From Gammaproteobacteria bacterium (GTDB lineage Bacteria; Pseudomonadota; Gammaproteobacteria; Chromatiales; Chromatiaceae), in NCBI GenBank assembly GCA_024275295.1, contig JAJRZI010000030.1, positions 1 to 53,675 on the forward strand: a stretch of DNA of 53,675 bases, written 5' to 3'. The notes beneath the pieces are model-generated. The model was not told the origin of the DNA. It worked only from the letters and a program-made list of their open reading frames with translations, and did not search any database. A program made the position numbers and the translations under genes. This document shows, one piece after another, positions 1-53,675 of this stretch (positions within the stretch are counted from its first letter, which is position 1; each line of letters begins with the position of its first letter).

Positions 1-68
1 AACTGTTCTTTGCGGGTCTTCTTGCGGAATTTCTCGAAGTTAGTATCGGCAAAGGTTTGTTGGCGCAT
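1..68 (-). CDS. IS5-family transposase, N-terminal fragment
   Basis: Only the first 22 codons are present, because the gene leaves the window at base 1. The translation begins MRQQTFADTNFEKFRKKTRK, a start very like those of IS5-group DDE transposases (an MRQ-TFAD stretch followed by FEK-RK-TRKEQ). The catalytic DDE core would be outside the window. The assignment rests on this N-terminal signature alone, plus the terminal-repeat-like sequence upstream of the start. Whether the full transposase is intact is unknown. Confidence 0.6.
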   Translation of the reverse strand, partial: MRQQTFADTNFEKFRKKTRKEQ

Positions 69-136
69 GTCAGATTCTAGCGTTCTTAGGAGGATGCGGT
101 ATTATCGCTCAAAATACGGAATTAATCAGAGGTTCC
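1..136 (-). mobile_element. Partial IS5-type insertion sequence, left end
   Basis: The minus strand from 68 down to 1 reads as the start of a transposase, and the sequence upstream of it ends in a plausible terminal repeat. On the minus strand the element would begin GGAACCTCTGATTAATTC at 136-119. The bases beside it, TTAA at 137-140, fit the YTAR target duplication typical of the IS5 group. The other end lies outside the window, so the inverted repeat and the duplication cannot be confirmed. The end lies about 70 bases before dapC, so the element may affect dapC transcription. Confidence 0.6.
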
Positions 137-204
137 TTAACCATTTGGCCGCCCATAGGGGATGCCCTATACTACGCGCCTTTCCAACAAGTAAAATGGC
201 ATCT

Positions 205-1401
205 ATGAATCCGGATCTGGGTCAACTCCAGCCCTACCCCTTTGAAAAGCTGGCTGCGCTGAAAGAGGGCGTCTCACCATCAACGGCATTGGAGCATATT
301 GCACTCTCCATTGGTGAACCCAAACACCCTACACCCGGCTTCATTACCGAGGCGGTGCTGGCGCATCTGCATGGACTCTCCGGCTACCCAACCACCAAAG
401 GTATCCTGGAGCTGCGCCAGGCTATCGCCAACTGGCTAATTCACCGTTTTAAACTGCCTGAACAGGCTATTGATCCAGAAACGCAGGTACTGCCGGTAAA
501 CGGCACCCGTGAGGCACTGTTCGCCTTTGCACAGGCCGCAATAGATCGAACCAAAGATCCACTGGTGCTGATGCCAAACCCCTTTTACCAAATCTACGAA
601 GGTGCAACCCTGCTGGCAGGGGCAACGCCTTATTATCTGCCCTGCACAGCTGATTCCGGCTTTTCACCTGACTTTGAAGCTGTGGAGGACGCCACCTGGG
701 ATCGTTGCCAGCTGCTCTATCTCTGTTCACCCCATAATCCAACCGGCGCAGTCATCGGCATCCCCACGCTGCAGCGATTGATTGATCTGGCAGAGAGGCA
801 CAATTTCATCATCGCGGCAGACGAATGCTACTCAGAGATCTACCCCGATGAAGCCCACCCACCTGCTGGCCTGCTACAGGCCGCCACAGAGATGGGCAAT
901 AGCGATTATCGACACTGTGTGGTATTCAACAGCCTATCCAAACGCTCCAATGCGCCAGGATTGCGGTCAGGTTTCGTGGCCGGTGATGCCACCCTTCTCA
1001 GCCAGTTTTACCGCTACCGCACCTACCACGGCTGCGTCATGCCACTGCCAACCCAGGCGGCCAGCATCAAGGCATGGGGTGATGAAAATCACGTCATAAA
1101 GAACCGCACACTCTACCGTGAAAAATTCAATGCAGTATTGAATATACTGGCAAGCAACCTTGAAATAGATCAGCCAGATGCCGGCTTCTATCTCTGGCCC
1201 AAGACGCCCACCCCCGACCCCGATTTTGCCCAAGAGCTTTTTGCACAGCAGAACGTTACCGTTGTACCGGGCAGCTATCTCTCCCGCGAGATCAATGGTA
1301 TTAACCCGGGCCGGAACAGAGTACGCATGGCCTTGGTTGCACCACTGGATGAATGTATCGATGCGGCACAACGCATTAAGCATTATATTGAACTAATCTA
1401 A
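205..1401 (+). CDS. dapC: Succinyldiaminopimelate transaminase (DapC)
   Basis: This cytoplasmic PLP enzyme makes N-succinyl-LL-diaminopimelate from N-succinyl-2-amino-6-ketopimelate, using glutamate as amino donor, in lysine and peptidoglycan synthesis. From the chosen start the product is 398 residues, normal for DapC. The fold-type I aminotransferase motifs are visible: CSPHNPTG at about 174-181, the PLP-contacting Asp in AADECY near 206, and the PLP lysine in SLSKRS at about 246 followed by GLRSGF. The start at 205 gives the family-typical opening [16 protein letters not shown]. The frame is open back to base 10, but that extension is unrelated IS-end sequence. An ATG at 196 is an alternative. 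dapD follows after 23 bases and dapE is close by, so the three genes form a succinylase-branch cluster. Confidence 0.92.
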
Positions 1402-1424
1402 ATACAACCCAACTGGAGACAGAC

Positions 1425-2246
1425 ATGACCGACACCCAAGCGATTATCGAAGAGGCATTTGAAAGCCGTGCCAACATCAATCCTCGCACCGTTGACACTC
1501 AGGTACGAGACACCGTTATCGCTGCTATCGATCAGCTAGACAGCGGCGAGATCCGGGTATCTGAGAAAATTGATGGCGAATGGATCGTCAATGACTGGGT
1601 GAAAAAGGCTGTGCTGCTCTCTTTCTGCATCACCGATAACGAATTTATGAAGGGTGGCTTTACCAACTACTACGATAAGGTCGAATCCAAATATGCGGAT
1701 CACTGCTCACGCTCCTTTCGTGAACAGGGTGTGCGTGTCGTGCCTCCAGCCACAGCTCGCAAGGGTAGTTACATCGCCCCTGGCGTTGTGCTGATGCCCA
1801 GCTATGTCAACATCGGTGCCTATGTCGATAGCGGCACCATGGTCGATACCTGGGCCACAGTCGGCTCCTGCGCCCAGATCGGCAAAAACGTACACCTCTC
1901 GGGCGGCGCAGGTATCGGTGGCGTGCTGGAGCCTCTACAGGCCACGCCCACCATCATCGAAGATAACTGCTTCATCGGCGCTCGCTCTGAGATTGTAGAG
2001 GGCGTTATCGTTGAAGAGGGTTCCGTCATCTCCATGGGTGTATTCATTGGCCAAAGCACCAAAATCTACAATCGGGAGACCGGCGAGATCACCTATGGTC
2101 GCGTACCTGCTGGCTCTGTTGTCGTCGCTGGCAGCCTGCCATCCAAGGATGGTGCATACAGCCTGAACTGCGCTGTCATCGTTAAGCAGGTTGATGAAAA
2201 GACCCGTGGCAAGGTTACCCTCAACGAACTGTTGCGAATCGACTAA
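1425..2246 (+). CDS. dapD: Tetrahydrodipicolinate N-succinyltransferase (DapD)
   Basis: Transfers succinyl from succinyl-CoA to tetrahydrodipicolinate, the first committed step of the succinylase route to diaminopimelate; it is a cytoplasmic trimer. The 273-residue length is standard. The N-terminal helical part (residues 1 to about 100) is followed by a left-handed beta-helix of hexapeptide repeats, seen as regular I/V-G-x-x-x-x spacing from about 110 to 240. The segment [11 protein letters not shown] is typical of the family. A GGAG-like ribosome site lies just before the ATG. It lies 23 bases behind dapC, so the two are probably cotranscribed. A strong hairpin follows the stop. Confidence 0.95.
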
Positions 2247-2261
2247 ATCTATCGTTTAGTG

Positions 2262-2291
2262 TTTGGGGAGAGGCATAGATCTCTCCCCAAA
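2262..2291. terminator. Hairpin between dapD and dapE
   Basis: A perfect 11-bp stem, TTTGGGGAGAG pairing with CTCTCCCCAAA, has an 8-base loop and starts 15 bases after the dapD stop. There is no clean T-run directly after the stem (it continues AACATGCC). It may therefore act as an attenuator or mRNA-stabilising structure rather than a full terminator, with some transcription reaching dapE. Confidence 0.55.
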
Positions 2292-2341
2292 ACATGCCTC
2301 CACATTGGCTTTTTTAAAACCCAATACCAAGACCTATTCTA

Positions 2342-3469
2342 ATGTCAGCCACCCTCCTCCTTGCTACTGAACTGATCAGCCGCACCTCCATCACACCAGA
2401 GGATGCAGGCTGCCAAGCACTCATGATCAAACGCCTGGAGGCCATTGGTTTCAAGGTTGAGAAACTACACTTTGGTGATGTTGACAATTTCTGGGCTAGA
2501 CGTGGCACCGAGGCACCTCTATTTGTCTTTGCCGGTCATACCGATGTTGTCCCAGCTGGCAATCTGGATAAATGGGATTCAGACCCATTCCAACCCGAAA
2601 TCCGTGATGGCCGACTATTTGGCCGTGGGGCTGCCGATATGAAAGGTAGCCTGGCCGCCATGGTTACAGCCTGTGAAGCCTTTATACAAGAAAACCCAGA
2701 TCACAAAGGCTCCATTGGTTTTCTCATCACCAGCGATGAAGAGGGGCCCGCAGTCAACGGCACAGTGAAGATCGTGGAAACCCTGGAAGCCCGCAACGAA
2801 AAAATCGACTACTGCCTGGTTGGCGAGCCCTCCAGCAGTCAGCAGTTAGGGGACACCGTTAAACATGGCCGACGTGGTTCTCTGCACGGATTTCTGACCA
2901 TACATGGCAAGCAGGGACATATTGCCTATCAGCATCTGGCCAACAACCCACTGCATGCCTTTGCGCCGATATTGATGCAGCTTTGCGCTGAAGAGTGGTG
3001 TGGAGGCAACCATCACTTTCCCGCTACCGGCTTTCAAATCTACCATCTGGATCATGGCACAGGTGCAGAAAATATCGTACCCGGAGAGTTTGAGATGCGA
3101 TTTAATTTTCGCTTCTCTACAGAACTGACGCCTGAATCCATTGAAACCCGCATGCGGGAGATACTGAATCAGGGGGATTTTGAGTACACACTGGATTGGA
3201 AACTATCCGGCCAGCCATTCCTGACGGCAACAGGTGAGCTGCTGGATGCCACTGTAGCATCAATACAGGAGGTCACCGGAAAGGCTCCCGAACTCTCCAC
3301 CGCTGGCGGCACCTCCGATGGGCGCTTCATTGCACCAACATGGGCGCAGGTACTGGAGCTTGGCCCACTGAATGCAACCATCCATCAGGTCAATGAATGT
3401 GTTGCCGTTGAAGACCTGGAAAAACTATCAAAGATCTACCAAGGGATTTTAAGTAAGTTACTCGACTAA
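2342..3469 (+). CDS. dapE: Succinyl-diaminopimelate desuccinylase (DapE)
   Basis: A zinc-dependent M20-family hydrolase that releases succinate from N-succinyl-LL-diaminopimelate, producing LL-diaminopimelate for lysine and cell wall. The 375-residue length matches the family. Metal ligands and catalytic residues are visible: His66 and Asp68 in GHTDVVP, Asp99 in GRGAADMKG, the Glu pair in TSDEEGP at about 133-134, and the late His in ATIHQVNE. The dimerisation domain occupies about 180-290. The ribosome site before ATG 2342 is weak. The gene converges on the chemoreceptor gene with only a few bases between the stops and no obvious terminator. Confidence 0.95.
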
Positions 3470-3476
3470 CAAGCCA

Positions 3477-5678
3477 CTATCCAGCTATTTTGAAAAAACC
3501 CATTAACTTACTCATCTCCTGCGTTTCATCACTCATTGAGACAGATGCAGCTGAGGTCTCTTCAGCCAGAGCTGCATTCTGCTGCGTTAGCTGATCCATA
3601 CTGGTTACTGCCATATTGACCTGATCTATCCCTTCAGACTGCTCTGCACTTGCAGCTGCAATCTCAGAAATCAACCCACCAACATCAGCAACAATGGTTA
3701 CAATTTCACTGAGCGTTTTGCCCGACTCATCTACCAGTTCTGATCCAATCACAACTTTACTTTCACTATCCTGAATCAACTCTTTAATCTCTTTTGCGGC
3801 TGTAGCGCTTCTACCTGCCAGATTTCGAACCTCTGAGGCCACAACGGCAAAACCACGCCCCTGCTCACCTGCACGCGCCGCCTCTACTGATGCATTAAGC
3901 GCCAATAGATTGGTCTGAAACGCAATCTCATCAATAACACCTATGATCTCTGATATCTTGCGGCTGGAATTACTAATGTCCCTCATCGCATCCACCGCTC
4001 TGTTCACTACCGTACCACCCTGTTCCGCAAGCTCTCTTGCATTACTGGCAACCTTATTTGCCTGCTTTGCATTTCCGGCATTATTTTTTACTGTGGAGGT
4101 GAGCTCTTCCATGCTGGCTGCCGTCTCTTCAAGACTACTCGCCTGCTGTTCTGTTCGGCTAGAGAGACTATTGTTGCCAGATACAATCTCTCCAGATGAG
4201 GTGGCAATTGATTCAGTGGATTGTCTGAGTTGTGCCAGTACATCATTCAGCCTGGAGATTGTCCCGTTTACATCTGTTTTAACCTTATCAAATACACCCT
4301 GATAGTTATTGGTTATTGGCTTGGTCAAATCACCATTTGATATTCTATCCATGGACTGGGCAATATCAGCAAATGCATTATCAATGACATCAATCAAGGT
4401 ATTAATGCCACCGCATAGATCTCTAAAGAAGCCCTCTTTACCTGTCATATCCACACGACTGGAGAGATCTCCAACCTGTGCTGCACTTACAATCCTGTCT
4501 ATCTCTTTTTCTACCCCCACCTCAGCTGTCCTGTCTCTCCATTCCACAGCCGTACCCAAGCGACGGCCACTAGCGTCAATACCCGGATTGGCAATAATTC
4601 TTAATGTACGCCCACCCACTAATATTTCCGTCTGATAGACAGATAATAGATTTGCCAGCATATCCCGCTGCTTGGAGGGTGTTTTATGAAAGGTATCAAT
4701 CGATGCACCAAGCAGTGCACTTGCATCAAAATCGGGAAGATCCTGGCGAATATCCGCTTCTGCATCATGAAACAGCTCTTTTGCCGTCTTATTCAGATAG
4801 ATGATATTGCATTCCGGGTCGGCCATCATGACAGAGGTTGAAACATTATCCAGGGCTGTTTTTATACGCATTGATGCCGCTGCCTGCTCTCTGGCATCCA
4901 TAACATCAAAGCCCAATTTTATCTGTGTCATCTTAATCACTTCCTGAAGCGTACCAAACTCATCCTGCCGATTAACATCCACCCAGTCAAAATAGTTGCC
5001 ATCAGCAATTTGACGCAGTTTTTGGTTAACGTAGGAAAATGGTTTGGTAATACGAACAGAGAGCATTAGACCTGCCACAAGCGTAATAGCTGCCAGTACA
5101 CCCGCAGTAACCATAAGCGTACTGCTTGCAACACCTGCCGACACCATATAGCTCAACAAAGAAAAACCAGCAGCTGCAAAAATAACCAACGCATTGGTTA
5201 GCCATCTGATTTTCAGTGCTTTAATTGCAACCAGTAACTTTCCCACTCCTTTTGGCTCAAGCGAGGCCTGTTTTGCATTTATCTTTGCATATAGCCCTTC
5301 TGCAGCACTAATCTCCGCTTTGGATGGAATCGTACGGACTGACATATAGCCCACGCACTTGCCATTTTCATACAGCGGTGTCACATTGGCTTTCACCCAA
5401 TAAAAATCGCCACTTTTGCAACGATTCTTAACAATTCCAGTCCAAGTCCGCCCGGATGCAACAGTATCCCAAAGATCCTTAAACGCCTCTGGCGGCATAT
5501 CTGGATGACGAATAATGTTGTGGTTTTTGCCGATGAGTTCACCTTCATGAAAACCTGAGATTTCAATAAAATCACGGTTACAATAGGTAATAGTACCTTT
5601 CAGATCTGTCTTGGAGACAAGAATAGACCCCTCCTTCATGAACTGTTCTTTAGCAGTAACCGGTAGATTGACTTTCAT
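3477..5678 (-). CDS. PAS-HAMP methyl-accepting chemotaxis protein, Aer-like
   Basis: A 733-residue signal transducer of chemotaxis or energy taxis that would control a CheA kinase. In order: an Aer-type PAS domain (about 20-120, with [13 protein letters not shown] and a W-G-KN segment), two close membrane segments (about 155-205), HAMP (about 205-255), a second PAS-like domain (about 270-385), a further HAMP-like linker, and a cytoplasmic signalling domain (about 500-720) with the conserved hairpin tip ([20 protein letters not shown]). There is no periplasmic sensor domain, so the signal is probably intracellular, such as redox state. A GAGGAAA ribosome site precedes the start. No FliA-type promoter was recognised upstream and no other chemotaxis gene is nearby, so this is an orphan receptor. 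Confidence 0.93.
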
Positions 5679-7753
<2,075 letters not shown>

Positions 7754-8023
7754 GCTTTAGAAGCCTGAAAACCCACATAGCTCAAGAACAACCAGAGCAC
7801 ACCACAGATCTGGCGCCACAAATATATTATCCAATGTTTTCAATAAAATACCTGTGCTTTACACCTATCACAATTCATTAACCTGCCGCCTGAAATATGG
7901 GTAATATTCAAATCATCTTTAGACAGATAATAAAGCTTAATTTTCTCATATAGATGCCGCTAGATTTCTAAACCAACCGGCAGATAAAAACCAAAAACCC
8001 GATCCATAGGCAGCAGTACACAT

Positions 8024-9775
8024 ATGCAAGGCACACAACTTACCTCATCAACAAAGCCATCTGACCAACAATCAATCGGCTTGGCCTTAATAGCAGACGA
8101 TGAGCTATCCAATCGCATAGTCCTTAACGCTCTCCTGAAAAAAATGGGATACACCACCATCCAGGCGGTAAATGGTGCAGAAGCAGTTGAGCGTTTTAAA
8201 GAGAATCAACCCGATATTATTTTTATGGATATTATGATGCCAGTCATGGATGGCTTTGATTCCACCATCCAGATTAAGGCACTCTGCGGCGATACATTTG
8301 TACCCATTATTTTTCTAACCGCAATGACAGATGAAAAGGCGCTTGCCCGTTGCGTAGAGGTCGGTGGCGATGACTTTCTAACCAAACCATTCAATCACAC
8401 CGTCCTTAAATCAAAGATTAAGGCAATGGAGCGAATTCGCAATCTTCATCGCGAAGTAGTGATGCTTTTAGATCAAAGACAACACGAAGAAGAAATTGCT
8501 GAAAAAATATTTAGTGGCGCCGTGATAACCGGCAATGTAATGCCGGAAAAACTCAAATCACTCATGCGCCCTGCTGCAGTTTTCAGTGGCGATGTGCTTT
8601 TGACAGCATACGCACCCAATGGTGATCTTAATGTATTACTGGGTGACTTTACCGGACATGGGCTATCAGCAGCACTTGGCGCACTACCTGTATCTGAAAC
8701 CTTTCGTGCCATGACCGTTAAGGGGTTTTCTGTAGATCAAATTCTCAATTAGATTAACCGAAAACTACATGCCTTGCTACCCACAGGCATGTTCATGGCA
8801 GCACAATTTATTCGCATTAATCACACCATGGAGAGCATGACACTCTGTTGTTGCGGCATGCCCGATATACTCATTACAAATGCAACAGGCACAGAGATAA
8901 AACACCGTATTCCATCTACCGGGCTGCCATTAGGTATTTTACCCGATGCTGATTACCTTCATTCCATATCAAGCATCACAGCTGACTTTGGGGATCGCGC
9001 CCTGCTGGCAAGCGATGGGGTAACAGAGGCCAGAAGCCCGGATGGAGAATATTTTGGTCATGAAAGACTGGAAAAGATACTCTCTCAAGGCTCAATTCAA
9101 GGAAGCATCGTTGAATCTATTGCGCATACCCTTGAGGAGCTTTGCCTTGATGCGCCTCAAGATGATGACATTAGCCTGGTAGAGGTTCCATTTATACCTG
9201 ATGTATTGGCTGTATTTGATAAAAAACAACCTCTGATCAGCCATAAAGCAGAAAGCCTGAAAGATGACTCAAACTCGCCCCATAACAGTCTAAAATTTGT
9301 TGTTACATTGGAAGGGCCACGCTTGTTGAAAATTGACCCTGTTCCGCTATTAATAAATCAGATACAAGAACTGGAGAGCTTAAAAGAACAGCGTAGAGTG
9401 ATTTTTACAATATTGAGCGAACTGTATATTAATGCACTTGACCATGGCATATTGAATATGAACTCTACACTTAAAGCCGAGCCGGGAGGGTTCACAACCT
9501 ACTTCACAGAACGCGAAAAAAGGCTCAAGGAATTATCCGATGGGCATATAACAATATCCATTCATAGCCACTTATTCCCAACAGGTGGTGAAATAGTCAT
9601 TCGGGTTGAAGACAGCGGCCCTGGCTTTGACTACAAAAATTATATCTCCAATATTCAAGCTGATTCATCTATCCCCAGTGGGCGCGGCCTCATGCTTACC
9701 AAGGAGCTATGCAAATCATTCATATATAGTGAGCCAGGAAATAAAGTAGAAGCCACCTATGCATGGGATGATTGA
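8024..9775 (+). pseudogene. Response regulator-PP2C phosphatase-ATPase, interrupted by TAG
   Basis: One continuous frame of 584 codons is cut by a single TAG at 8750-8752 (codon 243). Before the stop: a REC domain with the DD pair at 25-26, phospho-acceptor Asp69 (FMDIMMP) and Lys in LTKPF near 118, then the first half of a SpoIIE/RsbU-type PP2C domain (GDFTGHG). After it, in the same frame: the rest of PP2C (PTGMF, ASDGVTEAR, DDDISL) and a GHKL ATPase resembling anti-sigma kinases (ELYINALDHG near 475, EDSGPGF near 535). Intact proteins of this type dephosphorylate anti-sigma-factor antagonists in partner-switching pathways. Family proteins usually have an acidic residue at the stop position (ILxEINR), so GAG to TAG is the simplest change. 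As read, it would make a 242-residue REC plus half-phosphatase. Confidence 0.85.
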
Positions 9776-9936
9776 TTGACACACATGTAAAGACAGGTTT
9801 ACTGCATATATTTTGCACCTGTTATGTAACCCGGCACATCCAGCGCTTCACAAGCAACTTTCAAACATTGCTTCCCATTAAAGAATCTCACCATTTATAA
9901 TCACAGCTGGTTTTGAATATCTAACTGAGAAACACC

Positions 9937-10236
9937 ATGTACTATGCCATTACAGGAACCGATCAGGAAGAGAGTCTTGAAGCACGAATGAGTGCCCGTC
10001 CAGAGCATCTCAAACGCCTGGAAATATTGAGAGACGAAGGCCGCCTGCTACTGGCCGGCCCTTTTCCAGCTATCGACAGCGAAGACCCCGGGCCTACAGG
10101 CTTTACTGGCGGCCTGATCGTTGCAGAATTCCCAGACCTGGCATCGGCAAAAACATGGGCCGACCAGGACCCTTATGCACTAACTGGCGTCTATGCCAGC
10201 ATTACCGTCACTCCATTTAAAAAAGTACTACCCTAA
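9937..10236 (+). CDS. YciI-like protein
   Basis: A 99-residue single-domain protein of the YciI/YCII family, which folds like a dimeric ferredoxin-type barrel; members have uncertain catalytic roles. The start MYYAITG, the RPEHL segment with the conserved His, the GRLLLAGPFPA stretch and the late DPY match the family. The conserved His and the Asp of the DPY segment are thought to form the putative active site. It is followed after 18 bases by the parvulin lipoprotein and is probably cotranscribed with it. The substrate cannot be told from sequence. Confidence 0.85.
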   Translation: MYYAITGTDQEESLEARMSARPEHLKRLEILRDEGRLLLAGPFPAIDSEDPGPTGFTGGLIVAEFPDLASAKTWADQDPYALTGVYASITVTPFKKVLP

Positions 10237-10254
10237 ATCACAAGGAAACCATCC

Positions 10255-11226
10255 ATGCAATGCTCACTAAAGAAACTGATTGTATTAAGCATGACGCTGC
10301 TGCTTTCAGCCTGTAATGAGGGGACTGACTCCGTACCTCAGACTACAGCAAAAGCACCCACTGAGATTACAAATAAACAGCCAGCACCCCCACCGACAAC
10401 CCGTGAAACAGCTGCACCCACCACCGCACAAAAAGCCAGCCTTGACGATCCCAATGTGGTCGTGATTGTTAATGGCACCCCGGTAACAAAACCCATGTAT
10501 GCCGCTTTTCATCAGCAGTGGCGCCGAGCCAGACAAGGTGCAAAAGGAGATACACCACAAGAACAGATGGCCATACTCAATGAACTGGTCAATGCAATAC
10601 TGATAGTACAAAATGCAGAAGCACAAGGCTTCGACAAAAAACCTGAAGTAGCTGAACTCTTAAACCTACTGCGTATACGTGCACTTGCTGAGATGTCTAT
10701 TGCCAATTTCGTGCAGCAACAACAGATATCTGATGATGACTTAAAGGCGTTCTATGATAAGCGCTACGGTGGCAAGCAACAGCAGGAATTTAAGGCACGG
10801 CACATTCTTTTAAAATCAGAATGTGATGCCAAAGCTGTTATCAAAGAACTGGATGGCGGGGCAGATTTTACCGAGCTGGCCAAAACCAGATCAACCGGCC
10901 CATCTGCATCCCAGGGAGGCGACCTTGGATGGTTTGACTCTACACAGATGGTCAAGCCTTTTGCTGAGGCCGTTATGGCAATGGAAAACGGGGCACACTC
11001 AACCGCACCCGTTAAAACCCAGTTCGGCTGGCATGTCATCCTTCGGGAAGATGCTCGTGAAGCCTCACCTCCCGCCTTAGAAGATGTGCAGAATGCCCTA
11101 ATGGATGGAAAGCGCCGCGAACTGGTTATGTCATACCTGACTGAACTGCGCAAAAAAGCAGACATCCAGGTGAGGCCTCCTGCTCAGAAATCTGGCGACA
11201 TCAATACAACAACGTCAAAGCCATAA
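10255..11226 (+). CDS. Lipoprotein peptidyl-prolyl cis-trans isomerase (parvulin)
   Basis: A 323-residue lipoprotein likely to assist folding of exported proteins at the periplasmic side of a membrane. The lipobox LLSAC places the lipidated Cys at residue 20. A Pro/Thr-rich linker (about 22-62) is followed by a SurA/PrsA-like N-terminal helical part (about 65-170) and a parvulin domain (about 175-270) with the family signatures ARHILLKSE, GGDLGWF and TQFGWHVI. The C-terminal helix returns to the chaperone part. The gene ends in a convergent hairpin shared with ligA. Confidence 0.92.
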   Translation: MQCSLKKLIVLSMTLLLSACNEGTDSVPQTTAKAPTEITNKQPAPPPTTRETAAPTTAQKASLDDPNVVVIVNGTPVTKPMYAAFHQQWRRARQGAKGDTPQEQMAILNELVNAILIVQNAEAQGFDKKPEVAELLNLLRIRALAEMSIANFVQQQQISDDDLKAFYDKRYGGKQQQEFKARHILLKSECDAKAVIKELDGGADFTELAKTRSTGPSASQGGDLGWFDSTQMVKPFAEAVMAMENGAHSTAPVKTQFGWHVILREDAREASPPALEDVQNALMDGKRRELVMSYLTELRKKADIQVRPPAQKSGDINTTTSKP

Positions 11227-11236
11227 ATCACAATAT

Positions 11237-14288
<3,052 letters not shown>

Positions 14289-14302
14289 TTATCTCAACTC
14301 AA

Positions 14303-17300
14303 TCACATAGCCGCCAGCTGGGCAGCCTCTTCAACATCGACAGAGACAAGCCGGGAGACACCCGGTTCATTCATGGTGACGCCCGTAAGCTGGTGGGCGA
14401 TCTCCATGGTTATTTTATTATGGGTAATAAAGATAAACTGAACATGCTCAGACATGCTCTTAACCAGTTCGCAGAAGCGCCCAACATTGGCGTCATCCAG
14501 AGGCGCATCCACCTCATCCAGCATGCAAAACGGTGCGGGATTCAGTTTAAAGATTGAAAAAACCAGCGCCACCGCTGTCAATGCCTTCTCACCACCTGAA
14601 AGCAGCTGGATGCTGCTGTTACGCTTGCCGGGCGGACGAGCCATGACGGTGACCCCAGTATCCAGCAGATCATCCCCCGTCAGTTCCAGATAGGCATGTC
14701 CGCCGCCAAATAGTTTGGGGAACATATCCTGAATGCCTGTATTGACCTTATCGAAGGTCTCTTTAAAGCGGGTGCGTGTCTCTTTGTCGATTTTACGAAT
14801 GGCGCGTTCCAGCGTCTCCAGCGATTCCGTCACGTCAGCATGCTGAGAATCGAGATACTCCATCCTCTCCGACTGCTCCTGAAACTCATCAATTGCCGCC
14901 AGATTAATAGCACCCAGCCGGCGAATGCGCATATCCATCCGTTCCACCTGCTCATGCCACTGCGCCTCTGTGGCCTCATCAGCCAGCTCATCAATCAACT
15001 GCTCACGACTAAAACCCGTTTCGTTCAGCTGCTCTTCTATTGTTTTGCCGCGTATCAATACTTCCTGACGCTGCATCCGGGCCTGATCCAGCGTGGCACG
15101 CTCTTTCTGTACCGCCTGTTCAGATTGGCTTCTATCCTGTTCCAACCGGCGCAGCTTCTGCTCTATCCCTTCCATTGCATCACGCGCCTTTGTCAGCTGT
15201 GCCTCCACCTTGATCCGCTCTGCCAATTGCTGTTCAAGCTGCTGGCTCTGTTCAGCCAGCGGCTCTGCACCCTTGGCCAGATTTGCCTTGAGCTCCTGCT
15301 GACGACCCTTCAATTGGGCCAACTGAGTCGCCATGCGCTGCAGTCCCTGGGCCAGCGACTGACTGGATGAACGCACAGCCTCTATCTTGAGCGCAAGTTC
15401 ATGTGCTTCACTCCGGCAGCGGCTCGCTGCATCACGCTTTTCTGACAGAACCGTACGCAATCTATCCCGCTGCTGGATCAACTGTTGGCGCTGTTCAGCC
15501 AGCGTTTCCATCTCACCCAGCGCACTGTGCAGGCTGGTTTTGGCGCGCTCCAGCTCATCTTTATCAGAACTGATCTGGCTACGCACCTCTGCAACCTCCT
15601 GACTAATGGCTCTGCGCCGGGCACTCAGATGGTCTGCCCTTGCCCGTTTGCTTCCCAGCGTGGCGCGGAAATCGGCCGCTCTTCGATTGGCCTCATCAAG
15701 CCGGTGCTGAATCTCTTCCCGGGAGTGCTCTATCTCCTTTAGCTGTTGCTGGCCCTGCTCAAAATCGGCTGCCAGCTGCTCTGTCTGTTCACCTAACTGC
15801 TTTAACTCAGCACTAATCTGCCGGAGTTCATCCTCTCTTGCCAATACACCTGATCGCTCATCCCGCTCCTGCGTCATGCGTAACCAGTTGCGCCCCATCC
15901 AGATACCATCACGGGTGATAATAGAGTCGTGTTCAGCCAGGCTATCCCGCAGTTTAAGAGCGTGGCCAAGATTTTCCGCCAGATGCACGCCACCCAGCAG
16001 GTCATCCAAAGGCCAGGGCGAGCTGACCCTTGAGATGAGTCTTTCAGCGTAATCTTCAGCTCTTGTTGAGGTTATCTTTGTCGTGGTATCAAACAGTGTC
16101 AGGGTGCCATTTTGCAGCGCCTTGAGGCTGACAGCCAGATCCGAGAACTCTTCAACGCAGACAGCCTGCAGATAAAAACCCAGCACCGTCTCCACCGCAT
16201 GCTGCCACTCTGGCGCAACATCCAGCCGCTCGGCCAGGCGGGTGGCATCAGCCAGTTTCCGCTCCTCCAGCCACTCGACTACAGCACTCTCCTGTTTACC
16301 CAGCGCCGCCTGCTGCAGTGCCTCAAGCGAGGCCTGACGCCCTCTGGACACCTGTTGCTGCTCACGCATCCGGTCAAGCCTGTCTGCACACTGGGCATTG
16401 GTCTCCCTCACCTCTCCCACCTGGGCTACCCGACTGGCCAGTTGCTGTTGCAGCGCATCTATCTCTCCCTGCCCCTCCTTCTCCTGCTGCTCCAGGTGCA
16501 GGATCTCTTCTATCAGCTGCGCATCATCAAGCTGTCCCAACTCACTATTCATACGCTCAATGCGTTGTAACAGCTTACCTTCCTGCGCTTCCAGATGATT
16601 GATGCGGGTACGCTCAACCTGTGCACTTTGAGCCGGCTCAGTGGATTTTTGATTAAAGCTGTCCCACTCATTCTGCCAGTTCTGCATGGCCTGTTCAGCT
16701 TCAGCCAACTGCTCTGTGGCCGTTTTCTCGTGACTGCGGAGATCCTGCAGCCTGGGTTCATCCTCTGCCAGAACTCGAGTAAGCTCTTTCAGGCTCTGTT
16801 CGTCGTGCTGACAATGGTCACCCGCTTCAGTCAGCGCCTGCTCCGCCTGCTCCAGGTCATGCTCATACTGGTGACGCGCATCCTTGGCATATTGAATCGC
16901 CTGCTCCAGACGGGCAATCTCGGCGCCCACGCTATAGAAATCGGCCTGCACCTTATTAAAGTGATCATTGGCGCAGATATGATCTTCCCGCTGCTGCTCA
17001 ATCTCAGCCTCCTGCCGCCGCTGTTTTGCCACCGCCGCATCAAGCGCAGTCTCCTGTTCCGCAATGGCCCTATCCTGCTGTTGCAGACTTTTATCAAAGC
17101 TGCTCCAGCGCAACACCAGCAGCTCCGCCTTCAGGCGCCGCTCTTCCTGTTTTAGAACCTTGTATCGCTCCGCCGTAGCGGCCTGACGCTTAAGGTGTTG
17201 CAGCTGCTTGGCAATCTCCTCCCGCAGGTCGTCCAGTCGTTCAAGGTTCTCACGCGTGTGTCTGATCCGGTTCTCGGTCTCCCGCCGCCGCTCTTTGTAC

Positions 17301-17815
17301 TTCGATATGCCCGCTGCCTCTTCCAGAAAATGGCGCAGCTCTTCCGGACGCGCCTCAATCAGGCGGGAGATTGTCCCCTGTTCAATAATGGAATAACTGC
17401 GCGGGCCTAGCCCTGTCCCCAGAAACAGATCGGTAATATCACGTCTGCGGCAACGCACACCATTTAGATAGTAGAGGGATTGCCCATCGCGGGAGACATG
17501 ACGTTTAACCGATATCTGGGTGTATTGGGCATACTGCCCCCCGGCGCCGCCATCACTGTTATCGAATACCAGCTCAACCGCGGCCGTGCCAACCGGTTTA
17601 CGCGAGGTGGAGCCATTAAAGATCACATCGGCCATAGACTCGCCACGCAGATGCTTGGCTGAGCTCTCTCCCATCACCCAACGTACCGCATCAATTACAT
17701 TGGATTTGCCACAGCCATTTGGCCCCACAACACCCACCAGATTGCTGGGCATTGGGACATGAGTAGGATCAACAAAAGATTTGAAACCCGCGAGTTGTAT
17801 TTTTTCCAGACGCAT
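14303..17815 (-). CDS. smc: Chromosome segregation protein SMC
   Basis: An ATPase that compacts and helps separate replicated chromosomes together with ScpA and ScpB. At 1170 residues it has normal SMC length. The N-terminal head has the Walker A motif GPNGCGKSN near residue 31. Two long Glu/Gln-rich coiled coils (about 170-500 and 680-1000) flank a hinge at about 505-665. The C-terminal head carries the signature LLSGGEKALTA and Walker B with FCMLDEVDAPLDD. It is the first gene of the smc-zipA-ligA operon. The coiled-coil stretch gives many long antisense frames, which are not genes. Confidence 0.97.
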   Translation of the reverse strand: MRLEKIQLAGFKSFVDPTHVPMPSNLVGVVGPNGCGKSNVIDAVRWVMGESSAKHLRGESMADVIFNGSTSRKPVGTAAVELVFDNSDGGAGGQYAQYTQISVKRHVSRDGQSLYYLNGVRCRRRDITDLFLGTGLGPRSYSIIEQGTISRLIEARPEELRHFLEEAAGISKYKERRRETENRIRHTRENLERLDDLREEIAKQLQHLKRQAATAERYKVLKQEERRLKAELLVLRWSSFDKSLQQQDRAIAEQETALDAAVAKQRRQEAEIEQQREDHICANDHFNKVQADFYSVGAEIARLEQAIQYAKDARHQYEHDLEQAEQALTEAGDHCQHDEQSLKELTRVLAEDEPRLQDLRSHEKTATEQLAEAEQAMQNWQNEWDSFNQKSTEPAQSAQVERTRINHLEAQEGKLLQRIERMNSELGQLDDAQLIEEILHLEQQEKEGQGEIDALQQQLASRVAQVGEVRETNAQCADRLDRMREQQQVSRGRQASLEALQQAALGKQESAVVEWLEERKLADATRLAERLDVAPEWQHAVETVLGFYLQAVCVEEFSDLAVSLKALQNGTLTLFDTTTKITSTRAEDYAERLISRVSSPWPLDDLLGGVHLAENLGHALKLRDSLAEHDSIITRDGIWMGRNWLRMTQERDERSGVLAREDELRQISAELKQLGEQTEQLAADFEQGQQQLKEIEHSREEIQHRLDEANRRAADFRATLGSKRARADHLSARRRAISQEVAEVRSQISSDKDELERAKTSLHSALGEMETLAEQRQQLIQQRDRLRTVLSEKRDAASRCRSEAHELALKIEAVRSSSQSLAQGLQRMATQLAQLKGRQQELKANLAKGAEPLAEQSQQLEQQLAERIKVEAQLTKARDAMEGIEQKLRRLEQDRSQSEQAVQKERATLDQARMQRQEVLIRGKTIEEQLNETGFSREQLIDELADEATEAQWHEQVERMDMRIRRLGAINLAAIDEFQEQSERMEYLDSQHADVTESLETLERAIRKIDKETRTRFKETFDKVNTGIQDMFPKLFGGGHAYLELTGDDLLDTGVTVMARPPGKRNSSIQLLSGGEKALTAVALVFSIFKLNPAPFCMLDEVDAPLDDANVGRFCELVKSMSEHVQFIFITHNKITMEIAHQLTGVTMNEPGVSRLVSVDVEEAAQLAAM

Positions 17816-18014
17816 AGAGCGCTAAGATTACAGGCAGCTGCTGCAGGATACAAGCTATTAAGATGCAAACGCATCCACCAACAACAATGCGCTAACTATA
17901 TGATAGTTCGCGTAATTATATTAATTAACCACGATTTAAAAGAAGCCGGTTTTCGTGTTTATCCAGACCCCGTATAATCTGCCTTCCAAACCCCTATTCA
18001 ACGGATTCAATACC

Positions 18015-18404
18015 ATGCCATCTCAACCCAGCAACTCTCTGGAAACCTTTGAAAATCCCCAGCAGGAGCGTGATTACACCATCCGTATTCAGGTGCCGGA
18101 GTTCACCTGCCTCTGTCCAAAGACAGGCCAGCCAGACTTTGCTGAACTCACCGTTGAATATATCCCTGATCAGCTCTGTGTTGAGCTTAAATCACTAAAG
18201 TTATATGTATGGGGGTTTCGTGACAAAGGCGCCTTTCACGAGGCCGTAACCAATCAAATACTACAAGATCTGGTTACGGCAACCCAACCCCGCTTCATGC
18301 GGCTGACGGCTGAATTTAATGTGCGGGGGGGGATCTATACTGCTGTGGTGGCAGAACACCGGGCAGAGGGCTGGCAACCACCAGCACCCGTAACACTGCC
18401 CTGA
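18015..18404 (+). CDS. queF: NADPH-dependent 7-cyano-7-deazaguanine reductase QueF
   Basis: Reduces preQ0 to preQ1, the only known nitrile-to-amine reduction in biology, on the way to the tRNA base queuosine. From ATG 18015 the protein is 129 residues, fitting the short single-domain QueF type. The active-site Cys34 lies in [11 protein letters not shown] with Asp41, and the QueF motif appears as [14 protein letters not shown] followed by FHE. The frame is open to an upstream GTG at 17955, but those 20 residues are not conserved-looking. The gene is divergent from smc and stands alone. Confidence 0.93.
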
Positions 18405-18882
18405 CCTGATGTAGATTTAACGTAATGGCGCTTAAAGAATCATCCTAAGTCTGTGTAAGTTTTTTTTACACTTTTATTGCAACCTGCATAATCATGATAA
18501 CCATTTGAATTAGCTCTATTTTATTTTATCACAGAGGATTCAGCCAAAAAAATTAACACCCATTTAATTTAAAAATGTCATAAAAAACCACCTTTGTAAC
18601 CGATTCCACACCCTTTTACCGGTAATTTTATCGGTAATTTTACACCGGCTTTTATACGCGGACACACTCATAACAGACTGGTTTAAAAGCTCTTTTCTGA
18701 TCGCCCCTTACATTTTTATACAGCAACAGCATTATCAATTCATGCTTTAGGCTGTGAGATTTAATGAGATTAATCAATTTTACTGAAATCTGTCAGGATT
18801 TTTTACATACTTTAGTAGGTAAGCGTTTTTTCACACCATCTACCCCCTTGTTTTTAAAGTATTTTTACAGCATGGCAATACT

Positions 18883-18898
18883 TGGATCAAATTTTGCT
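18883..18898 (+). promoter_or_regulatory. Sigma-54 (-24/-12) promoter candidate for the PEP-CTERM gene
   Basis: The sequence TGGATCAAATTTTGCT has the obligatory GG and GC with exactly 10 bases between them and the TTGC(T) of the -12 box; the -24 box keeps TGG and one C of TGGCAC. Transcription would start near 18908, giving a leader of about 117 bases. PEP-CTERM genes are known in several lineages to be under RpoN control. Confidence 0.5.
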
Positions 18899-18908
18899 TG
18901 ATTCTAAT

Positions 18909-19010
18909 CATTACCTGTTTCGTTATGGCTTGAAGGAGAGACAGGTTTACCATCCAGGAAGGGGCGGAAGCGGCCGGTAAGGCTTTAAAAATATTCAAGA
19001 TAAATTTTGT
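18909..19010 (+). promoter_or_regulatory. Structured 5' leader of the PEP-CTERM gene
   Basis: Directly after the predicted start site lies an 8-bp stem (one G-T pair), CCTGTTTC 18914-18921 with GAGACAGG 18938-18945. It is followed by a purine-rich, GC-rich stretch at 18956-18983 flanked by TACC and GGTA that can pair. The surroundings are very AT-rich, so this patch stands out. No known riboswitch consensus was recognised. Confidence 0.35.
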
Positions 19011-19025
19011 TTGGAGACATGCAGT

Positions 19026-19712
19026 ATGAAGAACAAGATGAGTGTCCCACTGATGCTTGGCATCGCCCTCTCGATAAACACGCTGTCTGCCCAAGCTGGC
19101 GTGATTGCCCTTGATGACTGGGCATTCAATGTCGATGGCACCCTTAGCGAAAATTATTATTCAGACCCAATGCCAACCACAGGCTCACTGGACAGCTCCG
19201 GTCTCGGCACGCTCAGCATGGGGTTCAGCGGTGTTGGCAACCATAGCTTTACCGCTTTTTTCGACTTTGATATTGATGAATCAAAGAATACCTTTTACAA
19301 CGAATCAGGCGCCACAGTTGGCACCTTAGCCACAGGTCAATCATGGGAGATTGATGAGCCTGGTTATAATAATGGCGATATTTATGAACATCTCCAGGAT
19401 GGCGTGCTTGACAACGGGATCGGTACCAGTACCCATGGGAATACCGCTTTTCCTGACGATGTCTCCATGGCGATGGACTGGGATTTTGTTCTGAACGCAA
19501 ATGAAGAGGCACTCGTAACACTGTATCTGGCATCGACCCTGCCGGCGGTTACTCCTGGTTTCTATCTACAGCAGACGGATAGTGTGTCACCTGACACCGT
19601 CTATTTCTGGAGCACCCTGAGTATCCACGATACGAGCAATGTGCCGGAACCAGGCGCCCTATTTCTATTGAGTGCCGGCTTGATGGGGTTTGCGGGTATA
19701 CGTTGGAGATAA
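19026..19712 (+). CDS. PEP-CTERM sorting domain protein
   Basis: A 228-residue secreted protein. It has a signal peptide (MKNKMSVPLMLGIALSINTL, cleaved near AQAG), a Gly/Ser/Asp-rich body of unknown fold, and a C-terminal PEP-CTERM signal: VPEPGALFLLSAGLM, a short hydrophobic helix and a basic end (RWR). Such tails are cut by exosortase EpsH, usually in bacteria that make exopolysaccharide. No exosortase gene is in the window. The start at 19026 is preceded by TTGGAG at a proper distance; an in-frame TTG at 19011 lies within that ribosome site and is unlikely. Function beyond export is unknown. Confidence 0.85.
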   Translation: MKNKMSVPLMLGIALSINTLSAQAGVIALDDWAFNVDGTLSENYYSDPMPTTGSLDSSGLGTLSMGFSGVGNHSFTAFFDFDIDESKNTFYNESGATVGTLATGQSWEIDEPGYNNGDIYEHLQDGVLDNGIGTSTHGNTAFPDDVSMAMDWDFVLNANEEALVTLYLASTLPAVTPGFYLQQTDSVSPDTVYFWSTLSIHDTSNVPEPGALFLLSAGLMGFAGIRWR

Positions 19713-19860
19713 CCGTTAGCATTTATTTGAAAGGGCAGAAGATGAAAAATGAACTATTTGAAGGTGTTTTGGCATTAAGAGCATAAAATCTAAGCATTGA
19801 ACATGGTTCTATTTTGAAAATAGGCCATCGATAGCTTGACTTCTGGGGAGGAGAATTAGC

Positions 19861-20766
19861 TTGTCGAACATAATGGGGGATAGATCTATCACCAGGCATC
19901 TCGCCTGTTGCTGTGAGATGCAGTGTGGTGCAGCAGGAAAAGCATCCAATCCATGGGGGGTGCTGTTGATTGTTGCTGTCATTGTTTGTATCTTCCCGCC
20001 GACATTATTGGCCAGCAGCCCGGCAAGCAACTCCACTGCTCCAGGCGTGGAAAAATCTGCCGCTCCCCAACGGGAGAAAACACTACAACTCCCCACTGAA
20101 GGACTAACCCAGCAACAGGGTGATGCAATACTCCAAGAACTCCGCGCTATCCGCCAGCTTCTTGCAAAACAGCGAACCCCAGCCAAACCGCGCAAACGAC
20201 CTACCAGTGCAAAAATAGAGCTGGGTAACAACCCATCGCTTGGCAAGGCGGACGCCCCCGTCACCCTGGTGGAATTCACCGATTTCCAGTGCCCGTACTG
20301 CAAACGCTTTCATGACACCACCTTTCCCAAACTACGGGAAAAGTATATTGATACGGGCAAACTGCGCTACATTGCCATGGATCTGCCCCTGAAGTTTCAC
20401 CGGCAGGCACAACCAGCCGCCAACGCAGCTCGTTGCGCTGCTGAGCAGGGCAAATTCTGGGAGATGCGCAAGACATTGTTCGAACACTCCAGAGCCCTCG
20501 GGCAAAAAGAGCTACTAAGCTATGCAAAGGAGCTCTCGCTGGATATGAACGCCTTTCAGGCGTGCCAAGAGAGCAACCGGCACAACAACATAATCCAGCA
20601 AAATATACAGACAGCTCACAAAGCCGGGTTTACCGGCACCCCCTCTTTTATCATCGGTAAAAGCACAGACAACTATGTAAATGGGGCGGCCCTGATCGGC
20701 GCAAGACCCCTGGCAGAATTTGAAAACCATATCCAACGCCTCCTGCCTAAAACAGACGGCGGATGA
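19861..20766 (+). CDS. DsbA-family thioredoxin-fold protein
   Basis: A 301-residue envelope protein expected to make or rearrange disulfides in secreted proteins. A hydrophobic segment at about 33-50 acts as signal or anchor. A Pro/Ala-rich linker and short helix lead to a DsbA/Thioredoxin_4 domain (about 125-295) with the active site CPYC at 144-147, the cis-Pro loop FTGTPSF near 260 and the usual helical insert. The start is TTG at 19861, because a strong GGGGAGGAG site lies at the right distance; an ATG four codons later is too far from it. The N-terminal stretch has an odd cluster of Cys (CCCEMQC). Its stop overlaps an ATG of the giant-protein frame, so the two are probably cotranscribed and the giant protein, rich in paired Cys, is its likely client. 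Confidence 0.85.
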   Translation: MSNIMGDRSITRHLACCCEMQCGAAGKASNPWGVLLIVAVIVCIFPPTLLASSPASNSTAPGVEKSAAPQREKTLQLPTEGLTQQQGDAILQELRAIRQLLAKQRTPAKPRKRPTSAKIELGNNPSLGKADAPVTLVEFTDFQCPYCKRFHDTTFPKLREKYIDTGKLRYIAMDLPLKFHRQAQPAANAARCAAEQGKFWEMRKTLFEHSRALGQKELLSYAKELSLDMNAFQACQESNRHNNIIQQNIQTAHKAGFTGTPSFIIGKSTDNYVNGAALIGARPLAEFENHIQRLLPKTDGG

Positions 20767-20882
20767 ATATAGCTTGCATAGGGCTGATTAATGAACGTCC
20801 AAAGATTTTTAGCGAACCGGGTCGATATAATCACCCATTCAGAACCTCATGTTGCGCTTACTATAATGTGGGAGCAGGAAAT

Positions 20883-22487
20883 ATGAACACCGGAAAATCT
20901 GATATGATGGCAAACACCCACAGGTCTCTGTTTCTTCTTACTGCCTTTCTCCTCTCGCTGCTATTTCTTATCCCCCGCACCGGTGAGGCAAGTTTTATAT
21001 GGTTGAACAAAAACTCATTTGGCACGAATGAAAGTGTTATAGCAGAAAACGGCAGTATCAGTTATGTGGGATCGTGCCCCCCCGGAGGCATTGGAGATTT
21101 CGTCTATCCCTGGGCCGACATCTATGTTATCCAGGGGCACACATCGCCCGCCAGCGGTGCTGCACTTGTCGACGTATCCAACGGTGAGGGCATTCCCAAT
21201 ACACTTCAGTATCTTGTCATTGACGATGTGCTAGGCAACACAGCACCCGCTGGTTACCTTATCAGCGGTAGTTATTCCGTGGTAGTAGACGACTGCCAGA
21301 ACGGTATCTTTGATGGCTCGGACTGGTGGGGCGAGCAATTCACAGTTTCCATCCCAGCCGATATAGAGCCGCTGTCCGATACGGGCTCCGCTTTCGCACT
21401 CCAACTGGCAGCCACCAAGGCCAAAGCAGATGATTTGGGGGGAAACTGGATAGAAGCGTCTTTGAGTTACCGGGCACTCTTCGCTGGTTACAACGCCCTG
21501 ACGGCATTCTCCATCGCCACGGATCCCGCTGATTTTCTCCTTTTTGCATGCACAAATATCAACATGGACACAGGTACGCTCTACTGTAGTCTGGATGATG
21601 CCTGGGGGGGGTTGATAAAGCTCCAGAACGACATCATCAACACGATTGTCAATCAGGCTTTCTACTACAAGGGGATAGCTGCCGACCCGCCGGACAACAA
21701 CTTTACAGAAATTCCTGTCCTTACTGGTGGTTTGGTACTGGATCTGGCTCTGAAAGATGTCAATCATGAGGCGGCCTTGCGTTTGGGGGAGCTGACGAGC
21801 CAGGAAGCCGCCTTGGCCGAGGCCCTGTTGCATGCCATGGAACGCTACCAGGGGGCCGAACAAGCCGGTAATGGCGAGTATGCTTTTGTGCAGGCCCGCC
21901 AGATTGAGAACTATGCCCGCACCCTGGCCGAGGCCATCCCGAGGACGGTGGCGGGATTACAGACCCTGGCGACTCAGATCGAGTCATCAGGTATCGATTT
22001 CGTATCCATCCTTGACAACTACCGCGCCACCCAGGTGCGGGTGAATACCTCCGGACTGACACCGGAGGAACGGCTGAAACTTCTTGCCGCAGGCTGGACC
22101 GAGCAAAACATCAGCGACGGGGTGGCGGACTATCTCAATAGGGATTTTTCTGGGCTCCAGAACCCCAACGATTTATCCACTTTAGCTACGCGGATGGCGG
22201 CAGGTCAGGCGGACGCAGTAGCCGCATTGATCTCCCTAGCAGACGTAATGGCCGTGGCGCAAACAGATCTCGCGGCCCAGCTGCGCCTGCCGTTTCCGGC
22301 CGCCAATGCCGGCGGTCCATATGTGGTGAACGAGGGCATATCCTTGGCATTGGACGGTACCGCCAGCAGTCATCCTGACTTGGCCAATAATCAGTTATTG
22401 TTCGCCTGGGATCTGGACATGGACGGTGAGTTCGACGACGCATCGGGTCAGACGCCGTCGGTAATATTCAACTCCGAATGGAACTGA
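20883..22487 (+). CDS. Giant multidomain surface protein, N-terminal part up to in-frame TGA
   Basis: The start at 20883 is chosen for its GGAGCAGGA ribosome site and because it gives a clean signal peptide (hydrophobic run about 13-33, cleavage near GEA-SF). The frame is open to 20763, which overlaps the DsbA-like gene. Residues 30-185 are Gly-rich and beta-like; 190-475 are mostly helical with no recognised family; 480-534 is the first PKD repeat (ANAGGPYVVNEG, FAWDLDMDGEFDD). A TGA at 22485-22487 (codon 535) interrupts this PKD domain, and the same frame continues at once into the remaining 3,113 codons. As read, the product is a 534-residue secreted fragment. Without the stop it would be one protein of about 3,647 residues. 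Confidence 0.8.
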   Translation: MNTGKSDMMANTHRSLFLLTAFLLSLLFLIPRTGEASFIWLNKNSFGTNESVIAENGSISYVGSCPPGGIGDFVYPWADIYVIQGHTSPASGAALVDVSNGEGIPNTLQYLVIDDVLGNTAPAGYLISGSYSVVVDDCQNGIFDGSDWWGEQFTVSIPADIEPLSDTGSAFALQLAATKAKADDLGGNWIEASLSYRALFAGYNALTAFSIATDPADFLLFACTNINMDTGTLYCSLDDAWGGLIKLQNDIINTIVNQAFYYKGIAADPPDNNFTEIPVLTGGLVLDLALKDVNHEAALRLGELTSQEAALAEALLHAMERYQGAEQAGNGEYAFVQARQIENYARTLAEAIPRTVAGLQTLATQIESSGIDFVSILDNYRATQVRVNTSGLTPEERLKLLAAGWTEQNISDGVADYLNRDFSGLQNPNDLSTLATRMAAGQADAVAALISLADVMAVAQTDLAAQLRLPFPAANAGGPYVVNEGISLALDGTASSHPDLANNQLLFAWDLDMDGEFDDASGQTPSVIFNSEWN

Positions 22488-25400
22488 CTCATCGGTCTGC
22501 AAGTGGCCGCTCCCACCGGTTATAACGACGTGGCCTATACGCATTTAAGCGTAAACAACGTCAACAGCGCGCCCCAGATCACCCTCACAACACCGAACGT
22601 CAGTGTCGTCATCCCGCATGACGGCACGAGCACTTTTGACGTAACCGCAACTGATGCGGACTCCGATCCCATCACCTACGTCTGGGATCTGGATGGTAAC
22701 CCGGTGGGGAACGGTAACACCTACATCTACAATGCCATTCTGGCGGATGCAGGCGAACATATGGTCACCGTAACCATCTCTGATGGCTCCAACCTGAGTC
22801 CGGATACCCGCCACACCTGGCGAATGACAGTCAGCGCCCCGGATAATGACAATGACGGCTATCCCAGCAACGTAGACTGTAACGACAGCAATCCAGATAT
22901 TAATCCAGGACAAACTGAGGTCTACCATAACGGACTGGACGATGACTGTGACCCCGCAACCCCTGATGACCCGGATGCAGACAATGACGGCTATGACTAC
23001 ACCATCGATTGCGATGAAAGCAATGCCGCCATCAACCCCGGTGCAACAGAGATATGCAATCTTGTGGATGATAACTGCGACGGCAGCATCGACGAGGGCT
23101 TTGACGTCGATAATGACGGTGTAACCTCCTGCGGCGGCGACTGCAACGACAACGATGCCAACATCTATCCGGCCGCAACAGAGATATGCAACCTCGTAGA
23201 CGACAACTGCAATGGCACCGTTGACGAAAACTTCGATATTGACGGCGATGGTGTCACCTCCTGCGGCGGTGACTGTGACGACGGGGACAACAATAACTAC
23301 CCAGGTAACACGGAAGTCTGCGACCTGCAGGACAACAATTGCGACAGCACGATTGACGAAGGCTTTGATGCAGACAGCGACGGCTTCAGCCAGTGCGCCC
23401 TGCCTATTCCGGATTGTGATGACAACAATGCCAACAGCTACCCCGGAGCACCGGAGATCTGTGACAGCCAGGACAACAACTGTAACGGAAGCGTTGATGA
23501 AGGGGTCAACGCCGACAATGATGGCGATGGCCAGACCGCATGTGGAGGCGATTGTGACGATAGTGATCCACTCAATTTCAGTGGCAATCCTGAGGTCTGC
23601 GACAACCAGGATAATAACTGTGACTATGCCGTTGACGAAGGATTCGACGTAGACGGCGACGGCATCTCCATTTGCGCCCTACCCACAGCAGACTGTGATG
23701 ATGCGGACAACAACAACTACCCGGGCAATACGGAAGTCTGTGATCTGCAAGACAACAACTGTGACGGGGTAGTCGATGAAAACTTCGATCTGGATGGTGA
23801 CAGCTACAGTGTATGCGCCGTGCCGCTACCAGACTGTGACGACTCCGAACCCAACAACTACCCGGGCAATACAGAAATCTGTGATCTGATCGACAACAAC
23901 TGCGATGGCACCATCGACGAGAGTTTCGATGCAGATGGCGATGGATTCAGTCTCTGCTCAACCCCGACCCCGGATTGCGATGACAGCAACCCCGGCGTCT
24001 ATCCGGGTCGGGTCGAGGTATTCCATAACGGAATAGATGACGATTGTGACGCCGCCACCAGTGACGACTACGCCAACACCTTCATCATCGTCACAGACGA
24101 CAATGGGCGCATCTACTATGCCCAGAGCAATGGCGATGGCAGTTGGTCCAACTATCGCCAGATAGCCCAGTTGAGCGGATACATCCGCGGCGTAGCGATT
24201 GCCGATTATGACAATGACGGTGATCTGGACTTTACCGTTGGCAGTCCATCCGGTCACACCATGAGCTTCTACCTCTTTATCAACGATGGCACAGATAACT
24301 TCAGCAACGCCGGAATCGTAGGCACCGGCAGCAACGCCAACAGTTACCAGATGGACATGACCGCTGGTGACTTCAACCATGACGGCAATATGGATTTTCT
24401 TGGCAACTCCAACTGGAAGTACCTCCATAAGGCGATGGGCGACGGCCATGGGAACTTTACGATAACCACCATTGATCTGACTATCGGTAACGGTCGGGGA
24501 ATGGATACCGCAGATTTCGACCATGATGGCCACCTCGATTATGTGCGCGCCACCTATTCCAGTGGGCAGATCATCCTATTCCGGGGTGACGGCAGCGGCG
24601 GCTTTATCAACTCCGGCGTGGTCGGTGACCCCGGAATCGACCCCTATGGCGTAACCGCAGGCGACTTTAATAACGATGGCCACCCAGATGTAATCGCCAA
24701 CTATGGCAGTAACGGTGATGCCTATTTCTACGCAGGCAATGGGGATGGCACCTTTGTAGCCGGGGTCTATGTCGGCTCTATAGACTTCAACAACCAGGGT
24801 GCCTACGACAACTACGACTTCAACCGGGACGGCAACCAGGATCTGGTGGCATCCACGTATAGTAGCCGTAAAATCTACTACTATCCGGGCAACGGCGACG
24901 GCACCTTTGGGACAGCGGTTCTAATCAACCCCTCCAACACCCCGGGTAATATCTTGGGTATCTCAGCCCCCCCCGGAGCACCGCCTGTCGGCGACCCCAT
25001 TCCATGGATCACCCCTGTTCCCTATACCGGAAACAAGGGGGATACGGTAAACCTGAGCGGTGAATTTTCTACCGATGACGGCAATATCATGGACTACAGC
25101 TGGAATTTTGGTGATGGCAACACCGCTACCGGCATGAACGTATCCCACGCCTTCCCTAATCTAGAGGATAACTATACCGTCACCCTGCAGGTAACCGATA
25201 ATGATGGCAGGATAGCCATCAGCAGTGGACGGGTGACACTGCTCGGCGATACGCCGGTGGCAGATGCGGGTGGCCCCTACACCTTCGGTGAAGACTTTGC
25301 TGTCGCCGGCATCTATAGCGTGCCATTAGATGGCAGTGCCTCTTCAGACGATGGAGCAAATCCACTACAGTTTGATTGGGATCTGGGCAACGGCCTTAAC

Positions 25401-28400
25401 GAAACCTTTGACTCACCTGATCTGCACCCTGGCTTGTGGGCATCCAGCGGCGCAACCATAAGTAGCGGTGAAGCAGTGGTTACCGGCGCCTATGGCTGGA
25501 ATAATCGCTACCTGGTAACCAATCAGCAGTACCAGCGTGTGGCAGGCGCCTCCTTTACCGGTCGTGTTGGCACGGCCAGTGCTACAGACATGATGTGGGG
25601 ACTCAAGAACACCGGTAACAACTACCACTATAACCAGTACCCCTACGCCATCCATTTCGCCAACAACGGCTGGATCTATATCTATGAAGATGGCTACAGT
25701 CGAGGCAACAAGGTCACTTATACAAGAGGGCAATCCTACGATCTGCGTATCGACCTTAAAGACGGCCTTGGCGCAACCTATTACTACCGTCTGACCGGCG
25801 CGCCGGACTGGACACTGCTCTACGACTCCAGCCACTCTACCCTCTCAACCTTCCGCTTGGGGGCTGTGGTTTACCAAACAGCTATCCATCTGGATAATTT
25901 TACTGCCCCAAGCCAGACCTCATCAGAAGAGCTGCCAAATGCAACCTATCCAGAGGGGGCTTACAATATCTCCCTGGCGGTTACCGATGTAGTTGGGCAG
26001 AGCGACAATGACAGCACCACGGTAAGCCTCACCCATGGCGCTCCACCAGTGGCACACCCTGGCGGCCCCTATACCCCGGGTGAGGCGCAGGCCAGCTGTG
26101 GTAACTACACCGTGGCCTTCAATGGCAGCAGCTCCAGTGATGATTCCGGCCGTATCTATCGTTATGACTGGGATTTTGGTGATGGCACCACAGGGAATGG
26201 TGAAACCCCCAGCCACACCTATGCAGCCGGTGGCCCGGTACCCAGTAACTACACAGCAACCCTGGTCGTTACTGACCATGCCCTGCAACAGAATATGATA
26301 ACCACCACTGCCTCAGTAACCCCAACCCCTGGGGCTCCACCTGTTGCCGATGCTGGCGGTGATTACAACGTGGATGAAAGCGCTGCAAACGCCGGCCTGT
26401 GGACGGTAAATTTCAACGGCAACAGCAGCAGTGACGACACCGGGCTGTGTGATTTTGCCTGGACCTTCGGTGACGGAGGAACCGCTACCGGGGCCACGCC
26501 CAGCCATCAGTACAGTGCTGCAGGTGACTATTCGGCCAGCCTGACCGCGCGCGACCATGCCCTGCAAAGCCATCAGATCAACTTTACCGTGCACGTAACG
26601 GTCAACGATCCTCCGGTAGCAGACGATGGCGGGCCCTATACCGTTGATGAGGGGGCTGCCCAAGGGGGACAATGGACTGTAGGCTTCGATGCCGGCAGCT
26701 CTACCGATGACAACGGGATCTGGAAATACGAGTGGGATTTTGGCGATGGAAGCAACGGTACAGGTGCAGCACCAACCCATATCTACACGGTTCCAGGCAC
26801 CTATGATGTCACCCTGACCATTACTGACAATGGCCGCCAGACCAATAGCACAACCACTCAGGTTACAGTAGGGCTCAACAACCCACCCGTTGCGGATGCA
26901 GGACCGAACCATATTACCGAGGTAGGACTGCCGGTAACCCTGGACGCATCAGGATCCACGGATGACTTTGGTATCTACTCCTTCAACTGGAACTTTGATG
27001 TAACTGAAAAGTGGGCTCACAGCGGAGCCAGTATGATCAGCAATACCGCACTGGTTACTGGCGCTGGAAACTGGGGCAACCGCTACCTGGTCTCCCTGGA
27101 CACCTTCCCACGCGTAGCCGGTGAATCCTATACCGGGCGCGTTGGGACTGCTGCCGGAAGCATCCATATGATGTGGGGGCTCAAAAATGACAGCAGTAAC
27201 TACCACTACAACCAGTTCCCTCATGCGATCTACTTCCATGATAACAGCTGGATATACATCTACGAGAATGGTTCCAGCAGGGGGAACAAGGTCACCTATA
27301 CCAAGGGCGAGGCATACGATGTCCGCATCGATGTAAAGGCTGTCGGAGCAACCTACTACTACCGCCTGGCAGGCACTGGCAGTTGGATCCTGATCTATGA
27401 CAGCAGTTATGCCTCCAACTCTCCACTTCGTATCGGGGCAACCGTCCACACAGGGGGATTTGAATTTTCAGACTTCGTGACCCCCACCGGGGTTATACCC
27501 TTGATCTTTGAATCAGGCGCCACACGGGCAGTGGTTGATACAACCTACCTGGCTCCTGGGGTTTACAACCCAACGGTAACGGTCACCGACAATGCCTTGC
27601 AGACCGATACGGACAGCACCACGATAACGGTGCTACTCGGTGATCCACCTGTAGCCAACACAGGCGGCCCCTACAGCACCAATGAGGACATCCCTACCCG
27701 CTTTAACGGCCGTGGTTCCTCGGATGATTTTGGCATCAAAACCTATACCTGGGATTTTGGTGACGGCTCTGCCACGCTAACATCTCGCAATCCTTGGGCC
27801 GATCACCGTTATACGGTTGCAGGAGGTTACACCGCCACCCTGACCGTTACCGATTTTGCAGGTCAAACCAACACCAAGAGCACCAGCGTAGCCGTAAGCC
27901 CCGACCCAGTGGTGACTGCGGTACCCTGGCGCTTCTCGGGTGGGATCGAGGTGCCCCACGACAGCTGGAGCGGCAAAGAGGCCACCCTAAAGGCAGTAGC
28001 CTGGTCACTGCACGAACCCCTAACCTACACCTTGGATTTTGGCGATGGCTCAGCCCCCGTCTCCGGCACCGTCAGCAATAAACGCTTTATCCAGACCAAG
28101 CACACCTATACCGGCGTCAATGGTCAACCCTTTATTGCCACCATCACCATAACTGATGCAAATAGCGTAACCGTAAGTGACAACTATCTGCTACGCCTAC
28201 GAGCCAGGTCACTGGACATCGAGACCAATATCGCCATCGACAACGGGCTCTGGTACCTGCATGGACAGCAGTCACGCAGTGAAACCAACGGCTTTCTCTA
28301 TGGAGAGTGGTCTTATAGCGGCTACACCGCAAGCTCGACGGCCTCGGCCACTCAGGCCTTCGAGATCAACGGTCATCTAGAGTTGGGTGATGTACGTGAA

Positions 28401-31400
28401 AACCCCTATGTGGAGACCGTGAGCCGAGGCCTGCACTCCATGTACACCAAGCTTTCCACTACCGGCATATCACCGCAGACCTATGGAGACCCCGACAGCA
28501 ATGGTAACCACATCGGTATCGGCGTAAACAGCGGGCGCTCTCCCTATGAAGGCGGCATGGTCATGGACGCCATTGCAAGCTCCGGCTCTCCCACTACTTT
28601 TGCTGATACCGGGGTGTCCAACGTAAGAAACCGCACCTACCAGGAGATTGCCCAGGATATGATCGATCAATATGCCTGGGGGCAGGATGATGACTCCCGT
28701 ACAGGTGCATGGCGTTATGGCTGGAATCAGTGGCCGGATAACTCCGCTGCCCAGTGGGGTGCTATTGGGGTATTGGCGCTGAAACATGTTTTCAACCTGG
28801 ATATGCCCCAGTGGGTAAAGGATCGCAACAATGTCTGGCTGAACTACAGCTTCAGCGGTGCAGGCTTCGGCTACACCGGCCCCGGAACCGGCCAGGCACT
28901 GACCCCATCCGGTCTGGTTCAGATGCCCATGGATGATCTGGAGACCTCAGATCCCCGCTGGATCGCCTCCGAAAACACCATCACCAATAACTGGAACAGC
29001 TGGTATAAGGGGAACTGCAACTACTACGCACTCTTTGCCCTCACCAAGGCAATGCGTCTGGCACTGCCTGGCCCAGTGGTAAATCTCACCGGAACAGGCA
29101 CATACAACGGACTGGACTGGTTCAACGACCCCATATCCGGCATTGCCCGTACGCTGATCGATGACAATTTTGCGACCAGCAACGGATCATTTGCTGGTAT
29201 CTGCGGCCATGCAAGGGGTAATCTGGCCAATGCCTGGGGCGTCATCATGCTCACCCCCACCCTGTTTGTACAGCCACCTGTGGCCGATACAGGTGATGAT
29301 CGGGTATGGGGGGTGGATGTGCCTATCACCTTTGATAGATCAGGATCATTCCATCTGGATCCATTCCGCAGCATCGTTAAATATGAATGGGATCTGGACG
29401 GTGACGGAAGCTACGACACCTCTGGCAGCAGCCCGACAGCCGCCTACACCTACACCGCAGCAAACTGCCCGGGTAGCGTGCTGCCCTGCAATATCACGGT
29501 AAGACTACGGGTAACAGATAATAATGACCCGGCACGGAGTGACACGGATACGCTCACGCTGATTGTAGCCGTACCGCCACATCCCCCGGTAGCCGATGCC
29601 GATGGCCCATACAGCTGTACTGCAGGAATCCCCTGCACCCTGGATGGCTCCAGTTCATTTGATATCGACCCCACCGACTTCATCACCGAATGGCAGTGGG
29701 ATCTGGACAACGACGGCCAGTTTGACGATGCCACCGGCAAGCAGCCTGTGGTGGTCTTTCCCACAGCTACCACAGCCCCACTGAATATCGGACTGCGGGT
29801 ACTGGACAATGCCGTAATGCACCCTCAGGGGCAGAAACTGGAAGACTTCGACTTTACCTCCGCAACCGTACTGGCCAACAATCCGCCTGTTGCAGATGCC
29901 AATGGCCCCTACACGGTCAATGAAGGTGCCAGCATCACCCTGGATGGCAGCGCCTCCAGTGATCCGGATAGCAACCCCATCACCTACGCCTGGGATCTGG
30001 ATAACGACGGCCAGTTTGATGATGCCACCGGCCCTACTCCAACCTTTGATGCGGCCACGCTGGATGACGGAACCTACACCATCGGCCTCAAGGTCAGTGA
30101 TTCCCTGCTGGAGGATACGATTACCACCACGGTAACCGTAACCAACGTGGCACCCGCAGTAAATGCAGGAGCCGATACCACAATCAACGAGGGAGACACC
30201 TTTACCCGGAGTAGCTCATTCACCGATCCGGGCAGCAATGACAGCTGGACCGCCACCGTAAACTATGGCGATGGCACCGGCGACCAGCCCCTTGCCCTGA
30301 ACCCGGACAAGAGCTTCAACCTGAGCCACACCTCCCCCGACAATGGGGTCTTCACTGTAACCGTCACCGTTACCGATGATGACGGTGGCTCCGGTAGCGA
30401 CAGCCTGACCCTGACGGTAGGCAATGTCACACCCGTCGTGGGCGCAGGGGCAGATGCCACTATTGATGAAGGCAATACCTTTACCCGGAGCGGCTCATTC
30501 ACCGACCCAGGCAACGACAGCTGGATCGCCACCGTCGACTATGGCGATGGCACCGGCGACCAGCCCCTTGCCCTGAACCCGGACAAGAGCTTCAACCTGA
30601 ACCACACCTTACCCAACAATGGGGTCTTCACTGTAACCATCACCGTTACCGATGATGACGGCGGCTCCGGTAGCGACAGCCTGATCCTGACGGTAAACGA
30701 CCTGAAACCGACTGCCGCCCTGAGTGGCGACACCCCGCTCAATGAAGGTCAGGCAGGCAACTACGACGCCAGCGGCTCCAGCTCCAGCCCGGATGCCATC
30801 ATCGGTTATGAGTGGGACTGGAGCTACGACGGCAGCCTCTTCCAGCCTTCGGGGGATATCGGTGCAACACAGCCCCATACCTGGATGGACAATGGGATCT
30901 ATACCGTGGCCGTACGGGTCACCGACGATGACGGCAGCACGGACATTGCCACCCTTGTGGTCAATGTCAATGGCGTCGGCCCAGTGGCTCAACTCAGCGG
31001 GAATATAACACTCGATGAAGGTCAGACAGGCAACTATGACGCCAGCGGTTCATTCTCAAACCCTGGCAGTATCGTCGGTTACGAGTGGGACTGGAACTAC
31101 AACGGGAGCAGCTTTAGTCCATCCGGCGACAGCGGTGCAATCAGGTCTCACACCTGGCTGGATAACGGCATCTATACCGTTGCCGTACGGGTCACCGACG
31201 ATGACGGCAGTACGGATATTGCCACCCTTGCTGTAACCGTAAATGATCTGGGGCCGACTGCCGTACTGAGCGGCAGCACCTCGCTCGACGCAGGTCAGGC
31301 CGGCAGCTATGACGCAAGCAGCTCCAGCTCCAGCCCGGATGCCATTATCAGCTACGAGTGGGACTGGAACTACAACGGCAGCAGCTTTAACCCATCCGGC

Positions 31401-31826
31401 GACAGTGGCACAACACAGACCCATGCCTGGGCAAGTGGTGGCAACTATACCGTTGCCGTGCGGGTAACCGATGACGACGGCAGCACCAGCATCGCAACCC
31501 TGCCGGTAACGGTGCAGGATCTCTCCATACCACCAACACCACCGATCGACGATCTGTATGCCCGTGCCAAGGACAGCAAACTCGATTTGGTATGGACACC
31601 CAAGTCCGGGGCAACAGGTTACAATGTCTATCGCAGCACTACCCTGGGAGGGCCATATACGCCCATAGCCACAAACCACCAGTGCGACTACTGTGCCTAT
31701 GCCGACTTTGGCCTGACCAACGGGACAACCTACTACTATGTAGTCACCTGGATCAGTGGCGGACTGGAGTCGGCCTACTCCAACGAGGCCTTTGCCACAC
31801 CACAGGCAAGGAGACGCAGACGCTAA
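22488..31826 (+). CDS. Giant multidomain surface protein, main body (MopE, FG-GAP, PKD, toroid, FN3)
   Basis: Continues in frame from the codon after the TGA; the first ORF start codon is near 22503, but no ribosome site supports separate translation. In order by DNA position: end of a PKD repeat; nine MopE-type Asp/Cys repeats (22841-24066); about five FG-GAP/VCBS-like repeats with DxDGDxD loops (24070-24960); PKD repeats (25000-28190), two of which contain an inserted about 165-residue module; an alpha/alpha-toroid-like region (28200-29270); further PKD repeats, five of them nearly identical (29275-31530); and a fibronectin type III domain (31540-31800). It ends in five Arg with no membrane anchor or PEP-CTERM tail. 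Such proteins are extracellular, calcium-binding, adhesive or structural. The real substrate is unknown. Confidence 0.85.
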   Translation, partial: LIGLQVAAPTGYNDVAYTHLSVNNVNSAPQITLTTPNVSVVIPHDGTSTFDVTATDADSDPITYVWDLDGNPVGNGNTYIYNAILADAGEHMVTVTISDGSNLSPDTRHTWRMTVSAPDNDNDGYPSNVDCNDSNPDINPGQTEVYHNGLDDDCDPATPDDPDADNDGYDYTIDCDESNAAINPGATEICNLVDDNCDGSIDEGFDVDNDGVTSCGGDCNDNDANIYPAATEICNLVDDNCNGTVDENFDIDGDGVTSCGGDCDDGDNNNYPGNTEVCDLQDNNCDSTIDEGFDADSDGFSQCALPIPDCDDNNANSYPGAPEICDSQDNNCNGSVDEGVNADNDGDGQTACGGDCDDSDPLNFSGNPEVCDNQDNNCDYAVDEGFDVDGDGISICALPTADCDDADNNNYPGNTEVCDLQDNNCDGVVDENFDLDGDSYSVCAVPLPDCDDSEPNNYPGNTEICDLIDNNCDGTIDESFDADGDGFSLCSTPTPDCDDSNPGVYPGRVEVFHNGIDDDCDAATSDDYANTFIIVTDDNGRIYYAQSNGDGSWSNYRQIAQLSGYIRGVAIADYDNDGDLDFTVGSPSGHTMSFYLFINDGTDNFSNAGIVGTGSNANSYQMDMTAGDFNHDGNMDFLGNSNWKYLHKAMGDGHGNFTITTIDLTIGNGRGMDTADFDHDGHLDYVRATYSSGQIILFRGDGSGGFINSGVVGDPGIDPYGVTAGDFNNDGHPDVIANYGSNGDAYFYAGNGDGTFVAGVYVGSIDFNNQGAYDNYDFNRDGNQDLVASTYSSRKIYYYPGNGDGTFGTAVLINPSNTPGNILGISAPPGAPPVGDPIPWITPVPYTGNKGDTVNLSGEFSTDDGNIMDYSWNFGDGNTATGMNVSHAFPNLEDNYTVTLQVTDNDGRIAISSGRVTLLGDTPVADAGGPYTFGEDFAVAGIYSVPLDGSASSDDGANPLQFDWDLGNGLNETFDSPDLHPGLWASSGATISSGEAVVTGAYGWNNRYLVTNQQYQRVAGASFTGRVGTASATDMMWGLKNTGNNYHYNQYPYAIHFANNGWIYIYEDGYSRGNKVTYTRGQSYDLRIDLKDGLGATYYYRLTGAPDWTLLYDSSHSTLSTFRLGAVVYQTAIHLDNFTAPSQTSSEELPNATYPEGAYNISLAVTDVVGQSDNDSTTVSLTHGAPPVAHPGGPYTPGEAQASCGNYTVAFNGSSSSDDSGRIYRYDWDFGDGTTGNGETPSHTYAAGGPVPSNYTATLVVTDHALQQNMITTTASVTPTPGAPPVADAGGDYNVDESAANAGLWTVNFNGNSSSDDTGLCDFAWTFGDGGTATGATPSHQYSAAGDYSASLTARDHALQSHQINFTVHVTVNDPPVADDGGPYTVDEGAAQGGQWTVGFDAGSSTDDNGIWKYEWDFGDGSNGTGAAPTHIYTVPGTYDVTLTITDNGRQTNSTTTQVTVGLNNPPVADAGPNHITEVGLPVTLDASGSTDDFGIYSFNWNFDVTEKWAHSGASMISNTALVTGAGNWGNRYLVSLDTFPRVAGESYTGRVGTAAGSIHMMWGLKNDSSNYHYNQFPHAIYFHDNSWIYIYENGSSRGNKVTYTKGEAYDVRIDVKAVGATYYYRLAGTGSWILIYDSSYASNSPLRIGATVHTGGFEFSDFVTPTGVIPLIFESGATRAVVDTTYLAPGVYNPTVTVTDNALQTDTDSTTITVLLGDPPVANTGGPYSTNEDIPTRFNGRGSSDDFGIKTYTWDFGDGSATLTSRNPWADHRYTVAGGYTATLTVTDFAGQTNTKSTSVAVSPDPVVTAVPWRFSGGIEVPHDSWSGKEATLKAVAWSLHEPLTYTLDFGDGSAPVSGTVSNKRFIQTKHTYTGVNGQPFIATITITDANSVTVSDNYLLRLRARSLDIETNIAIDNGLWYLHGQQSRSETNGFLYGEWSYSGYTASSTASATQAFEINGHLELGDVRENPYVETVSRGLHSMYTKLSTTGISPQTYGDPDSNGNHIGIGVNSGRSPYEGGMVMDAIASSGSPTTFADTGVSNVRNRTYQEIAQDMIDQYAWGQDDDSRTGAWRYGWNQWPDNSAAQWGAIGVLALKHVFNLDMPQWVKDRNNVWLNYSFSGAGFGYTGPGTGQALTPSGLVQMPMDDLETSDPRWIASENTITNNWNSWYKGNCNYYALFALTKAMRLALPGPVVNLTGTGTYNGLDWFNDPISGIARTLIDDNFATSNGSFAGICGHARGNLANAWGVIMLTPTLFVQPPVADTGDDRVWGVDVPITFDRSGSFHLDPFRSIVKYEWDLDGDGSYDTSGSSPTAAYTYTAANCPGSVLPCNITVRLRVTDNNDPARSDTDTLTLIVAVPPHPPVADADGPYSCTAGIPCTLDGSSSFDIDPTDFITEWQWDLDNDGQFDDATGKQPVVVFPTATTAPLNIGLRVLDNAVMHPQGQKLEDFDFTSATVLANNPPVADANGPYTVNEGASITLDGSASSDPDSNPITYAWDLDNDGQFDDATGPTPTFDAATLDDGTYTIGLKVSDSLLEDTITTTVTVTNVAPAVNAGADTTINEGDTFTRSSSFTDPGSNDSWTATVNYGDGTGDQPLALNPDKSFNLSHTSPDNGVFTVTVTVTDDDGGSGSDSLTLTVGNVTPVVGAGADATIDEGNTFTRSGSFTDPGNDSWIATVDYGDGTGDQPLALNPDKSFNLNHTLPNNGVFTVTITVTDDDGGSGSDSLILTVNDLKPTAALSGDTPLNEGQAGNYDASGSSSSPDAIIGYEWDWSYDGSLFQPSGDIGATQPHTWMDNGIYTVAVRVTDDDGSTDIATLVVNVNGVGPVAQLSGNITLDEGQTGNYDASGSFSNPGSIVGYEWDWNYNGSSFSPSGDSGAIRSHTWLDNGIYTVAVRVTDDDGSTDIATLAVTVNDLGPTAVLSGSTSLDAGQAGSYDASSSSSSPDAIISYEWDWNYNGSSFNPSGDSGTTQTHAWASGGNYTVAVRVTDDDGSTSIATLPVTVQDLSIPPTPPIDDLYARAKDSKLDLVWTPKSGATGYNVYRSTTLGGPYTPIATNHQCDYCAYADFGLTNGTTYYYVVTWISGGLESAYSNEAFATPQARRRRR
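22841..24066 (+). repeat. Nine MopE-type Asp/Cys repeats within the giant gene
   Basis: Nine tandem protein repeats of about 45 residues share the pattern D-C-D-D-x(4)-Y-P-G-x-x-E-x-C-D-x(3)-D-N-N-C-D-G followed by a D-x-D-x-D-G loop. This is the putative metal-binding motif seen in MopE-like surface proteins. The Asp loops look like calcium sites, and the regular Cys would form disulfides. The first and last repeats lack the middle Cys and carry HNG instead, giving matched end caps. Confidence 0.88.
25411..25914 (+). repeat. Inserted lectin-like module, copy 1, inside a PKD domain
   Basis: About 165 residues with the marks GRVGTA, MMWGLKN, YHYNQ, WIYIYE and RGNKVTY lie between the two halves of a PKD repeat (FDWDLGNG before, YNISLAVTD after). 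A second copy at 27001-27486 sits in the same place of another PKD repeat. The fold may be a concanavalin-like beta sandwich, but this is inference. Confidence 0.7.
27001..27486 (+). repeat. Inserted lectin-like module, copy 2, inside a PKD domain
   Basis: Matches the module at 25411-25914 with the same order of marks (GRVGTA, MMWGLKN, YHYNQ, WIYIYE, RGNKVTY, YYYRL). It begins after the FNWNFD strand of its host PKD domain and ends before the YNPTVTVTD strand. DNA identity with copy 1 is high in the core and lower at the edges, so the duplication is old. Confidence 0.7.
28200..29270 (+). other. Alpha/alpha-toroid-like region of the giant protein
   Basis: This stretch of about 355 residues has no PKD features. 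It shows repeated helical segments that recall squalene-cyclase/prenyltransferase repeats: NGLWYLHGQQ, AAQWGAIGVLAL, NCNYYALFALTKAM and ANAWGVIML. The assignment is by appearance only. It may be a binding or catalytic domain held by flanking PKD repeats. Confidence 0.5.
30150..31520 (+). repeat. Near-identical tandem PKD repeats
   Basis: Two units (about 30150-30430 and 30440-30710) share a nearly identical block around GDGTGDQPLALNPDKSFNL. Three more (about 30711-30985, 30986-31250, 31251-31520) share blocks around EWDWNYNGSSF and VAVRVTDDDGS. The close DNA match suggests recent duplication and a region prone to copy-number change and misassembly. Confidence 0.85.
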
Positions 31827-31851
31827 TCCTTACCAAGCAGTGATTGAACCT

Positions 31852-31880
31852 CCGGGGTGGTGCGATTTCGCCCACCCCGG
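31852..31880 (+). terminator. Hairpin after the giant protein gene
   Basis: CCGGGGTGG pairs with CCACCCCGG, with an inner GCG/CGC around a short loop, 25 bases after the stop. It is followed by CAATCTATTTTA, only partly T-rich. Probably a terminator. Confidence 0.6.
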
Positions 31881-31906
31881 CAATCTATTTTAAAGACCGC
31901 CCTTCT

Positions 31907-32458
31907 ATGAAAATCCATCTCCTGACCACGATAGCAGTTGCCATTGTTGTGGCGTCATGCAGTGACAGCGGAACAAACAGTTCCGGGAATACAAACAAAC
32001 CTACAGAGTCAAAGTAGATCCAGCTACCCCCTGTCCAGAATCCTATTGCTGTAACCACGCAGGAAAAACCCATACCTCAGAAAAAGGTTGAGAAACTCAA
32101 GATTGATATGGCGGAGCGCCGGGTATTTCTACCCGGTGAGGGCTGGATATCGGCAGAAGCATTCCAGGATATTTACCATAACCACCCACAAAAACTCCCG
32201 GCAGAGATGGACTTTGAACAGGTACATGAACTCATGGATTTGATCGAATCAGAGCAGGCACTCACCGATAAGCACAGCAGTCTGGCAGAGGAAAACGGCG
32301 ACCCGGCAGTAAGTGAGGATCTCACAGAAAAGAGGGGCTATCTAATAAAAACAGATGATACAGGCAATCTGGCAAAAATAAGCGATGATCCAGCGAAAGC
32401 ACTTACCCAGTCCGCTCCCGCTATCGGAACACCCACAGAGCCTCAAAATCAACCATAA
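31907..32458 (+). pseudogene. Lipoprotein of unknown function, interrupted by TAG
   Basis: A frame from ATG 31907 encodes a lipoprotein signal with lipobox VASC (Cys18) and a Ser/Asn/Gly-rich linker, then meets a TAG at 32015-32017 (codon 37). The same frame continues for 147 codons. The continuation has a basic run (QKKVEKLK), the segment RRVFLPGEGWISAEAFQDIY, an acidic helix and an Ala/Pro-rich end. No family was recognised. Translation could restart at ATG 32108, but that product would lack an export signal. Alternatively the 36-codon lipoprotein and the later frame are two genes, though continuity of frame argues against this. It follows the giant protein gene and may be functionally tied to it. 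Confidence 0.6.
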
Positions 32459-32466
32459 CCGCTGAG

Positions 32467-33066
32467 CTATGGGCCGTTTTTGGATCTGCCATTTCTACTG
32501 CTCAATCGCCATACGGACCACGCCACTACGGGTAACAACATCGGTATAACCAATCCCGGGCCAAGCAGGGCATCCGGGATCAGTGCAGCGCCATTGCCCG
32601 CCAGAACCAAGGCATAGATGGCATTACCGACACCGCAGGCAATTAGAAAATGCCCCGGAGGCATGCGCCCTGCCCCCGCAGCAAAGGTAACCGCCTCGGC
32701 AAGAACCGGCACAGGCCGACTGATGAACAGGATCAACAGGGTAGGCGTCTCAGGCAGCTCACGACCCAGGCGCGAGAGCAGCAACCGCCCAGCAAGATAT
32801 CCAATCAGATTACCCAAAACCAGTCCACTCCATATCCAAAGCACTCCCGGAAGAAAGCCCAGCCTGGCACCCAGCAGGGTACCAACAATGCTGGATGGGA
32901 TGGGCAACAGGATATCCGCCATCAGCAACCCGGCGCCGGTCAGGCCAAACAGCAGGGCGTCATCTCCACTTGCAGAGAGCCACCTCTCGCCCGGCAGTTC
33001 ACCAATAACCAGAAATGGGATAATCGGGATCAGCAAGGCAAAAACAATAAGCAGAACATTGCGCAT
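32467..33066 (-). CDS. VTT-domain (DedA-like) membrane protein
   Basis: A 199-residue inner-membrane protein with about five hydrophobic segments. The re-entrant-loop signature of the VTT/DedA superfamily is visible as LPIPSSIVGTLLGARLG, and the segment SRPVPVLAEAVTFAAGAGRM matches the second conserved block. Family members act in phospholipid or undecaprenyl-phosphate movement across the membrane. It is transcribed away from the methyltransferase operon. Confidence 0.8.
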   Translation of the reverse strand: MRNVLLIVFALLIPIIPFLVIGELPGERWLSASGDDALLFGLTGAGLLMADILLPIPSSIVGTLLGARLGFLPGVLWIWSGLVLGNLIGYLAGRLLLSRLGRELPETPTLLILFISRPVPVLAEAVTFAAGAGRMPPGHFLIACGVGNAIYALVLAGNGAALIPDALLGPGLVIPMLLPVVAWSVWRLSSRNGRSKNGP

Positions 33067-33131
33067 AGATATGGTTACCGTTACGAGATGTTATTATTCT
33101 AGGATTATGACTCCATCCGGTTTTTCCCATA

Positions 33132-33154
33132 TTATATCGACTGCGATGATATAA
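33132..33154. promoter_or_regulatory. Inverted repeat in the divergent promoter region
   Basis: TTATATC and GATATAA form a perfect 7-bp inverted repeat with a 9-base spacer, 27 bases before the methyltransferase start and in the space shared with the divergent membrane-protein gene. It could be an operator. No regulator can be assigned. Confidence 0.4.
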
Positions 33155-33181
33155 CATAGGCATTTCCATAGGGGTTCAAGT

Positions 33182-34219
33182 ATGCATCAAGACCACAATC
33201 CGGGGATTAACCCAGCCCCTCTGATAGCATTAACCACCCGTTATTGGGAATCACAGCTATTTCTCACCGCCAACCGGATCGGTCTGTCTCATCTGCTGGA
33301 TAAAGAGGCAAAGAGTACCGCAGAGATAGCCGCTGCACTGGGGTTGAAACCCCGCCCTACCCGTCTGCTGCTCAAAGCCTGCGAGGCGCTTGGACTGCTG
33401 AAGGAAGAGCCGGATGAGTGCTTTGCCAATACCTCTTTAACTGCTGCATTCATGGTGCCGGGAAAACCGGCCTATCTTGGTGATGCAGTGCGTTATGCCG
33501 ATAACCTCTACACCGCCTGGGGCAACCTGGAGCAGGCGCTACGTGAAGGAAAACCGGCCATAGCGGCAGAGAGCTACCTGGGCAGAGATGAAGAGAAGAC
33601 CCGTGCATTCGTATACGGCATGCACAACCGGGCGCTCGGGATCGGCAATACCATGGTACAGATGCTGAATCTGAAGGGGCGGCAACAGTTGCTGGATGTG
33701 GGTGGAGGCCCCGGAACCTACTCGGCACTACTGACACGGCAAACCCCAGGGCTGCACGCCGTGGTGTTGGATCTGCCCGATGTGGTCGCCATTGCCCGAG
33801 AGATCATCGGCTCCATGGGCGCCGCAGAACAGGTCACCACCCTGGCCGGGGACTACAAACAGACCCCTTTCCCGGCAGACAACGATGTGGTGCTGATCTC
33901 CGGAGTCTTTCACCGCGAAACCGAAGCAACCTGCAGAGAGCTCATCCGGCGCGCCGCAGATGCGCTTCAGCACAATGGGCTGCTGGTAATCAGCGATATC
34001 TTCACCGATGCGGGGGGTGCAGAGCCTGCATTTGCCACCCTGTTCGGACTCAACATGATGCTCTCCGCACCGGATGGCGGAGTGCATGCCGATGCCGATG
34101 TGGCCGAATGGATGGCATCAGCCGGCTTTGACTCTATCCAAACCCTGCTCTTTCCTCCCCCCATGCCCCACCGTATGGTAATAGGGATTTTACATTCATA
34201 TCCATCGGAATCCTCATGA
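33182..34219 (+). CDS. SAM-dependent O-methyltransferase (acetylserotonin type)
   Basis: A 345-residue cytoplasmic methyltransferase of the class built from an N-terminal winged-helix dimerisation domain (about 20-100, with TAEIAAALGLKPRPTRLLL) and a C-terminal Rossmann domain. The SAM-binding motif is LLDVGGGPGTYS near 168, the acidic residue after beta-2 is in VVLDLPDV, and a later LISGVFH strand precedes the general-base region. Related enzymes methylate phenols or polyketides in secondary metabolism. A GGGG ribosome site precedes the start. The stop overlaps the next gene by 4 bases. The substrate is unknown. Confidence 0.85.
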   Translation: MHQDHNPGINPAPLIALTTRYWESQLFLTANRIGLSHLLDKEAKSTAEIAAALGLKPRPTRLLLKACEALGLLKEEPDECFANTSLTAAFMVPGKPAYLGDAVRYADNLYTAWGNLEQALREGKPAIAAESYLGRDEEKTRAFVYGMHNRALGIGNTMVQMLNLKGRQQLLDVGGGPGTYSALLTRQTPGLHAVVLDLPDVVAIAREIIGSMGAAEQVTTLAGDYKQTPFPADNDVVLISGVFHRETEATCRELIRRAADALQHNGLLVISDIFTDAGGAEPAFATLFGLNMMLSAPDGGVHADADVAEWMASAGFDSIQTLLFPPPMPHRMVIGILHSYPSESS

Positions 34220-34941
34220 AAAGATTAACCATTCACCTGCCATCACTACCTTTCCTGCTGGCCTTCCTGCTGCCGGCATCTCCCCTCCTGGCAGAACCCC
34301 CATCAGACCCGGCCGCCATGCTCTCCCACCCCCCAGCGGCACAGCAGCCAAAGGCCACCCGATTGGATGATGGGCAATATGCCATAGGGGCCATCCATGT
34401 TGACCAAAAACAGGGGGAGTTGCAGGTTCCCGGAAAGGTGATCCGGATCAAACCGCCACTTGAGTTTTTGGCCGTTACCCAGGGGGGACTCAAGGCCTAT
34501 GAGAGCATGCTGGAACTTGAGAGTGACGCCTTTGAATTCAATCTTGCATGTATCATGCTGGGGCTTGATGCAAAGGGTGCGCAGGGGGCTGAGCACCATT
34601 TTGATCCCAGACTCATAGAGGGGGCGCCGGTCAAGATATGGGTAAGCTGGCAACGGGATGGCAAAATAATCCGCCTGCCGGCAGCCAGGATACTGGGTGG
34701 CAAAGGGGCGAAGTCCGCCTCTGAGGAGTGGGTCTATACCGGCTCATCCTTCTCACCCAAAGGAAAATACATGGCCGCAATGGATGGTGCCCTGATCGGA
34801 TTTGTGCATGACCCCGCCTCCATCATTGAGCACAAACAGGGGCTGGGGTTGGGTGACTACGGCGCAATAGGTGACGAAAACAATACCATCGCACCACCTG
34901 TGGGTACCGCCATAACGCTTATCGTCAAAAGGGTGCGATAG
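34216..34941 (+). CDS. Secreted YdjY-like protein
   Basis: A 241-residue protein with a signal peptide (hydrophobic run about 9-25, cleavage near LLA-EP) and a Pro-rich start. The body resembles the YdjY domain: VPGKVIRIKPPLEFLAVTQGGLKAYESML, a LACIMLGLDAKG segment, and a late KGKYMAAMDGALIGFVHDP. YdjY proteins are of unknown function; in some genomes they lie near iron-sulfur or redox proteins. It is cotranscribed with the methyltransferase (4-base overlap), and the sensor kinase follows after 17 bases. Confidence 0.6.
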   Translation: MKRLTIHLPSLPFLLAFLLPASPLLAEPPSDPAAMLSHPPAAQQPKATRLDDGQYAIGAIHVDQKQGELQVPGKVIRIKPPLEFLAVTQGGLKAYESMLELESDAFEFNLACIMLGLDAKGAQGAEHHFDPRLIEGAPVKIWVSWQRDGKIIRLPAARILGGKGAKSASEEWVYTGSSFSPKGKYMAAMDGALIGFVHDPASIIEHKQGLGLGDYGAIGDENNTIAPPVGTAITLIVKRVR

Positions 34942-34958
34942 AGGCGCATATTGCTGCC

Positions 34959-36332
34959 ATGATACCCGTCCAGAGCCTCCATTTTCGCCTGCTCTTTCCA
35001 TTTTCCATGGCCCTGATCCTGGCCATCGCACTGGCTTGGTGGATCGCCACCTCCATGCTGACCAGCACACTCGAGAATCGTTTGGAAAGACAGCTCGTGC
35101 ATGCCGGAGAGGTACTGGCCAACGGTGAACTTCCACTCACAAAAGAGCTCCTGCAGCGCCTGAGCCGCCTGCTGAGGGCAGACCTCATACTGATCCAGCC
35201 AGATGGCAAATTTGCCATATCAACCCTCGATGACAAATCTAACATAGCACCCGCATTGGCCACACATTGGCGTTCAGCACTGAGTCATACAAAAGCCACC
35301 ATCGTTCAAGAGAGAGGCGCCCCCTTTATGCTGGTCACCCAGCAGCTGTCCGAGAGCCGTGACCCCCGCTATCTGGCAGTTGCCGTGGTCGCATCTCTGG
35401 ACAACATTCAAAATGCCGCCAGTAGTACCGCCCGATGGCTGGGCACTGCCGCACTCTTTGGAATCATCATTCTGGGCTGGGCAGGCCACAAAGCGATCCT
35501 GGGCATTACCCAGCCGGTGCAGAAGCTGGCGCAGATGGCCGACCAGATCGCCACCGGGCGCCGTGAAATCCGGGTGGATATCGGACAGGCCAATGAACTC
35601 GGTGTACTGGCAAATGCACTGAACACGATGGCAGAGCGGTTGCAGGTTTACGAACGGGAGATCGCCGAGCAGAATCGCCTGGCAGCACTGGGCAGCATGG
35701 GGGCACGGATTGCCCATGAAATCCGCAATCCACTGACCGCAATCAAGCTGGAGTTGCAGCTTCTGGCCGAATCACTCCCCAGCGAACAACGGGGCACAGC
35801 AGATGCCCTGCTGGATGAGGTCAGACGCCTGGAACTCATTGCCACCAGCGCCCTTCAGGTCGGCCAGGGAACCCATCTATCCTGCAGACCAACCGATCTG
35901 AATGATCCGGTGAGCGAGGTCACTCGACTGTTCAAAACCCAATTTGATCACCGTAACATTCAACTGGAGAGTCTCCTGAAAAAGGATCAGCCACAGGTAC
36001 AGGTTGATCCTGATCGCATCAAACAGGTTCTGGTCAACCTGCTGGTCAACGCCGGGGATGCCTTGGCGGAGGGGGGCATCATCCGGGTTGGGACAGATAG
36101 AGGGCCAAACGAGGTGCTGTTTTGGGTGGAGGACTCCGGTCCGGGCATCCCTGCCAAACATCGTGCGACCCTCTTTTCTGGCGCCAGCAGCAGCAAGCCA
36201 GGCGGGCTGGGTATCGGCCTGAAACTCAGCAAAGAGCTGGTGGAGCTGCAGGGAGGAGAGATCCAGGTTGAGGAGAGCAGTCTGGGCGGCGCCCGATTTG
36301 TAGTCAGATTTCCTGTGGAGAAGAGGCCGTGA
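34959..36332 (+). CDS. Membrane sensor histidine kinase
   Basis: A 457-residue kinase paired with the next gene. Two membrane segments (about 12-32 and 160-180) enclose a periplasmic sensor of about 125 residues of unknown ligand. HAMP (about 182-235) is followed by HisKA with the phospho-acceptor His253 in AHEIRNPLTAIK and a HATPase domain with the N box (VNLLVNAGDAL), G1 (EDSGPGI) and a G2 region (GGLGIGLKLSK). The layout is that of NtrB/AtoS/ZraS-type kinases that drive sigma-54 activators. The end overlaps the regulator start by 4 bases. Confidence 0.93.
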   Translation: MIPVQSLHFRLLFPFSMALILAIALAWWIATSMLTSTLENRLERQLVHAGEVLANGELPLTKELLQRLSRLLRADLILIQPDGKFAISTLDDKSNIAPALATHWRSALSHTKATIVQERGAPFMLVTQQLSESRDPRYLAVAVVASLDNIQNAASSTARWLGTAALFGIIILGWAGHKAILGITQPVQKLAQMADQIATGRREIRVDIGQANELGVLANALNTMAERLQVYEREIAEQNRLAALGSMGARIAHEIRNPLTAIKLELQLLAESLPSEQRGTADALLDEVRRLELIATSALQVGQGTHLSCRPTDLNDPVSEVTRLFKTQFDHRNIQLESLLKKDQPQVQVDPDRIKQVLVNLLVNAGDALAEGGIIRVGTDRGPNEVLFWVEDSGPGIPAKHRATLFSGASSSKPGGLGIGLKLSKELVELQGGEIQVEESSLGGARFVVRFPVEKRP

Positions 36333-37735
36333 ACAAGATTCTGGTCGTAGATGATGAGCATGCCATCTGCCAGGCATTTTCAAAGATCCTGCAGTTGGAG
36401 GGACATACCTCGCTGATCGCCGCCAACGGCAATGAGGCCCTGGAACTGGCGCGCAGTGAGCGGCCCGATGCCGTATTTATGGACATCCAGATGCCCGGTG
36501 CCGATGGCCTGACCGCCCTCGAACAGCTACAGGCCGAGTTTCCGGATCTGCCGGTAATTATCATGACCGCCTATGGCACGATTGATACGGCAATGAAAGC
36601 GATGCAGCTGGGGGCCTTCGACTACCTTGGCAAGCCGGTGGAGCTACCACAGATACGCAGCCTGCTGGCACGCGCACTGCACAAACCTGAATCCACTACA
36701 GATGGCTCGACGCCACCCTCCCCGGCAGAACAGGGCACACTGGTCGGTCAGAGCGCCCCTATGCAGGAGGTGTTCAAGCTGATGGGACTGCTTGCCAGAA
36801 ATGATCTGACTGTACTGATCACCGGGGAGAGCGGCGTAGGCAAGGAGCTGGTGGCCAAAGGCATCCACAGATACAGCAACCATCGGGAAGAGCCATTTGT
36901 CGCCATCAACTGCGCCGCCATCCCTGAACAACTGCTGGAAAGCGAGCTGTTTGGACATGAGAGAGGCGCCTTTACCGGGGCATCGGAACGCCGCATAGGG
37001 CACTGTGAAATGGCCGGAGAGGGCGTACTCTTTCTGGATGAGATCTCCGAACTACCCTATCCGCTGCAGGGGAAACTGCTCCGGGTACTCCAGGAACGCA
37101 GCTTTGAGCGTGTTGGAAGCAGCCTCTCCATCCCGCTAAAAGCCCGAATCATTGCCGCCAGCAATCAAAACCTGGAGCAAGAGATGAAGGCTGGCCGCTT
37201 CCGGGAGGATCTCTATCACCGGTTAAATCTGGTGACCCTGCATATACCGCCACTGCGCAAGCGTGAAGGAGACATCAAACTGCTGGCTCACCATTTTTTG
37301 CAGCAGGCCAATCATGAACTGCACAAGGCACTGCAAGGCATCGAAAGCGATGCACTGGAGCTGCTGCGCCAGCACCACTGGCCAGGCAATGTCCGGGAAC
37401 TCGAACACACAATCAAACGCTCGGTACTGCAGGCCCGGGGGCAGGTACTCTCCCACCATGATCTGGATCTGAAATGCAACAAGCACCCGCTGACAGCACA
37501 CGACAACAGCACGGAGGAGACAACATACAGCCACCTGGGCAGTGCCGCACGCGCTGCATTGAACCAGCTCTGCAGTGACGATCAGCAGGATGCCCCGTTT
37601 CATCGACTGGTCAGCTTCATCGAGCAGGAGTTGATTGATGAGGCACTGCGGCTCTCGGAAGATAATCAGGTCACCGCCTCCCGGCTTCTCGGCCTGCATC
37701 GTTCAACACTGCGTAAAAAGATGCGCAATCGCTGA
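36329..37735 (+). CDS. Sigma-54-dependent response regulator (NtrC type)
   Basis: A 468-residue activator. Receiver domain: acidic pair DD at 8-9 and phospho-Asp52 (FMDIQMP). AAA+ domain: Walker A GESGVGKE near 165-172, the sigma-54-contacting GAFTGA loop near 213, and Walker B LFLDEISELP. C-terminal Fis-type helix-turn-helix: TASRLLGLHRSTLRKK. All parts needed for activation look intact. It starts at GTG 36329 inside the kinase stop. It is the last gene before the regulatory region of the inositol/ebo operon, which holds a sigma-54 promoter candidate, so that operon is the most likely target. Confidence 0.95.
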   Translation: MNKILVVDDEHAICQAFSKILQLEGHTSLIAANGNEALELARSERPDAVFMDIQMPGADGLTALEQLQAEFPDLPVIIMTAYGTIDTAMKAMQLGAFDYLGKPVELPQIRSLLARALHKPESTTDGSTPPSPAEQGTLVGQSAPMQEVFKLMGLLARNDLTVLITGESGVGKELVAKGIHRYSNHREEPFVAINCAAIPEQLLESELFGHERGAFTGASERRIGHCEMAGEGVLFLDEISELPYPLQGKLLRVLQERSFERVGSSLSIPLKARIIAASNQNLEQEMKAGRFREDLYHRLNLVTLHIPPLRKREGDIKLLAHHFLQQANHELHKALQGIESDALELLRQHHWPGNVRELEHTIKRSVLQARGQVLSHHDLDLKCNKHPLTAHDNSTEETTYSHLGSAARAALNQLCSDDQQDAPFHRLVSFIEQELIDEALRLSEDNQVTASRLLGLHRSTLRKKMRNR

Positions 37736-37834
37736 CCTGAAATTGCACAGCCCAGCAGGCAGCCTGGCGCATCTTATGCAAGATACTGTTGTAATTGAAT
37801 AATTCACACAAAAAACCCGCCCTGGCAAACCATT

Positions 37835-37855
37835 GCTGTACAGTACCAATACAGC
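37835..37855. promoter_or_regulatory. Inverted repeat, candidate upstream activator site
   Basis: GCTGTA and TACAGC form a perfect 6-bp inverted repeat with 9 bases between, 95-115 bases upstream of a sigma-54 -24 box. Position and symmetry suit a dimeric NtrC-type activator, and such a protein is encoded next door. Only one clear copy was found. Confidence 0.4.
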
Positions 37856-37949
37856 CGCACCGCATTTCAGCACTTCACCCCACGGGCACGCCAGTTATAA
37901 CACCATGATTTATCTAAAGAATAATGGAATTCTCGAACATTTAAAGTAT

Positions 37950-37965
37950 TGGCCCAATATATGCC
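37950..37965 (+). promoter_or_regulatory. Sigma-54 promoter candidate for the inositol/ebo operon
   Basis: TGGCCCAATATATGCC has GG and GC separated by exactly 10 bases and matches TGGC-C of the -24 box; the -12 box is ATGC rather than TTGC. The start would be near 37976, giving a leader of about 260 bases before the first gene. Confidence 0.5.
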
Positions 37966-37980
37966 TCGTTATTCGCAAGT

Positions 37981-38124
37981 GAAACCAAACGCTTGAATTA
38001 TGGTTTCCGATTAGCCTGATCCATTCTCCTCCCAGTCAGGCTAATGAGCATGCCAGCCTCCCCCATAGTTATACTGGCAGATGCAAACAGACAGGAACGG
38101 CCGTGTATCTACGGATACACGGCC
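37981..38124 (+). promoter_or_regulatory. Leader with four consecutive stem-loops
   Basis: Just after the predicted start site lie four perfect inverted repeats in a row: GAAACC/GGTTTC (37981-38007), ATTAGCCTGA/TCAGGCTAAT (38010-38045), TGCCAG/CTGGCA (38051-38079) and GGCCGTGTATC/GATACACGGCC (38099-38124). The last has a C-UACG-G tetraloop of the very stable UNCG class. No T-run follows, so simple termination is unlikely. mRNA stabilisation, attenuation, or a REP/MITE-like element are possible. Confidence 0.6.
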
Positions 38125-38237
38125 CTACTGTACCAACCGGTGCATGCTCAGAAAAGCAAAACCAAGTATACTCCGGCATGATTAGCCTATATGTAGTACA
38201 GGTGGTATATGGCTGGTCACACCAAGGGAGAGAAGTA

Positions 38238-39473
38238 ATGAATCAAAGCAGTACCAATAAAGTTGGCGTCTGGATAGCGGGGGCACATGGAGACATTTCG
38301 GCCACACTGATCATAGGCACATTGGCACTGACCAAAGGGCTAATCTCTCAGGCAGGCATCACCACTGAACTCCCCCCCATGAACCGGCTCTCCCTGGCCA
38401 GGCCTGGCGATCTGATTTTTGGTGGCATGGATATTTCAGATCTCTCATTGGTGGATAGCGCCGAGTCGCTCTATAAAACCTCACGCACTCTGTCCCGTGA
38501 ACTGCTGGATGCCGTTACGGAAGAGCTGGGCATAATCAATGAAGATATTCTGGTAAACAATAATTTCAAATGGAATCCTGCTGGCCCTAATCCCAGCATG
38601 CCAACCCTCACAGAACTGGCTGATGAAATAACTAGCGGCATAGACGCTTTTCGGGAGAGACATAACCTCAGTCATGTAGTGGTGGTTAATCTCACCTCAT
38701 CAGAACCCGAGCCAGAGATTTCATCCCAACATGCCACCATCGAAGGGCTGCAAACGCTCATCAGCAAGAACCGTAAAGATCATATCTCTCCCAGCATCCT
38801 GCTCGTCTATACAGCCCTGACCGCCAGTTGCTCCTATCTCAATTTCACCCCGAATTACGGAACCAAACTCGGTGGCATCAGAGCACTGGCCCAGCAGCAA
38901 TGCCTCCCCTTCTATGGCAATGATGGAAAAACCGGAGAGACACTGGTCAAAACCGCGCTTGCCCCGATGTTTGCCTTCCGCAACCTGCAGGTGCTGAGCT
39001 GGGAAGGTACCAACATGCTGGGCAACAACGATGGCAAGACCTTGCATCAACCGGCCAACCGCGTCGCCAAGCTGCGTAACAAAGGCCATGTTTTAGAGAA
39101 TATTCTGGGGTACGAACCGCACTCTGGCGTTGATATCAACTATGTCCCTTCACTCGGCGACTGGAAAACCGCCTGGGATCTGATCCACTTCCAGGGATTT
39201 CTGGATGTAAAGATGAGTATGCAGTTCACCTGGCAGGGCTGTGACTCCATTCTGGCCGCCCCACTGGTGCTCGATATGGTGCGGTTTAGCGAATTTGCCG
39301 CAAGAAATGGAGAGGCTGGCCCGATGCAACATCTGGCCTCCTTTTTTAAAGACCCGATGGATGTCCCTGAAATGGCGCTTCACACCCAGTTTGAACGGTT
39401 GCTGAAGTACACCGAAAAGCATCTTTCAAACCAACAGGCGACTACTGCAAGCAGACTGAATCAAGCGGGTTAA
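38238..39473 (+). CDS. Inositol-3-phosphate synthase-like protein
   Basis: Expected to convert glucose-6-phosphate to 1L-myo-inositol-3-phosphate with NAD as internal cofactor. The 411-residue protein opens with a Rossmann-type strand and GAHGDIS loop (about 10-20) and carries the family core GKTGETLVKTALAPMF, then LSWEGTNMLGNNDGKTL at about 255-270. The start at 38238 follows GGGAGAGAAG; the upstream in-frame extension to 38103 lies in hairpin sequence. Such synthases are found next to ebo genes in other bacteria. Being first in the operon, it may supply an inositol head group for the metabolite made by the rest. A related non-inositol activity cannot be excluded. Confidence 0.85.
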   Translation: MNQSSTNKVGVWIAGAHGDISATLIIGTLALTKGLISQAGITTELPPMNRLSLARPGDLIFGGMDISDLSLVDSAESLYKTSRTLSRELLDAVTEELGIINEDILVNNNFKWNPAGPNPSMPTLTELADEITSGIDAFRERHNLSHVVVVNLTSSEPEPEISSQHATIEGLQTLISKNRKDHISPSILLVYTALTASCSYLNFTPNYGTKLGGIRALAQQQCLPFYGNDGKTGETLVKTALAPMFAFRNLQVLSWEGTNMLGNNDGKTLHQPANRVAKLRNKGHVLENILGYEPHSGVDINYVPSLGDWKTAWDLIHFQGFLDVKMSMQFTWQGCDSILAAPLVLDMVRFSEFAARNGEAGPMQHLASFFKDPMDVPEMALHTQFERLLKYTEKHLSNQQATTASRLNQAG

Positions 39474-39479
39474 CGCTCA

Positions 39480-40205
39480 ATGAGAGCATCAATAACATGG
39501 ATATCACACCTGGTAGTTACCACACTGGGTGCCATTATGATTTCAGCCTCAGTTATCCATACAGCCGGGGATTTCATGCCGCCGGGTGAACAGCTCCTGC
39601 TATTAAGTGGCTGCAGCCTGCTCAGCGCTGCTATTGTGCTGATCTCCCATGCCATAGAGCGCCCAACAAATCTGCCTCATCAACTGCTCCAGGCTGCCAG
39701 CGCAGGCATCAGCACCCTGTTGGTTGTATGGTGGCAAACACCCTTGTCTCTCAGCTCTCCCATGCTATGGAAGCTGGCGCTCGGGCTATGCCTGCTCACC
39801 TTCGCCATGACAGCCATAGCAGGATTACTCACTACTTTAAGTAATAGCCACAACAGCGCCATATACTGGACAATGCTGTTGCTACTGATAACCACCAGCG
39901 CCCCACTCTGGCTTGGGCCGGCAGTGGAACCTCTCTATTTAGGAGAGACGATCATCAACGCCATCATCACCACCAGCCCCTTGAGTTATCTCGCCACACT
40001 GGCTGACTGGGACTATCTGCGTGGTGAATGGTTTTACCGTCATACACCTTTTGGCGGACTGCGCTTTGACTACCCCTCTATCCCGATAACAAGCCTGGTC
40101 TATCTGACTATCGGGCTAACATGCCACTACATCAGCAAGGCAATTGGGCTGCGTCAAACAACAGGTGACAACTGTATAAAACCTCACCCATCACCATCCC
40201 TATAG
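39480..40205 (+). CDS. Multipass membrane protein of unknown function
   Basis: A 241-residue protein with about six hydrophobic segments (about 8-28, 36-56, 65-85, 95-120, 127-147 and 195-220). A charged, aromatic-rich loop (DWDYLRGEWFYRHTPFGGLRFDY) at about 177-200 is the most distinctive part. No family was recognised. It starts 6 bases after the inositol synthase stop. Position suggests a membrane partner of the operon's product pathway. Confidence 0.7.
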   Translation: MRASITWISHLVVTTLGAIMISASVIHTAGDFMPPGEQLLLLSGCSLLSAAIVLISHAIERPTNLPHQLLQAASAGISTLLVVWWQTPLSLSSPMLWKLALGLCLLTFAMTAIAGLLTTLSNSHNSAIYWTMLLLLITTSAPLWLGPAVEPLYLGETIINAIITTSPLSYLATLADWDYLRGEWFYRHTPFGGLRFDYPSIPITSLVYLTIGLTCHYISKAIGLRQTTGDNCIKPHPSPSL

Positions 40206-40219
40206 GAGCAATGTAAAAG

Positions 40220-41305
40220 ATGAATCTTGTACGCAAAATAATCACACTTTGCTTTATTTTTATACTTCCATTGTCAACAGTAATAGCTGATGACAACATG
40301 GATCCTGCACTAAAAAGCAAAGCCAAACGTGCCGCAGACGAGGGGCTGCACTATCTGCGCCAGACACAGGCTGAAGATGGCTCCCGGTCAAAATCTGTTG
40401 GTGTCACCGCACTTGCACTGCGTGCATTTCTGGAAAACCGCAGAGGCTATACGGAAGATGACGGCCCCTTCATCACACGTCCTGTCGCATTCCTGCTCAA
40501 GCATGTCAATGAAGACGGCTCCATCAGCGAGACCAATCATAACCGCAACTACAATACAGCAGTGGCCATTACCGCCCTGCAGGCGACCCACAATCCAAAG
40601 TATGCGGATATCATCCAGAATGGACAAAAATTCCTTAAAGGACTGCAACTGGACAAAGAAGATGGCTATGAACCCAGCCATAAATACTATGGCGGCATCG
40701 GCTATGGCGGTGACGAACGCCCGGATCTCTCCAACATCTACCACGCCCTTGAATCCCTGAAGGCTACCAGCTTTGATGACAAAGACCCCTTATGGGAAAA
40801 AGCCATGACCTTCATCTCCCGCAGCCAAAACAACAGCGAGACCAATGATCAGGGCTGGGCCGGTAATGATGGCGGCTTTGCCTATATGCCAGGTTATAGC
40901 CCGCATGGCGATGCCGTATCCTACGGCAGCATGACCCACGCCGGACTGCTCAGCCTGCTGTTTGCCGGTGCCGACAAAGATGATCCGCGCGTAAAGGCCT
41001 CCTATGAGTGGATCCGCAACAATTACACACTGGATGAAAATCCAGGTGCCAAGAAAAACCAGGGGCTGTTCTATTATTACAATGCATTTGCCAAAAGCAT
41101 GTATGCCTTTGGCGAAGCCAGGATCACCGACGGCAAGGGAGTCACTCACAACTGGCGTAATGACCTGACAAACAAACTACTGAGCATACATGAGAAAGAT
41201 GGCAGCTGGGTAAACAGCGATTCACCACGCTGGTGGGAAGGTGACAAAAACCTCTGCACCGCCTGGGTTGTCATCGCTCTGAATCATGTCATTAAAAAAC
41301 CCTGA
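40220..41305 (+). CDS. Periplasmic prenyltransferase/squalene-cyclase-repeat protein
   Basis: A 361-residue exported protein with a signal peptide (cleavage near VIA-DDN). The mature part looks like an alpha/alpha-toroid of the squalene-cyclase/prenyltransferase repeat type: AADEGLHYLRQTQAEDGSRS, GVTALALRAF, YNTAVAITALQA, QKFLKGLQ and CTAWVVIALNHV, with Gly-rich GGFAYMPGYSPHGDAVSYGSMTHAGLLSLL. The DxDD acid motif of true class II cyclases was not seen, so it may bind rather than cyclise isoprenoids. Similar toroid proteins often sit beside MoxR/DUF58/VWA genes, as here. Confidence 0.8.
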   Translation: MNLVRKIITLCFIFILPLSTVIADDNMDPALKSKAKRAADEGLHYLRQTQAEDGSRSKSVGVTALALRAFLENRRGYTEDDGPFITRPVAFLLKHVNEDGSISETNHNRNYNTAVAITALQATHNPKYADIIQNGQKFLKGLQLDKEDGYEPSHKYYGGIGYGGDERPDLSNIYHALESLKATSFDDKDPLWEKAMTFISRSQNNSETNDQGWAGNDGGFAYMPGYSPHGDAVSYGSMTHAGLLSLLFAGADKDDPRVKASYEWIRNNYTLDENPGAKKNQGLFYYYNAFAKSMYAFGEARITDGKGVTHNWRNDLTNKLLSIHEKDGSWVNSDSPRWWEGDKNLCTAWVVIALNHVIKKP

Positions 41306-41314
41306 GAGGCCTGA

Positions 41315-41336
41315 TTATCTTAAAATGGGAAGATAA
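41315..41336 (+). promoter_or_regulatory. Intercistronic hairpin
   Basis: TTATCTT and AAGATAA form a perfect 7-bp stem in the only sizeable gap (44 bases) of the early operon, just before the GTG start at 41350. It could tune expression of the downstream genes. Confidence 0.4.
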
Positions 41337-41349
41337 ACCACCAACTATA

Positions 41350-42798
41350 GTGAGCCATTTACTCAAACTAACTATTGCCCTGCAGCTGATCTTGATGGCT
41401 GTCAACTCATACGCCATAGAGGATATGGCCGTCAAGATCACCCCTGCCTGGGAAGGGCGCATTCAATCAGGAAACACCACTGAACTAGGCATACAGATCA
41501 TCTCATCCCGGGGTGGTGACTTCAGGCTCACGCTAAAGGGGGGTAACCTCATAACCCATCATGCTGGAACCCTGGAGGCTGACATGCCATTGAGACTCTG
41601 GATTCCGGTACGCCCCGCTTCCAATCAGCCATTAGCCATTGAGATCTATCGTGCGGGAAATCTTGCCTTTCAGCAACAACTCAACTTTATACCCAGCCAG
41701 CAGGGATTCTACGCAACAACCCTGGCTGCACCCTTGCCAGATAGCACTGACAAAAGCCGGCCGAATATCACTTTTGTGCCGGATGAGCTGCCAAGAACAG
41801 ACCAGGGTTATGGCTCAATCCAAACACTGGTACTAACGCCCTCTAATTTAGCCGATCTTGATAAAGCGCAGACATTGGCCCTCAGCAGTTATCTATATGC
41901 ATGCAAAGAACTACTGCTGATCAATGCCAACAACGATCTGCTCAATCAACTACGCCACATTGCCGGCTGCAATGGGCGCGCCATTCATCTGTTTCAGGCA
42001 AAGCCAAAAAACAGGGTTCACTATTCATCACCATCGACGGGAGCGTTACAGGCTTTACTGCATGAGACAAAAAAGCAGAACCCCATCGCCACCCTCTCTC
42101 TCTTCTTCGGCTGCTACCTCGGCATTCTGTTACTGATGCTACGCGCCACTCGCAAACCCGCCCTACTGCTCATCATACCAACACTGGGCACTATCACCCT
42201 GGTTGCAGCTTGGACACTGCAGGAAAACCATACACGCCTGGCAAGTTGGTCTGAAGTAGAGAGCGGCAGTCAACAAGCCAATTTTTCAGCACTGTTGAGT
42301 GTAGAAGGGTTAAATGTTGATCGTTATCATCTACAGTTATCCAGGGCATTGGGGCTACCACAACCATCGAACAACAGAACCATTGAACTGAAATTCAATC
42401 AACACCAACCATCCACTGAGCAACTGACACTCACTACCCAACCGCTTATTCATGATCGGTTTTTGTTTCAGGGGTCGTTTCCCGTTCCATACAAACTCTC
42501 GTTGATTACAGATGAGGCTACGCCTATTGTCATTAATCACGGGGACAAGACTGCCACCGGAGCAATGCTATATTGGCAAGACAAAATCCTCGCTGTACCC
42601 CCTTTAGCACCGGGCAGACAGTGGACGCCAACCAGCACAGATACTATAGAAATATCCAGCACTTTTCATTCAATGATCAGAGCACGTACCATCTCTGATA
42701 GCGCAGCACTTATTCTACCCTTTACACTCAAAGAGGCCGGGTTATTACCTTCGCATGTACAGGAGTCAGGATGGTTACTGATCAGGCCAGCCACATGA
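41350..42798 (+). CDS. Membrane-linked protein of unknown function
   Basis: A 482-residue protein starting at GTG 41350; the ribosome site is weak. A signal peptide (about 5-22, SYA-IE) leads to a beta-rich periplasmic part (about 25-225), two membrane segments (about 240-256 and 262-280), and a second beta-rich periplasmic part (about 290-470). No family was recognised. Similar topology is seen in unnamed proteins encoded before MoxR/VWA modules, but the link is only by context. The stop overlaps the next start. Confidence 0.65.
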   Translation: MSHLLKLTIALQLILMAVNSYAIEDMAVKITPAWEGRIQSGNTTELGIQIISSRGGDFRLTLKGGNLITHHAGTLEADMPLRLWIPVRPASNQPLAIEIYRAGNLAFQQQLNFIPSQQGFYATTLAAPLPDSTDKSRPNITFVPDELPRTDQGYGSIQTLVLTPSNLADLDKAQTLALSSYLYACKELLLINANNDLLNQLRHIAGCNGRAIHLFQAKPKNRVHYSSPSTGALQALLHETKKQNPIATLSLFFGCYLGILLLMLRATRKPALLLIIPTLGTITLVAAWTLQENHTRLASWSEVESGSQQANFSALLSVEGLNVDRYHLQLSRALGLPQPSNNRTIELKFNQHQPSTEQLTLTTQPLIHDRFLFQGSFPVPYKLSLITDEATPIVINHGDKTATGAMLYWQDKILAVPPLAPGRQWTPTSTDTIEISSTFHSMIRARTISDSAALILPFTLKEAGLLPSHVQESGWLLIRPAT

Positions 42799-43271
42799 GA
42801 GAGCTTCAGCATAGTGTTTGGGCAGGGGTGGCCTATACCTTGCCACTCCTGATCTGGAGTCTACTCCAGTTGCAAAACGTGGTAGGGAGTGAGTCCACCT
42901 TAAATACATTGCAGAGCAGCATCAGCGTTGCAGTTATCATCCAGGCCATTGTTGTCTCTCTGTATATACCTCGGCTGCAGGGCAACGCCACATCAGGTGA
43001 AACCCTCTCCGCCATTCTGATGCTGATCAGCATACCCTGGCCATTTTTTGCATTGGCCTGGTTGGTGGGCGCCATCACTATCAACACTATCTCTGTCTCT
43101 CAAGGCGGTCTTATTTTATATGCGCTGCTACTGTTCGCTGCAACCCGGGCTTTGATTCACATCAATCTTCAAAGCACCAACAAAAATCTTGTGCTCTCCG
43201 GACTTCAGTTGACTGCCATCACTCTTGTCATCCTCTTTCCATCGGAATGGATAATGGAGGCTGGATTGTGA
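42795..43271 (+). CDS. Small multipass membrane protein
   Basis: About 158 residues from ATG 42795, which overlaps the previous stop as ATGA; the frame is open to 42771. Four to five hydrophobic segments fill nearly the whole length (about 10-30, 40-60, 75-100, 105-120, 133-150). No family was recognised. Tight coupling on both sides suggests it acts with its neighbours. Confidence 0.65.
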   Translation: MRELQHSVWAGVAYTLPLLIWSLLQLQNVVGSESTLNTLQSSISVAVIIQAIVVSLYIPRLQGNATSGETLSAILMLISIPWPFFALAWLVGAITINTISVSQGGLILYALLLFAATRALIHINLQSTNKNLVLSGLQLTAITLVILFPSEWIMEAGL

Positions 43272-44431
43272 ACGCCTATAACGAAGCCAGTCTGACGCAA
43301 CTTATACGCCAAACCAGAAATCACCTCTGGAAGGAATCACTGCTGCACAGCATAAATACCAGCCTTTGGATATCCGCCACACTGGTGATAATAACAGGTA
43401 TTGGACACCTTTTTTTGGCATGGCCAAATATGCATCAGGCTGGACTTGTTATGGCCTTGCTTCCGCCACTGCTAGCGTTTCTATTTTGTCTACTGTTTCA
43501 GAGACCCGGTATGGAAGCAGCATCCCGCACTGCCGATAGATGGTTTAATGCCGATTCACTGTTACTGTCGGCCTGGGATCTTATACAGCACCCCACTCCC
43601 CACTCTGCCACTGGCCAACTGGTTATAAGGCGGGCACTGAAAAAAACATCCACTTGGCAATCACAGATTAAAACACATTCTGCGATGGTATTTCCCCGTT
43701 CGTCAGCTCTGGCTGCTACAGGCATGCTGATTGGAGCAACCTTGCTGTCACTACCTGGCGGAACACAACAGCTGCAAGACCAATCCAACACTCAATTTGC
43801 CAGCGCAAAACCGATTGAAACAGCAAACCCATTGGCCGATATCGCCCGCTCTTTTAGCCAGCCATCCAAGCCGATACCAGACTTAAATGCAGCGACAAAA
43901 AACAATAATGCCAATGCTGTCACCATGGATACCATGCCCCGGAACAGCGCAGGCAAAAAGGAGGAATCAACGTCCGCTCCAGAGACAGAGCAGCAGGCCC
44001 ATCATCCCTTGCCATCAACTGACCGGATCTCAGCAGCAAATCAGATCGACAGGGATGGAGGCACACCAATAGGAACGCCATCGCACTCCAGCAGTCAACC
44101 ACACAAAGCAGACAAGCAAAAACATGATATAGCAGGGAGTACCAAGGCCATTGAAGGTATCCAGCAAACATACGACAAGGCTGGCACTTTGGCTGTCTCA
44201 ACCATCCAAATTAAACGCCGTGCCGATGCTGATGACAGCCGTTATTCCACTCACCACCAAGGGGCACCACTTGCCGATTTTAATCTTCCAACACAACCAA
44301 GCGCAGCAGGAAGAGCCGTAGTCGCTGCCGAGATTGGGAACACCCCTCTCTATCCAGGGCATTTCAACCTATCTCAGCAACACCTCATCGCACAGTACTT
44401 TCAAAATCTGCATTCAGGAGCAGAGAAATGA
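43268..44431 (+). CDS. Membrane protein with Pro/Ser/His-rich linker, unknown function
   Basis: About 387 residues from GTG 43268, chosen because GGAGG lies 7 bases upstream and the start overlaps the previous stop as GTGA; an ATG at 43247 would sit before that ribosome site. Two membrane helices (about 30-80) and a third segment near 150-165 are followed by a long low-complexity, charged linker (about 190-300) and a small C-terminal region with HFNLSQQHLIAQYFQNL. The layout recalls large unnamed proteins found beside MoxR genes. No catalytic motif was seen. It overlaps the MoxR gene by 4 bases. Confidence 0.65.
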   Translation: MNAYNEASLTQLIRQTRNHLWKESLLHSINTSLWISATLVIITGIGHLFLAWPNMHQAGLVMALLPPLLAFLFCLLFQRPGMEAASRTADRWFNADSLLLSAWDLIQHPTPHSATGQLVIRRALKKTSTWQSQIKTHSAMVFPRSSALAATGMLIGATLLSLPGGTQQLQDQSNTQFASAKPIETANPLADIARSFSQPSKPIPDLNAATKNNNANAVTMDTMPRNSAGKKEESTSAPETEQQAHHPLPSTDRISAANQIDRDGGTPIGTPSHSSSQPHKADKQKHDIAGSTKAIEGIQQTYDKAGTLAVSTIQIKRRADADDSRYSTHHQGAPLADFNLPTQPSAAGRAVVAAEIGNTPLYPGHFNLSQQHLIAQYFQNLHSGAEK

Positions 44432-45432
44432 CAGCAGAGCCTCATTCAATTGAGACAGAGTTCAAAACCGCCCAGCAGGATTTCATCCAACTGCAAACGG
44501 CATTAGAGGCAACCATTGTAGGCCAGCAACAGCTTATTACAGAACTGCTGGCTGCCATATTCGCAGGCGGCCACGTTCTGCTTGAAGGCCTGCCTGGATT
44601 AGGCAAGACCCATCTGGCAAAGGCCCTGGCCACCGCTATGGGGATGAACCTGGGTCGCATCCAGTGTACCCCGGATCTGATGCCCGCTGACATCACCGGC
44701 AGTGAACTCCTGCTGCAAAATGAGGCTGGAGGACAACAATTCGAATTTCGCCGTGGCCCCATATTTTCCAGTATGGTGCTGGTGGACGAGATCAACCGCG
44801 CCACCCCAAAAACCCAGGCGGCACTGCTTGAGGCCATGCAGGAGGGCCAGGTAACCCAGGCAGGTCAACGCCATCTCCTGCCCTCTCCCTTCTGGGTGTT
44901 GGCAACTCAAAACCCGATTGAGATCGAGGGCACCTACCCCCTGCCGGAGGCACAGCTGGATCGTTTTCTTGCCAAGATCAATATCCACTACCCCGATGCT
45001 GACGCCCTGCTCAGGATGATCGACATCTCACTGGATGATGAGCCTGCTGAACATATAGGCGTCATACTTCAGCCGGAGAGGGTGCAGCAGATTATGGCAC
45101 TCATCCAGCAGTTGGTGATTGCCACACCACTCAAGCAGGCTGCCGTCGACCTGATTCTGGCCACACACCCAACACCAGGGGGCAGCCCCTCTTCAACTGC
45201 CAGACACTTCCGATACGGTGCAAGCCCCAGGGGGTTGCAGGCGCTGCTACGCATGGCCAGGGTTCACGCCTTTATCCATGGTCGCGCCCATCTGGCGCTT
45301 GAAGATATTCGTCAGGCAGCCATTCCCGCACTTAGGCACAGAGTCTTGTTAAACATTGAGAGTGAGCTTGATGGTGTGGATATAGACAGTGTATTAACAG
45401 AACTCATCAATCAATGGGAACACCAGCAGTAG
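44428..45432 (+). CDS. MoxR-family AAA+ ATPase
   Basis: A 334-residue cytoplasmic AAA+ ATPase of the MoxR branch, thought to act as a chaperone that inserts metals or helps assemble complexes together with VWA proteins. Walker A is GLPGLGKT at 54-61, Walker B LVDEINRA near 115, sensor 1 near ATQNPIE, and the C-terminal lid domain follows from about 215. It is followed by DUF58 and VWA proteins, the normal partner set. The last bases overlap the DUF58 start. Confidence 0.95.
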   Translation: MTAEPHSIETEFKTAQQDFIQLQTALEATIVGQQQLITELLAAIFAGGHVLLEGLPGLGKTHLAKALATAMGMNLGRIQCTPDLMPADITGSELLLQNEAGGQQFEFRRGPIFSSMVLVDEINRATPKTQAALLEAMQEGQVTQAGQRHLLPSPFWVLATQNPIEIEGTYPLPEAQLDRFLAKINIHYPDADALLRMIDISLDDEPAEHIGVILQPERVQQIMALIQQLVIATPLKQAAVDLILATHPTPGGSPSSTARHFRYGASPRGLQALLRMARVHAFIHGRAHLALEDIRQAAIPALRHRVLLNIESELDGVDIDSVLTELINQWEHQQ

Positions 45433-46325
45433 CTCACCCGCTCAGGGCACTCAATCAAGCCGAACTGATTCGCCTGGCGAGGGTCGCTGATCGTCTCCTT
45501 TCCGGGCGCCCCAAGATCACCCCCGGCAATCGACCACACAAGCTGCGGGCGGGGCACGGCATTGAGTTTCTCGATCACCGGGCATTTATGCCTGGCGATA
45601 ACCCGCGCGATATCGATTGGCGTGCAACAGCACGTAGCCGTAACCCACAAATCCGCCGGTTTCGTAATGAGACATCATCCGACTGGTTTATCTGCCTGGA
45701 CCGCAGTGCATCAATGAGCCTGGGCAATGGCAGGAAATGGGCACTCGCCGTGCAACTTACCGCTGCCCTCGCCTATCTGCTGATACACTTGGACAATCGG
45801 GTCGGCCTGCTCACCTTCAGTGATCGTGTCGATGGATTCAAACCACTGGGGCGCGGCCATCATGCCTACGCTGCACTGTTGCGTCTACTGGAGTCAACCC
45901 ACCCCAGAACATCAGGGGGCGGCACGCTGCTCAACGGCTGCGCATCACAGTTGCAAAGCGGCAGCCAGATCATTGTCATCAGCGACTTTCTGACCGCTGA
46001 CAGTCTACAACCTGGACTCAAACTTCTTGCAGGAATCGGAGAGGATCTGCATGCAGTGCAGGTACTGGACGAGAATGAAACCCTGCTCCCACAATCCGGG
46101 GCTTTATCTTTGCGTGACATTGAAACCAATGAAAAGATCAGCATCCACCCCACAGCAGAGGTTCAGAAACAGGCGGAACAGCAGTTAGCCAACCTCATCA
46201 AAAACCTGCAACTGCATTGTCAAAAGCACCAGATTGCCTTTACCTCCTGCACCACCGCAGATAACTGGAAGAGCATTCTGCTTGAACACCTGACATCATT
46301 GGGGCTGTTCAATGCCAAGCCTTGA
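45414..46325 (+). CDS. DUF58 protein with VWA-like MIDAS
   Basis: A 303-residue protein of the DUF58 family, regular partner of MoxR. The DUF58 core shows GHGIEFLDHRAFMPGDNPRDIDWRATAR, and a VWA-like domain follows with the MIDAS sequence DRSAS near 96-100 and a later ISDF strand. No membrane segment is present, unlike some DUF58 proteins, so it is probably cytoplasmic. Its start lies inside the end of moxR and its stop overlaps the next gene. Confidence 0.9.
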   Translation: MGTPAVAHPLRALNQAELIRLARVADRLLSGRPKITPGNRPHKLRAGHGIEFLDHRAFMPGDNPRDIDWRATARSRNPQIRRFRNETSSDWFICLDRSASMSLGNGRKWALAVQLTAALAYLLIHLDNRVGLLTFSDRVDGFKPLGRGHHAYAALLRLLESTHPRTSGGGTLLNGCASQLQSGSQIIVISDFLTADSLQPGLKLLAGIGEDLHAVQVLDENETLLPQSGALSLRDIETNEKISIHPTAEVQKQAEQQLANLIKNLQLHCQKHQIAFTSCTTADNWKSILLEHLTSLGLFNAKP

Positions 46326-47874
46326 GTCACCGCTTTGGCTGCTTGGACTGCTTGCTGTTCCATTGGTGTGGTGGATACACAGGTTCCGCAATCAGGGGGT
46401 TGACCTGCCCGTCTCCACCGTTGTTTTATGGCGAAACATTAGCTGCCCGGAAAGCAGAGGCCATAGGCTGACCACAGCCGATCCACTCTGGCGACAGCGG
46501 GCAATCATCATCACCGCTATCGCGCTTGCCCTCACTGCACCTGCCTGGGATTCACTGTCCAACCGTACAGTTGATGCCTGGTTCGATCATTCACTGAGTA
46601 TGCATACAGTTGAAGAGAGCGGGACACGCATTGAACTGGGAATCCAGCAGCTGCTCAATACGCTCGATGCAGAGGGGATAAGCCAGGCCACAATTCACTC
46701 TCTGCAGGATCATTCCCGCAGCCTGCAATTCAAGTCTCAAACCGCCATACAAAACAGAGAGGCACTTCAGGCATGGTTAAGTGCCGCCCCCCAAACAATC
46801 TCCAGACCACTGCCAGGCCCAACCCTGCCTGAGCATGAAACCTGGCTGGTAACCGATGGTGCCGACAACAGGCTGCAGGGTTGGGTAAACAGCACCGGAG
46901 TACAGCAAATTATTCAGGTTGGCAGCACGACAGAGAATGCAGCGCTCACACGGCTCTCTGTTCGTCCTTCACTGACTCAAGTGGGTTTTACAGGCATCGC
47001 CAGCATCTCAAATCAAGGGCAAAAAAACGCCACCCGATGGCTACAAATCCGCACACAGGAAAAGGTACTGGGCAGATGGTCACTCACCCTTCAACCCGGT
47101 GAAACAAGGCTCCACACTTTCACTGCTCCACTCAATACCCGCCTGATTGAAGCCACACTACTCCAACCGAAGGGCATTACAGGGGATGCCCTTGCAAGTG
47201 ATGATAGCCTCTCCCTCTCTATCCCGGGCACCGAGGTAGCACTCACCGGAAACTGTGGCAGACCCATGCAATCACTCTTGCAGGCACTTCCCGATATCAG
47301 ACTCACTGCCACCGCCTCAACATCTTCAGCACTCACTATCGTATGTGCCAGGGAACAGCCATTAACACAGGGCACCACGATCTGGTTCCACACCGGGGGG
47401 CAGACCCAACAGGTCAGCAAACCTCCTTTCTGGAAACCATCCGCACAACGGCTCAGCCAGCTTAGCCTGCAGCCGGTACAACTCCTTGCCAGCGACGCTC
47501 AAACACCCGCAGTGGGACAGCCACTACTGACTGCAGATGGGACAACGCTGATCTCTTTCCAATCAACACCCAACCGCTTGATGGAAGTTCGCCTGGATAT
47601 CACTGCACCGCAGCTTACAGAGCACCCAGCATTTCCAGCCCTGGTGACTGGACTCATGGAATTTATGCTGGAGCACAATCTCCCGGGTCGCATCCATACC
47701 GTTCAGCACACACTGCAGGAGACGCAAATCACACCCAGGCCACTTCAGATCAACAACAGCATCCGCCCCAATAACCACAGCACGGTGACTTTGGATCTGA
47801 CAAATTGGTTCATCATTGCCGCTCTGATCCTCCTATTGTTCGATCTTATCCGCAGCAGAGGGATCAGCACGTGA
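46312..47874 (+). CDS. BatA-like membrane protein with VWA-type MIDAS
   Basis: A 520-residue protein with the N-terminal double-helix domain typical of BatA/aerotolerance proteins (LWLLGLLAVPLVWWIHRFR at about 6-24 and a second helix near 62-80). A short domain follows with the MIDAS-like DHSLS near 90 and a later LVTDGADN strand. The rest is beta-rich and periplasmic, and a C-terminal helix (about 497-512) returns to the membrane. Bat proteins work with MoxR ATPases. The VWA part looks shortened compared with BatA or BatB. Confidence 0.8.
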   Translation: MPSLESPLWLLGLLAVPLVWWIHRFRNQGVDLPVSTVVLWRNISCPESRGHRLTTADPLWRQRAIIITAIALALTAPAWDSLSNRTVDAWFDHSLSMHTVEESGTRIELGIQQLLNTLDAEGISQATIHSLQDHSRSLQFKSQTAIQNREALQAWLSAAPQTISRPLPGPTLPEHETWLVTDGADNRLQGWVNSTGVQQIIQVGSTTENAALTRLSVRPSLTQVGFTGIASISNQGQKNATRWLQIRTQEKVLGRWSLTLQPGETRLHTFTAPLNTRLIEATLLQPKGITGDALASDDSLSLSIPGTEVALTGNCGRPMQSLLQALPDIRLTATASTSSALTIVCAREQPLTQGTTIWFHTGGQTQQVSKPPFWKPSAQRLSQLSLQPVQLLASDAQTPAVGQPLLTADGTTLISFQSTPNRLMEVRLDITAPQLTEHPAFPALVTGLMEFMLEHNLPGRIHTVQHTLQETQITPRPLQINNSIRPNNHSTVTLDLTNWFIIAALILLLFDLIRSRGIST

Positions 47875-50354
47875 GCTTAAGGATCGCCAGTAGCGGACGA
47901 ATGCTTGCGCTGACCCTTTTGATTGCGGCGTTATGGAATCCGGTTATGCACTGGGGCCGGCCCGCTATCGACCTGATCCTGCTATCAGATAACTCCAGCA
48001 GTATGGAGCGCCATTTCTCCAACCGGATCTGGCGACAGGTTACTGCCCAGGCGCAACAGCTACCCCAAGGCAGCCGCTTTAGCCTGGTACGTTTTGGGGG
48101 CAATAACGTGACAGAGATCAGACCTGTAAATATAGACAGCCCTCAGTTTCAGCAACTCCTGGAGAGGCCACAACCACCACGCACCCAGAGGCTTGAGCAG
48201 AGTCAGACCAATATTGCACAGGCCCTGCAGAGTACATTACTCACACTCAGCCCTTCACGACCGGCACGTATTATTTTGGCCACAGATGGCAAGGAGACCG
48301 CAGGCGACATTAAGCAGACATTGGGGGACTTTAAAAAAAACTCACCCCCTGTTTTCTGGGCCAAACCGGAAAAGACCGCTACTAGAGGCGACGCCTTTAT
48401 CCGCTCATTACAGATGCCCAGCCAGGCTGCTCCCGGACAACTTATCCCCATCACAGCAGAGCTGGAGACAACCTCAAACACAACAGCTGAACTGCTGCTT
48501 CAGGTGAATGGCGAGGATCACCTGCGCAAACAGATCAGACTCACCCCGGATGCGCCACACCTGTTTCAACATCAACTTGCACTACCCCAGGCAGGCGAGT
48601 ATCAAATTAAGCTCAGCATCATTGCCCCAGATGACCCTGAACCGCGCAACAACCAGTGCACCGGAATCATTCAGGTTTCAGGTCTTGCCTCAGTGCTCTA
48701 TATCGGAGATGAAAACTCGCCCATTGTTGCCAGTCTTCAAACGGGTGGATGGCGGGTCAGATCGATTGCGCCAGCACACTTTAATCCTGCCCTGCTGGGG
48801 GGAAGTGATGTCATTATTCTGGATGACATTGATAGTCAGGCATTGACAGATGAGGCCTGGCGCCAGATTGGAACCCGTGTGCAAAAGCAGGGCACCGGCC
48901 TTATCGTACTCGGAGGCGCACACTCTTTTGGCGGTGGAGGGTATCGCAACAGCATCATTGAACAGGCGCTTCCAGTGACCGCAGAGTCACGTGAGCCACT
49001 GCCACCAGCCGCAATTATCTTTCTCGTGGATAAATCCGGCAGCATGGATCGCACAACGGAGAGCAGCACACTCAACAGAATGGCCATTGCCCGCCGTGCC
49101 GTGCTGGATTCGGTGGAACTCCTGGCCGAAGGTGATCAGGCCGGATTGGTTACCTTTGATATTGAATCGCAGTTGCGCATACCACTGGCTCGGCATCCTG
49201 ATATCTCAAACCGTTTCAGGCAGGCCTTTACCTTTACACCAAACGGCGGAACACGTCTGGCGTCTGCACTCTCTCAAGCCATAACATTGCTAGAAGAGCA
49301 TCAGACAGCACAACGTATCATCATACTGGTCACCGATGGTTTTATTGAAGAGAGCACAGCATTCAATGCCATTGCTGAACAGCTCTCCGCAGCAAATATC
49401 GATCTCATCGCCCTGGCCATTGGCAGGCAAACAGAAACAGCCATCTTGCAACATCTTACCTCTATCAATCAAGGATTGTTTCTGCCCGTTAAGGAGATCG
49501 CCTATCTTCCCCAGCTGATGCGCGGTGAGGTTTTAAAGCGCCGTTCAGCCATACAGAAGGGGCCAATTCAACCCTTGGTAAAAAACCCTCTTCCATTTTT
49601 GATGGAAGAACGGATCCAGTGGCCAGCACTGGATAGCTATATGGTCACAAAAGAGCGTGATCATGCACAGGTATATCTCACCTCGGCAGAGGGCGATCCT
49701 CTGCTTGCCAGCCACTTTTTTGGGGCCGGCAGGGTGACCGCCCTCCCCAGTGGCCTTGGTGACTGGGCAAGAAATTGGCATCAATGGCATTACTGGGGAC
49801 GTTTTCTGGGTGAACTGGTGGAGTGGAGCAGCAGCCACCATGCCAATCCAATTCTGCATATTGAACACCGGATTATTCAGAGCAATATAGAACTCCAGAT
49901 AGATGCCGCATCCAATAGCATGGATTGGCAACATGACCCACAGCTTACCATTCAGGTGCTTGACCCAGCTGGCCGGACAACCAGACTACAGGCAGATCTG
50001 GTCGCACCAGGACGCTATCAGGTTACCTTCCCCACCCATATTGCAGGGCGCTATAGCACTGTGGCACAACAAGGTGACCAACTTGCTCAGCATAGTTTTA
50101 TTTACCAACCACTTGCTGAATACGCGCCTTCCACTCTATCTGTCACCCGCATGGATAGTGCTGTGCAATCCGGCGTGCTCATACCCTGGCGACCAGAGGC
50201 CATTCAGTCCAGCCTGGAGCAGGAAAAAAGCAGACACTCCTTGCGCTCACTCCTGCTTGCCTTGGCACTTTTTATCTATCTGGTAACCCTCTTTCTGGAA
50301 CGCAATATTCATCTCCCATTTCTGAGGCATGGCAATGCGACAAAACAACAATAA
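47871..50354 (+). CDS. Dual VWA / glutamine-amidotransferase-like membrane protein
   Basis: About 827 residues from GTG 47871, which overlaps the previous stop as GTGA; the frame is open to 47805. Membrane helix at about 10-25; first VWA with MIDAS DNSSS at Asp40; a beta-sandwich (about 185-280); a class-I GATase-like domain (about 285-375) with VLYIGDEN, DVIILDDID and LGGAHSFGGGGY; a second VWA with MIDAS DKSGS at Asp387; a further beta region; and a C-terminal helix near 795-815. The GATase-like domain lacks a clear catalytic Cys, so it is probably structural. Confidence 0.88.
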   Translation: MSLRIASSGRMLALTLLIAALWNPVMHWGRPAIDLILLSDNSSSMERHFSNRIWRQVTAQAQQLPQGSRFSLVRFGGNNVTEIRPVNIDSPQFQQLLERPQPPRTQRLEQSQTNIAQALQSTLLTLSPSRPARIILATDGKETAGDIKQTLGDFKKNSPPVFWAKPEKTATRGDAFIRSLQMPSQAAPGQLIPITAELETTSNTTAELLLQVNGEDHLRKQIRLTPDAPHLFQHQLALPQAGEYQIKLSIIAPDDPEPRNNQCTGIIQVSGLASVLYIGDENSPIVASLQTGGWRVRSIAPAHFNPALLGGSDVIILDDIDSQALTDEAWRQIGTRVQKQGTGLIVLGGAHSFGGGGYRNSIIEQALPVTAESREPLPPAAIIFLVDKSGSMDRTTESSTLNRMAIARRAVLDSVELLAEGDQAGLVTFDIESQLRIPLARHPDISNRFRQAFTFTPNGGTRLASALSQAITLLEEHQTAQRIIILVTDGFIEESTAFNAIAEQLSAANIDLIALAIGRQTETAILQHLTSINQGLFLPVKEIAYLPQLMRGEVLKRRSAIQKGPIQPLVKNPLPFLMEERIQWPALDSYMVTKERDHAQVYLTSAEGDPLLASHFFGAGRVTALPSGLGDWARNWHQWHYWGRFLGELVEWSSSHHANPILHIEHRIIQSNIELQIDAASNSMDWQHDPQLTIQVLDPAGRTTRLQADLVAPGRYQVTFPTHIAGRYSTVAQQGDQLAQHSFIYQPLAEYAPSTLSVTRMDSAVQSGVLIPWRPEAIQSSLEQEKSRHSLRSLLLALALFIYLVTLFLERNIHLPFLRHGNATKQQ

Positions 50355-50904
50355 GATCGTGGTTTGGGACCCTTTGGTACGCCTGTTTCATTGGACACTT
50401 GTCATCGCATGCATAACGGCCTATCTCACCCAGGAAGAGGAGTACGACCTGCATCTTCAAACCGGATACCTGATTATCGGCCTGATCTGCTTTAGAATCA
50501 TCTGGGGCTTCATCGGTTCAACTCATGCCCGCTTTGGTGATTTTGTCTACCGACCCGGCACAGTCATTGACTATCTTAAAGAGAGCAGAAACAGTCAGGC
50601 CAAGCGTTATCTTGGGCACAACCCTGCCGGTGGCGTTATGGTGGTTTTGATGCTGCTCACGCTGCTCACTATTACACTCAGCGGCGTGGCGCTGGATGCC
50701 GCAGAAAATCGGGCAGGCCCCCTTGCAGGCAGCCAGCTGTTTCTCTACACCGACATGATCAATATGATTCACAATCTATCCACTCACATTGCAACCGCCA
50801 TGGTTGTGCTGCACATTCTGGGCGTTATATTCTCAGCAAAGGCACATAACGAAAACCTGGTACTGGCCATGATTACAGGTAAAAAACGGGATCAACAAAT
50901 CTGA
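50329..50904 (+). CDS. Cytochrome b561-type membrane protein
   Basis: A 191-residue di-heme b-type cytochrome of four membrane helices, likely passing electrons between quinol and a periplasmic partner. Candidate heme His are at 21 (RLFHWTL), 42 (LHLQTGYL), and two late ones near 147 and 159 (IHNLSTHIATAMVVLHILG). The family motif WDPLVRLFHW is clear. The start overlaps the VWA gene and the stop overlaps the next start. Its presence suggests a redox step in the pathway. Confidence 0.9.
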   Translation: MAMRQNNNKIVVWDPLVRLFHWTLVIACITAYLTQEEEYDLHLQTGYLIIGLICFRIIWGFIGSTHARFGDFVYRPGTVIDYLKESRNSQAKRYLGHNPAGGVMVVLMLLTLLTITLSGVALDAAENRAGPLAGSQLFLYTDMINMIHNLSTHIATAMVVLHILGVIFSAKAHNENLVLAMITGKKRDQQI

Positions 50905-51737
50905 TGAAACTCGCCTATAGCACCAATGCCTACACCCGTACTTCACTCATTGATGCTTTAAATTCAATTGCAGGGATTGGCTTTGATGGGGCAGAGATTT
51001 TATGCGACCACCCTCATCTTTTTCCTGGTGTAACAACAGAACACGACGTAGAAACCATCAAAGCACTGTTGGAAGAGAAGCCGCTTGGCATCAGCAACCT
51101 CAATGCCAACACCGCAAACTGTTACTTCAACCCACTCCCGGCAGAAAATATATTTGAGCCCTCTCTTAGCAGTGCCAATAAAGAGCATAGAGCATGGCGC
51201 ATCCACTTCAGCCAGGAAGCCATCCGACTGGCCTCCTATTTAGGCGCTCGCTGCATCAGCGTGACATCTGGCCACCCCGGATCAGGCGGATCGCCACAAC
51301 AGGGATTGACCTATTTTATTGAAAGTCTGCAACAGATATGCAAAGTGGCAGAGAGATACGACATACAGGTTGGCATCGAATATGAACCCGGACTTCTAGT
51401 AGAACGCGCTGCTGAGGTGGCCGAGGTGATTGAACAGGTTGGATCACCCCACCTGGGGGTAAACCTGGATATTGGCCACTCCTATTTAAACCATGAAACC
51501 GCAGCAGAGGCCATCGACTGCCTGGCGGGGCGCATCTGGAATGTACACGTTGAAGATATTGCCAGCCACAAGCACTACCACCTTGTCCCCGGTGATGGGG
51601 ATCTACCCATAGCGGATTATCTGAACAGGCTAAAAAATGCAGGATATGACGGCTATCTCACGGTAGAACTCTACACCTTCCCCGATAAACCAGAAGTAGT
51701 GGGGCGGCGCGCTCTACAATATCTTCAAAAGCTATAG
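50904..51737 (+). CDS. Xylose-isomerase-like TIM-barrel protein (sugar phosphate isomerase/epimerase family)
   Basis: A 277-residue cytoplasmic TIM barrel of the AP-endonuclease-2/xylose-isomerase superfamily. Metal-binding residues are visible in order: Glu in GAEIL, Glu in GIEYEPG, Asp and His in NLDIGHS, His in NVHVED, and the last Glu in TVELYTF. Proteins of this type accompany ebo genes and inositol-3-phosphate synthases, so an inositol or sugar-phosphate intermediate is a sensible guess. It may correspond to the ebo-cluster TIM-barrel protein, but the lineage within the superfamily cannot be fixed by eye. Confidence 0.85.
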   Translation: MKLAYSTNAYTRTSLIDALNSIAGIGFDGAEILCDHPHLFPGVTTEHDVETIKALLEEKPLGISNLNANTANCYFNPLPAENIFEPSLSSANKEHRAWRIHFSQEAIRLASYLGARCISVTSGHPGSGGSPQQGLTYFIESLQQICKVAERYDIQVGIEYEPGLLVERAAEVAEVIEQVGSPHLGVNLDIGHSYLNHETAAEAIDCLAGRIWNVHVEDIASHKHYHLVPGDGDLPIADYLNRLKNAGYDGYLTVELYTFPDKPEVVGRRALQYLQKL

Positions 51738-51741
51738 TTCA

Positions 51742-52605
51742 GTGTTTGCCCACTATTTTCAACTCCTTCGGCTCCCGGCAGTTTTTACCGTCTGGTCCAA
51801 CATCATTGCCGCACACCTAATCTCCACCTCAGGCGCTGTTGAGTGGCAAATACTTGGTCTCACACTATGCAGCAGCAGCGCCTTCTATCTGGGCGGAATG
51901 GTGCTAAATGACTGCTTTGATCTTGATGAAGACCTGAGAGAACGCCCACATCGGCCCCTCCCCTCAGGCGCTATCCCGATAGACCATGCCTGGAGGCTGG
52001 GATGGGGACTCATGCTCACAGGCATTGCGCTCTCGGGACTGGCCGGAACACAACAACTTATCATAGGGGCACTCTTATCACTCTGTGTTATTGCCTACAA
52101 CGGTTGGCTCAAACATTTTGCTGTGGGCTGTCTGGCTATGGGCAGCTGTCGCTACCTTAATTGGTTGCTAGGCCTTTCTGTGGCGCCACTGACCATTGGC
52201 CATTATCTACTGCCCCTGCCCATCCTGCTCTACATCATAGCCGTCACAATCCTAAGCCGCATTGAGACAACGGCTGACCAAACGAGACCCATCACATTAT
52301 GCATCACAGGCATGACTGCAATGGTGGCAACCATGCCCCTGCTTTATTACCTTGATCTACTCAGTAATCTCTGGCCGCTCATCCCTGGCGCCATCCTGTT
52401 TCTGATGATGCTGCAGCTTCTTAATAAACTCTATAGCGAAATGGAACCCACCAACATCCAGCATAGCGTCAAGCTACTCGTAATGGGCATCATTCCATTG
52501 GATGCCATTATGGTCTCTGCCGCTGATCCATGGTGGGGAGGATTGATAGTCATCTTGTTACTAGTCCCTGGCCGAATCCTGATCAAGATCGCCAGTATCA
52601 CTTGA
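51742..52605 (+). CDS. eboC: UbiA-like prenyltransferase EboC
   Basis: A 287-residue integral membrane protein of the UbiA superfamily with about eight helices. The first Asp-rich motif is MVLNDCFDLDEDLRERPHRP at about 53-72, the signature for binding the prenyl diphosphate and magnesium. The second Asp motif, expected after helix 5, is not clear (about 170-180 reads SRIETTADQTRP), which fits the divergent EboC branch. It starts at GTG 51742, 4 bases after the TIM barrel. EboC is predicted to attach a prenyl chain to a metabolite. Confidence 0.85.
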   Translation: MFAHYFQLLRLPAVFTVWSNIIAAHLISTSGAVEWQILGLTLCSSSAFYLGGMVLNDCFDLDEDLRERPHRPLPSGAIPIDHAWRLGWGLMLTGIALSGLAGTQQLIIGALLSLCVIAYNGWLKHFAVGCLAMGSCRYLNWLLGLSVAPLTIGHYLLPLPILLYIIAVTILSRIETTADQTRPITLCITGMTAMVATMPLLYYLDLLSNLWPLIPGAILFLMMLQLLNKLYSEMEPTNIQHSVKLLVMGIIPLDAIMVSAADPWWGGLIVILLLVPGRILIKIASIT

Positions 52606-52615
52606 CTAGCATATA

Positions 52616-53530
52616 ATGCAGCTTCCACAAGAACTCCAATATCCAGGCGCTATGGAATACCAAACATCCCCGGCCAGCCGGCACAAAGCACAGCTACTGC
52701 AAGCCCTTCGTGCATCCGCTTCGGAGCCAGCCATAACCTGGATGGATGCCTCTCTCAAAAAACTTCGTCAAAGCCAGGATCTTGAGAACGATTTTCTCAC
52801 CCTCTCTGCCATGGCCAGACGCAAGTTAGGCGAAAAGCTCCTGGCTGCAGATACTGAAGCCATTGAGACAGCAGGCGGCCCACTAAATCTGACTCACTGG
52901 ACATCTGGTGATACAGGCAGGATTATTTTGCTGCTCGAACTCTGTGAACTCAGGCACACAGAAGCACAAAAATGGGTTGAGCTTCTGTTTCGCCATGGCG
53001 ATGAAGCCGAGCGCATTGCTGTAGTGCATGCCCTGCTCCTGCTGCCACAACCGGGGGTACTAAAGCAGATCGCCCTGGAAGCTGGACGCAGCAACAGCCT
53101 GATACTCTTTTCTGCTATTGCACAGAAAAACCCCTACATCAGCATCCACTACGATAACCATGAATTTAATCAGGTCGTTATTAAATCTCTTTTTAACGGT
53201 ATCAGCATAGATCTGATTACAGGTCTGACACAAAGAGCCAACCCTGAGCTATCAAATATCTGTGAAGAGTATGCGGATGAACGCCTGGCAGCCGGTCGCA
53301 CCCTGCCCTATGACATCTGGCTTGCAATAGCCCCTTATGCTTCAACCGAAGGCCAAAAGAAAATAGAAAAATACCTTGCAGACGAAGACCCCAAACATCG
53401 TTTTTTTACAATCATTGCCCTTGGCGGGAGCTTAAGCCATCACCCTGAATATGGTGAAATACTAGAACAACGCCTACACAAAGAGAGTGATGCTCAACTG
53501 CTTGCAGTCCTGCATAAATATATAGCCTGA
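52616..53530 (+). CDS. eboA: EboA-like protein
   Basis: A 304-residue mainly helical protein with HEAT-like helical pairs, no membrane segment and no catalytic motif. It resembles EboA, the least understood part of the ebo cluster: an N-terminal LTLSAMARRKLG block, RIILLLELC, and ALLLLPQPGVLKQIALEAGRSN. ATG 52616 is used; ATG 52652 is an alternative and neither has a strong ribosome site. Its place between eboC and eboB supports the call. EboA is thought to be a scaffold or traffic protein; the biochemical role is unknown. Confidence 0.8.
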   Translation: MQLPQELQYPGAMEYQTSPASRHKAQLLQALRASASEPAITWMDASLKKLRQSQDLENDFLTLSAMARRKLGEKLLAADTEAIETAGGPLNLTHWTSGDTGRIILLLELCELRHTEAQKWVELLFRHGDEAERIAVVHALLLLPQPGVLKQIALEAGRSNSLILFSAIAQKNPYISIHYDNHEFNQVVIKSLFNGISIDLITGLTQRANPELSNICEEYADERLAAGRTLPYDIWLAIAPYASTEGQKKIEKYLADEDPKHRFFTIIALGGSLSHHPEYGEILEQRLHKESDAQLLAVLHKYIA

Positions 53531-53541
53531 GAGATACTGAC

Positions 53542-53675
53542 ATGAAATATTTCTACCCCCATATCCACATGATGTCGCGCACAACAGATGATTACGAACA
53601 CATGGCGGAAGCAGGCATTATCGGTGTTGTAGAACCTGCCTTCTGGCAGGGCCAGCCCAGAACCCAGCCGGGTAC
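53542..53675 (+). CDS. eboB: TatD-like metal hydrolase EboB, N-terminal fragment
   Basis: Only the first 44 codons are in the window. The start shows the metal-binding pair HIH (residues 7-9) of the amidohydrolase/TatD superfamily, then a helix and IIGVVEPAFW. In ebo clusters eboB encodes a TatD-like hydrolase beside eboA and eboC, which matches this place. It follows eboA by 11 bases. The operon runs on outside the window. Confidence 0.75.
   Translation, partial: MKYFYPHIHMMSRTTDDYEHMAEAGIIGVVEPAFWQGQPRTQPG

Follow-up and report, generated by a model that had tools for sequence, protein, structure and literature searches.

The window analysed here, a stretch of 53,675 nucleotides from a gammaproteobacterium of the Chromatiaceae, carries on its forward strand a gene for a sensor histidine kinase (34959-36332; HAMP, HisKA and HATPase_c domains in Pfam) followed by one for an NtrC-type response regulator (36329-37735; PF00072, PF00158, PF02954), the presumed activator of what lies downstream. 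Beyond a gap comes ino1, a member of the myo-inositol-1-phosphate synthase family (38238-39473; PF07994, PF01658) and the first gene of a presumed operon, the rest of which (39480-53530, same strand) was delineated by domain searches and by relatives with similar gene order. Its products we take to be a membrane protein, a squalene-cyclase-like protein, MoxR, DUF58, two VWA proteins and cytochrome b, as well as a TIM-barrel isomerase, an EboC-like UbiA protein and EboA.

The regulator consists of a receiver, a sigma-54 AAA+ domain with GAFTGA, the loop that contacts sigma-54, and a Fis-type HTH, and its motifs (receiver Asp, Walker A/B, GAFTGA, Fis-type HTH) are intact. The best NCBIfam model is ntrC with 478.7 bits, below the cut-off of 558.6, and the regulator stays under the cut-off for all of the best 25 of 122 matching models. 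The recognition helix reads R-[TS]-T-L-R in all 13 aligned regulators. In six regulators of the related genus g21 (L086-L091) GAFTGA is replaced by GAFTSA, and in L095 by GAFSGA. The H, N and G1 boxes of the kinase are present in the window and in 11 aligned relatives, G1 being divergent in L096.

The gap between the end of the regulator frame and the ATG of ino1 at 38238 holds both elements named in the preliminary description, which had also placed them correctly between the two genes. The TGG-N10-GC pattern is found with TGG at 37950-37952 and GC at 37963-37964, the end noted earlier (37965) being one C too far, and it forms part of the putative sigma-54 -24/-12 element TTGGCCCAATATATGCC read at 37949-37965 on the forward strand. 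The inverted repeat GCTGTA-N9-TACAGC (37835-37855) has its arms at 37835-37840 and 37850-37855, and is presumed from its sequence and conserved spacing to be an upstream activator site. Its 17-bp core TGTA-N9-TACA (37837-37853) starts 113 bp upstream of the sigma-54 element. The search for further copies that had been suggested found the repeat without mismatch at this locus only in the own genome.

Within the window by itself, promoter and dyad are barely above chance. Bare TGG-N10-GC is not enriched (192 occurrences on both strands, 185.4 expected), and when the gap is scored against the full sigma-54 consensus the site at 37949-37965 reaches 9, the best score, 10 (p 0.038 by shuffling), belonging to another site at 37764-37780. 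The 10-base dyad TGTAC-N7-GTACA is matched at 9/10 positions (p 0.015 by shuffling), and two more TGTA-N9-TACA cores occur in the window at 9938 and 18454. Sigma-70-like matches (9 of 12) number three in the region, compared with 1.1 (sd 1.2) in shuffles, and one of them is on the right strand (37897-37925). Relatives were therefore compared.

At a threshold of E 1e-60 or better, ino1 was found in 16 of the 210 family genomes searched, the own genome included, and in nine of 61 genera. Five further genomes from the window's genus gave no match, and 369 genomes drawn from the class gave only the own genome; the order-level search repeated the 210-genome set and added nothing to it. Fifteen family loci were fetched for comparison, L039 from a separate scan being the same contig as L085 and counted once. 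Eleven of the 15 have the same order of kinase, regulator, gap and ino1, and the longer loci continue after ino1 with genes for a membrane protein, a squalene-cyclase-like protein, MoxR, DUF58 and VWA proteins. Together with the window, loci having the regulator directly before ino1 make a set of 12 syntenic gaps from six genera. In L083, L092 and L094 an adjacent regulator was not found in the fetched DNA, and L093 is without one, yet has the promoter element. The sigma-54 factor gene rpoN is present in all 16 ino1 genomes (TIGR02395 over cut-off).

What lifts the predicted pair above chance is that these relatives conserve both elements as well as the distance between them. Eleven of the 12 syntenic gaps contain TGGC-N8-TGC, the exception being L084; outside that set it occurs once in L083 and is absent from L092 and L094. 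In eight of the 12 gaps an exact TGTA-N9-TACA precedes the sigma-54 element by 113-117 bp (113 bp in the window, 116 in L082, 115-117 in L086-L091); these eight come from three of the six genera (g1, g12 and g21), and L082 has an extra dyad copy 219 bp upstream of its promoter element. L085 (g43) has a weaker dyad at 117 bp (7/10 bases, p 0.03), and no dyad at the conserved spacing was found in L095 (g16), L096 (g39) or L093 (g36). Among five g21 species, 15 of the 17 dyad positions and 15 of the 17 promoter-box positions are invariant, compared with 62-71% of the flanks. Fisher's test over seven representatives without the window gives p 6.5e-7 for the promoter element and 3e-6 for the 10-base dyad; both values are too optimistic, because the dyad pattern was partly picked from the sequences tested and two pairs of the representatives are congeneric. 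Searched as one combined pattern in the 16 ino1 genomes, promoter and dyad match this locus in eight and only two further sites, which both lie in the own genome; none of the 16 has a match to the reversed control.

A genuine local sigma-54 promoter with an enhancer in the gap is thus well supported by the comparison, as is the idea from the preliminary description that RpoN control is local and exerted by the neighbouring regulator: the element, the dyad at its spacing and the confinement of the combined pattern to this locus in seven of eight positive genomes go together with intact regulator and kinase motifs and with rpoN throughout. The best overall explanation, and very probably the correct one, is that the promoter at 37949-37965 is activated by the neighbouring kinase/regulator pair. 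It is built on what the comparison shows, namely both DNA elements with their spacing and the leader described below with its folding and conservation, from which we infer binding, start, operon extent and the role of the leader. The phosphorylated regulator would bind the dyad at 37837-37853, as co-occurrence and spacing suggest, and through DNA looping its AAA+ domain would open the RNA polymerase-sigma-54 complex. Transcription would start near 37976, yield a folded leader bearing C-rich loops on two hairpins and run on into ino1 and the ebo-type genes.

Two other ways of reading the gap have to be weighed against this. The working sigma-54 element might be the site at 37764-37780, just after the regulator gene, with the dyad serving something else; its consensus score is the higher one, but it sits 72 bp upstream of the dyad, which is the wrong way round, and of the 11 relatives in which the regulator adjoins the gap, L084 alone has a TGG-N10-GC within 125 bp downstream of the regulator gene, at a different offset. 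Lying on the wrong side of the dyad and lacking a counterpart in relatives, this site was rejected, and we regard it as hardly credible that it is the promoter. Somewhat less remote, though still unlikely, is a real promoter served by another sigma-54 activator such as NtrC. The own genome does encode another regulator of the same type (C65, 42% identity), and in L093, L095 and L096 the promoter is not accompanied by a clear dyad at the conserved distance; against this, three genera have dyad and promoter immediately after this very regulator gene, and seven of the eight positive genomes show the combined pattern nowhere else, which suits a regulator acting locally better than a global one.

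Activation by the adjacent regulator may extend to other sites in the own genome. At C83:6628-6759 on the reverse strand (L163), a dyad TGTACAAAAAGCATACA lies 117 bp upstream of TGGCCCAATATGTGC, a sigma-54 element one letter off that of the window, and precedes a TonB-dependent receptor gene whose best model is a heme receptor subfamily, below cut-off; judged from these letters and their spacing, it is a probable second target. The combined pattern at C84:237-369 (L150/L164), with a spacing of 118 bp and roughly 470 bp ahead of where an exported-protein frame probably starts, marks a possible one. Single motifs were of little use for finding a regulon. TGTAC-N7-GTACA alone was rejected, since it gave 21 sites with at most one mismatch in the own genome compared with 38 in the reversed control, and the single perfect site of that search is inside a coding frame (L097). 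YTGGC-N7-WTGCY alone was rejected for too many matches in the own genome (110 forward and 112 reverse); its reversed control gave 14 and 10, an unfair yardstick because the neighbouring bases are changed. Within the window, a strong sigma-54-like element TTGGATCAAATTTTGCTT at 18882-18899 precedes a PEP-CTERM gene (19026-19712) whose product weakly matches the model of the floc protein PepA. Since that good element has no TGTA-N9-TACA in 18600-18882, the gene was kept out of the regulon.

The promoter is of a known kind; the less expected part is a structured leader between it and ino1, absent from the preliminary description. With a start predicted near 37976, about 12 bp after the GC, the transcript would begin 262 nt ahead of ino1. 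Its first 150 nt (37976-38125, forward strand) are strongly folded in prediction (-53.9 kcal/mol, z -5.64, none of 200 shuffles as good), compared with z -1.02 for a control stretch at 37786-37935. Three hairpins are predicted on the forward strand: A (38010-38045) with the stem ATTAGCCTGA/TCAGGCTAAT and the C-rich loop TCCATTCTCCTCCCAG, B (38051-38079) with the stem TGCCAG/CTGGCA and the C-rich loop CCTCCCCCATAGTTATA, and C (38099-38124) with the 11-bp stem GGCCGTGTATC/GATACACGGCC. No U tract follows hairpin C, and a terminator scan of the region found only a 6-bp stem at 37976-37995.

The genus g21 (L086-L090) has a similar architecture, in which two hairpins with C-rich loops are followed, at the place corresponding to hairpin C, by a terminator hairpin with a U tract, scanned in L086 and invariant in its letters in the five species. 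Over the g21 leader 132 of 139 columns are invariant (95%), compared with 62-75% around it and 75% in the stretch after, and its folding z is -2.52. The intrinsic terminator would end the leader in this genus, so that the product of the promoter there would be a small RNA on its own or else a leader subject to attenuation. In the sixth g21 species (L091) the leader is missing and dyad and promoter are retained directly before ino1; the link between promoter and operon is therefore independent of the leader. Other lineages gave z of -3.95 (L082), -2.65 (L085), -1.68 (L095), -1.59 (L093) and +0.21 (L096), on stretches that correspond only approximately to the leaders.

Leaders can be aligned within one genus only. 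Across genera the common feature is hairpins with C-rich loops (CCCC or CUCC), of which seven leaders from seven genera hold 12, whereas shuffles hold 1.8 (sd 1.2, largest 6 in 300) and windows from the same loci would lead one to expect 0.8; the antisense strand has one, the stretch upstream of the promoter one and the rest of the leaders none. These statistics include L093, exclude L084 (no promoter assigned) and L091 (43-nt leader), and leave out L087-L090, which are near copies of L086. The L084 gap holds two such hairpins, and none was found in L083, L092 or L094. As the pattern was first noticed in the window and L086, the five other lineages were also taken together (Fisher p 5.7e-5); L082, L095 and L096 are not significant singly. 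No Rfam family matches the window over its gathering threshold, and at E up to 10 the window leader has four unrelated sub-threshold matches and the L086 leader none. DNA searches of the 210 genomes with these two leaders as queries returned only the known loci and short matches of 20-39 bases, with no counterpart in other genera and no second copy.

On this comparative evidence the leader is a candidate regulatory RNA. That its hairpins are meaningless chance folds of a C-rich region seems improbable: the leaders are indeed rich in C (29-46%), three lineages are not significant one by one and folding is weak in L093, L095 and L096, but such folds would account poorly for the near-invariance of the g21 leader amid variable surroundings, for the folding z of the window leader and for the Fisher value obtained without the two lineages where the pattern was noticed. 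An even chance may be given to the leader working in cis, as an attenuator or a stability element for the ino1 operon, rather than as a trans-acting RNA. The g21 terminator lies inside the leader, with no sigma-70-like match in that gap, and the leader is dispensable in L091; on the other side, C-rich apical loops that recur while stems and sequence change are the design of the trans-acting sX13 (PMC3771888). More tentatively, and on balance doubtfully, the leader could be a sigma-54-driven small RNA outside Rfam that uses its C-rich loops in trans on G-rich ribosome-binding sites, with read-through into the ino1/ebo pathway in addition.

Several known systems resemble parts of this arrangement. 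The NtrC site itself differs from TGTAC-N7-GTACA. NtrC-family systems share with the locus the receiver, the AAA+ domain with GAFTGA, the Fis-type HTH and a palindrome about 100-150 bp upstream of the -24/-12 element, the distance given for sigma-54 enhancers (PMC7057263). The target here, however, is an ino1/ebo-type operon, and the regulator falls short of the family models as described above. For the layout, the nearest design is CbrA/CbrB, where the activator gene is followed by an RpoN promoter making the small RNA CrcZ, an antagonist of Hfq-Crc (PMC6292655). The RNA proposed here differs in having C-rich hairpin loops and in standing ahead of a biosynthetic operon. LuxO-Qrr and GlrR-GlmY are further parallels. 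For the loops, the nearest design is sX13, described as trans-acting with stable stems and apical C-rich loops (PMC3771888); the window leader has two such hairpins, CCCC or CUCC at the apex. Unlike sX13-like RNAs, the leader would be sigma-54 driven and precedes an operon, and it matches no Rfam family at gathering score.

The operon appears to resemble the ebo cluster (eboABCDEF), with ino1 standing in for EboD. In the window the EboA domain is over its cut-off and the EboC-like UbiA protein reaches 177.5 bits, below the cut-off of 250; the relative L166 (671-7078) adds EboE over cut-off together with TatD-like and phosphodiesterase proteins. In contrast to the canonical cluster, EboD was not found, ino1 heads the operon and extra MoxR/DUF58/VWA and squalene-cyclase-like genes are present. 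A search for EboD via the DHQ_synthase superfamily (PF01761) gave exactly one match in each of the 16 ino1 genomes, always on another contig or far away from ino1 and presumably AroB. EboD is a protein of this superfamily and the proposed maker of the cyclitol that EboC prenylates (PMC5133447). With ino1 in its place, an inositol-derived prenyl lipid would fit as the product; the papers on ebo that the literature searches listed lacked the inositol terms. Outside the family, a UbiA or TIM-barrel relative is near ino1 in 10 of 26 loci (three Planctomycetota, six actinobacteria and one Deltaproteobacterium), and ino1 stands beside relatives of these genes in Planctomycetota and actinobacteria (L049-L051, L057-L062). 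A giant repetitive protein and, next to it, a small exported protein are also encoded near the ino1/ebo genes (window 22503-31826); L168 (1028-8979) seems to have a similar pair near its own, to go by a visual comparison of gene order and N-terminal residues.

The methyltransferase and YdjY genes had also been proposed to belong to this pathway, which stands only in part. By tblastn, one or both are near ino1 in four of the 15 family loci (both in L091, YdjY in L093 and L094, the methyltransferase in L095). Among the 26 loci outside the family, both are found in L043 (Brocadiaceae), and L046 and L055 have a single weak match each. The L043 cluster, from a bacterium of the anammox group, comprises YdjY, the methyltransferase, ino1 and two squalene-cyclase-like genes, and suggests a module that moved between phyla.

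The locus offers a precise, testable regulatory link, with a putative site, promoter and regulator, for an ino1/ebo-type pathway, along with a candidate conserved RNA situated between the sigma-54 promoter and the operon. Because these genomes have ino1 and no EboD, being able to induce the operon would also make it easier to identify what the ebo genes produce. If the tentative small-RNA reading is true, one signal and one promoter would jointly govern an RNA regulator and an operon of the cyclitol-lipid type.
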